This document shows, in pieces, positions 1 through 64,000 of a stretch of 64,000 nucleotides of DNA. Below the pieces are notes generated by a model. That model worked only from the letters and a program-made list of their open reading frames with translations, made no database searches and was not told the DNA's origin. The position numbers were made by a program, and so were the translations under genes. How positions within the stretch are numbered: position 1 is the first letter of the stretch; every line of letters starts with the position of its first letter. This stretch comes from Antedon mediterranea (Eukaryota > Echinodermata > Crinoidea > Comatulida > Antedonidae): positions 36,753,795 through 36,817,794 of the forward strand of contig NC_092670.1 of NCBI RefSeq assembly GCF_964355755.1, read 5' to 3'.

Positions 1-959
1 CCGTGAGAGTACGTCAGAGTGATATTATGCACTTTATATGCATTCATTATTGCCAGCGATCTAACTTACTACTAAAAATAGCTAGGTTCGCACTTGTCTG
101 TCGGTATCCCTTTGTACGAATCGTTCAACGTTGGGTCGAGACGCGTGATATCAAGTTTCATCCAGGGACCAAAATGTGTAATATGTTATTTTCCAGGCGA
201 AGTTTACCGGCGGTTACGTCGTGTACTGCGTCGACGTACGCTACACTACAGCAAAAACGAATTATGTTAATTGTTCGTTTGTTCACCAATTTTTTAATTT
301 ACAAGTAACCTTCTGTACCGTGGGCCACCTAAAATAAATTTTTCATCCATTACTAAACAAAAAAACATGCCATTTTCGCTTAGCCAACATTATAGCTATA
401 GTTATTACATTTTCAATATCCTGTATGTCATGAATTTCTCACCACTCGGAAGTCCAGATGGTACGCATGCATACACCTGGGAGGAATAAACTTTTTTCCC
501 CGACTGAAAAAGGTCTACGATTGCGTTTTTTAAGCCTCTAGGCCTGATGTTTCCAAAGTATAAAATGCAATTTTTTGAAGACCTGCAGCTCTAGTTTTAA
601 ACATTTTCTTAGCTCAGCCCCAACAATAAAGCTGGTCATATTTCGAAGAACAATAAGTACATTTTCCGGGACCTAACATCTCTATTTTTCAAACATTTCT
701 TAGCTCAGTCACAACCCATGATAGGGACTTATATATTTTTTTTCATGTTTTGAAGTATAATAAGTCCAATTTCCGGGACCTCCAACTCTATTTTTCTAAA
801 TTTTCTTTGAACTTTTATTTTTTAAATTGAAAAATATGGATTGAAACAGTCATCGCGCATCGTTTTTTTGCACGCAGTATTTTATTTATGCATTATAAAA
901 AATGGAAAAAATGGCTACCCTAAATCTGATTAAAAAGACCTCGAATGACGCTAGAATGC

Positions 960-1110
960 GTTGCTTCCGGGGGCTTCGCCCCCTGGACCCCCACCAGGGG
1001 CCCTTGGCGGCCCCTGGCCCTCAGCCTAGTGATGCTCGCTTCGCTCGCATAGCCCCCTCGTCGGGGAATGTAGCCCCCGCGTCGGGAAGATCCTGGCGCC
1101 ACCCCTGCTG
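960..1110. repeat. GC-rich repeat with internal hairpins
   Basis: A sharply GC-rich block in AT-rich surroundings. It is built of short inverted repeats: GGGGGCTTCGCCCCC, then CCCCCACCAGGGG, then CGAGGGGGC/GCCCCCTCG-type arms, and GCTCGCTTCGCTCGC at about 1033. The core CGAGCGAAGCGA recurs at about 4742 and 49211, which suggests mobile-element ends. Not protein coding. Confidence 0.55.
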
Positions 1111-1384
1111 TGAATTAGTAGCATCACGCACATACATATTATGTATATCTCTAAGAATTCTAATTTTTTTAATTTTTTTTAATTTATTTATCTATTTATT
1201 TTTTTGGCGTTATGACTTCAGCAAAATAAGAAGCTCGGAAAACAGTAAATCACTATTCCCTGTTCTGTTAGCTTTTCTTTTTGTAAAGTAATCAACATTT
1301 CGCAACCAATCAGTGCTCAATAAATGATTTGTCACACTCAAATAGCTCAGCCGACACGCAATGGAAATGAAAATCAGTGATTAA

Positions 1385-1529
1385 AGCTTGGTTCCCACTA
1401 GAATGCAACGCCAGGACGTAACGCAACGCAAAGTGATTTGACCAATCTCAAGCGATGGATTATTCGAACAGTCGCGTGTGATTGGTCAACTCGCTTGCGT
1501 TGCGTCTACGTACTTGCGTTGCGTCCTTT
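1385..1529. mobile_element. MITE-like palindrome, family T1 (GGTTCCCACTAG ends)
   Basis: About 145 bp. It starts AAGCTTGGTTCCCACTAGAA, runs into ACGCAACGCAAGTGATTTG and folds back through ATTGGTCAAC and TTGCGTTGCGT. Related palindromes lie at about 5293, 10552, 12787, 16491-17052, 20114, 22010, 22619 and 27559. There is no coding capacity, so it is a non-autonomous DNA transposon or foldback-type repeat by structure. Confidence 0.7.
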
Positions 1530-1611
1530 AACTCTATGTGACTGAATCTGTCTAGTCAAAACAGACTGAAAGACGTTTTTATTCAAGAAATAAATAATTG
1601 ACCATGCTTAC

Positions 1612-4600
1612 GTTCCACAACTCTAATGTGCATGTTAAACCCTCTGTATTGAATCGAATTATCAGATGAAAAGTGCACCCAAAGTTTATTCGCTACGGTC
1701 ATAATGCTTTCGTTTATATGTAAAGCATTTAAAGAAATTGAGGTTTCAGAATCCGAAGAATCTCCAAAACCAATTTCAAGCGTATCTATATATGTTTCGA
1801 TGGCTAGATCGATGACTTCGATTAATATTGTGGTGGATGGAGGTGATGTAAATTGCCAGAGACAATCGGAATTTGCTGCATAGTCATTCGGATAATTTGG
1901 TGACATCAGCACACGGAAATCGTTTGAAACGAGAGACACAGCCTCATAGCAATCTGAAACCAAATATTGAAACATTGAGCTCTGTCTACATTATCAAACC
2001 AGTTTGAAAACATATATGGGCATTTTCTTTGTCACATAAAGTTTGATAGTGTAGACAGAGATTTGACGACCTTAGACCATCAGGACGAATGTTTGTGTCA
2101 TTGGTCGTTTTGACCTAGAACAGACCTTCCAAGGGGTCTCCCGAAATTTCGAGTCATTTTTCCTGTTCTCCCACTAAAATGCAATCTCCCTAATGTTTTG
2201 AATATAAAAAATATCTCGATATGCACAAATGTGTAGTTTCAACAACTCTAGATATAGATAAGATATTAATATCGGTTTATAATCACTTCATTCGTTGTTT
2301 AATAATTAAAATAATATGTTGGCACTGCAATTTCTACACATGCCTGACATATTCAATACGCTTTGTAAGTTATATAGCACCCTCTACGGTTTGATTACTG
2401 TTATAGCGCCCTCTATAGTTAAAATGTCTGCGTAGATAAATTTTAAACTAATAGTTGAGTAGGATATATTAACTATGTGTCTAGGGAAACATTTTAATTC
2501 GAATTTATGTAACTATATATGTATATATTATGTTGTATTTCAAGTAGTAACACATGTTATGCAACTACTGCAACGAACCTGAATTGTGATTGTCATCAGA
2601 GAATCGAAAACTATTTTTGATCTTTGGTCTTGATCCACGTTCAGTTGGTAACCTTGTAAAATTGTTGACGCTTTGTTCTCGCCCAACATTTCCAGCAATT
2701 GTTGGTCCTAAGGAAGAATTTGCTGAACTTCTGGGATCGACTGGTTTGGCCTCATGTTCTACTGTAAATGTAAACACAATGTAAACATTATACATGTTGA
2801 AAATACGCCGAATGTAACCTCTGCTTTTATGGATTTTTTTTCGAGAGGTTTTCCAACCTTCATAAGTCCTTGATTGACACCGAAGTGTTTAATGTTATAT
2901 CGTGAATAATGTCGCCGAACTTCCGACAGTAGCATAATAAAATTAAAATAAATTCAGTTTGATAAAAAAAACACACATTAATTGTATTGTGAATGGTTTC
3001 TAAGTAAAATTAAGTAATGACAATAAAAAGAAGAGAATGAAGCAAAAGAAAATGAAGACGTAAGCGAAAGACAATAAGAAAAATAAAAAAAAAATAAAAA
3101 AATAATAATTTTTTACTTGAATCGGATTTAATACAAACTGTACTAACTTACCATGAATTACCGGAACTGATTGGTTTAAAAAGAAAACTGAAATCAAAAA
3201 GAATAAAAATTAGTGTTCTCCTTCAAATAAAGAAACAGAACACATTTTAATTCTCTACATTATGTTTGTTTTGAGTTACATATTGGCATTATTTTATCTG
3301 AAATTAGTCAGTGGATCTTCTATATCTATATATAAATTTACGTAAAGGCAAAATTTGGTAAATCGCACGTTATTTCTAGAATGTTTACTCGATGGTATAT
3401 AAAGTTGGTTCGTACTTTCGGTACTGATTTTAACCACCAGATGTAACCCTGTTTACTAATTAAATTGAGTTCGATAATTAGTTATTGACGATTAAAACGA
3501 ATTTAGGTTCAACGATTTGCCCCAAATAGGGGTGTTTTTCGATCGTGGTATACACTGTCTAATGGATGTCCGTCTTGAAAAATACCCGCAGACAATAATA
3601 CGAGGATGCTTCGCATTTTCCTATCTCATCCTACGATAATTGTTTATAATGGCTGAAAACCGGTTGAACAGCTCGAGTACAGTATCATAATGTTGAAGAC
3701 AGGCCGATTTTCTTAAAAAAATACTATTTTGATAGATTTAATATACGTTTATGCAAATGTATTGTTTTGAAATGAATGGAACATTCCAATCTCTGTTCCA
3801 CAAGTGTCTATTCCCTCAGGCGTCGTAAAGGCAAGTACTGTATACTCATAACAGAAATTCGATCCATTTTTTTTCAATCTGTGCTGCAGAGGTTGGATAT
3901 AGATTTTTTTTAACGGATAATGAGCTAGCGTTTTCATTCGCCGTATATTATGTACAAATCTTTATTATTGCAGTTAAACCACCGACGTGACATCATCACC
4001 CTTCCCTCACTGGCTTGAGTAGCGTTGTAAAGCCAGTAGAGGATAGGCCTTCGGTACATCACATGCCCTAAACGCAGAACAACTTAGGTGGGTAGGGTTA
4101 GGAACCAACTTAAGTATGAATTGGCTCTCAATTGTTATTGAAAACCATTAGGCCTACTAATTAAGTTGAGTTAGATGATTTAATATTTATTGACGATTAA
4201 ATCGAATTTATGGTTTGCCACGAATAGGGGTGGTTTTCACAAATTGTTTTACATTATATAAACATATTATACACGTCGTAGTGATGTATCGTTACATGTA
4301 CTATACTATTTCAATCGACTAGGACGGTGATAGTTTCAACAAAGTATTACATCGCAATGTTTTACTGTGTTTAGTGGTATATTATATGAAAACAATTAAT
4401 ATTTCGTTACTACATGGATAAAGAATATATTTAAAAATTGTTCCTCTTTCACCCATCCTCTTTCCCATCCCTCAACCCTAATGTTGCATACAAAACACAA
4501 ATTAAGTTTGTTTAAATTTGACTTAAACAATTGGTCTCATTTTGTGACAAGTTTCTCTTTCGGAAGTAATTCCCAGGGTGCTAATTTTAGTTCAGTACAT

Positions 4601-5494
4601 AAATCACAGTGTCTATTTATTCGTTCCTGTAAACGACATGTATTATTGTCCTGCGGTACGTGCATTTGAAATCGCCAATTTTTTAACGCTGAAATTATTA
4701 TGTATTCGAGAACCATCTGTGGGCACGACCTAGATGGTACGCGAGCGAAGCGAACGTACCATCTAGTTATTACAATTTATGATTATTTGTTTTTTATTCT
4801 TTAAAAAAGTTAATTTGTTGTTTAATAAAATAAATATTTATCCTAACCTCCAACAGGTAAACTGAATACAATCAAGAACAACAAAGTCGTAACTGCGATT
4901 ATTAGGCAACTCCATCTGTGCTTTTTGATTGGCTTACTATTCACAGAAGTGTATTTAGGGTCTTCATGAAAGGTATCCACGGATGTCGTTTCTCTATCAA
5001 TTTCAGAAACATTGGTAACATCAGATGATGTTAATAACATTTCAATAACCTTGTGGATAAAAAATAATATAGTAATTTAATGTATCTTACACAGCAAGTA
5101 AGTAACACCCTAAATATTTGCGTATTTTGATTTAATTTCGAGGGCTAGAATTGCTGAATACACTTAGTACGTGCATTTATCTATCTAATAGCTCAAATAG
5201 AATTTAGCTAAACTACTAATGTATGTATTCATGGTATATGTTTATGAAATATATTCCGTAGGTTCCGACGGACAGTTCATGTAAAACAGTTTAAGCTTGG
5301 TCCAAGACTGACGTAATCGCAATGCAAGTGAGTTGACCGATTTACAAATGACAGTTCGAGGCACAGCACCGCGTCGTGATTATTGGTCAACATTACTCGC
5401 GGCGCGTCCCAGTAGGAACCAAATTATGCAACTAAATACTTACTTCAATAGAATATCCATGGTTATCTTTTTCAATTGTATCTTCCATTATCAT
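1612..5494 (-). CDS. Type II transmembrane CUB protein, paralogue C (partial, 3' end outside window)
   Basis: Five coding exons on the minus strand join in phase: 5444-5494 (start ATG at 5494, a second in-frame ATG at 5488), 4848-5049, 3152-3187, 2579-2761 and 1612-1953. Residues 1-62 are hydrophilic and probably cytoplasmic, with a basic KKHR just before a membrane segment (about 64-84, rich in L/I/V). A 12-codon exon and a 61-codon Ser/Asn/Pro-rich stalk exon follow, then a CUB domain (SPNYPNDYAANSDCLWQF core). Only two Cys are visible in the CUB. All internal introns are phase 1, as in the two complete paralogues downstream on the same strand. Unlike them, no frizzled domain lies between stalk and CUB. 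A serine protease end is expected to the left by homology but is not in the window. Confidence 0.78.
1977..2061. mobile_element. MITE-like palindrome, family S (GCTCTGTCTACACTATC ends), short copy
   Basis: Inverted ends AGCTCTGTCTACATTATCAA and TTTGATAGTGTAGACAGAG enclose about 45 bp, in the intron between the stalk and CUB exons of paralogue C. The same ends recur at about 12009, 14818, 20824, 23228, 27246, 27909, 30742, 34496, 39135 and 43487. Internal TTTGGGCACATCACA-like and ATGACATCATCATGTCC-like segments appear in the longer copies. Confidence 0.75.
3305..3560 (+). repeat. Dispersed repeat, family R
   Basis: The segment with GTTTACTCGATGGTATATAA, a TACTTTCGGTAC stretch and TTAACCACCAGATGTAACCC recurs as its reverse complement at about 57020-57180. 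Its right part (ATTGACGATTAAAACGAATT, then a CCCAAATAGGGGTG stretch) recurs at about 4150-4240. No coding capacity. It lies in the intron between exons 2 and 3 of paralogue C. Confidence 0.6.
4140..4245 (+). repeat. Dispersed repeat, family R, partial copy
   Basis: Matches the right half of the repeat at 3305-3560 (TTATTGACGATTAAATCGAA, then GAATAGGGGTGGTTTTC) in the same orientation. It sits in the same intron of paralogue C. Confidence 0.5.
4730..4766. repeat. Perfect 12-bp-arm hairpin
   Basis: CTAGATGGTACG and CGTACCATCTAG flank a short GCGAGCGAAGCGAA-like loop. The loop core matches sequences at about 1033 (reverse complement) and 49211. Probably the fold-back end of a repeat, in an intron of paralogue C. 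Confidence 0.6.
5293..5432. mobile_element. MITE-like palindrome, family T1, diverged copy
   Basis: Starts AAGCTTGGTCCAAGACTGAC, ends CCCAGTAGGAACCAAATTA, and has the internal AGTGAGTTGACCGATT and TGATTATTGGTCAAC of the family. It lies in intron 1 of paralogue C. Confidence 0.6.
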
Positions 5495-7549
5495 CTTTTG
5501 CTACAGATATAAAATAAAAAGATATTTTTTAATGAAAAAAACTATTTTCCCACTAGGCAACTGAGTATATGATAATAATAATATCATATTGTATCTATGT
5601 TTCTAAGCTCATGTAAACAAATTTCATGTATGTAATATTAAGTGTTAATAAATTGAATCTTTAATCTTGAATAACATGTAATAAAACGATACGAGGAAAG
5701 TTTATTGCAATCTCAAATAAAAAATTTAAAATTAAAGTTTAACAAAATTCATTATGAAAATTTAAAAAAAATTGTAGGTAGATAAAAAATATATCTCTAA
5801 TAATAATAATGTATTGTATATCAATGTTTCGGACACGTCACCCTATTGCTTTGTCATTTGATAACCATCCATTCAATTATATCAAAAGAGGAAGCAACGA
5901 AAGAAAGCAAAACATCTTTATCTATGTGTAATATCATGTTAAAACAGAAGCCATGAACGAAAAAATTGAACAGTACAGGTAATACAGCATTAATCAATCT
6001 CACTTACTCAAGCTAAAATGTTACCGAACTGTTTTTTGTTTTTGTTTTTTTAGACCTATTCATTAGATATAGTCACATTGTTTTTGTCCTTCTATTGGGA
6101 CGTTAATATTCTAAAAACGTATTATTTATTACTTACTTATACTTATTAAGTATTTAAAACCAAACTCAAATATGTTCTTACCTGTGTTTTTAGTGTATTG
6201 AAAACAATATTTCCGTCGGTGTAAATCAGTTTAAAATTCCGTTCAGACAGTAGGATAAAACCACGAAGTCGGGTCGCTTCACGGACGTAAAATTATATAG
6301 GCCTACAGATACATGTAAGTATCAAAACCTCCACCCAGACAGGCTGACGATATTTTTGGTTACAATTGCGTCCAGTAATAGTAGGCCTACTAAGAAACCA
6401 AGGCCTAGTACACCACAATACTCCAAATCTTTCATCAATATACGGAAGTGTTAACCCATAGTTTGCTACCAGTGAAAACAAATAAAAATCGAAATCATCT
6501 AACGGTACGAAGTTTACACCTAGGCCCTACAATATTATTGCGACTGTGTCGGATGATTTGTTCGCAGTAACCTAAAACTTGTATTTAGATACACCATGAG
6601 GAACAGATTTTATCCCGACATCGGCTGCTGTTACAAACGCTTCTTATAATTTTTCTATAATAATAACAATGTCATACACAATTTATTCGTGTCGTGCTCC
6701 CTGATAACTGATACTTCACATTGGTACCCGTTGGTATGTGGCGAGTTTAACGAGCCTCTCTCTCTCCGTTACCGCCCATGAGGACAAAATTGATTTTTTT
6801 TTGCTACCAAAAAATATTTATTCATTCAACACATTTAATATTTTAATTAGTTATCATTTTAAATTTATTTTGACCATAATATAAAACAATAATATGTTTG
6901 TTTTTTTTTCATTTCATATACTATATAAATATTTCTATTACTATAAAAAGCAATTGAATGACGTCACACGCACTGGCTGCCAAATAAATAAATCAATAAA
7001 ATAAAAAAATAACAATTTATTACAGGAATTGTATAATTTATAGTATACTTTATTATTTTTTAGGACCAACGCAGATTATTTAATAATAAATGCTTATTCT
7101 GCTTTAAAAAATATTGTTCCTTAATAATAATAATAATGACACAGTGTTAATAAGGTATGTACAATTTGAAAATTAAAAAATATATCTAAATATGAATTTA
7201 CAATCCATACGCGTTTGCGTCATATTTCACATGCACTGGCTGCCAAATAAATAAATCAATAAAATAAAAAAATAACAATTTATTACAGGAATTGTATAAT
7301 TTATAGTATACTTTATTATTTTTTAGGACCAACGCAGATTATTTAATAATAAATGCTTATTCTGCTTTAAAAAATATTGTTCCTTAATAATAATAATAAT
7401 AATAATGACACAGTGTTAATAAGGTATGTACAATTTGAAAATTAAAAAATATATCTAAATATGAATTTACAATCCATACGCGTTTGCGTCATATTTCAGA
7501 TGGATCGAGCATTAAAGAATGTGTTCACAAATAAGGCACTTAAATAGGC
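5495..7549. other. Intergenic region between paralogues B and C, with probable 5' leader of C
   Basis: A possible non-coding first exon of C ends at about 6182 on the minus strand (donor ACACAG|GTAAGA). A possible acceptor CTGTAG precedes the coding exon at about 5500. The right end holds a 263-bp tandem duplication (6970-7499) that abuts the stop codon side of paralogue B. No coding exon is recognised. Confidence 0.45.
6970..7499. repeat. Near-identical 263-bp tandem duplication
   Basis: Copy 1 starts GCACTGGCTGCCAAATAAAT at 6970 and copy 2 starts identically at 7233. They differ mainly by a longer AAT run in copy 2, so the duplication looks recent. It lies just downstream of the stop of paralogue B, in its 3' UTR or 3' flank. 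The downstream paralogue C is about 1.5 kb further left. Confidence 0.85.
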
Positions 7550-10500
7550 TCATCTTCCACCTTCCACAATGTTATTAACAAACTTCTTGTATGGAAAAAC
7601 TCTAGTGTAAATTCCAGGTCGAAACCTGATGGCACATCCGTAGCCAAAGCTTGTAGCTCCGACTAAATACCACTTATCGTCTGAGCCGAGACAAACAAGT
7701 GGCCCACCACTATCTCCCTTTAAAGGAAAAAAAAAATAAAATTAGTATTGACTACATTATAACATATATATAGGAATGGAAATATTGTACATTTTTAAAT
7801 ATGATTCATGGCACTCAGATAATAATATTTGTTTTATTTTATTTGTTTTATTATTTTTTTATTTTATTTCATCATCACCATTAACAGGGTTGAAAGTCAT
7901 ACTCATGTTAGAGAGCGAACGTCAAATGTCACTGAACAAGTGCTCACATTTGCCAGTCGTAATAGGGTAATAGGTAATAGGGTAGAAGAAAAAGGGTCAC
8001 TATTGACAGTTATTCACTAATTTGTGGATTGAGGTGCTATATAGTACGTATACACATGTTGCCGTCAGCAGACTTGAGACTCCATGACGTTTATTGCCGC
8101 TAAATTCGATATCGTATGAAAATTCACAAAGCCCAGAACGTTTTTTACGGTTAATTTAACTAGTTGTTAGTGGGCTCCTATCACAAGCCCCTTGGGCTTT
8201 CCGGGAGGTTCCATTCATCTTTTTAAAATGTGTTTTACTCCTTTTTAGTTATGTGTTGTGTTTGTTTATGAAATGAATATAGAGAAATTGATGATGAAGA
8301 CAAAATAAAACTTACCTGACAAGTGTCCACTCCACCCTCTAGTTCTCCAGCACATATTTGATTATCTGTAATTATAGCATGTGTTCTTTGAAATTCCCGA
8401 CATTTTGTGTTGCTATAGACCGTTACAGGAGCCTCGTGCATTACATCGGTTGTACGATTCACGATGTCTTGGTGTAAATGTAAAAAAAACAAACATGAAT
8501 AGGTATACACTTACAACTTTGCTTAACTTATTTTTCCTAGTTTAGTAACATTTAAAAAAGCAATGTATAATATGTAAAACGTTATGATTTTCTAAGTATA
8601 GTTGATTTGACGGACTCTTTATATTGTGTAAAATATTATACCTACTTTGTGCACCATATCCGGTAACATAGCATAAATCGTTGCTAGAAAACTGATTATA
8701 ACTGTTTGAAATACATGCTGGACGAATGTATTTCGTAAATGGTATTGGCCTAGCTAGTTTCATCAGCATGAAATCATGGTCGTCTACATTGCTCACGTCT
8801 GTAGACTCTGGGTGAAGAAAAATCAATGACACTGGTACGACGACGTGATTTGCAGAAAACTTTTGATTGGTGTTGCTTCCAAACATAATACTCAAATCCT
8901 GAACACCGTTGAAGGTGTGCGGAGACGGATGGTCGATTTGTCTAAAGAAACAGAGCACCAGGAATTAGAATAGCAGACAAAAAGTGTTATTTAATTGTCA
9001 GTAATGTGCGGAGTAGGCCTAAATTAATATGCACGGAAAGATTTTTCTGAGTTGCCTTTGAACGTATAGTCTCCAGATCAGTATTCGGGAAATTTACAAT
9101 ATACTCTACGATTCTTCCAGTAAATCGGGGGAATTGATTAGATCACGACTAAAGTAGGCTATACTATTCTTCTAAATTTAACCTAGCTAACTTGGCTTCA
9201 AAATGTATGTATGAATCCGAAATACAGTATAACACATAGACAAGGTATTTCTATTACTATAGGTCCATGTAAATCTGGTAATTGTACATAAGTTGATGTT
9301 GCTGTACTTGCGAATGTTTTATAAAAATAGGAGCTAAAGGCTAGGACAATAACAATCGACGACAAATAGACAAATGTGCATTTTTCATACATAAAACAAA
9401 AGAAATATAAAAACTTTCATTCTAGAACTATAGAATAACCATCTATGCTTTCTTTGATGCAAACGACATTTTCACACGTCCAATCAAATGACGTTATGAT
9501 TAGCAAGAGTAATAATATCGTGAAAATACAAAGATGTTTTTATTTATCATGACGTCATTTGATTGGAATTTTTAAAATATTATTTTTATCAAAGACAGCA
9601 TAAATGATTATCCTATAGTTCTAGAACAGAACATTTCTAGTTTCTGAAATGTAAACAAAATGCATGCTTATATATTTATCGTCGATCGTTATCGTCTTAG
9701 TGTAAATGGGCCGTTAAGTCTTATAGACCTAACTTACAGATACGAAATGCAATGTGAAGCTGATATTGCCCACTGGTCGTTAATTAGGGTGCAACCGCAA
9801 TCTCCTTCACCATTTTTCATAATCAGACCTTGCCAGGGCCAGCTACCAGGAAGAGGCTCAGAACCACCGATTACACGTTTGGCACGTTGCGGCTTTTCTG
9901 GGTGAAGAGGTCTGCCACATGGAATAGCTTTAAAAAGAAAAGATCAAGGTTGCTGAAAACAATCTTTGAAGAGTAGCCATTATTGGAATAGTATTCATAC
10001 AAAACAAATTCACTTTAGGAATTTATAGGTTTTAGGTCTACAGTATTATTATTATATACCATTATTACTAAATGTTCAAACAGGCAATGGGAGCCATTTG
10101 TCTTTGTGTTGTTATAATATCACGGTTGTAAGTTTATATCTACCATGGAGTAGCTTTGCGTCAGAAAGTTAAGACATTGGTCAGAGGTTTGCCCCACTGA
10201 CGTAATTTTTACTTGATACAAAGTACATATTGAGAACATTATAGGTAGGTATAGCCTGGCGTTCATAGTTATTGTAGGCTACTTATTTGAACTTGAAAGA
10301 AGATAACAGTATATTGCTTGGATGCCTACCTACCTACAGAAGATACCTACTGTATGGAAATAGAATTACAATACTACATTTAAGTCTCAAATGCTTTTGA
10401 ATTACCTTTTGAATCATAGCAACCCATCTCGTCACTGAGGTCAGAACAGTCAAACTCATCATCACATATGTCCTCTTCAGTAACATGTGGTGAACTTTGA

Positions 10501-13500
10501 CATCTCAAATTAGCTAAAAGTATAAAACATTAAAATTTATTTTATCTTCAAGTTTGGTTCCAACTAAAACGCAATGCACAACAGTACGTGATTTTACCAA
10601 TTTGGTAAGTATACTTATCAGCAATCAAACCGGAAACCGGAGGCCTTCTTTTGGATTAATTTTCTAGTCTAGCATTTTCTTCTATAGTAAATTAAATCGG
10701 ATGCTTGGGCCTACTGAATGTTATATAAACAACAAGAATAATTTACCTGTATTTCTGATACCTTTAAGCATTAGCGTAAACTGAGTCGATCCTTTGCTGT
10801 ATGAGGTATGTCGGATCCAGAAAGTCAACTCAGGTACAATGACGTCATTAGGAAGAGTTCTTTTAAAATCTGCAGCAAGACCTCTATACACTATACTAGA
10901 TGAATCCGTGGCATCAACACCATGGCCAATAGACAGAAAATTTAATTTATTTTGTTCAGACCAGAAAGAAAGAAATTGTACCGCCACCGCCGAATGTGTT
11001 GTAGACGCGGCTATCCATAAGGTGGTGATGACATCTTCTGAGCTACCGTCGTAATTTCTGTTTTCAGAAGAGTTGAATGATATTGTTGCAACGTCTTCAA
11101 CGAGTGTAACGATTCTAGCATCTGCAAGAAATTAAACATTGTTTTTTAGAGACAGAACAATCACAGTTTTTAACGAAATCATAACGTACGTCAACCCGTA
11201 TTTTCTTGATGAAGAAGAGTGGAATGAAACGGTTGATGCCACGCAACAGACTTCTTACCACAATTTGTCATATCTTACAAACATTAATTATACGAACACT
11301 TATCTATTATTTCCCTTATCTGGTGATTTCAAAATATTATTTACATTACATTGTAACAAAACGAATTTATGTCCTAAACGTTTCATTTCTATCAGTCCAC
11401 AACTTACCATCATCTTTTTTTTCCACTGTAGAAACAGTAAGGCCTGATATATTATAATCACCCATTCCATTTAATTTCAACCAGACCTTATCAGTGTAAA
11501 AAGTTGCCGTATTAGGAATATCGTCCTGATGATCATCAAACAACAATACATGATACTTCGATGGATCTGATCCTAGACCAACCGCTAAGTTGTTCAATTT
11601 GAGAGACATGGTATTTTTCAGTGACGTTAGATTGATATAGTATCCATGCGGAGATGTAAAAACTAAACTACCATGTTCAAGCCATGAAGTAATTGAGTTT
11701 TTATTGTCTGCAGTTTGTATTACGAATGACTCATTTTGTTTAAGCTCAACTACCTTTTTATCTGTGAAGAAAAAATGGCCTACTGTTAGAATTCCTATTT
11801 CAATAACGCAGGCCTTTTTTTTTGGAGTAGATATTTCCCGGGTACTGTTTTGCATGATGCTCTATGTAAAACAGTTATTTGATTTACATATACTAATAAT
11901 AATTTGTTTTACTGGTACGTGATTTCGTTATCAGTTTTCTAAGTATAATACTTATACATGATAATGGCAACAATATGGTATTATATTAATACGGCAGTAG
12001 GCTATTTTAAGCTTTGTCAAACCAGTTAGATAGTGTAGACAGAGCTTAAGGTATGGTCACTTCAAACGAACGTAATCATGCCTTCACTGTGAAAAAGTAT
12101 GCCTTCACTGTGAAAAAGTATGTCATCATGTGAACGTATCTAAAGAGCGAAGTAGTGCAATCAACTATTACCTGAAAAACAACTCATTTGAACTGCAAAG
12201 CTTGAATTCTGTAAGTTTTGTACAAACCATATCCAAGCCGTGTTATCGGGGAAGTCGATTTCAGTTAAAATCTGAGGAACGTTTGGTAATTCACTGGAGC
12301 TGTTCAACGGATTTGTGCCAGCACCCATTTTAAAGTTGCATCCTTCAATTACACCGGATAAACTTATGAATTGTAGCCTTAATCGTGTTCGCGACGGCCC
12401 TGTGAACGTGTATATGCAGTCATCCGACAGGATTTCAACAGGGAGAGAATACACAATCTCTACTTTGTTTTCATGAACTAACGTCACACTGTAGCCGCAG
12501 TTGGTTCCTGAAAAACAATATTATGTTAGGAACTTGCTACCCAACAAATTAACCAACTCATAACTCGTTTTAGCAGAATTTTGTCGGGTATAATTTGTAT
12601 TTGAGTGTCAAAATAAATCGTTCATTGGCGCCATTGGAAGATCATACAGAATACATATTTTTAAGAAGTAAAGGAGTGAATTGGGTAGAATCAATCTCAT
12701 CAACTTACAATATTGTAAAGTTTAAATTACTTGCTAAATATTAATCAAATTAATGAAAAGCACAAGGTTGCCAAGTGTACGGTACGTCGTTGGTGTTCGC
12801 AAGGACGTAAGCGCAATGAAAGTGATTTGACCAATCATAAGCGATCGATTATTCGAACGGTCGCTTGTGATTGGTCAACTCTCTTGCGTTGAGTGTACGT
12901 TCTTGTGTTGCGTGTCTAATGGGAACCACCAAGCTTTAGCAATTTTACATGATTATCGAGGATGGCATAGGCCTACTTACGGCACATAGTTTCATCTTTT
13001 TTCCATAAACAGTCCTCCTTACCATCGCATATATCTTCTTCGCGTATACCTTTGAAGTGATATCGACAAGATAGAGCATCTAAACAATGAAGCAAACTCA
13101 CTCATTAGTTATTTTTATAGTTTTTTTGCAAACGATACTTGTTTGGGGGTGGGAGGGGCGGAGAAGAAGATAAAATAAGGACTACAGACACAAAAAAAAT
13201 GAGAAACAAGAAAACAAGGACAGAAATAAAAAAGATAGAAAAGTGAAACATTATAAAAGAATAGCAAGGAAAAGAACAGAGAAAAATGTAATAGATTATA
13301 TCAAACGTTATATATTCTAAACGGTTCCTTAACTATAAACTCACCTTCTTTCTTGATTGCTGATACTTCTGCCACGAATCCACTGCTAATTCCACCACTT
13401 CCTCTGTCAAAGACCACAGTTGCCATATTTTTTAACGTAACAATCGTTTGGTCTGTCAGGATGTTTGAAGGAACGCCCTTGAAGTAGAATTGTAGCTGAG

Positions 13501-16500
13501 AATGTGGTTGGGAATACGGGTTCTGAGTAAAACTCACCATGAGAGTCTGGTTATATTCTGCATCTATGTTGACGGTGGTGAAGTTTATTTTGATTCGTGT
13601 CCCCGGCGGAGATGTCAATAACCAGACGCATGGTGTCTGTTGATGCATCAGACTATTGGAAGGCTTTATTTGGATAACATTACCGGTGCTCAATTCTACG
13701 ATATGTGAACAACCTGTGAATAATAACAAGTAGCCAGCAATAGTGGAGGTATTGAATCTTCATTGATGTGAAAACATTCTAAGATATATAAACTGAAAAA
13801 TAAACCCGAAAATCCCCAAAATAATGATTTCGCTTATAAAAAGAGAAATTAAATGGTTTTAAATTAAATAATCAAAGAAATTAAAGGTATTTTTAAAGAC
13901 TTAAAAATATTTAAATTACTCTTTTATCAGATAATTTTTCTTATCCAATTTTTGGCCAAAGTGAATAATACTATTGACATTAAATGGTATTTAATCAAAA
14001 CAAAATTGTAAAGTTTGAGGAGCAAAATTAATCTGTAAGCATTGTGATCAAATTGATAAAAAGGAAAATAAAAAACTCGTCCTCTTATGAATTACACCGT
14101 TGTCCAATCTTTTTACCGAGTTTTGTTCGATTCGCATGTACCAATTTCATTGAATTACCGTACTTTTTGCATGTAGGCTACATACTTTTGCAAACTACTT
14201 CAGTCGCCGTTCCTATTGGAAAGTGTTCACAAATCTTCGATGCAATGTCAGTTATTATGCTTCCAAGAGTATCCTGGCAGTTATTCTCAACGCCCTCACA
14301 AACACTTTTACAAGGCTGTACCTGTATAGTAAAATAGTTATTTCTAATAATGTGGTGCCAACATTAAGCTACGTTCACAATAACAAAACGGAAGACGATA
14401 AGGTAAAGGTGAGTCCCGTGTTCTCTGAACGTAGGGGAATGAGCTGTTAGGAGCTCATTGTACTAAGCCTCGGCATTATGTGGTAGGGTGGCCAGTTCCT
14501 TTCCACGCCGCCTTTTTTCTCCCTAGTATTTTCAACCAGGTACTCATTTTACAGCTGAGTGGACTGGGAGTTGTCGGGCATTGAACCCCGGTCTATCTGT
14601 ACGACAGTCAACTGTCCTAACCACTCGGTTATCCAACTCCTCCCGGCGCCGCCTTCCGTTCAGTGAAACGGAACAAATGTGAATGTATATATGAGTATAT
14701 TTTCTAAAATTCCTTGTTTTAATTGTGTGTGTCCTTTTGTGTTGTCATATTGATTTTATGTTGCTAATTTTGTGGATCAATAGCTGTGGAAATTCATGTC
14801 ATCTTATAAATGTCCTTCGGCTCTGTCTGCACTATCAAACTTTATGTGACAATAAATGTGATGTGCCCATAATCATGATGATGTCATATCACTACCATAT
14901 TTAAACCATATAACAACTATATTTCGACACGTCACTCTGTTTTTGTTAAACTATTTTGATAGTGTAGACAGAGCTTTACTTACCTGATTATCGTCAGTGA
15001 TGCATTGTGGGAAAAGCGTAGAGCATATGACATACAGCGCATTTTTATCACAATCTAACGAACTGGGAATTTTTTCCATGTAATGTTCTGCAAGCTTCAT
15101 CGAAGGAAAATATTGGTTTGGAAAGAAAGTTTTTATGTAAGGCAAGATATTTTCACATTTACCGTACGTTGGTACATCAACACAACATGCTGGAGAGGGA
15201 AACAAGTTGAAAATTAAAACCAGACAGATATTCAGGCGGATATTCTGGTACCGGAACTGTGGAGGAAGAAGCTAGGCTAATTTCGGTGGAATAGTATTAT
15301 TTACTTTTGTACGGTACAGTTTTATATCCTAATGTTACTTCTATTTTTACTTCAGATGAATAAATAAAACTGCCTTACCATGTTGTATGTGGCTGCCTAT
15401 CATATCGTTTTCGAAAGATGTAAGCAGCTTTTCTCTTGCTCTCACTCGTAATAGCGAATTATTTGTACACCTTAAACCGGTTGGTATCTCAGTGTCTATA
15501 CAACAGAAAAATGATTTTGAAAATTATACAGAACAATCATTATGGTTGTGTGAGAGTGAAACAGGGTGGAAGTCATAACGAAGTTGTATATCGCCTACTG
15601 ATCATCTTCACCACCATTGCTAGCCATTTCCAGCCACTGCAAGGGAGGCCTCTCTAATTTGACTCCTTCTGTTCTCATCGTTATATACCAATTGCTTGTG
15701 TAGCTTGGTCAGAATTACGTAGCACTTACGCCGTTGGTGTCCTAGTAGTCAGAATCAAGCTTAAATTGTTACAATGCACCGTGTATTATTCATTTCTGAC
15801 TGAGACGTCAAGACATAAAGATTTCGCAAGCGAGAAAATTACTCTTACCTTCACGTTTCGTGCTATCCGTATTTAACACTGAAAATTAACAAACAAGAAA
15901 CACGGTAACAAATCTAAAAAAACTGTAACATACTATTTGAATTTTTAAAAAAGATCGTTAAGAAAACATAATTAAACTTTGACCTTGAATACCGTAACGT
16001 GGCCTACGCATGCATTCCGTAAATTATTTTAGTATACACAACTTAGGCTTAATAGTGTACTACACAAATTTGGCAGAAAATATTAACGATTATGCCTCTT
16101 GCATTTAATGCGGCATATGCTACTCAATTATTTTTAATTGGTGTTACATTAGTTAGACTCTGACACAGAGACTGCTGTACGACAATCTTAACAACTTCAC
16201 AGCTGGTTGTGACGTAATGCCACATTTAAATTCCTATGCTGTTTTTGTGGAAATACGATTTCTTCATGTGGCTTTAAATTTGTTTAGTGGATCTTAATCT
16301 ATTAAACATTATTATATATTATACTGAATCTCGAGTAAATTACTTCACCGTATGGTTACACATCACGATGCATCCATTCAACAGTTTGCTTCGTTGAGAG
16401 GGTGTGTTCACAGAGAACGCGCCTCACCTTTCCTCGAAGCTAAACTCATTGCTGTAAACTCAATTCGTGAATCTAATTGTTATATTAAGCGTGGTTCCCA

Positions 16501-17921
16501 CTAGAACGCAACGCCAAGTCACGTGCTGTATTTCGTAATCACAAGTGGGAACCGACGACGCAAACAGTGCTGCAAAAATCGCAGGTTTGATTTCATGCAG
16601 GCGGGGGCAAACACAATGGTTGGAAGGGCATTCTGTTACGTTGCGTAGATTGCGTTACGTTGGGTTGCTAATGAAGCGTGGATCCCACTAGCAACGCAAC
16701 ACAAGGACGTAACGCAACGCAAGTGAATTGACCAATCACAAGCGATTATTCGTGTTTGCTAACTGTCTATAACTTCGCTTGTCATTGGTTAAAACGCTTG
16801 CGTTGCGTTTACGTCCTTGCGTTACGTTCTAGTGAGAACCAAGCTTAAGAACCAAACTTACGCAACGTAACGCAATCTACGCAACGTAAGCAAATGCCCT
16901 TCCACTCATTGCGTTTGCCCCCGCCTGCGTGAAATCAAACCTGCGATGTTTGCATCACTATTGCGTCGTCGGTTCCCACTTGTGATTACGCAATACAGCA
17001 CTTTGCGTCGATACGTCGCTGCGTTACGTTCTTCTAGTGGGAACCACGATTTAGATATAATTATTCGCCTACTGAATATTATAATTACATGTATACTCAC
17101 CTACATACAGGATGATTGCAGCAGATAGAATAAAAGCTACACACGATGCTATTGTTATTATCATCACTAAATAAGTGAATCGACTTCGCTGCCTTACGCT
17201 ATGGTTATTAGATAAAGTAGATAATGTAGTTTGTAAAACATCTCTACTTCCTGAGATCCTGCCAGAAACGTCATCAATCACTGACGACTTTTCAGAAGAC
17301 GTACCATCATTCTAAAGGTATAATTGAAAATAATCAACACATACAGTCAGCACGTACTATCGTCAACTCATGAAATATTCATTTATTCTACTCAGCATCC
17401 ATTATGTGTATGTTATAACACACCTGAGTGGATCCTGATTGGTTATTACGCATTACGTGCGCGGAACATTGGTATTTTTAATGTTGATGATGAACCGCCT
17501 TAAGGAACGTTCATCTTTTTGTAAAAATAAATATACCACAGGCCGAATTTATTCTCATGTTGAATATAAACTCGAAAGGCGTTATCAATATAGATCAATT
17601 TCTTTCGCGATTTTTTCCAGTAAGAAGCCTGCCGTCCACACACAACATTTGTAGGCCTAGGCCAATGTCATTGAAATTATTTTCAGTAGGTGTGCTTTAA
17701 AACATATAATGAATGTTTATGAGTTGAATGTCAATCTTTAAACACATACAATCTCCTCCTTACTCATAATCATCCATTTTTTAGTTTTATATCAATATTT
17801 GTATTTTCTCCTGTATATCAATTTCCTGAATTACTGTTTTAAATAATTCTAAAAAGAGGTTTACCTTATTAACTGTGTTGCCCATGTTGTCTAATCCATT
17901 TAGTTGTATTGGCTTCGCCAT
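7550..17921 (-). CDS. Mosaic type II transmembrane serine protease, paralogue B (complete)
   Basis: Sixteen coding exons on the minus strand: 17865-17921, 17101-17311, 15849-15878, 15379-15495, 14984-15189, 14186-14321, 13345-13713, 12981-13079, 12172-12507, 11408-11761, 10747-11121, 10406-10513, 9738-9927, 8646-8941, 8316-8467, 7550-7717. All join in frame to 1067 aa. Order: cytoplasmic 1-63; membrane segment about 64-89; short stalk; frizzled about 139-253; CUB about 253-375; LDLa about 376-408; CUB about 409-520; two Cys-free CUB-like domains about 521-763; LDLa about 764-799 ([16 protein letters not shown]); trypsin domain about 800-1067. The protease has activation site RAKR|VIGG, His57 in SASHC, Asp102 in [17 protein letters not shown] with Asp189, and GDSGGP with Ser195. 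PCGRPL and YIRPAC supply the Cys pair expected to tether the cleaved domain. Predicted a membrane-bound protease of trypsin-like specificity; the substrate is unknown. The fold and family are clear; I know no gene with exactly this module order. Confidence 0.88.
9421..9627. mobile_element. MITE-like element with about 40-bp inverted ends
   Basis: TTCTAGAACTATAGAATAAC at the left pairs with the right end CCTATAGTTCTAGAA, and inner CCAATCAAATGACGT pairs with ACGTCATTTGATTGG. It lies in the intron between protease exons 13 and 14 of paralogue B. Confidence 0.7.
10143..10225. repeat. Half copy of a palindromic repeat, family P
   Basis: GGAGTAGCTTTGCGTCAG, TTGGTCAGAGGTTTGCCCC and ACTGACGTAATTT match the palindromic element at about 51170-51300. 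Intronic in paralogue B. Confidence 0.5.
10552..10612. repeat. Family T1 fragment
   Basis: TTTGGTTCCAACTAAAACGC followed by GTGATTTTACCAATTTGG matches one end of the T1 palindrome. The other arm is not recognisable. Confidence 0.4.
12009..12048. repeat. Family S fragment
   Basis: AAGCTTTGTCAAACCAG and TTAGATAGTGTAGACAGAGC: the two ends of family S with the middle lost. It lies in the intron between exons 9 and 10 of paralogue B. Confidence 0.55.
12787..12942. mobile_element. MITE-like palindrome, family T1
   Basis: Internal AAGTGATTTGACCAATCATA pairs with TTGTGATTGGTCAACTC. The right end is AATGGGAACCACCAAGCTTT. It lies in the intron between the first LDLa exon and the second CUB exon of paralogue B. 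Confidence 0.65.
14440..14650 (-). mobile_element. tRNA-derived SINE, type 3
   Basis: On the minus strand it begins GGAGTTGGATAACCGAGTGG (A-box-like), then GACCGGGGTTCAATGCCCG (B-box-like, TPsiC arm) about 45 bp later, then an unrelated body with CACTCAGCTGTAAAATGAG. It lies in the intron that splits the frizzled domain of paralogue B. It could be mistaken for a tRNA, but the body continues and no clean acceptor stem is seen. Confidence 0.6.
14818..14977. mobile_element. MITE-like palindrome, family S, in the frizzled intron of paralogue B
   Basis: Ends GGCTCTGTCTGCACTATCAA and TTTTGATAGTGTAGACAGAG. On the minus strand its end lies only a few bases after the donor of the exon at 14984 (CAG|GTAAGTAAAGCTCTGTC). 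Confidence 0.75.
16491..17052. mobile_element. Composite nested palindrome of three family T1 units
   Basis: Left unit 16491-16672 contains ATCGCAGGTTTGATTTCATG and GCAGGCGGGGGCAAACACAA. The right unit 16847-17052 is its inverted copy (TTGCGTTTGCCCCCGCC, then GTGAAATCAAACCTGCGATG). Between them, 16674-16846 is a typical T1 palindrome (GGATCCCACTAGCAACGC, then TTCTAGTGAGAACCAAGCTT). The whole block is inverted-symmetric, in the intron between exons 2 and 3 of paralogue B. Confidence 0.75.
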
Positions 17922-18824
17922 CTTTAGCTTACGGTACGTTTCCAAAATAAACCTGTGAAGTACGATTCTACGAATGTATCTAGTATTGTATAATATTATA
18001 ATATGACAATTATTGTATACTATAGCGTCGAAGTTACTGTGTGGTTTCAATAACGAATTAATAATATATTTTAATATCACAAATTCTTCATCTTTGCGTT
18101 TTTTAAATTAATTAAATTTATTAATTTCCAATTTATCACTGGGCGGCCTAGAGTGTATTTTTGTATGTAATCTAATCTAATACACTATAAGCCGAAATTT
18201 ACTCTTTATATTAGTAAAAGAAACCGTTAAAAACTACTTACCGGCACTATTTAGTTGATTAAAGCTTGCGTTGACTAATTTCAAAACGCAGTAGTAAATG
18301 AATGAAACTGTTAAAATAATATTAGGCCTATTGATGTGCTAAATCAATTATGAGTTTGTTTCGTTTAGTAGAAAATAAACTATTTCTGGTCTTTTTATGT
18401 CTTGATCTTTGACCTTTGCCAATACTTATTTCTGTATGTCGGCCTGCCGTGACGGTAAGTCGATAAGTTCAAGACATGTTATTGCATGTTTCATCTAACC
18501 TTTTGATCTAATTTGATGTTGAATCACAACCAAGGGAATAAAGTCTGTTTTTTAAATAGACATGCTGTTTAAAATGCAAAATAAATGTAAAACTCATAAC
18601 CAGTGATACACGTTCCATGTTAAAAATCCCTGTAATTTACACTACCGGCATGGGGTCTTTCATAACATTTCTATTTTAAGCTAAATTTACAGATTTAATT
18701 TCTCAAATTTAAAAACAAAATGTTTGTAATTTTCTTGAAAATGTTTAATATTATTTCTAATATTCTAATGTTATCTCTTGAAACAAATATATGATCTACA
18801 TACAGATACTAGTTCTAAAAAGGC

Positions 18825-18925
18825 CGTATACATGGCTGTATAGTTGCGTGCTCAAGTTAGTGTTTACCGACCACCTGACCGACCAACCGACCGACTAACC
18901 GACCGACATAGTGAGCTGTAGCGAC
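18825..18925 (-). repeat. Dispersed repeat, family Q (TCGG-rich core)
   Basis: CTCAAGTTAGTGTTTACCGA, then tandem GACCGACCAACCGACC, then ATAGTGAGCTGTAGCGACTA. Other copies lie on the opposite strand at 41218-41335 and 42243-42360, where the flank reads AGTCGCGT, a short spacer, ACGCGACT. Confidence 0.6.
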
Positions 18926-19958
18926 TAAACATGTGTATTTGATACCAGGTTGGAGCCTTCGAAATAAATATCTCAAAAATGTTTTTGTTATTCTTTAGAG
19001 AAGAGTTATCATTATTATATTTATTTATTATTTATTTGTTAATGGCACTAGCTATAATTAGACAAAAAGTTAACGGACATGTTGTTTAGCACACTTCGTT
19101 TTAAACAAATGGTTAGAAACTAAATAAAATATAGGCCTAGCGCTTAGGAAGGTTTGATGATTTCAAAGTCTTTAAACAAATAGAAGCAACAGCACACTGT
19201 TATGGCAGGGTTCACGCTGAGACTGTAAGCGTTGTATAGCCTTTTAAGACGCTTTACTTTCTCTCTGCGCATATTCTCTTTTTAACATTTTATTTGGGAA
19301 GAAATAAATAGTTACGTGACACTTTTCTATTAATATTTACTTATTGATTGCACAGAATTAACGCAACTCTGATTCATATTGTGCAAACCGATTGCGCCCA
19401 TAATTTTAGAAAACCAATACTGTATGTCAGAAACTATAATTCATCTTATCAAGCTTATGTACAGTATGTAGCAGCACCTGATTATGCGGCTGTCATTTTG
19501 ATAGAGCCTAACTGACTATAGCAAGTCATCTAAAAACCTCTATGAAAGCTGAATCGGGAGGTAACAGAAACATTTGTATCTTTTTATTCCTTATGCATTT
19601 GAAATCGATTAATTGTTTTACGAAGTAAAAGTAATATAGCAATATCCGTAATATTTACGTAATCAAACATACACATAACTGTTTTATCGATTATATTCGT
19701 TACTTCCCATTCGTTTGTTTAACATCCGTATCTCAAAATAATAATTCAATCATTTAGTGAATTGGAATTGTGGTAGTTAGGAATTGCATGTTTATATTAG
19801 AATATAATTATACATAATAATTGTACATATTACTTTTTTAATATCATCATTTTTATATAAGGGATTATCTACTGTAGAGTAATTAAATAGTAAACGGATT
19901 GACAACGTATATCAATTACCCTAGCTTCGCTGTTGAAATTATAGCGCGATCTTCTTAA

Positions 19959-20325
19959 GGCCAATTTACACAGACTAGCGGTAACAGTAATAAAAATATA
20001 GAATCTTATGTTATTCTTTATGACCGTTTACACACACCGTGGAGCGGATGTGCGGTTTGCGCCAGGATTGATACAAATAATTCTACGTGGGACAAGCTAC
20101 GCGGTCTCCGCTTAAGCGTGGTTCCCACTAAAACGTAACGCAAGGACGTAAACGCAACGCAAGCGTTTTAACCAATGACAAGCGAAGTTATAGACAGTTA
20201 GCAATCACAAGCGAATAAACCATCGCTTGTGATTGGTCAATTCACTTGCGTTGCGTTACGTCCTTGCGTTGCGTCGCTAGTGGGAACCACGCTTTACCGT
20301 TACCGCTTGCTGTGTAAAATTGGCC
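19959..20325. mobile_element. MITE-like element with about 28-bp inverted ends, interrupted by a T1 element
   Basis: GGCCAATTTACACAGACTAG at the left pairs with GCTGTGTAAAATTGGCC at the right. Both ends continue into a GCGGTAAC/GTTACCGC motif. The T1 palindrome 20114-20296 sits between TCCGCT and ACCGTTACCGCT inside it. Confidence 0.65.
20114..20296. mobile_element. MITE-like palindrome, family T1, best-preserved copy
   Basis: Almost perfect inverted symmetry over about 183 bp. TAAGCGTGGTTCCCACTA pairs with TAGTGGGAACCACGCTTTA, and AACGCAAGGACGTAA pairs with TTACGTCCTTGCGTT. Its conservation suggests recent activity. Confidence 0.8.
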
Positions 20326-20823
20326 GTTATAGTGTGTTTTAAACAGTTGTAATTGGTTAGAAAGCCCGTGCATCGATTGTAATGATCTTCTGTAAAATTC
20401 AGACGATATTATGCATTTTAGTCATATTTATTTAGAATTTGTTTCCTATTCCAACCCTTGTTTGTAAGTCGGCGGTCTGTCGTTCTGATTTCATTGCTAT
20501 CGTCTTTTTGCGCAATTCTAAATTTAGATTCAAAATTCTTCTATTTACAGAATGTTCACACATATCTTCTTTGGTCAAAGAGCGCCATCAACAATAGTAA
20601 ATGTATATTCCCATTTTTGTATTTTTCTTTGGACGCACCTTCACAAGTTGAAATGTGCTACTGATAAAACAATTGCAGTGCCAATAAATTATCAATAGAT
20701 AATAATTTATCAGATTTGTGCGAGGATTAGTACAACTGCTTGCAACGAAATACCAGAATAATCATAAAAATCCACTATTATTTTTGTAGAATATTTAATT
20801 TTTCTTATCACATTACGTCACAC

Positions 20824-21037
20824 AAGCTCTGTCTACACTATCAAACAAGGAAGTTGTACAACTCCCTGATCAAACTTGATGTGAACAAAAATGTGTGCCC
20901 ATATAAAATGGACATGATGATGTCATATCGCTAACATATTTTGCTATATCGCTACCATATTTGGCTATATCGCTACCATATTTGGGAACATCGCACCTTT
21001 TTAGTGAAACTTGTTGATATAGTGTAGACAGAGCTTT
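20824..21037. mobile_element. MITE-like palindrome, family S, with internal tandem repeats
   Basis: Ends AAGCTCTGTCTACACTATCA and ATATAGTGTAGACAGAGCTT. Inside, TATCGCTACCATATTTGGC is repeated in tandem. It lies just downstream of paralogue A. Confidence 0.75.
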
Positions 21038-21214
21038 ATACTGACTTCTATACATTATATCGTTCTATGGTTTATCCTTTCAGTAATAATCAGTCGAATT
21101 CATTTACTTATTACAGTATTATTCTAGTAAAAACGAATTTTTATAACCGCTCTATTGTTCATGCATACTGCTACATTTGCACACCAATACGTAATGAAAT
21201 ATCCATAGTACACT

Positions 21215-24200
21215 TTAGTGGTGAGTTTTCACTGAAAGAAGAAAAGAAAGGAGGTTAGCCAAAGCGTCTAAGTGTTGAAAAGACTTCAGTCTGTATTTTT
21301 CGTCACCACAATATAATTGAAATATTAATGACAATGACAAAAGTGTACCTGAATCCATAACCATATCAATGAATTCTGAATATCGACCAATCCTCGTGAA
21401 TCCCCCAGGCCTGTACCTGTTTGCGCATGTGTATCCAAAGCTCGTGAGGCCCCTCAGATAAAAGGTATTATCGTCATCAGGGCAGACAAGAGGTCCTCCA
21501 CTGTCACCCTGTAAATGATTTAGATTTTACATGAACTAGTATTTGTGGTTAGTCTGGGTTCCAGACGGTGTTTTGTTTTAATATTATTAAAAAGATAAAT
21601 ATTTTGGCACACATGGCGTTTCATACGTATACTACTTGAGTTTGGATATTTTCAGACAAAAATCGAAATAAATAAAAAAAAGAGACAATGAATACAGACT
21701 TGGAGCAAGCAAGAACACTTGTGGCGTTCTACATTACAGTACAACAGGAGGATTTTAGAGTAAAGCCGATTTTCCACAAGGCGAATTCACGCGAATTGAA
21801 AGCGTCAGCTTATACGCATGCGTAGAGAAGGATTCGGTAGATGGAAACATGAATGCAGAAACAGATGCCCAATCACATCACAACAATTTGTCAAAGGTTA
21901 AAAATGATCGTATTATTTGATAATGATCTGATTTGACCATAAAGTTAGGCGATCCGTGAAAATTAACGATACGCACAATAATAATTAATGCTTAATCATT
22001 CCTATAGAAACGCAACGCAAGAATGTAAGTGTAACAAGATGATTTGACCAATCACACGCGATGGATTATCCGAACTGTCGCTTGTGATTCGTCAACTCCC
22101 TTGCGTTAATTCTTGCTTTGCGTCTCTAGTGGGAACTAAGCTAGCTATAGGCCTAACCATTTTTCCCCCTCCATGGCCTAACAGTGTATACGTACGTAAC
22201 ACGTTCCGTGACCACCATCTCGTTCGCCTGCACACACTATGTTATCCGTGATTTGAAACATGCTAGACTGGAAATCCATGCATTTTTCATTGCTATATAA
22301 AGTCATTGACACGCCATGTAATTTTTCTGCTAGTTGATATATAACTGAAAAAGATGCATAATAACTTGTATAGTCTATAATAAGTTCATAGAGTTTTGAC
22401 TTAATATTAGTAAAAAGATATGGCGTTTCATACTAATCGAAACGTCGACTGGTGGTCTAACATCAAATATACAATAACAACAGACTTGGGGCAAGTCTGA
22501 ATAACTTAATACAAGTGTATGTAATTAAATAAAATGTTATTAAAAAAAATCATAAAGAACACATTTGTGCAACCAGAGATATACCCTTTGATCTCCGGAG
22601 CTCAGCATCCTTGTGTTATGCGTGGTTCCCACTATAGACGCAACATAACGCTACGACGTATTGACACAAAGTGCTGAACACATCGCAGGTTTGATTTCAC
22701 GCAGGCGGGGTCAAACACAATTATCGAAAGGGCATTTTCTTTCGTTGCGTAGATTGCGTTACGTCGCGTCGCTAGTGGGAACGAAGCTTTAGGTTGCCTT
22801 GATCAGAGCAATGTAATAATATATGGCTCTGTGGTGTGCGTGCGTACGTGACGTGTGCCCTTATTTCCTTCGCATCATGCGTCACAAGCTATTTGCGCTA
22901 AAACTTAGTACGCCTACGAACCTTGTCTACCAAAGCCAGATATGTAACAAGTATGACCAGGCTGAAACTGCGTCTCATTAATAAGGAGGCAAGCGGGTCG
23001 AACATAATTAGTAAAAGGAATCGGTTTTTTCAACTTGACGAGAGCAATATCATGGTCCAATGGATTTGCCAAACTGTCGTCTTGTGGAAATAAAAAGAGT
23101 ACAGATACTTCCACGACCAGATGCTTCTCTGAAAACACTTTATTGGATATACTGGCGAACAGTATCTCCAATTTCGTTACACTGTTTGTATGTTGTCTAA
23201 GTATTCAAAGAGAAAAAAAGGTATTTAAAGTTCTGTCTACACTATCCAAAAATGTGTCTAAATATGGTAGAGATATATGACGACATCTGTGAACACCTTA
23301 ACACGTCAGCGGTAAATGTCGTGCAATAAGCAATTTTTTTTTTTTATGAATTTAAAATTCTATAACATTTTAAAAGTCCTGTATAATGCCTCCATTTTTT
23401 ATCTATATCAATTATCGTATTATTGTACTGTTATGTAGTAGTCCTATAGTTAGTTTAGTATAGTAGTAATAGCATATAGTTATTGTGTACTATGCTGTAA
23501 TTTGTTCATACATACATAAGGCAATGAGAAGCTGTTATAGCAAACTCATTTGTCAGCAATGTGGAGCCACAGTGGGAATACCCGCCTACCATCATCAGTC
23601 CATACCATGGGTACTGCCCGAGCTTAGCCTCGTCCCCACCTATTACTCGCTTCTGTCGATTCTGATACAAAGGTCTTTTTCCGCATTCAACTATAGAAAT
23701 AAAATTTTTATGTCCGATGTAAATTAATTCGGGAAAGTTAAATCATGTATCGTAGATAATATGAAGTCAAATTGTATGACTTCACTATTAAGCCTTCTGG
23801 TTTTAGTGGTATAATTGTAATACAGCAACTGTTGATGATATCCAGTTGTACTCGTTTTATTTCAACGTGCGTAACAAAGAGTGCACATGCGTAATAATAT
23901 TAATTGAGGTAAATGTAAACACACAAGCCACGTCCGTTCCTGTAGCTATCACTAACTGGATACTATCCAACTGACTATCGGAAGTCGGTTAGATAACATG
24001 TATTAAACGGATTTGATACACTTGGACTTGTATCTAACTAACTTTAGATAGTCAGTTAGATAGTATCTAGCGACAGCAGCCGCAGAATGGTGTAAAACCA
24101 ACTAACAAATGTCTCCACAGTTTGCCTCATCACTGAAATCTGGACAGTCATATTCGTCATCACAAATATCCTCTTTGGTTACGCCGAATTTCAAGGGGCA

Positions 24201-27200
24201 CACCAGATCATCTAAACAAAATATGCATACTATTAACGAAACGATAAAGCAAAAGAACATGGGCACACAGATGTGTTGTTCTAGGCGAGTAATGTTCATA
24301 TCAATTATCCAAATGATTGATACCTATCGCATTATAGTGTTAGGTCTACATTGTTGTTGCCCAATTCATTTCATATTGTTCAGTATCTAACCTTTTCTAT
24401 ATGTTTATTTCTTGGAGTTTTGTATATGTAGGTGTCAGTGGATGTATTGCTGCAGTAGTGTTAATTATCAATGGCATTGCAGTTACTATAGTCGAATTGT
24501 TTTGACATGATCCCTAGAAACCATGTGTAGACCTACATCTACTTTTTATTTTTGTTTACTATATCATGTTTTTTTTGTACAATTATTTTGTTGTCCTTTC
24601 TTACTGATGCACCTTCCATTTGGTCGAGTACCACGGTTGCAAAAGTGTAAACTCCAAATAAATTATTATTATTATTTTATAAAAAGCACAAGTGTTAAAA
24701 CATTCTTTACCGTTACCGGTTTTCGCGCACATTTGTAAGGTCCAAAAAGTAGTCAAGAATAGCCCACGAATGTCATAACATACACATAACATACACATAG
24801 CATACACATAACATCCACATAGCATACACATAACATACACATAACATACACATAAATACACATAACATACACATAAATACATCTAGGCCTATTTCTTATT
24901 TATGGAATTGACATCATCAATAGTTCATCAGAAAATTATGTATTCATACCAATATTTACGACTCCATTTAATTCCACAGAGAGCATAGTATCAGTCGCGT
25001 CACTAAACGATGTGTGTCGAACCCAGAACGTAGAATATTTCACTATAAAATCGTCTGGTACCTTCTTCTTGAAATTTGTCACTACCTCACTAAACAGAAT
25101 TGTTGACGAGTCGTCTGGGTTAAGTCCATGCCCAATTGTGATGAAGTTAAATTTTGTAGAGGACGAGTTAAAATAGAGGAATTTTACACCAATAGCTGAG
25201 TGACGTACAGATGTCACTATCCATGTATGCGAGATGACATTGGGTCCAGCTTCGTCATCGTCTGCCGCTTCTTCGTTACCATTCTCAACAATGTCCGTGG
25301 TTGTCATGACGTCATTCATTTCCTTATCTGAAAAAAAGTTATAGCGTTTTCACTGTATTCTCTTTATAAATTACAGTCTTCCAATCACATGAATACTTGT
25401 TTGTTGATCATACTTGTATTTTAATATTTAGGTAAATTTTTTATTTTTTTTTACCGATTTCAACAACCCCATTTTCAACACAATCTTCTGGAGAGTGCAG
25501 TTTTGGATGAGGAAACAATATCATTGCTGTTTCGTCTACAAGAACACTGTGTCGTTCACCTGGAATTAACAAAGCAAACTAACTCTTAAACATTATGCAA
25601 AATAAACGACCACATAACTCCTTCATTTCTGATTGTATGCCTACTGGATGACTTAACGTTTAGATTTGTTGTCTCCAGATAAATGTAACTTCAAATTATA
25701 AGTTGTAAGTATAAATATAATAGTAGAATACAACAACACTGATCCGGTTATGGGGTGTTACGGTTAGTTTCGCAGTAAAACATTTAGGAGGATTCGCTTT
25801 ACCGAGTGGCACAGCTCAACGGAAAGCGTATTAAAAAGTTCATTCAGAGGACGAGCGCAGAGCAGATGAAACATAATATTCATAATAATGCTCAATAAAA
25901 TGGGACGCCCTCTCTCGGATTTTCAGAGAAAGTTTTTGGGAAAAATATTTGTCTAAAATCCTGTTACCTCTTACTGACGGAACGGCTGATACCAAGAAAC
26001 CAAGCACATACGGTCCTTTTCCATACATCTTTATCCACATTGCGTCGGTAAAGAACTCAAGAACATCATCGAAATACCCGTATAAATCATAAGCGTTATT
26101 CACCATAGGCTCATTTCCAATACCGACAAACATGTTGTTTAGTCGAATGTCAAAGATGTCTTCGATGCAACTAAAGTTAAAGTGGTATCCAGGCGGGGCT
26201 TTGAACGTTATAGAACCTCGTTCAAGTGCGTTGGCAACCTCTGTGGACATGCTTGTTGTATTTAAGGTGAATGTCTCGTCGGCGCCTACGTTTATGACTA
26301 GATCATCTGAAAACACAACACAATTCAAAATGAACAAAACCATATTAAATTGTTGTTTTTGTTGGTGTTACACACTAAATGATAGACCACTAAGTGCGTA
26401 GACTTGTTTCCAGGGGTGGGGGGGGGGGAGGAGGTCTTTCATTACTTGTAAATCGTATCAATTCAATAAAACTTTATTATATACCACACTGCTGTGACAT
26501 TCGTTTTGTCGTGGTAGACAAATAGGCCTATCAATAATGTTACAAAAAGCATAACTTACAATCTAAGAGATATATTATAAACATCTAAAATATGTTAGAA
26601 TACACTAAAAATAATTTACAAATTTAACAACACAAAATTTTATCGTATAGTACGTTTTACTATTGTTATATATTATCAAACTGTGATGAATTATACCTTT
26701 GTATACCCTACCTAAAAAAGCACTGAGCTGGATTGTGAAGGTAGTATTTGGTGAGCTTGACGCAAGCCAAATCCATCCTTGTTCATTAGGAAAATCTATC
26801 GGTTTTGATATCTCAGGAACACCGTTATATTCGCTATCTTCGTTAAACGGATTTTGACCATAACCGTATTTGAAGTTACAGCCACTGACAAGTCCAGTGT
26901 GATCAAGGAATTCGACTCTGACTCTAAACCTTTTGGGTGCTTCGAAACTGATTATACAGTCTTCATAATGTCCAGAATATGGCGGAGATGATAGCACCTC
27001 ACTAGCCTTTTCTGTAGCCATAAGGATGTGGTATCCGCACGAAGGTCCTGGAAGAAATGGTAAACGCGTAAAGGTAATAATATAACGAGGTTTCTAAGAG
27101 ACACGTGCTTAGTTTACCAGCTAAGTCGGTAACCTATCCACTAAGCGATTCATGGTTCTATGATGAACCCAATTTACTCGGGTAAATAACCATTTGTCTT

Positions 27201-30200
27201 GCCAACTGAAGGATCTATATCTGACATAATTGTCTGCATGAATTTAAGCTCTGTCTACACTATCGAACTAGTTTGACAAAAATAGTGCGATGTACCCAAA
27301 TATGGCAGTGATATACTAAAATATGGTAGTGATACGACACCATCATGTCAATATAATTATAGGCACATCACATTTGTTTGTCATAAAGTGTGATAGTGTA
27401 GACATAGCTTAAGAATGACATATGTTAATGTCTCCAGAAATGTTTGTATTAGTGTTTGTAAATCTGCAATGTAGGCCTACGGCAGAAAATTAATATTACA
27501 TTATATCTGTTGATGGAATGACAAGCAGACAAACACTGCAGATACGCTATAATGTAATGCTTGGTTTCCACTAGAGACGCAACATAGAAAAGTAACGCAA
27601 CGTAAGTGATTCAACCAATTACAAGCGATGGATTATCGAACTGTTGCTTGTCGTTGGTCAGCTTCTACGTCTTTGCGTTGCGTATCTGGTTTGACCAAAA
27701 CTTAAGCGTGAGTGAGAGTGCTTTAGACACTTACGGCATTTGGCTTCATCAAAACATTCGGTGACTCCATTACAGACTGTGCACTCAGCTTCTCCGTCAC
27801 ATTCAACGCAGTCGTAGACACCATCACAAAGGTCTTCTTCTTGTATAGGCTTTGCACTAGTCTCGCATATCAATGTGTCTAAATAAGGATTGAAATCATG
27901 ATAGAGTAAAGCTCTGTCTACACTATCAAACTAGTTTGACAAAAAAGTGTGATGTGGCAAAATATGGTACTGAGATGCCCAAATATGGTAGTGATATGAC
28001 ATCATCATGTCCATATGGGCACATCGCATTTTTCTAGTTTGATATTGTAGACAGGGCTTAAGAATGAAATATTGATTACGATGATGGCGTTCATAAACGA
28101 AAGATGTATGGTTTGTGACGATCAGAGCATGTTTTACAAATTATATGATATCAAGCAAGCAACAAAAAATGTTCGAAAACTATAATGACGTAATTGCTTA
28201 TCCTGGTTGTCGTAAAATATCTGAATGACGTCAGTGACGATGTATGATAATGTTGTGATAGTGATGATCATAGTGATGATGATGTTCCATTTACAATATT
28301 AGTTTAGTAAGGGAAGAGTGAAATTTCATTGGTTTAGTTACCTTTTGCGCGTACTACGGTAGCCGTCGCTGTAAATCCAGAGTTACCATTTGTTATTTCT
28401 TTACTTTGGAATGTCACTGAAGCAAAATTGATATGCGTAAGCACCACTCGATCTTTCGTAATGCGCTGGCTGTATAAGGTACTGCCATATGGATTCTGAC
28501 CAAATTTTAGTGTAAGCTCCTGATTCAGTTCCTTCTCGATATTTACATCTGTAATTTCAATCTGGATTCTGGAGTGTTCTGGCGATGTTATCGACCAAAC
28601 AACGCTGGAATTTTCTGGAAACTCGTTGGGATAGTTTGGAGATGAAAACTCAAATTCTTCACCAACATCCAAATTGATTGCATATGAAGTACCTAGAACA
28701 ATGTAAATGGATAACGTCAAATACAATTTTACTTACGGTTTATTTAGTATATTTTATAGAAAAATTGTTTTGAGTGCAGTTGTGGCAGAATTAGTAGCAG
28801 TAAAGACAATCGTTGTGAATTTATTTTACTTACTTCGACAAACTATTTCGTCATCTTCTCCGACTGGGTAATGATCACATGACAGTTTGGAATCAAGAGA
28901 AATACTTGAATTAACATTTTGACAACCGTTTAACACGCCCTCACATACTGTTTTACAGGGCATAACTTGTCGAGTGTCTTTAATGCACGGTGGGTACACC
29001 ATTGCACAAAATACGTAAATGGCATGTTTATCACAGTCCATAAAGTTCTTAACACTCTCCAGATATGTTTGGGCACTTTCAAGAGAACTAACTACCTTAT
29101 TTGGAAAGAACGTTTTTACGTAAGGAAGGATGCCGTCACACTTGTCTTTTGGAATATCCACACAGCACACTGTACATAAATAAAAACAAGATAGTTAGTT
29201 ATTGACTATGGTTTAAAATATTTCCGTATGTTTCATTTAACATATCATAATTAAATAAAACAAATATTTAGAATATTGCAGCCCAAAGAGCTGACTTGCA
29301 GAAATAATAATTATACATCAAATTGTCAATATCACATCATTTACGAAAACACAATGTCAAACAAACGCATTCAGGTAAAAACAAAACAAATTAATGAATA
29401 AAAATATAGGAGGCCCAGTCACATGGTAAAAATCAGTTATAATAGATAATTTCACTAATAACAATCTATTACAAGACAGGCATAGGCTACATAAAATTAA
29501 ACAATCTTATTATTATTAACAAGCCTCGTGTATAGTATTAACATTCCGATAAACTACAATATCTTACACTGATGGCAAACATGGCTAAGAACGAAAACAA
29601 TAGAGGAGGAATGGTTTTGATCAAGATAAACACTATAGTATATTTTAGTAAGTTACAAGTGAGCTATATATTCTCGTGTACATGTATAGCAACCGATGCA
29701 TACGTTTCTACTGCTTTGTCCAAAATGTGTTCAAACAAATGGCCTAAACGTGTAACACACGAGAAGTCCTCCATTTTAATAAATATGTCATCTAACCTGG
29801 TGTTAGCTTCTTTTCAACTTGTTCATTAAAGTTCTGGATAGCTGCGTACTTAGCTCGAGTACTTGCACGATGGGATAATGCATCGATACAACTCATATCT
29901 TTCATTTTATTCCTACTGTGGCTAGCCAATTCATGATGAAATTTGTCGAAGCTCCCTGGTTCTGGTAAAACAATTAAACGGTTATGTCATTAACTATGAT
30001 GATTAAATACAGGTGAAATCATACGACAGATAGAAATAGAATAAATGGTGGCTAGTTACACCATCACTCTTGAAGGAAGATTAGAATTCTACCTCAGTTG
30101 AAATTTTTCTCAAAGAACATGAAATGGATTTTCTATCTTCTATTTCATAAATCTTCAATGAAATTAACATCATGCTCTAAAGTTATAGACTGTTTTTCTT

Positions 30201-31114
30201 CTTTTCTCAATTAATATAGAATAATATGTTTAAGATTTCATAAAATAATGTTAGCAATACATCCATGACTTACCGGCTAAAACGTCAACTGTTGCAACGG
30301 CAGGTTTTTTGAGCACTAACAGAAAAGAAAACATAAGAATAAAATATCGACGTAAGTTTATACTCGCCCATGTATTGTTTTTAGTCATCTTTCAACACTG
30401 TAATAGTAAAAAAAAAATATTGATTCAAAAACAAACAAAAACTAAAAGTGTTTTTAATTTGAAACTTACCAACAACCATCCATAGAACAGCGAACGCAAC
30501 AGCAGCACAGCACGTGGACACAGCAAACCCGCCAAAAAGGTAAATAAACTTTCTTCGTCTGTTGTACTTTTTTGAAACGGATGAAGCTGACAATGACGTA
30601 GAATTAATACTGTATCCGGGTCTAACAAAGATTACATCACTGCTCTGTTCAAAATGTAATTAAATGATGGAGGTTGAGATTACTATACTTTCTGATAGAA
30701 CGGGTATTAGAATAATGACTGCAAAATCGTGTTAAACAGGAACTTTATGTGACAAAAAAAATTGATGTTCCTATAGGCCTAATATAGACATGATGATGTC
30801 ATATCACTACCATATTTGGGCACATCACATATTGTCGAACTAAGTTTGATTGTGTAGACAGCTCTGCAAAAAGCTTGAATCTAATGTTGTATGATCAGAT
30901 GTGCTCCTCCTCAGTCCTCGTGCATGTATTTATTTCCCAATAATTCATATTATTCTTTATAATTTCTCCATTTTCTACCGACTGTTCGAGATCAAGGATG
31001 CATTACTTTAATACAGCTAGGCCTAACTCTTACCTCCTCATTAATACCAGGTTGCCTAATATAATCCACTTGGTTGATGTGTCCTTTGATCGTTTCCTCT
31101 TCGACTTGGGCCAT
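21215..31114 (-). CDS. Mosaic type II transmembrane serine protease, paralogue A (frameshift in last catalytic exon)
   Basis: Exons on the minus strand: 31034-31114, 30470-30644, 30274-30315, 29797-29961, 28834-29169, 28342-28692, 27735-27878, 26712-27047, 25968-26306, 25455-25559, 24950-25327, 24107-24211, 23516-23690, 22922-23181, 22196-22344, 21349-21507, possibly 21215-21231. Order: membrane segment about 60-86; stalk; frizzled about 154-266; Cys-free CUB about 267-383; LDLa-like about 384-431; CUB about 432-543; CUB-like about 544-656; 35-residue linker absent from B; CUB-like about 692-817; LDLa about 818-852; protease domain from about 853. Seen: RQKR|VIGG, His57 (TASHC), Asp102 (DHDIALVKL), GDSGGP. 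Odd: Asp189 is Gly (GGHGTCY), residue 192 is Tyr, and after GDSGGPLVC the frame shifts near 21480, reaching TGA at 21454-21456 (about 1064 aa). Downstream codons still align with B in the next frame. So it is a recent pseudogene, an inactive variant or a one-base sequence error. Confidence 0.85.
22010..22144. mobile_element. MITE-like palindrome, family T1
   Basis: GATGATTTGACCAATCACAC pairs with GCTTGTGATTCGTCAACTC. The right end is TCTCTAGTGGGAACTAAGC. It lies between the last two main protease exons of paralogue A. Confidence 0.65.
22619..22790. mobile_element. Family T1, variant with GCAGGTTTGATTTCACGC core
   Basis: TGCGTGGTTCCCACTATAGA to GCTAGTGGGAACGAAGCTTT. The interior matches the outer units of the composite at 16491-17052. 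Intronic in paralogue A. Confidence 0.65.
23228..23290. repeat. Family S partial copy
   Basis: GTTCTGTCTACACTATCCAA with the AAATATGGTAGAGATAT interior and no right end. It lies in the intron between protease exons 13 and 14 of paralogue A. Confidence 0.5.
23940..24086. mobile_element. MITE-like element with imperfect inverted ends
   Basis: CTGGATACTATCCAACTGAC near the left pairs with ATAGTCAGTTAGATAGTATC near the right. It lies directly against the donor side of the second LDLa exon of paralogue A. Confidence 0.5.
24770..24882. repeat. Short tandem repeat (ACATACACATA units)
   Basis: About ten imperfect copies of a 10-11 bp unit CATAACATACA, in an intron of paralogue A. Confidence 0.85.
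27246..27411. mobile_element. MITE-like palindrome, family S
   Basis: AAGCTCTGTCTACACTATCG to GTGATAGTGTAGACATAGCT, with AAATATGGTAGTGATA interior. In the intron between LDLa-1 and CUB-2 of paralogue A. Confidence 0.75.
27559..27708. mobile_element. MITE-like palindrome, family T1
   Basis: ATGCTTGGTTTCCACTAGAG, then TGATTCAACCAATTACAAGC, then TGCTTGTCGTTGGTCAGC, with a diverged right end. Ends about 27 bp from the donor of the LDLa-1 exon of paralogue A. Confidence 0.6.
27909..28060. mobile_element. MITE-like palindrome, family S
   Basis: AAGCTCTGTCTACACTATCA to TTTGATATTGTAGACAGGGC, with TATGACATCATCATGTCCAT inside. It lies about 30 bp from the acceptor side of the LDLa-1 exon of paralogue A. 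That small exon therefore has palindromic repeats close on both sides. Confidence 0.75.
30742..30866. mobile_element. MITE-like palindrome, family S, diverged
   Basis: Left half AACTTTATGTGACAAAAAA, interior TGATGATGTCATATCACTAC, right end TTTGATTGTGTAGACAGCTC. In intron 1 of paralogue A. Confidence 0.6.
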
Positions 31115-32484
31115 TTTCAATCCTAAACGATTTGGAAATATTGTGACGCACGTAATAGAATACATTTTTTAAGGTAAAACAAATACAGAAATTTAAACCT
31201 ATGAAGAAAAAAACAGGACAACTTTATACATAATTCCAATTAGGAATCAGCAGTCAGCGTATGTATGTCTCCCTTGGCAAAATAAACAAGAAAGAAGGCT
31301 AACAAGTTTAATTTTTCGGAGTTTTCCTTAAAAACAATTCCAAAAGTTATATATGGTTTGTACAATTTTCTTCAATCGCCTTTTCTTCTATTCCTTATTT
31401 TTTCAATCATTTATATAATATCACTTTTTGGTTTTTAGGCTATGTGTTAAAACATCTGAATAAGTTTATTTTAATGATTTAACTATTAAACTAATGCGAG
31501 CACACCTACCTTGTTTGGATTTACCTTTTGCAAGACGAAAAGTACTCTCCTGGTACCTTGAATTTGAAAATGACACTGACAATGAAGAATGCGATTTAAG
31601 TTATTGATCTCATTTCCAAAACCGATCAGCTGGTCTTCCAGAGAGTACAGGCCTACAATTTGTTTGACACGAACCTAATTCTTTCGTTAAGTTATTAAAC
31701 ACACTTTTACAGGGCCTATTTCAACCAAACCCTCGGATATCACACATACACACATAGGAGGGGAACATATTATCTGATACTAGCTAACTTATTTTCCAGA
31801 CAATATAACATAATCCACTATTAGAACCTTGTTACACACAGATGATGATTTTCTTTACAGTATGTCGGCAGCTGTTTCGGTTAATATAATATTTTCCACC
31901 CTAAAAAATAAAAATATAATGAATATGCCATTTTATTGTCACATATTTTTTATATTCTCGAGCAAAAATTGGATGAAAATAAAATGTTTATCTGAAAAAC
32001 TGTAATATAGGCCTAAAGCAAAAGATACTGTCAAATTGGGGTTTTGGTTAAATTTAACCGTTTTTATCATTTTGAAAATGATAACATTATTTTGGTTTTT
32101 TTCTACATGATATTACTTGTTAAAACTACAAAATGACCCTTCAAAGCCTGATTTTATTAATCTTCATTATTTAATGTTTTTGGGAGACAATACATCTTTT
32201 ATATAATATTTGTTGATTTATGATTTTCTTTTCAATTTTTTTTTACAAAATGGTCTATGATTTATTGGATCTAGCTATTTGTCATGTTTTGTGAACCGTT
32301 CAACAGCTGTAGATACGTTTGGTTCTTAGGGTGCTTTTCATTCATTTTATTGGCATTTTGTAATGGCAGCCTCCATCAGATGAAACTACCAGCCCTAGCA
32401 AACTCGCTAAAAGGCTTAAAATATTACTTTTCCAGATCAGTTTTAATTTGTTATGAGTTTAATTATACCCAATGAGTGTACAAC
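31115..32484. promoter_or_regulatory. Divergent intergenic region between paralogue A and CHID1
   Basis: The two start codons are 1.37 kb apart and point away from each other, so both promoters should lie here. On the minus side a probable non-coding leader of A lies near 31510-31600 (AAAG|GTAAAT or CAAG|GTAGGT donors), and an acceptor GTTTAG lies just upstream of the ATG. A repeat related to 38494-38828 occupies about 31905-32200. I see no clear TATA box or CpG-rich block. Confidence 0.45.
31905..32205. mobile_element. Non-autonomous repeat, family K, diverged copy
   Basis: Shares ACTGTCAAATTGG, GTTAAAACTACAAAATGACC, CAAAGCCTGATTT and GGGAGACAATACATCTTT with the copy at 38494-38828 inside CHID1. 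It lies in the divergent promoter region. Confidence 0.55.
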
Positions 32485-35400
32485 ATGAATTTTTCGATGA
32501 CATTCTGTTGCGTGTTTTTGGCTGTGTGTATTATTTTCAGCCTATGTTTAACTGCGGTGCCGATGGTGGCTGACGCTGCTGGGCCACCAAAGAAAACAAA
32601 GTCCAAGAGCCAAACAAGTGACAAAAAAGGGGAAACTAAGGTGGGCTACCTAGGGCCTAGGCTAGCGCTACGTATTTTATGTTCTAAAACCAAATAGATT
32701 ATACCAAGGAGATGCTTAATGTACTCCCCTGCGCGCCCAACTATGGTACTAATAGTAGCCTACTACTAGAGTGTAGTATTTGTGTTTACAAAACATACAA
32801 TCCTTCCGATCTTCTCTAAGTTAGTGAGCTCTAGGCCTAGCCTAGCCTAGGCAAACTAACTAAAACGTGCTTTTTCTAGGTACCAGAAGTGAAATTATCA
32901 GACTTAAATGTCATTGATAGAGGGTTAGTAGAAGAAACCCCTAAAAGCAAAACCATTATCAAGGAACACCAGAATTACTGCTTCAAAACTGAGGAGCAGA
33001 ATTTTCGTGGTGAGATTTTGGGCTATGTAACACCGGTAAAAATATGTTTTTTTTTTAATTGTATTATTATATGTGTTAATGTTAAGTTGCTGTATTCCAA
33101 TTGAGGAATGAACTGTACTTAAAATTCTTATTTGATTATGCAGTACTGTAATTTAATTTATTTTAGTTGGTATAATAATATAAATCTAAGTTGTATTAAG
33201 TTCATTTTTATAATTTACAATTTAAAATGCCATTATTTGCGATTTCTCATAAAATTACATGTACATTATGTATGTTTATTGCAGTATGTTTGTATCATTG
33301 ATTATTCAATTTCTTAGTGGAATAGCCATGGATATGATGTTGCTAAACTTTTTGGTGGAAAATTTTCAATGGTGTCACCTGTCTGGCTTCAAATGAAAAG
33401 AAGCGGAGATGGCTTCAGAGTGGAAGGTGGCCATGATATTGATAAAGGTTAGTTGAAGACATATTCTGAAAAATTAAAATGTAAATCATAAACAAAATTG
33501 AATAATATAATTGAGTAATAATCAATTTCATTTATTTATTTAAAAAAAAAATTAGGCTGGATGAACGATGTCAAAAAACAACAACGAAAAGTAAAATTAA
33601 GTAAGTAACTATTCAATTTGAGGGGATGTTAATATCATGATTCTCTGCAAAAAATAATACATTCCAACTATAATCACTCCACATATGTTATGTGCAGTAT
33701 GATCATAGGCAAATTCTGTAATACAGTTTCACATATGTATCACTCACTCACAATGGTGCCTGTATCATAAAAGGTTATGTTGATGATATGATACAGCCAT
33801 CACATGTTGTTCACATGAGATTCTGTTTGACTAATGGTAATAGAAACAATTGTATATACAGTACTGCAACATACATTGTGTTATTTATTTCAAAGTTCGT
33901 CTACTTCTTCAAACAGTTATTACCTCCGCCAATGAGGTATATGTAATCGATCGCGTGTGTGTTTTTTGTTAGCAGACACCAAAGTTACACCAAACTCGCA
34001 TACACATGCTTGTAATGAAATTAGCCTAAATCACAAACAGAATTAAGACACACACTATATATTTTCCCGAAGAAATCTTATGTAGAAGAATTTTACAGTA
34101 GGCGGAGGTATGCACTCTCGGAGTAGCTCTCTAGTTTTCTTCTCTTTTTGTTTTTTTAGTGCCACGGTTATTATTTGATGGCTGGGCTGGCAGAGACTAT
34201 CAATATATTTTTAGCAATGAAAATGCTATACAGAAGCTTTCAAGAACTATATTAGATTTTTATCAGGTTTGTTAATATCATTTTTTATACACAGATTATA
34301 GTTTTAACGATAAAATGAAATTTAAAATCAAGACAAATAGAGAACATTCCGTATGTTTACAGCAGTATTTACAGTTACTACATCTTTCCTTTTTTTAGAA
34401 ATACAAGTTTGATGGTGTCGTTCTAGAAGTTTGGTCACAGCTGGGTGGACAGAGACGAAGGTTATTAAATCGTAATTAGCATTATCATGATTTCTAAAGC
34501 TCTGTCTACACTATCAATGTAGTTTGACCAAAAAAGTGTGATGTTTCCAAATATGGTAGTGATATGCCCAAACATGGTAGTAACATGACATCATCATGTC
34601 CATATATTGGAACATCACATTCTTTTTGTCATATAACTGTCTTTAATGTTATAATTTCCAACTAGTATAAGTTTTGTCATTAATGTCATCATCAGCATCA
34701 TCACGATGTCATCATCATTGTGACATCACAATCTGTTCTATGATCTATATTATTATCACTGATGGTATTTATTCTTGTATTCATACTTATAGTGACCTCG
34801 CACATGTAATTGTGCATATATGCGAAACATTCCACAAGCAGCAACTGAAATGCATCCTTGTTATACCGCCCCCTATCATGCCACAGGGAAGCAGTATGTT
34901 TAGCAAGGATGACTTTGAAGCTCTTGAACCGGTCGTTGACGGTTTCAGCCTCATGACGTATGACTACGCCAATGGTGGAAGGTATTTCATTCGTTCACGT
35001 TTTCTTCCAAAATCTCGCCATACCTACAAGACTATACAGCTCCACTCTAATACTATAATTAGATTGGTTTTGATCAATTCTGTTGTTTTTTTTCTTTTAT
35101 TATCAATTCTGTTGAGATATTTGGCTGCATAATATTATTCACTCTTGTTTACAAGTTAAAGTGAATGTGTGATATCTGCCTTTTTTACCTTACGTTTGTC
35201 TGTTTGTTAGCAGGATTACTCAAAAAGTAATTGCAAGATCTTTACCAAAATGAAAATACAGATAGATATGTGGTCAACCACAGTCCTAATTATTTTCAGA
35301 CCTGCTAGTTTTAAAAGATAGGAGAGATTTTCAAAGTAAACATTTATTAAAATTGTATTTTACTCGAGAACTACTTCAAGAGGTGAGAGTTATAATTTGT

Positions 35401-38400
35401 GATTTGTAATTTTAAAACATAATTTGATTTAATGTACAGGTTTTTTGGTAGGAGTAGTTTAAAAATCCTATTTCTTTTCAAATCTTTTTTTGGTGTTGCT
35501 GTTCTATCGTTAGTCAACTTAAACTATTGCTACTTGTTACATAACCAGTACACCAAATCCTCATACACATTACATGGTTGGTAGTATAATTTTCCTAATC
35601 GCACACAGCAGTAAGGCATAAAAATAAAAAAATATTTTTTCGGATGAAATCTTATGTAGGAGAATTTTACAGTAGACGGAGGTATGCACTTTCAGAAAAG
35701 TGGCGTTCTAGTTTAAATTTAGAATCAAGCTTTCTATTGTATGCAAATATGTTGACCCTTCCTTGACATGAAATGTTAAGTTTAGATTTCTGTCGCCTAG
35801 TAGTCATGTATTCAACTCGCTAGTATATTTTGGTGTCAGATTTTAGTTTAATTATACTGTTATTTTCAAATTGATAAACAGATGGTTGCTGTATTTTTGC
35901 AAAATTTTCCCCCGTCAATCATCCGAGATTCATGATTATGAACAATGTATGTTTATGATATCACATTTGGATCATGTTGTTAAAAAACTCCCAAGATAGG
36001 ATAACTTTATCTCTCATTAAGTACAAGATTATGTTTCATTGGAGGGGGTAGAACAACATAGCATGCTTGTATCATTAGTACTTAGCCAGATTTAACTTGT
36101 CAGGTTACTGTGACAATTACATTAGATATCCACTTCACTTTTCTTTCCAATTTTCTATTTCTTTCTTCAACTGTCCTTTCTCAATCCCTTTTCCCTTCAT
36201 CCTTTAACTTCTAAATTCCCACGTCTTTTTACTAGATCATTTTAATCTTTTTTTTTTAAAATTCCCCGTATCAAGTCCACCATTGTTTTTTTTCTTCTAT
36301 TCAAAATTGTATATAGTCACTATTAGACAATTTTAAATGTACATCAGCATTACCCTTTGTATTTAGGACACCTCTTTTTAGTAGGGTACAATTTAGGTGT
36401 ATAATATAATTCAGTAGACACTCCTATACTGAAGGTATCCCCTATTCAGTAGATGCCTCTATTCAGGGGACAACCCTATTTGAAGCTATCTTCTATTTTG
36501 AAGGTATCCCCTATTCAGTAGACACCCCTATTGTGAAGGTATCCTCTATTCAGTAAACACTCCTATTCAGGGGACACCCCTATTTGAAGCTATCTTCTAT
36601 TTTGAAGGTATCAACTATTCAGTAGACACCCCTATTGTGAAGTTATCCCCTAAGACACTCCTATTCTGACGATATCTCTTATTCAGTAGACACCCCTATT
36701 CTGAAGGTGTCCTTCAATAGCGGTCCTACTGTGAATGACTAAATATGTTCATTTATATTTTCTCATCAATTAGACCTGGTCCAAACTCCCCCATAGATTG
36801 GATCAAAAAGTGTGTACAAGCAATATCACCAGAAAAAGATTCTCGTCGCAAGAAAATTTTACTGGGCCTTAATTTTTATGGATACATGTATGGAACGGCA
36901 ACCGGAGCAGAACCAGTAGTAGGGCACAGGTTAGTAAATGCTTTGTTCAAGTCCTGTTTTATGGTTTTATTGCTTCAACGTCATAAGATGTCAGCAAGAC
37001 TTGTAGAAGGTTTCGAATCCAGTAATGACCCTAATGACCCATTTAAACTTATTTGGATTTTAATTTTAACCGGTGACCATGGATTAAAGTTTGTTTAACA
37101 AACTTATTTTGGCCTCCATCCACACCCACCTTATTCTAATTTTGTTATCTCAGTTATCGTATACTATTATATTATCATGTGATTGTATTTATTTGTGTGT
37201 GAGGAAAATCAGTAAAACAAACAAACAAACCATTCGAAACAGATTTTAACCGAGTAAATCCTCTGTATAACAAAATCTATTTTAATTCAACTACTAAATT
37301 TTGAAAACAATATTAATTTCATTTTTTTTAGATATATTCAATTACTCAAAAAACAGAAATTGAAATGGCTTTCAGATGCAGGAGAGCATGTATTTGAATA
37401 CAAGTAAGTAAAACATATTAGCAAATATTTTGAGCCAGGCTCCTGTTTCCTGCTAAGGTACAATTTCCCCGATTGGTATAATGAAACAAAAAAAATTCCG
37501 ATAATGTATGTATTGTTTCTTAGTCTCTATTATAATTACAGTTTTATTACTTTTGCTTTTCCGCTACTCCCCTGTTTACTTTTTTGTTTGTTATGTAGAA
37601 ATATTGAAAATAAATAAATAAAATACAAGGCATTTGTTACCTATACGCAAAAATCTGTACCCATTTTTCGCCCTTCCTGCCTAAAATGTCTAATTTTTTT
37701 TGTAAAAGTGCCCTCATTAGTTTGGTTTTATGTGTTTTTTCTTCTCTTTTTTGGCAATGAAATTCTCATTTTTTTGGGTCTACTGCCCCCTACATTGTGC
37801 TAAACATTAGGTAAAAGTATTTCCATTACCAAATATCTATTACTGATTTGGAATGACTGACTGAATGAATTTTTATAAAAAGCTGTTCTAGAAAACTCCT
37901 TGAGACCACTTTGTACTACATTTCTATTCATGTTCATCTGCTCTCTTGATGAAGGGGAGGGGGGTGGTTCCATATCTTCGCCACTGAAGCTGATTTACAA
38001 TAAAGATTTACATTAACATGATTACAGTCAATAGTAAAAGTATAATAAAAAAATATTTAAAAAAAATTTAATCGCTGATAAACGTGGTACATACAGAATA
38101 CATTCACGAAAAAAAAGTACAATCAAAAAATACAAAAGGTTCAAAACTGTACACCACTTTAGTAACTATGTATAATAGTTATTTAAATAAAAATGTAGCC
38201 ATGGGCCATGGATTATTATTAACACTAAACATAGCGAAATCAATGGATGTTTAAAAAAATAGAATCATGTCATGTTATGTTTGTATAATATGAAGCTAAT
38301 TTTTTTTTATACACATGCTTGTTTCCATTCATTTTTAGGGAAAATTCTAGAGTCCATCAGGTGTTTTACCCTACACTTAAGGTAATATCTATTTTGCAAA

Positions 38401-38977
38401 CATTTCTTATATATTGTTGCTTGTCTAGTACATGCTGGATTTTTCACTTGTATACACTACATTTGCTGAGACATACTGCATGTAGTTCATTCAATTAAAG
38501 ATGTCCCCCTGAAAAAATAATTCTTAAAATTGTTACCATTTTTCCCATAATAGTTATCCATTTTGGACAAAAAAATTGAAAACAAATGTATTTACCTGAA
38601 AAAAATGTAATTTAAAGCAAAAAAATAGTCAAATTGGCCAGCCAATTTGTTTTTGGTTGAATTCAACCATTTATTTTGTCTTTTTCTAAGTGAAAACATT
38701 TGTTATTTTTCGTTTTTTTTTCTAAAGAAGTGATTAACTTGATTAAAACTACAAAATAACCTTTTCAAAGTCTGATTTAATTCATCTTTATTTTTCATGT
38801 TTCTGGGGGACAATACATCTTTAATTTAGAACTCGCCAATTACAGGATGGATAAAGTATTTTATAATTTTTATTACAGTCAATCAAAATGCGTCTTGAGT
38901 TAGCAGAAGATCTTGGCACTGGTATTTCTATCTGGGAGATTGGTCAAGGCTTGGACTATTTCTATGATTTGCTGTAG
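32485..38977 (+). CDS. CHID1: CHID1, stabilin-interacting chitinase-like protein (GH18 fold)
   Basis: Eleven exons: 32485-32640, 32880-33035, 33318-33447, 33556-33600, 34160-34266, 34399-34460, 34793-34981, 36774-36929, 37332-37403, 38339-38381, 38879-38977. They join in frame to 404 aa, close to the roughly 390-400 aa usual for CHID1. A signal peptide covers about residues 1-35. Landmarks typical of CHID1: [69 protein letters not shown], and the C-terminal [18 protein letters not shown]. The strand that carries the GH18 DxxDxDxE motif reads DGVVLEVW, so the catalytic Glu is not in place. This matches the family's role as a secreted or lysosomal saccharide- and LPS-binding lectin rather than a chitinase. 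The start is the ATG opening the signal peptide. Introns hold several repeats but the coding frame is clean. Identity is near certain. Confidence 0.96.
33915..34135. repeat. Dispersed repeat in CHID1 intron 4
   Basis: TTATTACCTCCGCCAATGAG, then AGCAGACACCAAAGTTACAC and a right end TTTTACAGTAGGCGGAGGTA. A related copy ends at about 35715 (TTTTACAGTAGACGGAGGTA) in intron 7. The CCTCCGCC and GGCGGAGG ends are inverted. Confidence 0.55.
34496..34645. mobile_element. MITE-like palindrome, family S, in CHID1 intron 6
   Basis: AAAGCTCTGTCTACACTATC at the left, AAATATGGTAGTGATATGCC and CATGACATCATCATGTCC inside, and an eroded right end. It lies 35 bp after the donor of exon 6. Confidence 0.65.
35200..35720. 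repeat. Dispersed repeat in CHID1 intron 7, diverged copy
   Basis: Shares GTTAGCAG near its left and GAATTTTACAGTAGACGGAG at its right with the 33915-34135 repeat. The middle is longer and diverged. Confidence 0.4.
36420..36722. repeat. Minisatellite with 104-bp higher-order period in CHID1 intron 7
   Basis: Imperfect units of TATTCAGTAGACACCCCTAT plus TGTGAAGGTATCCCC, about 30-36 bp each. The ATTCAGGGGAC variant recurs 104 bp apart (36461 and 36565). It ends about 50 bp before the acceptor of exon 8. Confidence 0.8.
38494..38828. mobile_element. Non-autonomous repeat, family K, in CHID1 intron 10
   Basis: Ends are inverted: ATTAAAGATGTCCCCCTGAA at the left, and GGGGGACAATACATCTTTAA at the right. 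The related copy is at about 31905-32205. It ends about 50 bp before the last CHID1 exon. Confidence 0.65.
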
Positions 38978-39134
38978 GCTTAATAAGTGGATTTTCATTA
39001 AATATACCAAATAGCAGCACTATTATTCAATACGGACTTTTGGATGCTGATCCAATAATGTCTCGCCTCAAATTTACATACATGGAGCACTGTAGACTTA
39101 AGATTTTGAGTGGGTTTTCATTAACGTAACTGAA

Positions 39135-39254
39135 CGTCTAGGCTACACATAACAAATTGTGATGTGACTATGGACACGATGACGTCATATCACTACCATA
39201 TTTGGGCATATCACACTTTTTTTTGTCCAACTAGTTTGATAGTGTAGACAAAGA
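39135..39254. mobile_element. MITE-like palindrome, family S, diverged
   Basis: AACAAATTGTGATGTGACTA, GATGACGTCATATCACTACC and AGTTTGATAGTGTAGACAAA. The left end is eroded. Confidence 0.6.
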
Positions 39255-39358
39255 TTGAAACAATTTGTATTCTGCTGCAACAGTGACTTCAAATTACATA
39301 TCATTTGGTAATACCTTTTCAAGAGGGTTGTCATTTCTGCTCATTGACTATTTACATA

Positions 39359-39716
39359 TACCGTAAATCTTCTAATTGTAACCCTGGGTTGTTGTTTTTT
39401 TAGGGTGGGTTACTATTAGAAGGGGGTGTTACTATTAGAGTAGTGGGTTAATATTACTAATCTTAAATTAGGCACCTGAAAATAGTAAGCCACCCCAACT
39501 TTTCCGGTCAGCAACTCAGCAAAATAATAAAACAGTAAGAATAAACAAATTTGGTTGAACACTAACTTTATTTTATAAACTCAAAAACACTCAATCTTCC
39601 CCCACTCTCTAGATCAACCGATATTATCTCGACCAATCATTTTGTCAATAGTTTTTGTGATTCTAATAGTAACCCCCCCCCCCCCCCTATGAGTTACTAT
39701 TCAAAGATTTACGGTA
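39359..39716. mobile_element. MITE-like element with TACCGTAAATCTT inverted ends
   Basis: Left end ACCGTAAATCTTCTAATTGT; the right end reads TTACTATTCAAAGATTTACG, its inverted partner. The interior has GTTACTATTAGAAGGGGGTG and a matching TTCTAATAGTAACCCCC near the right. Confidence 0.7.
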
Positions 39717-40524
39717 CAGTCAACCTACAAACTTTGGCGTAGCCTAGCCTGGTGGTTTCTCTGCTGATGCGCGCAATTCAACAGCTCAATTTATGTCCAT
39801 ATTTTTCTGCCTGTCGTCCTAAGTGGTCGTTGTTGAATGTATCTCATATTGTAAATGCTCCCAGGACAACGATGTATAATAAACACAACTCATCTTTGTA
39901 TCTGTGCTTTCTGTCGTCTAAAGCTGAAACATCGTCCATTTTAGTCATCCAATTAAATGCAAATAGACACAAATTTTAATTGATACTGTATGTATATTTT
40001 ATTATATGCAAAAATAATACTATAGTAGGCCTATGTACTACCTATTATAATACGCACAGTTGTAATAAAAATGTCTTATTAATAACCAGACAAAAACAAA
40101 GCGTCACAAATTGTAGGGAAAGGGTCTTTAAGTGTACTACGATACAGATGGGCTTTGAAAGGTTTGGAGTAGGGTAGGTGTTAACTACAAACCTGGGACG
40201 ATTCGGCCCTGAGACGATTCTGCCCACTTTTAGACCGAAACATCCCACTTTGTGGGCCAAAACGTCTCACTTTAGTCCAAACCAATGATTGCTAATATAC
40301 ATTTTTTCACACCTTGACTTATCTATCCCCCCCCCCCCCTCTCCCTTTCTGCACCGGTACTTTTGAATTATGAACATTTATGTTGTTTAAAATATAATTA
40401 TACTTTCAGTAAATATATATTTCATCTCAATCAGTACTCGCGTACTTTACCAACCACCTACATTTTTTAAAGAACGTAGATATGCATTGATTAGCAGGTA
40501 TAATCCTGCTCTACCTTTTCTATT

Positions 40525-41607
40525 TCACTGTCTATTCTGAGGTAGTTCACATACATAAAAGAGTTTCCGGGAACAAGAAAGATCGTTCCATGTCACGTTC
40601 GCAGTAGCCCGGTTCCACAGGTGAACACAGTCTTCGTTAAGGGTAGTGCCGGCGTTGTCAGGTTGGCCGGCATGCCAGATTGTATAATCTACCCGATCAT
40701 CGTCAGACCATAGCCAAGTACCTTCGGTCTCGCCATCCGTCAATCCAATCCAATAGGTGTAATCTGAAACAGCTACCATACCACCCGTAGCTGAATTCCA
40801 AAGCTTGGAGACAAATCGGTTTTCATCCTCCGACCGAATGGACACCAAATGCCCCATCGCAAACCTTTGATTGAAAATGAAAACAATCTTTTAAATTGTT
40901 TTTATCCTACTATAAACTATAAACTTTCCACACAATTGATTACATTCTGAATAATAAATGTTCTTTGAAGTAATTATGTTAGTGAATGTGTTATGTATAA
41001 TACAGTATTTGGTTTTTATACCTAAACCTTCTTAACCCACCTCCGCTATCCTATCATGTTGTATGTTTATTTTGTTACTCTGTATTTAGCTCTATGTGGA
41101 AATAAATGTTATAATTATTATTATTATTTTCAAAAATAAGATAAGCGTTTTGTTACTAGCGTAGTCAGTAACCCGTTAAATTATGTCGATTACAAATCTA
41201 AACATAAAGCTATTTTTAGTCGCGTCCAACGCGACTCTACAGCTCACTATGTCGGTCGGTCCGTCGGTCGGTTGGTCGGTAAAAACTAACTTGAGCACGC
41301 GACTGCAGCCATGTATATGGCCTTGTTTTAAACAGTAGTGACGTAATTATTAAAATATATTCATCCGGTTTCTTAATTATTTTTTTTCGTAATTATTTGG
41401 TGGTACTAATTGAAATAAAAAAGTAAAACTAACGAACCCATTAAAGTAAGTATTGCATCTTTCCTCTGCTTGTGACCAGGTTAACTTGAACCCAAATATG
41501 CGATAGCAGTTACTTTGAAAAGGAACCCAAAATGCAGGACATAATTGACATGACTCGCTTGTAGACAGTGCTACTGCGATGAGCGCAACCACGATGACTA
41601 TCTTCAT
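40525..41607 (-). CDS. Secreted C-type lectin L1, QPD/WND type
   Basis: Two coding exons on the minus strand, 41438-41607 and 40525-40864, join in phase 2 to 169 aa. A signal peptide (MKIVIVVALIAVALST) is followed by CQLCPAFWVPFQSNCYRIF, the start of a single C-type lectin domain. The domain continues with LTWSQAEERC, GHLVSIRSEDENRFV, the TYWIGLTD strand, QPD in the primary sugar site, WND in the second calcium site, and YVCELP at the end. QPD is the motif linked to galactose-type specificity in this family. An acceptor (TTTTTAG) precedes the ATG by about 14 bases, so a non-coding leader exon upstream is likely. It is a near twin of L2. Probable soluble immune or adhesion lectin. Confidence 0.93.
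41218..41335 (+). repeat. Dispersed repeat, family Q
   Basis: TTAGTCGCGTCCAACGCGAC, CTCACTATGTCGGTCGGTCC, then AACTTGAGCACGCGACTGC. Inside the intron of lectin L1, opposite in strand to the copy at 18825. Confidence 0.65.
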
Positions 41608-42242
41608 GTTGGTGTTTCTAAAAAGCAAAGACAGTTAGGCCTAAAATATTTTACATATACTTATATGTACATATATTTTATATATATACCAATGTATAAC
41701 ATACTATACTGTAAACAATATTATATGCATTTTTACTTTTTCTTGTTATAATTGTTGAGTATCATTAGATAATAATAAAGAAAATAAGTGTATTATGTGA
41801 GAAATATTTAATTATTATGATGAACGCGTATTTTTCGCGTATTTGACGTATCTCCTCCAAAACCACTGAAAGGTACATGCTCACATTTGGCACACTGATG
41901 TTTATTGATGGGCCCGGTCATCCCGGACTCAGGCGCCTCCTGCCCTAAGATTTGAATCGAAGAAATTGAATGAAAGTGGCAGAAATTCCAAAGAGGCTCT
42001 GGAGAAATGAATAAAGAGCAAGAGGCTAGAGAAGAGAAGCACGAAAACTCAAACCATCAAATCAAAAGTTACTGCAATAAAACATCAATGGCAAGGAAGA
42101 ATGTAAAAATAATAAAACCAAATTCAGCTTTTATAAAGAACGTTCTTCATTCGGATTTTTACATAAACAAATTATTAGATTATTGAAAATATAACTCACG
42201 GATTCGTCGAAGAAAACTGCCAATGCGGGTTTCAGCAAAACG

Positions 42243-42360
42243 TTTTTAGTCGCGTGGACGCGACTCTATAGTTCACTATGTCTGTCGGTCTGTCGGTCTG
42301 TCGGTCTCTCCGGTATCACTATGCGTTTAAACACGCAACTTATGGCTGTTGGCCTTGTTC
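42243..42360 (+). repeat. Dispersed repeat, family Q
   Basis: TTAGTCGCGTGGACGCGACT, TTCACTATGTCTGTCGGTC, a tandem GTCTGTCGGTCTGTCGG core and a diverged right end with GGCTGTTGGCCTTG. Confidence 0.6.
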
Positions 42361-42540
42361 TTCTAAATGATACTATGATGTACAACACAAAATGTGTTAT
42401 ACTGTTCTTAGTACAACGAGTGCATTTATAATTATGTAAGAAGGTGTGCAACCGTACCCCACATTATTTTTCCTTCATTGATGTTATCTTACAAAAACAA
42501 TGAACAAATAACTAACAATGGATTATTTGTTTCTCTTTTA

Positions 42541-42857
42541 ATAATAATAATAATACCACATTTATATAGCGCCCTTTTCATGAGTAATCATGCTCAAAGG
42601 CGCTTTACAAGCATTATTACCCCAGTATTTTTTGGGATCAAACACGTATGGAAACATACTCCCATAATGCAGCCGGTAACCAGCGCAAAGTTGTGTCTAG
42701 ATCTAACTAGGTACCCATTTATACACCTGGGTGGAGAGAGGCAACGTAAGTAAAGTATCTGGCCTACGGATACAAGCAATGCGGTGAGAGTTGGATTCGA
42801 ACCTAGGTCTGACGATCGGTAGTCCAACGTCCAACACACTGCGCCACACGCCCTTAC
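42541..42857 (-). mobile_element. tRNA-derived SINE, type 1
   Basis: On the minus strand it begins with TGGCGCAGTGTGTTGGACG (A-box-like), then GGTTCGAATCCAACTC (B box). The body reads CCTGGGTGTATAAATGGG and CCGGCTGCATTATGGGAG, the 3' tail GGCGCTATATAAATGTGG, then TTATTATTATTAT. The 3' tail resembles those of LINE-mobilised elements. The head of the same family appears again at 63888. Confidence 0.8.
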
Positions 42858-43486
42858 CCTTTACAAACATATTGTCAACAGATCAGCAAATAGAAACTAA
42901 TGGAAAAACGTAGGCCATATTTTTATATTATATTTTAAGGAGAAAAGAGGATAGTAAAATGGAAAATACAATAAAGTTGATGCTTGAATTGAACAATAAT
43001 CGATTAAAATTAACATTTGTCTGTTTAGATGTTGACTAGTGGTGGTATATAGAGCTACTGTTATCGCAGTATATATGAGTAATGCCACATTTTGTATTTA
43101 TTTTATTTTTGGCATTTTTATTATAGTGTTTGTTGTTGTTAAAGCACTGTTAACTTTAGAATAATGTACCGTTCGTAATGTTAATTTCAACAGGATGTAG
43201 GCTTAGATTAGCTTCTTTCCTAGATCCTTTTGATCTTTGGTTTATCATACGTGCATGTATTTGTACAACAGTTCTTTTTTCTTTATATTTTTCAAGGCAA
43301 GCCAAGATTTGAGCACTGTAATTTCCATTATATTGGATAATAAAAGGAACGTGTATCTGTATAAAGTTAACCAATCAAAGCAAACAATTATTCTTTCTTT
43401 AAAAGAGATATATTTTTTTACCATTATTTTTAGAATACCGGTAATAACGGAGTGGGAAATGACCTCCACACCTTCTCTCAATTATA

Positions 43487-43606
43487 CTCTGTCTACACTA
43501 TCAAACTTTATGTGACCATCAAAATTGATGTGCCCATATATGGACATACTGGCATATCACTACCAAATTTGGACACATCACACTTTTTTGTCCAACTAGT
43601 TTGATT
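43487..43606. mobile_element. MITE-like palindrome, family S
   Basis: ACTCTGTCTACACTATCAAA, GGACACATCACACTTTTTTG and CCAACTAGTTTGATTAGAG. The right end is eroded. Confidence 0.65.
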
Positions 43607-44284
43607 AGAGAACTCGTATCCAATTAATGTTTTCAATTGATGTAATGATGTAACAGATAACTGATTGCGAGTATGCGCGTCATATTTATGTTTGACGAGC
43701 AATGTTTTTCCAAATGTGAATCCTCGATATTGGTAATAATCTTATACTCACTAATATTATAGGTCATTATCGAACATAAGGAAGTTGGACATTTGAAAAA
43801 TATTAGTAATTTCGTTTACAAAGAAATTAAATAATAATTAAGGGTGCGCGAATGGAACCTTAAGGTACGCCAGAGTGATCCAGTAGAGGATTTGATGTTG
43901 TACTATCGACGACAGCGCTCTACAGTCAAGATAATTTTCAAACAAACTAAATAAGGAGGACCTGTGATGCCACAGAGTTTGAGTAAAAGTTGTGTTTCGA
44001 ATTATCAATAAAAGATAATGCACCATGACGTGTTTACCACGCCTGTATCCGTACAAATGAATTCTGAATAGATTCAAGATTCAATTTATTGTCACATAAT
44101 ATTACATACATTTTTTCCTGAGCTTGGAAACAAAAGATACAATACATTTGAAACACAATATAAAAACGCAATACCTTAACTAATTATTTTGAAAAATGTA
44201 CATTATATAGATGACAAGCATATAAAAAAAGAGAATAGTACATTGATTTACCATGCAGTATGCTGCTCAATATTTCCAATTTTG

Positions 44285-45265
44285 CTATATATTCTGAGGT
44301 AGTTCACATGCATAAAAGAGTTTCATGAAACAAGGGAGATCGTTCCATGTCACGTTTGCGGTATCCCGGTTCCACAGGTGAACACAGTCTTCATTACCGG
44401 CGTTATCAGGTTGGCTGCTATGCCAGTTTGTGTAAACTGCCGGACGATTGTTGTCGGACCATAACCAAGTAGCTTCCGTCTCGCTATCGGTCAATCCAAT
44501 CCAATATGTGTAATCTGAAACGGCTGCCATACCTCCCGTAGCTGAATTCCAAAGCCTAGAGACAAATCGGTTTTCATCCTCCGACCGAATGGACACCAAA
44601 TGCCCCATCGCAACTCTAAATAAAAAATAACAAAATCATATACAGATCTTTAATTGAGGTTTCACTTGTCACTAGAATGGCGGATTTGTTCTTATTATTT
44701 TAACTTATTTTTATCCTACCACGATATAATTCCATTTCTTTTACTTTCTATACAATTTATTAAATCCTATGCCTAATAAAATGTTTTAGTATTAGTGTTA
44801 TTTGTACATTTGGTGTTTAGTAGGCCTATCTATGTGACTCCACCACTCATCAAATCTTGGCGACAACTTTCAACAGTTTATGACTAAGATAAGTTTTTGT
44901 TACAGACTTGCCTCAAGTCTGTAGTTATTTTCTTATTTATTTTAGTCAACCAGTCGGCGTTTTGATTGTGTTTCATGCTGAAGTAACGACCAATGTTTAG
45001 TCGAAATACAGTCTAGAACTAGCGTAATCAGTAACCGGCCGTTGGATTATATAAAAATGTAACGGTACTGTAATTCAAAATCAAAACTAACGAACCCATT
45101 AAAGTGACTATTGCAGCTCTCCTCTGCTTGTGACCAGGTTAACTTCAACCCAAATATGCGATAGCAGTTACTTTGAAAAGGAACCCAAAACGCAGGACAT
45201 AATTGACATGACTCGCTTGTAGACAGTGCTACTGCGATGAGCGCAAACACAATAACTATCTTCAT
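44285..45265 (-). CDS. Secreted C-type lectin L2, QPD/WND type
   Basis: Two coding exons on the minus strand, 45096-45265 and 44285-44615, join in phase 2 to 166 aa. Signal peptide MKIVIVFALIAVALST; domain start CQLCPAFWVPFQSNCYRIF; GHLVSIRSEDENRFV; TYWIGLTD; NWHSSQPDNAGNEDC; TWNDLPC; YACELPQNI. It differs from L1 mainly by a shortened loop after QPDNAG and a Val-to-Ala change before the last Cys. The coding parts of L1 and L2 are much more alike than their introns and flanks. Probable galactose-type soluble lectin. Confidence 0.93.
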
Positions 45266-45464
45266 TTTTCAATTTTCTGTAAGAAAAAAGCAAATAAATT
45301 ATTATCAATCAAACGCATAAATTCAAATGTAAAACCTGCGATCTATTTAGATTTGAATATACCATGAAAATCCTGGTGGTCAAATGGCCGGGTGCAAAGT
45401 CAAGCTCAACTTGTCTTAACAAAGGGCTTGTTTTACGCGGTTTCACATATATTACATTACCGTA

Positions 45465-45785
45465 TTTGAAGAGTACTGAAAATGGTACTTACAACAACGT
45501 TTCGCAAATATTCAGTTTGCTTTCTCAAGTAGACTGGTGGCTACAGTCTGGTCAATACGTCACCTCGTTGTTTTTTAGGGCGCTGTGTTTTGTGACAATG
45601 ATGTTAGTCTCCCGATTGTTTCCCTGGGTCTGAATGATGTCATCCTATATTATGTGAGAGGTTATGTCCATCGTTAACCCTGTTTATTGTATGTGTAGTT
45701 TTTTCAAGATCAACAGTCTACTAGAGAAAGCAAACTGTTTGCGAAACGTTGTTGAAGTACCATTTTGAGTACTTTTCAATCGATT
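45465..45785. mobile_element. MITE-like element with about 65-bp inverted ends
   Basis: AGAGTACTGAAAATGGTACT, then ACAACGTTTCGCAAA and CAGTTTGCTTTCTC on the left. The right reads GAGAAAGCAAACTGTTTGCG, then AACGTTGTTGAAGTACC and ATTTTGAGTACTTTTC. Confidence 0.75.
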
Positions 45786-46389
45786 GGATCAACAAAGAAG
45801 AAAAATTCTCTACTATAATACTAAAATGCAAATAAAACTATTTTAAGACATAATTGCAGGGTTACTATTAAATACTACCATCTAAGGGCGTATCAACCAA
45901 TTTAGTGTTAATGTTCCCAAAATGCAGACCCCTTAGTCCCGAGAAACAAAACCCAGACAAAGTACCACTAAACGGTTGTCCCACGCTGTTTGAAAGCCAC
46001 TAATCGGAGTCTTTTATTGACAGTGAAGCAAATATAGTTAAGCTTACCAAATCTGTCAGTGTAAATCAAACTTCTGCATCGAACTGGCCATCCAAACGAA
46101 GAGAGTAAAGCTTTATACAAATAACAAGCCATCGATTACCGCTGAGAGATTAAGGTAGTAGTCAATAGGGCAAAAAAGGGTATTACCACTAGCTCTTTTT
46201 TAGATATGTAATAGGCCTAAGTGAATGTTTTAAGGTTTTTTATTCATCTATGTTTTTAATTTTATGGTACGATATCTAATTTTAATAAGATGTTTCTATT
46301 TTTATAGCAATTTTAACTAATTTTTAGGCATTTGTAATACAATTCATTTCAGTCCTTGACTGTCGTTTTGTAATATATTTTATATACCG

Positions 46390-46395
46390 AATAAA

Positions 46396-46426
<31 letters not shown>

Positions 46427-46430
46427 AAAA
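46390..46430. repeat. AAAT microsatellite
   Basis: About nine uninterrupted copies of AAAT. Confidence 0.9.
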
Positions 46431-47310
46431 CGATCGTTACAAACTGAAAGGACAGTGTGCAAAAAGATGCGGATAATAATTAGACATGAAGAACGAATAA
46501 TAACAAAACTAACATTTAATGGCGTCACCTCAGCGAGTTATTGGTTCGGAGGGTTGTGAATTTGACGACTCAATAACTAATGAACTAGAAGTATCTGAAG
46601 TATTCCCGAAAGTTATCGGGCAGACTACAATCCAAGTCATATTTACTGCAAATTTGTAATAGATGGTTAAAATAGGACTATGGTTAAACATAAACATATG
46701 AACTTCTTTTAACACAGTTTTAAAAATGAAAAAAGATTATGTGAGATCACAAACTCTGTTCTACCGTCCAATAATGTGGCCTGGATTAAAAGTAGGCTTA
46801 AATGGTTAAGCGTTTTACCGGATGTGCGGTAAAAATAACACACACCTTATTAAAGTATAGATCAGTGTTAAATGCAATATTGGTCTTTAGGGATGAATCA
46901 TGTACTTTGTTTTTATTATTTTAAATTATTTTATTCAAATTTATGCCAAATACAAAGCAAACAAATAGCCTATATACCTAAAAGGCAAGATAAGACCAAA
47001 AGGTAATAGTTGGTCAACCCAAAACAGACGGATCGATTACTTATATATAAATTATTCACAATATCAGATAAATATAAAGTACATACAAAATTAATTGAAG
47101 GTGTGAATGGGGTTAAGCTGTAAGCTAATGCTTTAGACGCAAAGCCCCTTAAAACTGATAAATTTAAAATAAATAAATAATAAAAACATAAGAAATTGAC
47201 CATCTGCAAAATGTCCTAAAGCAGCGTGCTACAGATTCTAATAAACTTTTTGATACGACTACTGCACACAAATAAAACACAACGTTTCATCTATATTAAA
47301 TATTAAATTG

Positions 47311-47545
47311 AAGTGGAGTTGTGGCTTGGTGGTTATGATGCTTGGCTACCAATCCAAGGGTCCTGGGTTCAAGTCCTGTCATATGTCAGGACAATTTGCA
47401 ACTCCACTCCCAAAGACTTGTAATTAAGTCTTTGTTTATGTAGAGCATCTATATTATGTTTGTCTTTTGAGAGAAGGATAGTGATTAAGTTCACTTGTGG
47501 TTATCCTTGGCAATCTGCCTAAAAAATGAATAAAAAAAAAAAATC
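47311..47545 (+). mobile_element. tRNA-derived SINE, type 2
   Basis: The head has GTGGCTTGGTGGTTATGATG (A box) and GGGTTCAAGTCCTGTCAT (B box). The body repeats the first bases inverted (TTGCAACTCCACTCCC) and includes GTAATTAAGTCTTTG and GGTTATCCTTGGCAATCTGC, then a poly-A-rich end. A second copy lies on the other strand at 58008-58259. Confidence 0.8.
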
Positions 47546-48754
47546 ATAAATATGACTATCCTTTTTGTATTTCAAAAATAAATAGGCCAATAAACTTTAA
47601 CAAAATAAATGATTAAAAAAAACCAAAAAGCACTTATCTTCAATTGTTTGAGTTTGGTAAGCCTATTGCTTCCTTATCCGGGAAGATATAGATTATTTTG
47701 CGTACACACAAATCAGACGCACCTTGTCTTTCCTTCCGTCTATCATGGACAATAATTCATAACTATAATTCTCCACGCTTATACCTGTGCAAAGGTTCAA
47801 AGAGAAGAAAGCAAATGAATACCCTCCTTTTAGAACAAAAACATAAACTAATGACCGAATAAATGACGTAATAAATCAAGCGCTCGGAAACTACAAATAC
47901 TACAAAATACAGACTCGAGAGACATATGGTGTGGTACTATTATTATTTTTGGCCATACATTAACTCGAATTCATATTTTTTTTCTTTGAATGATCCAAAA
48001 GAAAAACGTTATGAATACTATATAGAAATCCAGATGAAACTTTTCAAAAATGTTCAGTAATAGTAGTATTTTTTTACTCCAAAGCAAGTCTCACAGAATT
48101 ATACTTTTTATTTAAAGAATGTTTATTTAAAATAATATTTATAAAATTGATTTATAATTGAAATGAAATGCACTTTGTATTTCGTATTATATTTGATAAC
48201 TTCTTCCACACAATAATAATCTATACAGGCCTACCTAATACAGAAATTGTTCTAGTAAGAGAACTAAGGTAGGACAGAAGAGGATTACATATGGGTTCAA
48301 CAGGGAGTGGAATCCATTACCTTGATAAACTACTGAAGTATAACATCACACAAAACAGGAAAAAGAAAATGTCACTTCTTTTTTTACAGTTTAGAAGAAA
48401 GTTATTTGTCTACCAATCCTTCTGTCAACAGATAACAATAAAATTTGGTTTTGTAATTTTCCTTGGAGAATCAGTGAGTATTTTCAAATGCTATTTTTTT
48501 TTTACTTACCGATTTTGTTGTTCGTTCGTTTTATTTCACAATGCATAAAATAAATTATTACAAATTATTCATTTAAAATACGGATACACGGCACAATGAA
48601 TGATTGCAATGAATAATTCATTGATATTAATTATATATGAAATAGGGAGTTGCAGGACATAATGCGGGGCTGAAATGACAGGCTTTTATTTTACGTCCTA
48701 ATTACTATTTGATTTTAGTTAGTAACTAATTATTTATTTAATTTAACTACGATT

Positions 48755-49045
48755 TTAGTCATTCAACTGAATCGTGAACTACAATTTATTTGTTTTAGAT
48801 ATTCAAATAATGAATTATATTGATTAAAGGCTATTACTTTACGTGAACTACAATTTGTTTTATTAATCTAACTATTATTGAAGGCTTTTACTTTTACTTG
48901 AACTACAATGTGATTTTAGTGATTCAACTGAATCGTGAACTACAATTTATTTGTTTTAGATATTCAACTAATCAATTATATACCTATTGATTAAAGGCCT
49001 TTACTTTACGTGAACTACAATTTGTTTTAGTAATTTAACTAATAT
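48755..49045. repeat. Imperfect tandem repeat of GTGAACTACAATTT-headed units
   Basis: CGTGAACTACAATTTATTTG followed by TTTTAGATATTCAA, and a GATTAAAGGC stretch, occur at 48774 and again at about 48930. Shorter related units lie between. There is no coding capacity. Confidence 0.65.
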
Positions 49046-49567
49046 TACCCTGGAAGCGATATTTTTTGCATACATAATTTAAGGACCCCCATGAAACATC
49101 ACAAAATAATCATGCATTACTCATCAGACATATGCATAGATGTCACCAGGGCCTCATTTTCCAGAGGCATTGGCCATGTTTCCGAGAATCATTCGGGCAC
49201 ACCCACTAGAGGGTGCGCGAGCGAAGCGAGAGAACTCTCTATATATATAATTCTTATAAAAACGTTTTGTTAAAGTCTCGAGGAAAAAACATACGCCTAT
49301 TTCTGTGTACTATTTTCTATGTCGATAAAAATAAATTGATGTGCAGTCAATTAATTTGTGTTCATAAACATTATCTCAGTCATTAACTGGTTTGTAGATG
49401 ACTGGTACCATGTAAATAATTAATTTGTTTATGTTCGTTCTTGTTTATTTTACTATGTATCATTCACTTTGTTTTATGAGCCCTAAACATTTCACTTCAT
49501 CTAAAGTAGACTATACAAAAATATATTTTCCATAAATGTCTGTGTTTTGAATTGTAGGCCTACATAA

Positions 49568-50691
49568 ATGGAGGTGATTTTTGTTATGTTCGTGCTCATC
49601 GCAGCAGCTTCTGCAGAGTCGTGTCAACCATGTCCTACATTTTGGGTATCTTACGAAGGCAATTGCTACCGAATCTTTGCTGACAGATTAACTTGGTCAG
49701 AAGCCGAAATCAAATGCAAAAACTACACAGCCAGGTTCGTAAGATACATAATTGTTAGTGACTTATTAGGCCTCGCTAATCAGGACTCGAAACCCACATC
49801 GGACGATCTTTTGGCCGCTATCAAGTTATAACCAACTGCATTACCTTTCAATTTAGGAGCCACAATTAAGATGTCTCTGTTAGGCTACTTTCTCAGTATT
49901 TGTCAAAGACGATCCTACCATTGAAGAGTATATTATATGGTTGTGAGGCCTAGAGTGGGAGAATATTAGACTCTCATGTTTGTTTTCACCGTAGCCTATA
50001 GTCCAACAGTCTCAACCATGCCCTACAGTCGTGTGCTCCTTGCTACCAAATTGCTGTGGAAAAGTTAACATTATGGAGAGATGTTGAATTTTTATAAAAT
50101 ATCTATAGGCCTAATGTAATTAAAATGTTTTTTAGTGAATATATCATTGCGTTATTCTCTTTTAAAGTGTTTTATTTACGGACCGCAGTAAAATATTAAT
50201 AATAACATTAAATAATACCATTTTGTAGTTTTAAATTTCTAAGTTCTTATACTTAATTGCCAACTAGAATAAATAAGAATACCATTACATGTCATTTCTA
50301 TTAATACTTATTACTCTAACACTTACGTAAATATACTTTATTCAATTAAAGGAGTGCAATTGGACATCTCGTGTCCATCCGAAGTCAGGAAGAAAACGAG
50401 TTTGTTTCGGTACTTTGGAATTCGGCTACTGACGGATTGGTAACCCGTGGGTCATTGGCAACCTACTGGATTGGATTGACCAATACAGAAAGTAATGGAT
50501 GGTTGTGGAGCGACAACAATGAAGAGGCCAACTATACAAACTGGGATGTAAATCAACCCGACAATTACGGTGGTTTCCAAAACTGCGCAACAGTGTGGAA
50601 TCGAGATGGTTTACAGACAAAATGGGACGATACATCTTGTTACGATCAACAAGGTTATGTTTGCAAAATCTCATTTCAGCAGTATGATTAA
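49568..50691 (+). CDS. Secreted C-type lectin L3, QPD/WDD type
   Basis: Exons 49568-49734 and 50352-50691 join in phase 2 to 168 aa. Signal peptide MEVIFVMFVLIAAASA; then CQPCPTFWVSYEGNCYRIF, LTWSEAEIKC, GHLVSIRSQEENEFV, TYWIGLTN, NWDVNQPDNYGG, KWDDTSC, YVCKIS. QPD suggests galactose-type binding; WDD replaces the usual WND. An acceptor-like TTGTAG lies just upstream of the ATG, which suggests a leader intron as in L1. AATAAA occurs right after the stop and again at about 50859. It is the only plus-strand lectin here with both exons intact. Confidence 0.92.
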
Positions 50692-52926
50692 AATAAAATA
50701 ATGGAAACTAAAATTAGTTCTAGACAGGCCTATAAGTTGATATCTCTTTTTTTACACAAAACTAAACCTTTTTTCTCTGATTTCTTTGTATTCAGGGCAT
50801 GACCCACAATGTAAAACAGGTTTTTCTTTACCTGATTGTGTAATCCTGTATACAGATAAATAAATATGAGGTAAATAAAGAAGATTTTCTCTTATTATTA
50901 TTACATATTAGATTTGATTACTAGGGTTATATCAAAATACATTTTGCATAGAGTAGGCTAATAAAGAATATAAATAATATGATAACTGTGTCTGATCATA
51001 ACATTTTTGTGTAAGCAAGTTATATTGGATGATCGGAATCAATGCCAAGGTGCATCCATGGTTATTTTGATCGTGTTGTCAATAGTTACAATTTACATTT
51101 TTGAACACTGTTTTCTTTCCGTAATAAATTTCCGTCATTGATTTTTAAATCATAACAATTAGTACATCGGTCAGATGTTTTGCCCTACAGTGACGTTATT
51201 TGTACTTTATACTTCACACAAATTACGTCAGAGTGGGGGCAAAACATATGACCAATTACTCAACTCCCTGACGCAAAGCTACTCCACAGATTACAACCAA
51301 ATAAGTACATCATTTTTATTATCATCGTACGTACTCGATAATTGGTGAGCAGAAACAAACATTTAAAAAAAAAAATTCTATTCATAACGATGATTATTGA
51401 AAAATATTGCATTGCGGTCATATAAACTTTAAAACGTTCTAAATGTCGTTTTTATAATGTCCTAATTTATTCCATAATCAATCTCGTGAATGTTTTATTA
51501 CGTCTGCCTTAATTAACATGATACGACAACAATAATGCTGCTGGGAGCAGACTACAATATGAACAGGACAGCGGGCTGCATTATTTTTTTTCCCATTAGG
51601 TTAAGGCAGAAATCATGAATAATTCATGAACCTACTTATTTATATGATAAAGACTAAATAACCCTCTAAATAACCTCTCTCAACTAATAAAAAAAAGTAC
51701 GGATGAGCATCCAACCCCAGAGCCTATCCCTATTGACCTACTGTTTGACATTGCAAATCCGGTTTACACATCAAGTATTTGATCTCTGTCTATGCAAATA
51801 TATAGTGACCCCTTTCATGTTATGATTAATCTCATGAATTATTAATGATTTTTGCCTTAGCCTCATAGAATAAAAATAATGCCAGCCGGGCCCCGACTTT
51901 TTTTTCATACATAAGTTGGAGACCCCATGTGAAAGATAGCCGAACTACTTCCTAAATATAACTAAACCTAACCCTCTAAATAATTTTTCTCTCACTATAA
52001 AGTAAAAGAAGTAGTCAAACCCATACATCGACATGTAAAGGCCATAGTCTTATCCACTCGACTACACAGACGGCTCGACAGAAATCATTTGCATTAGCGA
52101 ATTGTATTTAGCTAAATTCTTACGTCAGTATGAGTAATGAATATTCATGTTTATTTTGTGACGTTTAACGGGAGTCCCCAACTTATTTGTACGAAAAGAA
52201 ATATCGCAGTCGGGCCTATGATGCCGATACATCAGACGCACGTTTACAACAATTACCACAATATACCACAATCTACACATACGATCGAACGCCAACGGTA
52301 TTCGGAAAACCACATTTCGATAACAATTTGTTTCGACAGTGTTATTTTTTCTTTATTTTGTATTTTGTTTGTACAGTAGGCCTATAGATTCGAAATAAAA
52401 ACAATAAACAAGCTAGAAAAACAAGATATGAAAAGTTATTCGCTTTTATAGTGAACATACTACAGTAGACTCCACCTTTGGATCACCCTCCTCCCCCCCC
52501 CCTCCACCCTTTATAGGGTAACTTTCATGAGAGACGGATGCTACACAACCAGGTTAGTAGGCTATGATAATATAATGCATAATTGGCACAGCAAGTCTAC
52601 TATTTGATCCGGGCTGAAATCTGATCCTAAGGTATATTTTTCGTCAAGACAGAAAAAATTATACCACCTAACCTAACCAAAACTGTTAAATACAATGTTT
52701 TTTATTTAAATTCACAGATTTTTCTAAGAACTCGAACTCTTTATCGAATGGTTTAAATTTATTTACAATAATTATTTTCCAAAAGCTGGGACTTTCCCTT
52801 AAGGTGATACGAGGCATGATATACCCTTTCAGGTGCTGCATCTACATCATTTATTCCTTTTAAAGTCTCTGAATAGATGTTTTGGTTAAATATTTTTACC
52901 ACAAAACTATTTTCTAATAATCAAAG
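50692..52926. other. Intergenic between lectin L3 and orphan CRD exon L4
   Basis: No signal-peptide exon like those of L3, L5 or L6 is found in this 2.2 kb. It contains a palindromic repeat (51170-51300) and AT-rich repeats around 51490-51720 and 51880-52000. A degenerate tRNA-like head on the minus strand at about 52015-52085 has a recognisable A box (GTCGAGTGGATAAGAC) but a poor B box. Confidence 0.5.
51165..51302. mobile_element. MITE-like palindrome, family P
   Basis: GGTCAGATGTTTTGCCC pairs with GGGGGCAAAACATATGACC, and AGTGACGTTATTTGTACTTT pairs with AAATTACGTCAGAGT. The right side continues to CTGACGCAAAGCTACTCCAC, as in the half copy at 10143. Confidence 0.65.
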
Positions 52927-53275
52927 GAATGCAAATGGGCACCTTGTGTCCATTCGAAGTGAGGAAGAAAACGAGTTTGTTTCAAGACTTTGGAATTCAG
53001 CTACTGACGGATTGGTAACCATGAGAGAATACCACACCTACTGGATTGGTTTGACCGATAAAAACGAAGAGCGTAAATGGAGATGGAGCGACACCAATAT
53101 GTTGACAAACTATACAAACTGGGATTCTGATCAACCAAACAATTGGAAAGGCAACCAAACCTGCGTATCTTTTTGGAACAACCGACATTGTTTTGGCCTA
53201 CAAACCACATGGAACGATCTCAAATGTTGTAATGCATTAGGGTATGTGTGCAAACTTCCACAGAATAAATATTAA
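52927..53275 (+). CDS. C-type lectin CRD exon L4, QPN/WND type, without its own first exon
   Basis: An intact second exon preceded by a good acceptor (ACTATTTTCTAATAATCAAAG) and read in the same phase as L3 exon 2: GHLVSIRSEEENEFV, TYWIGLTD, NWDSDQPNNWKG, TWNDLKC, YVCKLPQNKY, then stop. The QPN motif differs from the neighbours' QPD or EPN. A short insertion (RHCFG) adds an extra Cys next to CC. No first exon is visible between L3 and this exon. It is either an orphan duplicate or spliced from the L3 first exon 3.2 kb upstream. Confidence 0.75.
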
Positions 53276-53564
53276 CATAATTTGAATAACAGCATCTAAA
53301 CTTGTGCAGAAGTAGGCTACCACCAAATGTGTTAAAGAATCCAAATAGACTTGCTGTAATAACCTCTGTTTGTATAATTATTGTTAATTGTAAACCATTT
53401 GTCTTTTTGCTAATTATGATTTTGATGAATATGCGGATTTTTATTATGTTAAATATGATAAAAATGTTACAAACATTTCTAAGTACTTTCTATTAGTGAT
53501 GTAGCAAAAATAGATTCCAATACAAAAAAACCAATTTGATGATTTACACCAATTATTTCATTTG

Positions 53565-54150
53565 TATGACATACACAATTACGTAAGTTACTTTACAATT
53601 GAATGATTCGTGTAGGCCTAACGTAATTTTAATCCGTAAAGTAAACCGTTGTTTTTGCTATAGCAAATGTGTCTGTCGTTAGGTTTAATTAGACTGCAAA
53701 ATTACATGACAGAACCTGTGTAAATATTTTGTGTAAAGTGCCATAAGTAATACAGAAAATAAAAGAAAAGATAACAATGATGGTTCGAGTCATACAATTC
53801 CGTTTGCATGACATATCACATAAGTTACTTTACAATTCAATGATTCGTGTAGTAGGCCTAACACGCTTTTAATCCGTAAAGTAAACCGTGGTTTTATCGC
53901 TGTAGCAAATGTGTCTGTCGTTAGATGATCAGGTGTATTTAGACTACAGACTTACACGACAAAACTTGTGTAAGTGGCATAGTTAAAAAAAAGGAAAGAT
54001 AACAATGATAGTCGATTAATACAATTCCATTTGCATGACATACACAATCACATAAGTTACTTTACAATTAAATGATTCGTGTAGGCCTAATATACTTTTT
54101 AATCCGTAACGTAAACCTTGGTTATTGCTGTAGCAAATGTGTCTGTCGGT
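53565..54150 (+). repeat. Three tandem copies of a 230-240 bp unit upstream of lectin L5
   Basis: Units start near GCATGACATACACA, run through ACTTTACAATTGAATGATTC and GTAAAGTAAACCGTGG, and end around GCAAATGTGTCTGTCGTTAG. They begin at about 53563, 53806 and 54033. A fourth copy stands upstream of L6 at about 58300-58440. Confidence 0.8.
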
Positions 54151-55179
54151 GTAAATAATATTGAAGCCATTTTGCTGTACTTCATGTGGAGATTAAGTGT
54201 CAACCTAAGGAAAATGTAAGTTGCTATGTACACATTACAGGAAAAAGATTATTTTAAACTAAAGAGAATATCAATGAACGTTGTACTAAGAGCAGTATAA
54301 AGGTACGTGTAAAACAACATCATCTATCATTCATTCATTCAATTTTATTGACAAGGTTTTGCTGAAACCAAACTGGTAAATTTCGTCGAAGAAACTGAAT
54401 GAGTATTTGCATTCTATATTTTTTTATCATTATTGTAATAATCACTGTATCTTATAATTGTTTTTCTCGAAACAAATCACTGTATTACACATTATTATGG
54501 TTATCAGTATTATGACTTGAAACAATTATTATGATTGAATAAAGTTCACAAGAAACATTAACAGAAATAGTATGCTCCGAGGTTGGCTGTCTCTTTTACA
54601 AAGTTGGCTCTTTCTTGGTACAAGAGATACCACCTGGAAACAATTTTAATTTTTTAACGGATCGTAGGTTTAGCGTACACAATAATGTATAATGATTTTA
54701 TAGATTTTTTTGCCGATTTCGAATATCTATCAAAATGATAATCAATCTGTATCCACAAAAAAACAAAATTTCTATTATATATATTTACTCTTTATTTTAG
54801 TAAAATGTGTACAACATTATATTATTGAATGTCTTTGTTTTTCTATATAGATCTTTACAAATTCAAAATGAAAGTGATTGTTATGTTCGTGTTCATCGCA
54901 GCAACACTCGCCTACTTCAGAGTCGTGTCATCCATGTCCTATCTTTTGGGTTCCTTACCAATGCAATTGTTACTGAATCTTTGCGGACAAATTAACTTGG
55001 TCAGAAGCTGAGAACAAATGCCAAACTGACACAACCTGGTTTGTACAATTAATAATTATCTGTAAATAAATGCCTACAATTATGCCTCGCCCAAAAAGAC
55101 TTCAGTCCGGAGTTAAAATCAGCGATACCTTGAATGCATATTTTAGGTGACATCTTCAGATCTAATATCCACTAAACGT

Positions 55180-55440
55180 ACTCCCGAGTGCACCCACCGG
55201 CTCATTCCCGATTGCTGAAACTAAAACATTTTAAAAAATTTGCCAAGACTTTATAGATTAGACTCCGATACCTACCGGACAAATTCCAAAGTGTGCTACC
55301 GTCGGACCTATTCCCGATTGTCGATATTTGTTCGTACATAAGTGGGGATCCCTCATGAAACATCACAAAATAAACATGAATAATTCATTAGTCATATGTA
55401 TAAGGTGGGACTTTATGGAAAAAATCGCTGTTCCCGGTTT
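55180..55440 (+). repeat. Dispersed repeat shared with about 49075-49170
   Basis: CCCTCATGAAACATCACAAAATAAACATGA-type sequence followed by a GTCATATG stretch matches 49086-49135 (CCCCCATGAAACATCACAAA). A related start (ACATAAGTTGGAGACCCC) occurs at about 51910. Located in the intron of L5. Confidence 0.5.
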
Positions 55441-55636
55441 GGGATTGGTCTGGTATCGATGTGTGTAGCCCATGAGAAGGCAGGTAGAGAATACTTAGAA
55501 GAAGTAGTTAATTGCTAATGATAATTGTAAGAGCAGAATGAAAACAATATTAAATTTGCTATTAAACCTTAATACAGGGTTGGCATTTATAAGATATTTG
55601 CGTATATTTTTGCTTAAGCTGAAATATTTAAGAAGT

Positions 55637-56130
55637 GCTTAATTTATCAAACCGTCTTAGAAGAAGAATTGTCTTACGCCTGCATATTAGCTTTTTTCTC
55701 TTAGCGCCATGGCGGCGCTATAACATTTTCTCTCCGCATTAATCTCTCCCAACAAGAAAGGGCACATTCTGGTTACTAATTTTTTTATTACTTGAAATAG
55801 AGAAAGAGCATAAAAAAAACACATACAAAAATCATTCGCTCAGCTTAAATCAAATCAACATTTATTTATTTTTATCAATGACCGCTACCCTTGGCAGCTT
55901 ATACAGATTGCTAAAAGAAAATGCGGGTTAGTCAAATGGTCCTTATACCTATCCCGAAATATTAGTTTGTTCGTTCAATTTCTAGGACATCTTACTGGAA
56001 GATCGACATCATTATTTAGCGTCCGTGGAGTTTTGCTTAGATACATTAATAAATCTGATTTAAGCAAAATTAAGGACTTAAGGCAAAGTTAAGACAAATT
56101 TTTGCTAAGCAAGTTTGATAAATCAGGCCC
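55637..56130. mobile_element. Inverted-end element in the L5 intron
   Basis: TTAATTTATCAAACCGTCTT at the left pairs with GCAAGTTTGATAAATCAGGC at the right. A GCGCCATGGCGGCGC palindrome lies inside at about 55702. Ends are imperfect. Confidence 0.45.
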
Positions 56131-57019
56131 TTGGTCTCTTAATCTCTTAATGTTCGTTTATTTTTCAACAATATTACTTAATTCCTTCTTTCCTCGAATT
56201 TGATTTTTTAATGGGAAAGAAGACAACTTGTGAATAATAATTATTTTAAAACTTTCTCAATAATGAGAGCTAAGTCATTCAATGTTTCGATCATTCGACT
56301 TTCCTGTTTACAAAATTAATACATCTATTGGTTAATGTGTATTAATGTCTAAATACAACTAAAGCAAAATATCTTTTCAATCAAAGGATTGCAAAGGGAC
56401 ATCTGGTGTCCATCCGGAGTGAGGAAGAAAACGAATTTGTTTCAAAACTTTGGAATTCAGCTACAGACGGATTAGTAACTCGTAATTCGGGGGTCACCTA
56501 CTGGATTGGTTTGACCGATGCAAAAGACGAGGGTAAATGGAGATGGAGCGACACCAATACGTTGGCAACTTATACAAACTGGGATAAGAAGGAACCAAAC
56601 AACAACGGCAACCAAGACTGTGTTACAGTATGGAACCGAAATGGTTTGCAGACGAAATGGGACGATGTACAATGCACGTATGAACACGGAAGTGTATGCA
56701 AGCTTCCACAGAATAATTATTAAAATATTAATATAGAATTAGATTTTAGTTCAGGATATTGACAAATATTGCGTGAATTTCACAACAAGTAATAAATGGA
56801 TACGATTTCAAGATAACTGTGCTATGATATATTTTTTGTTTAAGGGGGGTGGATTGATGTTGCGTGAATATGTAACTAGTATTGGTTATTGGTTAAAAAG
56901 GCATGTTTGTACCATTTGAACCAAAACACATTTTGCCCAAATACGGTGATATTCCCATATATGGTAGTGATTATCTAACTAACTATCTAACTAATTATCC
57001 AACTCAATTTAATTATTAA

Positions 57020-57180
57020 ACAGGGTTACATTAGGTGGTTAAAATCTGTACCGAAAGTACGAACCAACTTTATATACCATCGAGTAAACATTCTTGAAGT
57101 AACGCGTGATTTACCGAATTTTGCACTTACGTAAATTTATATATAGAAACCTCAATTCGTTTTAATTGTCAATAACTTAA
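57020..57180 (-). repeat. Dispersed repeat, family R, inverted copy
   Basis: Reverse complement of 3310-3450: CAGGGTTACATTAGGTGG, GTACCGAAAGTACGAACC and ATATACCATCGAGTAAACAT. Confidence 0.65.
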
Positions 57181-57278
57181 ATTTATATAATTATAATAAT
57201 ATAATTTATTAATTATAGATAACAGACAAACATCGAAAAGTCTCGAAATAACTACGGACATGGGACAAGTCTAGCATT

Positions 57279-57630
57279 GTGTTGACTTTTAAAGCACTTT
57301 TTTTCAACCAATCTACTTACATCCGTCAATTAATCACCTTTTATGTTCTTGGACGGACTCTTAGATCATCTGATGATGTTTTATTCTCTGTTCCACGCAT
57401 AGCCACTAAAACCTTTGGTCATAGATCGTTTTCTTGTTCAGCACCCAAACTCTGGAATTCACTCCCCCCACAAATTAAACACTGCTTTTCTGTTGCCTTA
57501 TTCAAAAAATTGCTCAAAACTCATTTTTTCGACCACTAACATGCCCAGCGCCTTTGATTTTGTACCTCGGTTTTTTAATTGACGCTTTATAAATATTGAT
57601 ATAATAGTAACAATAATAGGCCTACCAGTA
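57279..57630 (+). mobile_element. LINE 3' end (CR1/L2-like reverse transcriptase C-terminus)
   Basis: The open frame 57279-57539 encodes the tail typical of CR1/L2-type non-LTR retrotransposon ORF2: TLRSSDDVLFSVPRI, TFGHRSFSCSAPKLWNSLP, FKKLLKTHFF, stop. A 3' UTR with GCTTTATAAATATTGATAT and an ATAATAGTAACAATAATA tail follows. It is 5'-truncated, as is usual for such copies. Confidence 0.85.
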
Positions 57631-58007
57631 TTCCGCAGCATAGCCTGATTATTGTAAGTTATCTCCATCGATGTAGATATAAACAAATAAACTGTGTAAA
57701 ATAAAATGGAAGTTTTACAAATACACCTAAAAGTAGATACCCTTTTGGGCTGGCCCACACTTCTGGTTTCAGAATGCATTTACATAGAAGTCTTATTGAA
57801 GCTTTGTTTCCACGCAGCATATTGACATAGGCATAACGCAAGTGATCTGGTTTTATTTGTAATGTTTTGGGGTTCTAAACTAGACAGAAATTTGAATAAT
57901 GAATCTTTTTTTGTAATAATTGTGATTTTTGAATAAAAGTATCACGTGGGCTTTATGTTAGGCGTGATGCAGACCGGTGTAAATCTTTTGTGTTTTTTTT
58001 TTGTTCA

Positions 58008-58259
58008 TTTTTTAGGCAAATTGCCAAGGATAACCGCAAGTGAACTTAATCACTATCCTTCTCTCAAAGGTGGCAATCTTGTTCACAAGACAAACATATA
58101 CACAAGATGCTCTACATACACAAAGACTTAATTACAAGTCTATGGGAGTGGAGTTGCAAATTGTCATGACAAAAAATCCTGAAATATGACAGGACTTGAA
58201 ACCAGTACCCTTGGATTGGTAGCCAAGCATCATAACCACCAAGCCACAACTCCACTCCA
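58008..58259 (-). mobile_element. tRNA-derived SINE, type 2
   Basis: Reverse complement of the 47311 copy. On the minus strand: AGTGGAGTTGTGGCTTGGTG, CTTGGCTACCAATCCAAGGG, then TTTCAAGTCCTGTCATATTT, AAGTCTTTGTGTATGTAGAG and GGTTATCCTTGGCAATTTGC. Confidence 0.8.
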
Positions 58260-58284
58260 CTAATTAATACAGAAAAAAAAGATA

Positions 58285-58565
58285 ACAATGATGGTTCGGG
58301 TCATACAATTCCATTTGCATGACATACAAAATCACATAAGTTACTTTACAATTGAATGATTCGTGTAGTAGGCCTAACACGCTTTTAATCCGTAAAGTAA
58401 ACCGTGGTTATCGCTGTAGCAAATGTGTCTGTCGTTAGATGATCAGGTTTATTTAAACTACAGACTTAAATAACAGAACTAAATTACTGTGTAAATAATA
58501 TTGCCGCAACTTTGCTGTACTTCATGTGGAGATTAAGTGTCAACCTAAAGAAAATTAAAGTCGTT
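58285..58565 (+). repeat. Upstream repeat of lectin L6, copy of the 53565-54240 block
   Basis: GATAACAATGATGGTTCGGG through GCAAATGTGTCTGTCGTTAG matches the units upstream of L5. CTTCATGTGGAGATTAAGTG and GTGCACATTACAGG match 54180-54242, so the lectin and its upstream DNA were duplicated together. Confidence 0.75.
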
Positions 58566-58691
58566 ATGTGCACATTACAGGAAAAAAACAAATAAATTGC
58601 GATTATATATGTTTTAGTAAACACAATATTATATTGAATTTTTCAAAATCCTTTTGTGGGTGTTTTCTATATAGACTTCTACAACCGGAAA

Positions 58692-59600
58692 ATGAAGGAA
58701 ATGATTGTTTTGTTCGTGCTTATCGCTACACTATCTACTGTAGAGTCGTGTCAACCATGTCCTATATTTTGGGTTCGATACCAAGGCAATTGTTACCGAA
58801 TATTTGCGGAAACATTAACTTGGTCAGAAGCTTAGAACAAATGCCAAAAATACACAACCTGGTTTGTATAAATAATTTATTTATAATCGGTAAAACTAGG
58901 GCTACAATTATGCCTCGCCCACCCGATTCTGTAGCTGTTAGTAGGCCTACGCTCAGTGTGGAAGACTGCCGACAGTCTACCAGAGACCTATCTGACTGTA
59001 TTAAGTACTTTTAATACACGATATCACTATCATTAGATCGTATGTGAAGACATGGTTACTTAACTTAATTATTTCTTTTCTTAAATTTGAATGGGGAGAA
59101 AGGCAACTTATGAATAATAATTACTCTAAAACTTACTCAATAAAGAGATTGTAGTCATCAACGTTTCGATATTATAAATCAAGTTTAGTTTTATATACAA
59201 AATGAGTACATCTATTAGAATGTTTATTAATGTATAAAACTACAGCAAAGTACCTTTTTAATCAAAGGATTGCAAAAGGACATCTGGTGTCCATCCGGAG
59301 TGAGGAGGAAGAAAACGAATTTGTTTCAAGACTTTGGAATTCAGCTACTGACGGATTGGTAACTCGTGGATCGGCTACCTACTGGATTGGTTTAACTGAT
59401 GCAAAAGACGAGGGTAAATGGAGATGGAGCGACACCAATCAGTTGGCAACTTATACAAACTGGGATAAAAATCAAACTGACAATGCAGGTGGTAACCAGA
59501 CTGTGCTACAGTGGAACCTAAATGGTTTACAGACGAAATGGGACGATGGCAATTGCCAGGGCGCAGATATGTGTTCAAACTTCCACAGAATAAATACTAA
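58692..59600 (+). pseudogene. C-type lectin L6 pseudogene
   Basis: The first exon (58692 to about 58860) reads MKEMIVLFVLIATLSTVESC and on to LTWSEA, where the expected GAG is TAG (58833-58835). The second exon (from 59268) reads GHLVSIRSEEEENEFV, TYWIGLTD and NWDKNQTDN. A one-base loss followed by a two-base loss (ACCAGACTGTGCTACAGTGG) replaces the conserved Cys-containing stretch. A further shift near 59566 takes the normal C-terminus (…KLPQNKY) out of frame, and the last Cys codon of that frame is TTC. AATAAA is at 59680. Multiple independent lesions make this a decayed copy, closest to L5. Confidence 0.85.
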
Positions 59601-60253
59601 AATGTTGATTTATTATAAATAAAAGTTACTTACTAAAAATAGTTAGTGCATTTCACCTATTTATAGGCCTATATTTCACAATAAATGGATACGATAGAAT
59701 GATAACTGTTTTTTGTGTTTTTGTCCTTGGTTATAGGTTAAATCAATGTTTGTATAATAGAAATAATATTACAAATGTCAATGTTATTAACTTTCGTATA
59801 CAGCACCTTCAGCATCAGGTTTGCAACATTGATATTTCTAAATGCTTTGAAGCCAAAATGAGATGAGTCTACAATGCTAAGAAATCATCTTGTATGATAG
59901 TCTGCCCTAAGTCACGTAGGATTCAATTGAAAGCTTTTATTACCAGCCAATGGCAACAGCTTGATTCAACCAATGTCTGGTCATGTTATCTCTTTGGATC
60001 TAGATGATTCAATTCTAAACTCTTTAATCATCCCACACGAGGCAATTCAAATAAAAAGTTGATGATTTAGATATGAACTGGCAATACAGATATTTGTGCA
60101 TCAGAGCCAACTCATTGGTCAGGAAATATAGCATGTGTTCTTTCGATGTGGAATGTGTTTTATTTTAAAAAAAATATAATATGTATTGTGCTACATTATG
60201 GTGCAACTTTAATCAGGGTACCTTACAATCTCTTCAGTAACAATAATGGGCAA
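59601..60253. other. Intergenic, no gene seen
   Basis: AT-rich DNA between lectin L6 and the foldback element. I see no exon, tRNA head or inverted-end element in it. Confidence 0.5.
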
Positions 60254-63200
60254 TAGGCTAGTCAATCTAGCAAAAAAAACAGCCCAAAGTGAAACAAATT
60301 GCAAACAGAGATTTTTCTTTTTTAAATGGTCATATATGATGAGGAGATCAAAATTTGAGCATCACACCTCTGTCACTCATCCCGATGATATGAAAATTAG
60401 CTTAAATATGCAAATTAGGGTGAAATTACAACGTTACCATATCTCAAAAACGACTAGTCCGAGAGAGTTGATTTTTTCACTGATCTATTCAAAATGTATA
60501 TATTTATATTTACTCTAATGAAACATTTTACGAAAAAATGACCGGAAGTACAACATTTGACCTTCGACCCCATTTCTCAATGTTTGCATATACAATGTGA
60601 CTAAAATGTCTGTAGAGACTTTATTTTGCCCTCAAATGACCCAGACATAGGTTCCTAATAGCCAGCATAGGATCACTTTGTAATTCCCAAAATCACACCT
60701 TTGTCACACACCTCGAAAGTATGCAAATTAGTAGTACAATTTAAATAAAATATGCAAATAAGGGGAAAAAATTACAGTTTTCCTATATCTCGAAAACCAC
60801 TAATGCTAGAGAGCTGATTTTTTCACAGCCGTATTCAAAATGTACATATTTCTATTTGCTCCAATGAAACATTTTACAAAAAATTTACCGGAAATATGAC
60901 ATTTGACCCTCGACCCCATTTCTCAATATTGCATATATAAATGAAACTAAAATGTCTGTAGAGACTTTGTTTTGCCCTCAAATGACTCCGATACAGGTTT
61001 CTAATAGCCAACATAGGACTGTTTAGTAGATCTCAAAATCACACCTGTATCACTCACCTCCAAAGTATGCAAATTATTAGTACAAGTTACATGAAATATG
61101 CAAATTAGAGGGTGAAATTAAAGGTTCCTATATATCGAAAACCACTAAGGCTAGAGAGTTGATTTTTTCAATAACTTGTTCAGAATGTACATATTTATAT
61201 TTACTCTAATGAAACATTTTACGATAAAATGACCGGAAATACAACAATTGACCCTCAACCCCATTTATTAATGTTTGCATACATAATGCGACTAAAATGT
61301 CTGTAGAGACTTTGTTTTGGACTCAAATAACTCGGATACATGTTTCCTATAGTCAGCATAGGACCGCTTTGTAATTCCCAAAATCACGCCTTCGTTTTGG
61401 CATGGTTGGAATTCCCTTTTTTCGTATTAGTTTATGTACAGCGCTTAGAGGTTACACAACATTAGGCGCTATATAAATCCAGGATATTATTATTATTATT
61501 TCTCAATATTTGCATATAATGCAACTAAAATGTATGTACAGACTTTGTTTTGGCCTCAAATGACTCGGATACAGGTTTTATATAGCCAGTATAAGTCAAG
61601 CACCTCGAAAGTATGCAAATTAGTAGTACAAGCTATATGAAATATGCAAATTACAGTGAATTGCCTTATGTATCTCGAAAACGTTAATGACCGAGAGAGA
61701 GAGATATGGCAACTTTCTTGTACTACTGATTTGCATACTTTCAAGCGAAGTAACAGAGGTGTGATTTTGAGAATTACTAAACAGTTCTATGCTGGCTATA
61801 GAAAACCTGTATCTGGGTCATTATTGAAAAAAAAAAATTATCGAAAGTATGACATTTGACCCTCGAACCTATTTCTCAATATTTGCATATAATGCAACTA
61901 AAATGTATGTACATACTTTGTTTTGGCCTCAAATGACTTGGATACAGGTTTTATATAGCCAGTATAGGATCGTTTAGTAATTCCAAAAGTCAAGCAACTC
62001 GAAAGTATGCAAATTATTAGTACAAGTTATATGAAATATGCAAATTACAGCCTTATGTATCTCGAAAAACGCTAATAACCGATAGAGATATGGCAACTTT
62101 CACCTCTTGTACTACTAATTTGCATATTTTCTAGGGAAGTAACAAATGTGTGATTTTGAGAATTACTACAGTTCTATGTTGGCTATAGAAAACCTGTATC
62201 TGAGTCATTTGAGGCCAAAACAGTCTGTACAGATATTTTAGTTGAATTATATGAAAATATTGAGAAATAGGGTCAACGGTCAAATGTCATAATTCAATCG
62301 AGACAATTTTTGCATAAAATGTTTCATTACAGCGAATATAAATATGTACATTCTGAATCAACTCTGAATTCAAATCAACTCTCTAGCATTAATGGTTTTC
62401 GAGATATGGGAAGACTGTAATTTCACCCCTAATTTGCATATTTCATGTAACTTGTACTAATAATTTGCATACTTTCAAGGTATGTGACAAAGATGTGATT
62501 TTGGGAATTACAAAGAGGTCCTATGCTGACAATAGGAAAACTGTATCCGAGTCATTTGAGTCCAAAAAAATTATCTACAGACATTTTAGTCGCATTATGT
62601 ATGCAAACATTGATAAATAGGGTCAAGGGTCAATTGTTGTATTTCCGGTCATTTTTTCGTAAAATGTTTCATTGGAGCAAATATAAATATGTACATTCTG
62701 AACAAGTTTTTGAAAAAATCAACTCTCTACCTTAGCGGTTTTCGATACATATAGGAACCTGTAATTTCACCCCCTAATTTGCATATTTCATGTAACTTGT
62801 ACTAATAATTTGCATACTTTGAAGGTGAGTGATACAGGTGTGATTTTGAGATTTACTAAACATTCCTATGTTGGCTATTAGAAACCTGTATCCGAGTCAT
62901 TTGAGGGCAAAACAAAGTCTCTACAGACATTTTAGTTTTCATTATATATGCAATATTGAGAAATGGGGTCGAGGGTCAAATGTTATAGTTCCGGGCATTT
63001 TTTTGTAAAATGTCTCATTACAGCAAATATAAATATATACATTTTAAATATTTTAGTGAAAAAATCAACACTCTAGCATTAGCGGTTTTCGAGATATGGC
63101 AACGGTGTAATTTCACTCCCTAATTTGCATATTTAATATTACTTGTACTACTAATTTGCATACTTTCGAGGTGCGTGACGAAGTTGTGATTTTAGGAATT

Positions 63201-63617
63201 ATAATACAGTTCTATGGTGAGTATTGAAACACAATATCCAAGTCATTGAGTCCAAAATAAAGTCTCTACAGACATTTTAATCACATATTTATGTAAATAT
63301 TGAGAAATGGGGTCAAGGGTCAAAATTTGGTACTTCCGGACATTTTTATGTAAACTGTCTCATTAGAGCAAATATAAATATATATATTCTGAACCCGACT
63401 GTGCAAAAATGAACTCTCTACGATTAGTAGTTTTTAAGATATGGTAACCCTGTAATTTCACCCTAATTTGCATATTTAAGCTAATTTGCATACCTTCGGG
63501 ATGAGTGTCAGAGGTGTGATGCTCAAAAAATAATTACCTTATCATATGTAACCATTTAAAAAAAAAAAATCTCTGTTTGCAATTTGTTTCACTCAAAATG
63601 CTAGATTGACTAGCCTA
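60254..63617. mobile_element. Foldback-type element of about 345-bp subunits
   Basis: The outer ends are a perfect 17-bp inverted repeat: TAGGCTAGTCAATCTAG at 60254 and its complement ending at 63617. Inside, the left arm has tandem subunits marked by GAAACATTTTAC at 60520, 60866 and 61211. The right arm has inverted ones ending at 62325, 62670, 63016 and 63361, all 345-346 bp apart. Mirror pairs sum to the same value (60520+63361 = 61211+62670), so the arms are symmetric about 61,940. The centre (about 61690-62080) is rearranged, with orientation flips. No open frame has coding character. By structure it is a Foldback/Tetris-like non-autonomous element. Confidence 0.85.
61390..61500 (+). mobile_element. 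LINE/SINE 3'-tail insertion inside the foldback element
   Basis: Interrupts a subunit with TACAGCGCTTAGAGGTTACA, GGCGCTATATAAATCCAGG and ATTATTATTATT. The tail matches the 3' end of the type 1 SINE at 42541. Confidence 0.65.
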
Positions 63618-63887
63618 CAAAGGAAGCTGTTACAAAGAACATTGTAGTACCAGCCTCATGTTTACGGAATGTAGAATTCCTTCTTTTTATGAATATTTAA
63701 GAAAATCGATATGTGGCCTGATGTGATTTATGTATAATTTTACATTCTATAGATCAGAAACTCTGAATGAATCAATACATGAATTACGATTTGAATCAAA
63801 ACACATAGAAACTCAGATAATTACATCAAAGATCTATAACTAAAATTCTTTTATATTATAGGATCAGATTCACCATGGTATCCAGCG

Positions 63888-64000
63888 TTTATACTAATTA
63901 TCGTGAGATCGAGGTTCGAATCCAACTCCCGCCGCATTGCTTGTATCCTTAAGCAAGATTATTATCTGTTATTATATCGTTGTTCCGTTGTTTGTACTCT
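63888..64000 (+). mobile_element. tRNA-derived SINE, type 1, cut by the window end
   Basis: GAGGTTCGAATCCAACTC (B box) followed by CCGCATTGCTTGTATCC matches the head region of the SINE at 42541-42857 in the opposite orientation. The A box is diverged. The rest lies beyond the window. Confidence 0.65.

Follow-up and report, generated by a model that had tools for sequence, protein, structure and literature searches.

The window analysed here, a stretch of 64,000 nucleotides from the crinoid Antedon mediterranea, raises the question of whether two neighbouring sets of exons encode membrane proteases of an unusual plan and, if so, from which line of proteases that plan came. We found that the window holds two adjoining tandem genes, A and B, both whole and both on the minus strand, which have in common the module order transmembrane helix (TM), juxtamembrane segment, frizzled domain (Fz), CUB1, half-LDLa, CUB2, CUB3, CUB4, half-LDLa and S1A protease. 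The original prediction had given this order as TM-Fz-CUB-LDLa-CUB-CUBlike-CUBlike-LDLa-trypsin, which holds for A and for B, and its coordinates were exact, 31114 lying at the ATG of B and 7550 being the last base of the stop codon of A. It is probable that A and B are type II transmembrane serine proteases (TTSPs) with an Fz-CUB1-halfLDLa-CUB2-CUB3-CUB4-halfLDLa stem, furin-type activation and substrates split between them. The enzyme class is well known; the mix of Fz, four CUB-type domains and two shortened LDLa modules had no description in the literature searched.

Gene models for A and B were assembled manually on the minus strand from open frames, GT-AG sites and agreement of phase. 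This yielded 16 exons and 1067 aa for A and 17 exons and 1110 aa for B, neither with an internal stop; a 16-exon, 1067-aa product had been announced for B and does exist, but in the naming used here it is that of A. The in-phase exon joins foreseen for the pair were confirmed, as all introns are GT-AG, most are of phase 1 and 14 positions of equal phase are common to both genes, a comparison between models that were built side by side, are not independent of each other and have exon joins predicted from DNA. The introns differ at a few places, A having an extra one inside Fz and B one inside CUB4 and one near the end, and some splice donors of B are weak (gttaga, gttcgt, gttagt). Identity between the two products is 48% for the protease, 50% for Fz and 31-40% across the CUB domains, and the similarity of the pair in introns, phases and domains is far beyond chance. 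A single N-terminal hydropathy peak at about residues 69-91 (2.72 at residues 73-91 in A, the sole region above 1.6) marks the TM helix of both, with basic residues on its N-side and a short cytoplasmic tail. The features of the three genes discussed are listed in the table.

Table. Exons and modules of the tandem protease genes; positions are those of the window unless prefixed C1.
Feature	Position	Strand	Basis
Gene A, type II transmembrane serine protease	7550..17921	-	spliced model, all GT-AG; Pfam Fz 41 bits, CUB 30, Trypsin 172
A exon 1, start codon and cytoplasmic tail	17865..17921	-	spliced model
A exon 2, cytoplasmic tail and transmembrane helix	17101..17311	-	spliced model, hydropathy
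A exons 3-4 (15878-15849, 15495-15379), juxtamembrane, too short for SEA	15379..15878	-	spliced model
A exons 5-6 (15189-14984, 14321-14186), frizzled cysteine-rich domain, phase-0 intron within, outer borders phase 1	14186..15189	-	Pfam
A exon 7, CUB1	13345..13713	-	Pfam CUB over cut-off
A exon 8, half LDLa 1 (4 Cys)	12981..13079	-	Pfam LDLa E 0.037, profile 16-37 only
A exon 9, CUB2	12172..12507	-	hhalign vs CUB1 95%, E 2e-8
A exon 10, CUB3, canonical cysteines absent	11408..11761	-	AlphaFold2 pLDDT 72, Foldseek, VIA Z about 10
A exon 11, CUB4-like	10747..11121	-	hhalign vs CUB3 70%, E 4e-5
A exon 12, half LDLa 2	10406..10513	-	Pfam LDLa E 1.3e-4, 22.5 bits vs cut-off 24.1
A exons 13-16 (9927-9738, 8941-8646, 8467-8316, 7717-7550), RAKR↓VIGG and S1A protease, H57 D102 S195 D189	7550..9927	-	model, Pfam, alignment
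Gene B, type II transmembrane serine protease	21215..31114	-	spliced model; Pfam Fz 44, CUB 40, Trypsin 149 bits
B exons 1-2 (31114-31034, 30644-30470), cytoplasmic tail and transmembrane helix	30470..31114	-	model, hydropathy
B exons 3-4 (30315-30274, 29961-29797), juxtamembrane segment	29797..30315	-	spliced model
B exon 5, frizzled, single phase 1-1 exon	28834..29169	-	model, Pfam
B exon 6, CUB1	28342..28692	-	Pfam; PDB cubilin E 1e-10
B exon 7, LDLa 1 and cysteine-rich insert	27735..27878	-	Pfam profile comparison
B exon 8, CUB2	26712..27047	-	hhalign
B exon 9, CUB3	25968..26306	-	second row of alignment used for CUB3 model
B exons 10-11 (25559-25455, 25327-24950), CUB4-like, extra intron	24950..25559	-	model, hhalign
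B exon 12, half LDLa 2	24107..24211	-	Pfam LDLa E 2.2e-4
B exons 13-17 (23690-23516, 23196-22922, 22344-22196, 21508-21349, 21231-21215), RQKR↓VIGG and S1A protease, triad, G189	21215..23690	-	model, Pfam, alignment
Gene C exons 1-5 (5494-5444, 5049-4848, 3187-3152, 2761-2579, 1953-1612), TM, juxtamembrane, CUB1, no Fz exon	1612..5494	-	spliced model
Gene C remainder, left of window, CUB2, CUB3, CUB4, half LDLa, trypsin	C1:36753110-36748448	-	left-flank sequence

Pfam searches of A and B, the domain check proposed with the original prediction, returned Fz (one stretch in each), CUB1 and the protease over the cut-off, but left LDLa under it and gave no CUB match for CUB2, CUB3 or CUB4; SEA, MAM and SRCR had no match in either product at E up to 10, and the juxtamembrane segment is only 49-69 aa long. 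The nearest solved Fz domains are those of Frizzled-5 and sFRP3. By hhalign, with unrelated domain pairs as controls (about 0%), CUB2 was related to CUB1, CUB3 to CUB1 (66%, E 6e-5) and CUB4 to CUB3. An AlphaFold2 model of CUB3 (pTM 0.70) had as its top Foldseek matches CUB domains (prob 1.00), namely those of Neto2, PCPE-1, neuropilin, TSG-6, C1r and enteropeptidase, and VIA-align against CUB chains gave Z 10.3 and an rmsd of 2.8 over 105 residues, indicating that CUB3, as modelled, has the CUB beta-sandwich fold. The CUB4 model, built from two sequences, reached a pLDDT of 35; from its sequence relationships CUB4 likely has the CUB fold. Both LDLa modules are in place as predicted, but A-LDLa1 and the LDLa2 of either gene are half modules: they have four of the six cysteines, and their agreement with the Pfam profile lies mostly in its C-terminal, calcium-binding half. 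B-LDLa1 has eight cysteines through an extra cysteine-rich insert. The cysteines kept in LDLa2 are numbers 1, 4, 5 and 6 of the consensus, together with the CD..DC..DxSDE calcium half. Most CUB cysteines are missing in the CUB domains of A and B, and folding and calcium binding of these cysteine-poor LDLa and CUB modules are putative. The apical-sorting motif of corin, DSSDE (PMC7605860), has as its counterpart in A and B only DLSDE/DFSDE, from which we draw no claim on sorting.

The protease domain is C-terminal in both products, and alignment showed the catalytic triad H57, D102 and S195 to be intact. The closest solved protease domains are those of enteropeptidase (1ekb, 158.7 bits) and TMPRSS2. 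At the S1 pocket, A carries D189-G216-G226 and B G189-G216-G226; in the scheme set out in the honey bee survey, D-G-G denotes trypsin, by which A is trypsin-like and B, having no Asp189, is not (PMC1761132). The activation site lies only about 25 residues after LDLa2 and reads RAKR↓VIGG in A and RQKR↓VIGG in B; that of gene C is a non-furin IVGG. A cysteine in the pro-segment (CGR/CGK) precedes the site, and with the C122-type cysteine of the protease (RPAC) it would form a disulphide in A and B.

Gene C, a third tandem paralogue that spans C1:36759288-36748448, begins at 5494 in the window and was absent from the original prediction; it may run on into LDLa x4-SRCR-LDLa-protease. C has the CUB-to-protease core of A and B with the same intron phases, and although its Fz and LDLa1 exons are absent, the phase-1 borders are kept, indicating that each of Fz and LDLa1 is an exon cassette of phase 1-1. 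When the genome was searched with the A, B and C proteins, the CUB2-CUB4 core turned up in no gene other than these three. In a protease tree of 14 domains, which took enteropeptidase and TMPRSS2 from solved structures and corin, matriptase, hepsin and trypsin as provisional sequences that serve as leads only, A and B were sisters (100/99) and C joined them (92/87). Since C lies outside the A and B pair, gain of Fz and LDLa1 in A/B and their loss in C are equally possible. The three grouped weakly (81/86) with other proteases of the CUB/LDLa and Fz/LDLa types from this genome, and A and B stood apart from enteropeptidase, TMPRSS2, corin, matriptase and hepsin, in a tree that does not settle its deep forks and in which the corin sequence is provisional. 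The position between the corin and enteropeptidase plans that had been proposed for A and B is thus not borne out by the phylogeny suggested along with it, which joins them to neither, and their core is found in C without Fz. From sequence, the data fit a CUB/LDLa protease line that carries an Fz cassette, and not clearly an intermediate between corin and enteropeptidase; A and B probably arose from a CUB/LDLa protease stock in common with the Fz-less C.

Human and mouse TTSPs fall into four subfamilies in one published scheme (PMC3154331). Corin, too, is a type II membrane S1A protease whose stem contains Fz, and its activation is of the convertase type (PMC9296861), as predicted for A and B, but it has two Fz, eight class A LDLR repeats plus SRCR (PMC10376093) and no CUB, whereas A and B have one Fz and two incomplete LDLa. 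Enteropeptidase (TMPRSS15) shares the CUB and LDLa of the stem as well as the closest solved protease domain; it contains SEA, MAM and SRCR, in contrast to the Fz and the furin-type, not trypsin-type, activation site of A and B. Matriptase and matriptase-2 (ST14, TMPRSS6) likewise combine a CUB and LDLa stem with a C-terminal protease, matriptase-2 having SEA, two CUB and three LDLR domains (PMC10376093). Matriptase has SEA, then two CUB and after them 3-4 full LDLa, whereas A and B have Fz, four CUB-type domains in another order and half LDLa, and matriptase-2 is activated autocatalytically, in contrast to the furin-type site here. Insect proteases (corin and SPH198 type, TM-SEA-Fz-2LDLA-PLD; S-CUB-PD) resemble A and B as invertebrate enzymes carrying Fz or CUB, but the sections of the insect surveys covered describe no protein that carries both (PMC1761132, PMC10036332). 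The closest described module set, that of MFRP, was passed over in the original prediction. MFRP runs TM-CUB-LDLa-CUB-LDLa-Fz, with Fz C-terminal, whereas Fz comes first in A and B, and it has no protease. It is like A and B in bringing CUB (two), LDLa (two) and Fz (one) together in a type II membrane protein (PMC12036977).

MFRP bears on whether each of A and B is in fact two genes, a Fz/CUB/LDLa membrane receptor of its kind and a separate trypsin. Such protease-free receptors are real (PMC12036977), but the protease exon opens at a phase-1 acceptor with the pro-segment, the join of LDLa to protease is repeated in A, B and C, and the frame of the protease exon has no Met before VIGG and thus cannot be the first exon of its own gene; we rejected two separate genes per stretch, a reading that is very improbable. 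Hardly better are the prospects that A and B are diverged corin orthologues that gained CUB domains. The TTSP known to bear Fz is corin, itself activated by a convertase (PMC10376093, PMC9296861); a CGC motif is common to A, C and a provisional corin sequence, and in the Fz tree A and B, sisters at 99/97, are grouped at 84/93, on long branches, with the divergent Fz of EGF-Fz proteins and of a corin-like gene, the first Fz of which is the closest in the genome to that of B. A gene with corin-like Fz and LDLa arrays lies separately at C1:14.456-14.469 Mb, however, and A and B lack a second Fz, SRCR and full LDLa repeats; their protease does not group with corin in the tree described, and C, the closer relative, has no Fz.

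A far more serious alternative, to which we give slightly less than an even chance, is that this plan occurs widely among echinoderms or other invertebrates and has already been deposited in databases with labels like 'enteropeptidase-like', unnoticed rather than new. The same genome contains tandem LDLa-CUB-LDLa-trypsin genes and mixed Fz-trypsin-LDLa genes. Mosaic proteases are abundant in echinoderm genomes, and automated protein names often hide module order. Against this, full-text searching of a literature set of 5.39 million papers gave no description of Fz, CUB, LDLa and trypsin combined in the passages covered, the papers retrieved being insect protease surveys or on other subjects. 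This is in line with the original remark that no described family with the combination was known, and the plan differs from those of corin, enteropeptidase and matriptase. The invertebrate nature of the animal is also supported: three tektin fragments match chains of entry 8snb, a sea urchin sperm axoneme, far better than mammalian chains (175 against 137, 211 against 135 and 198 against 137 bits), placing the genome (354 Mb, 18 contigs) with an echinoderm or a near relative. A fourth fragment, of tektin-3 type, did not bear on this, as the solved chains seem to include no sea urchin counterpart.

Taking A and B as TTSPs with a combined Fz and CUB stem, we propose that a furin/PCSK-type convertase would cut the zymogen at RXKR↓VIGG, which would make activation independent of trypsin-like self-cleavage. 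Corin, which is unable to self-activate and is cleaved by PCSK6, is a precedent for a convertase-activated TTSP (PMC9296861), and the absence of Asp189 from B, expected to make self-activation at Arg poor, fits an external activator. The pro-segment disulphide would keep the catalytic chain tethered, so that the enzyme would act at the cell surface, where the Fz and CUB modules may pick a protein or lipid-modified ligand or set its position. A is predicted to cleave after Arg/Lys, and B, with Gly189 and an open Gly216/Gly226 pocket, to prefer uncharged, probably large hydrophobic residues; given these differing S1 pockets, substrates are probably divided between the pair. That A and B represent a distinct ambulacrarian TTSP subfamily in which Fz presents a Wnt or lipid-modified ligand to a convertase-activated protease, in tandem trypsin-like (A) and non-trypsin-like (B) copies, is a speculative and rather doubtful extension.

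Among the families compared, corin is the carrier of Fz and the matriptase type the carrier of CUB, and a membrane protease like A and B would have both. At the cell surface, Wnt-type or lipid-bearing ligands could be direct targets of such an enzyme, and the three tandem genes, in which modules are gained or lost exon by exon as phase 1-1 Fz and LDLa cassettes, offer a clear example of exon shuffling.

Six copies of a C-type lectin-like exon (motif GHLVSIRSEEENEFVS...) were seen in an array in the window, and gene B, one of the two frizzled-bearing proteases, is adjoined by exons resembling what we take to be chitinase domain-containing protein 1, of the family 18 fold. TRIM-NHL-like genes, intronless and in tandem, lie on the same contig, and short interspersed elements (gctctgtctacactatcaaac... 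and aacgcaacgtaagcg...) are repeated across the introns of the window.

Elsewhere on this contig a corin-like gene has an unusual module order, and examination of the next 10 kb found no second protease. On contig C8, at least 11 consecutive frizzled cysteine-rich domains within about 6 kb apparently form a single multi-frizzled gene. Further LDLa/CUB/trypsin genes, on C6 and C8, stand in tandem arrays with almost the same last exons.

Locations of the features (C1, contig carrying the window; C6 and C8, other contigs)
Feature	Location	Strand	Modules or setting
C-type lectin-like array	window 40528-59619	both	
Chitinase-like exons	window 34671-37095	+	
Interspersed elements (examples)	window 27290-27410, 14840-14960, 16440-17060		intronic
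TRIM-NHL-like genes	C1:36724131-36733794		
Corin-like gene	C1:14456500-14469000		TM, Thr-rich stalk, Fz, trypsin, LDLa x4, Fz, LDLa, Fz, LDLa x4
Frizzled row	C8:15065807-15071986		
LDLa/CUB/trypsin arrays	C6:24191018-24326913, C8:23184818-23225403		
Gene C, last protease exon and beyond	C1:36748654-36739215		left of window

The last protease exon of gene C, the third tandem paralogue, presents a perfect gtaagt donor in phase 1, followed by a minisatellite with a unit of roughly 70 bp and, past it, by four LDLa modules, an SRCR, another LDLa and a second protease carrying G189. Gene C may encode a polyprotease with two proteases, a plan that would resemble polyserase.
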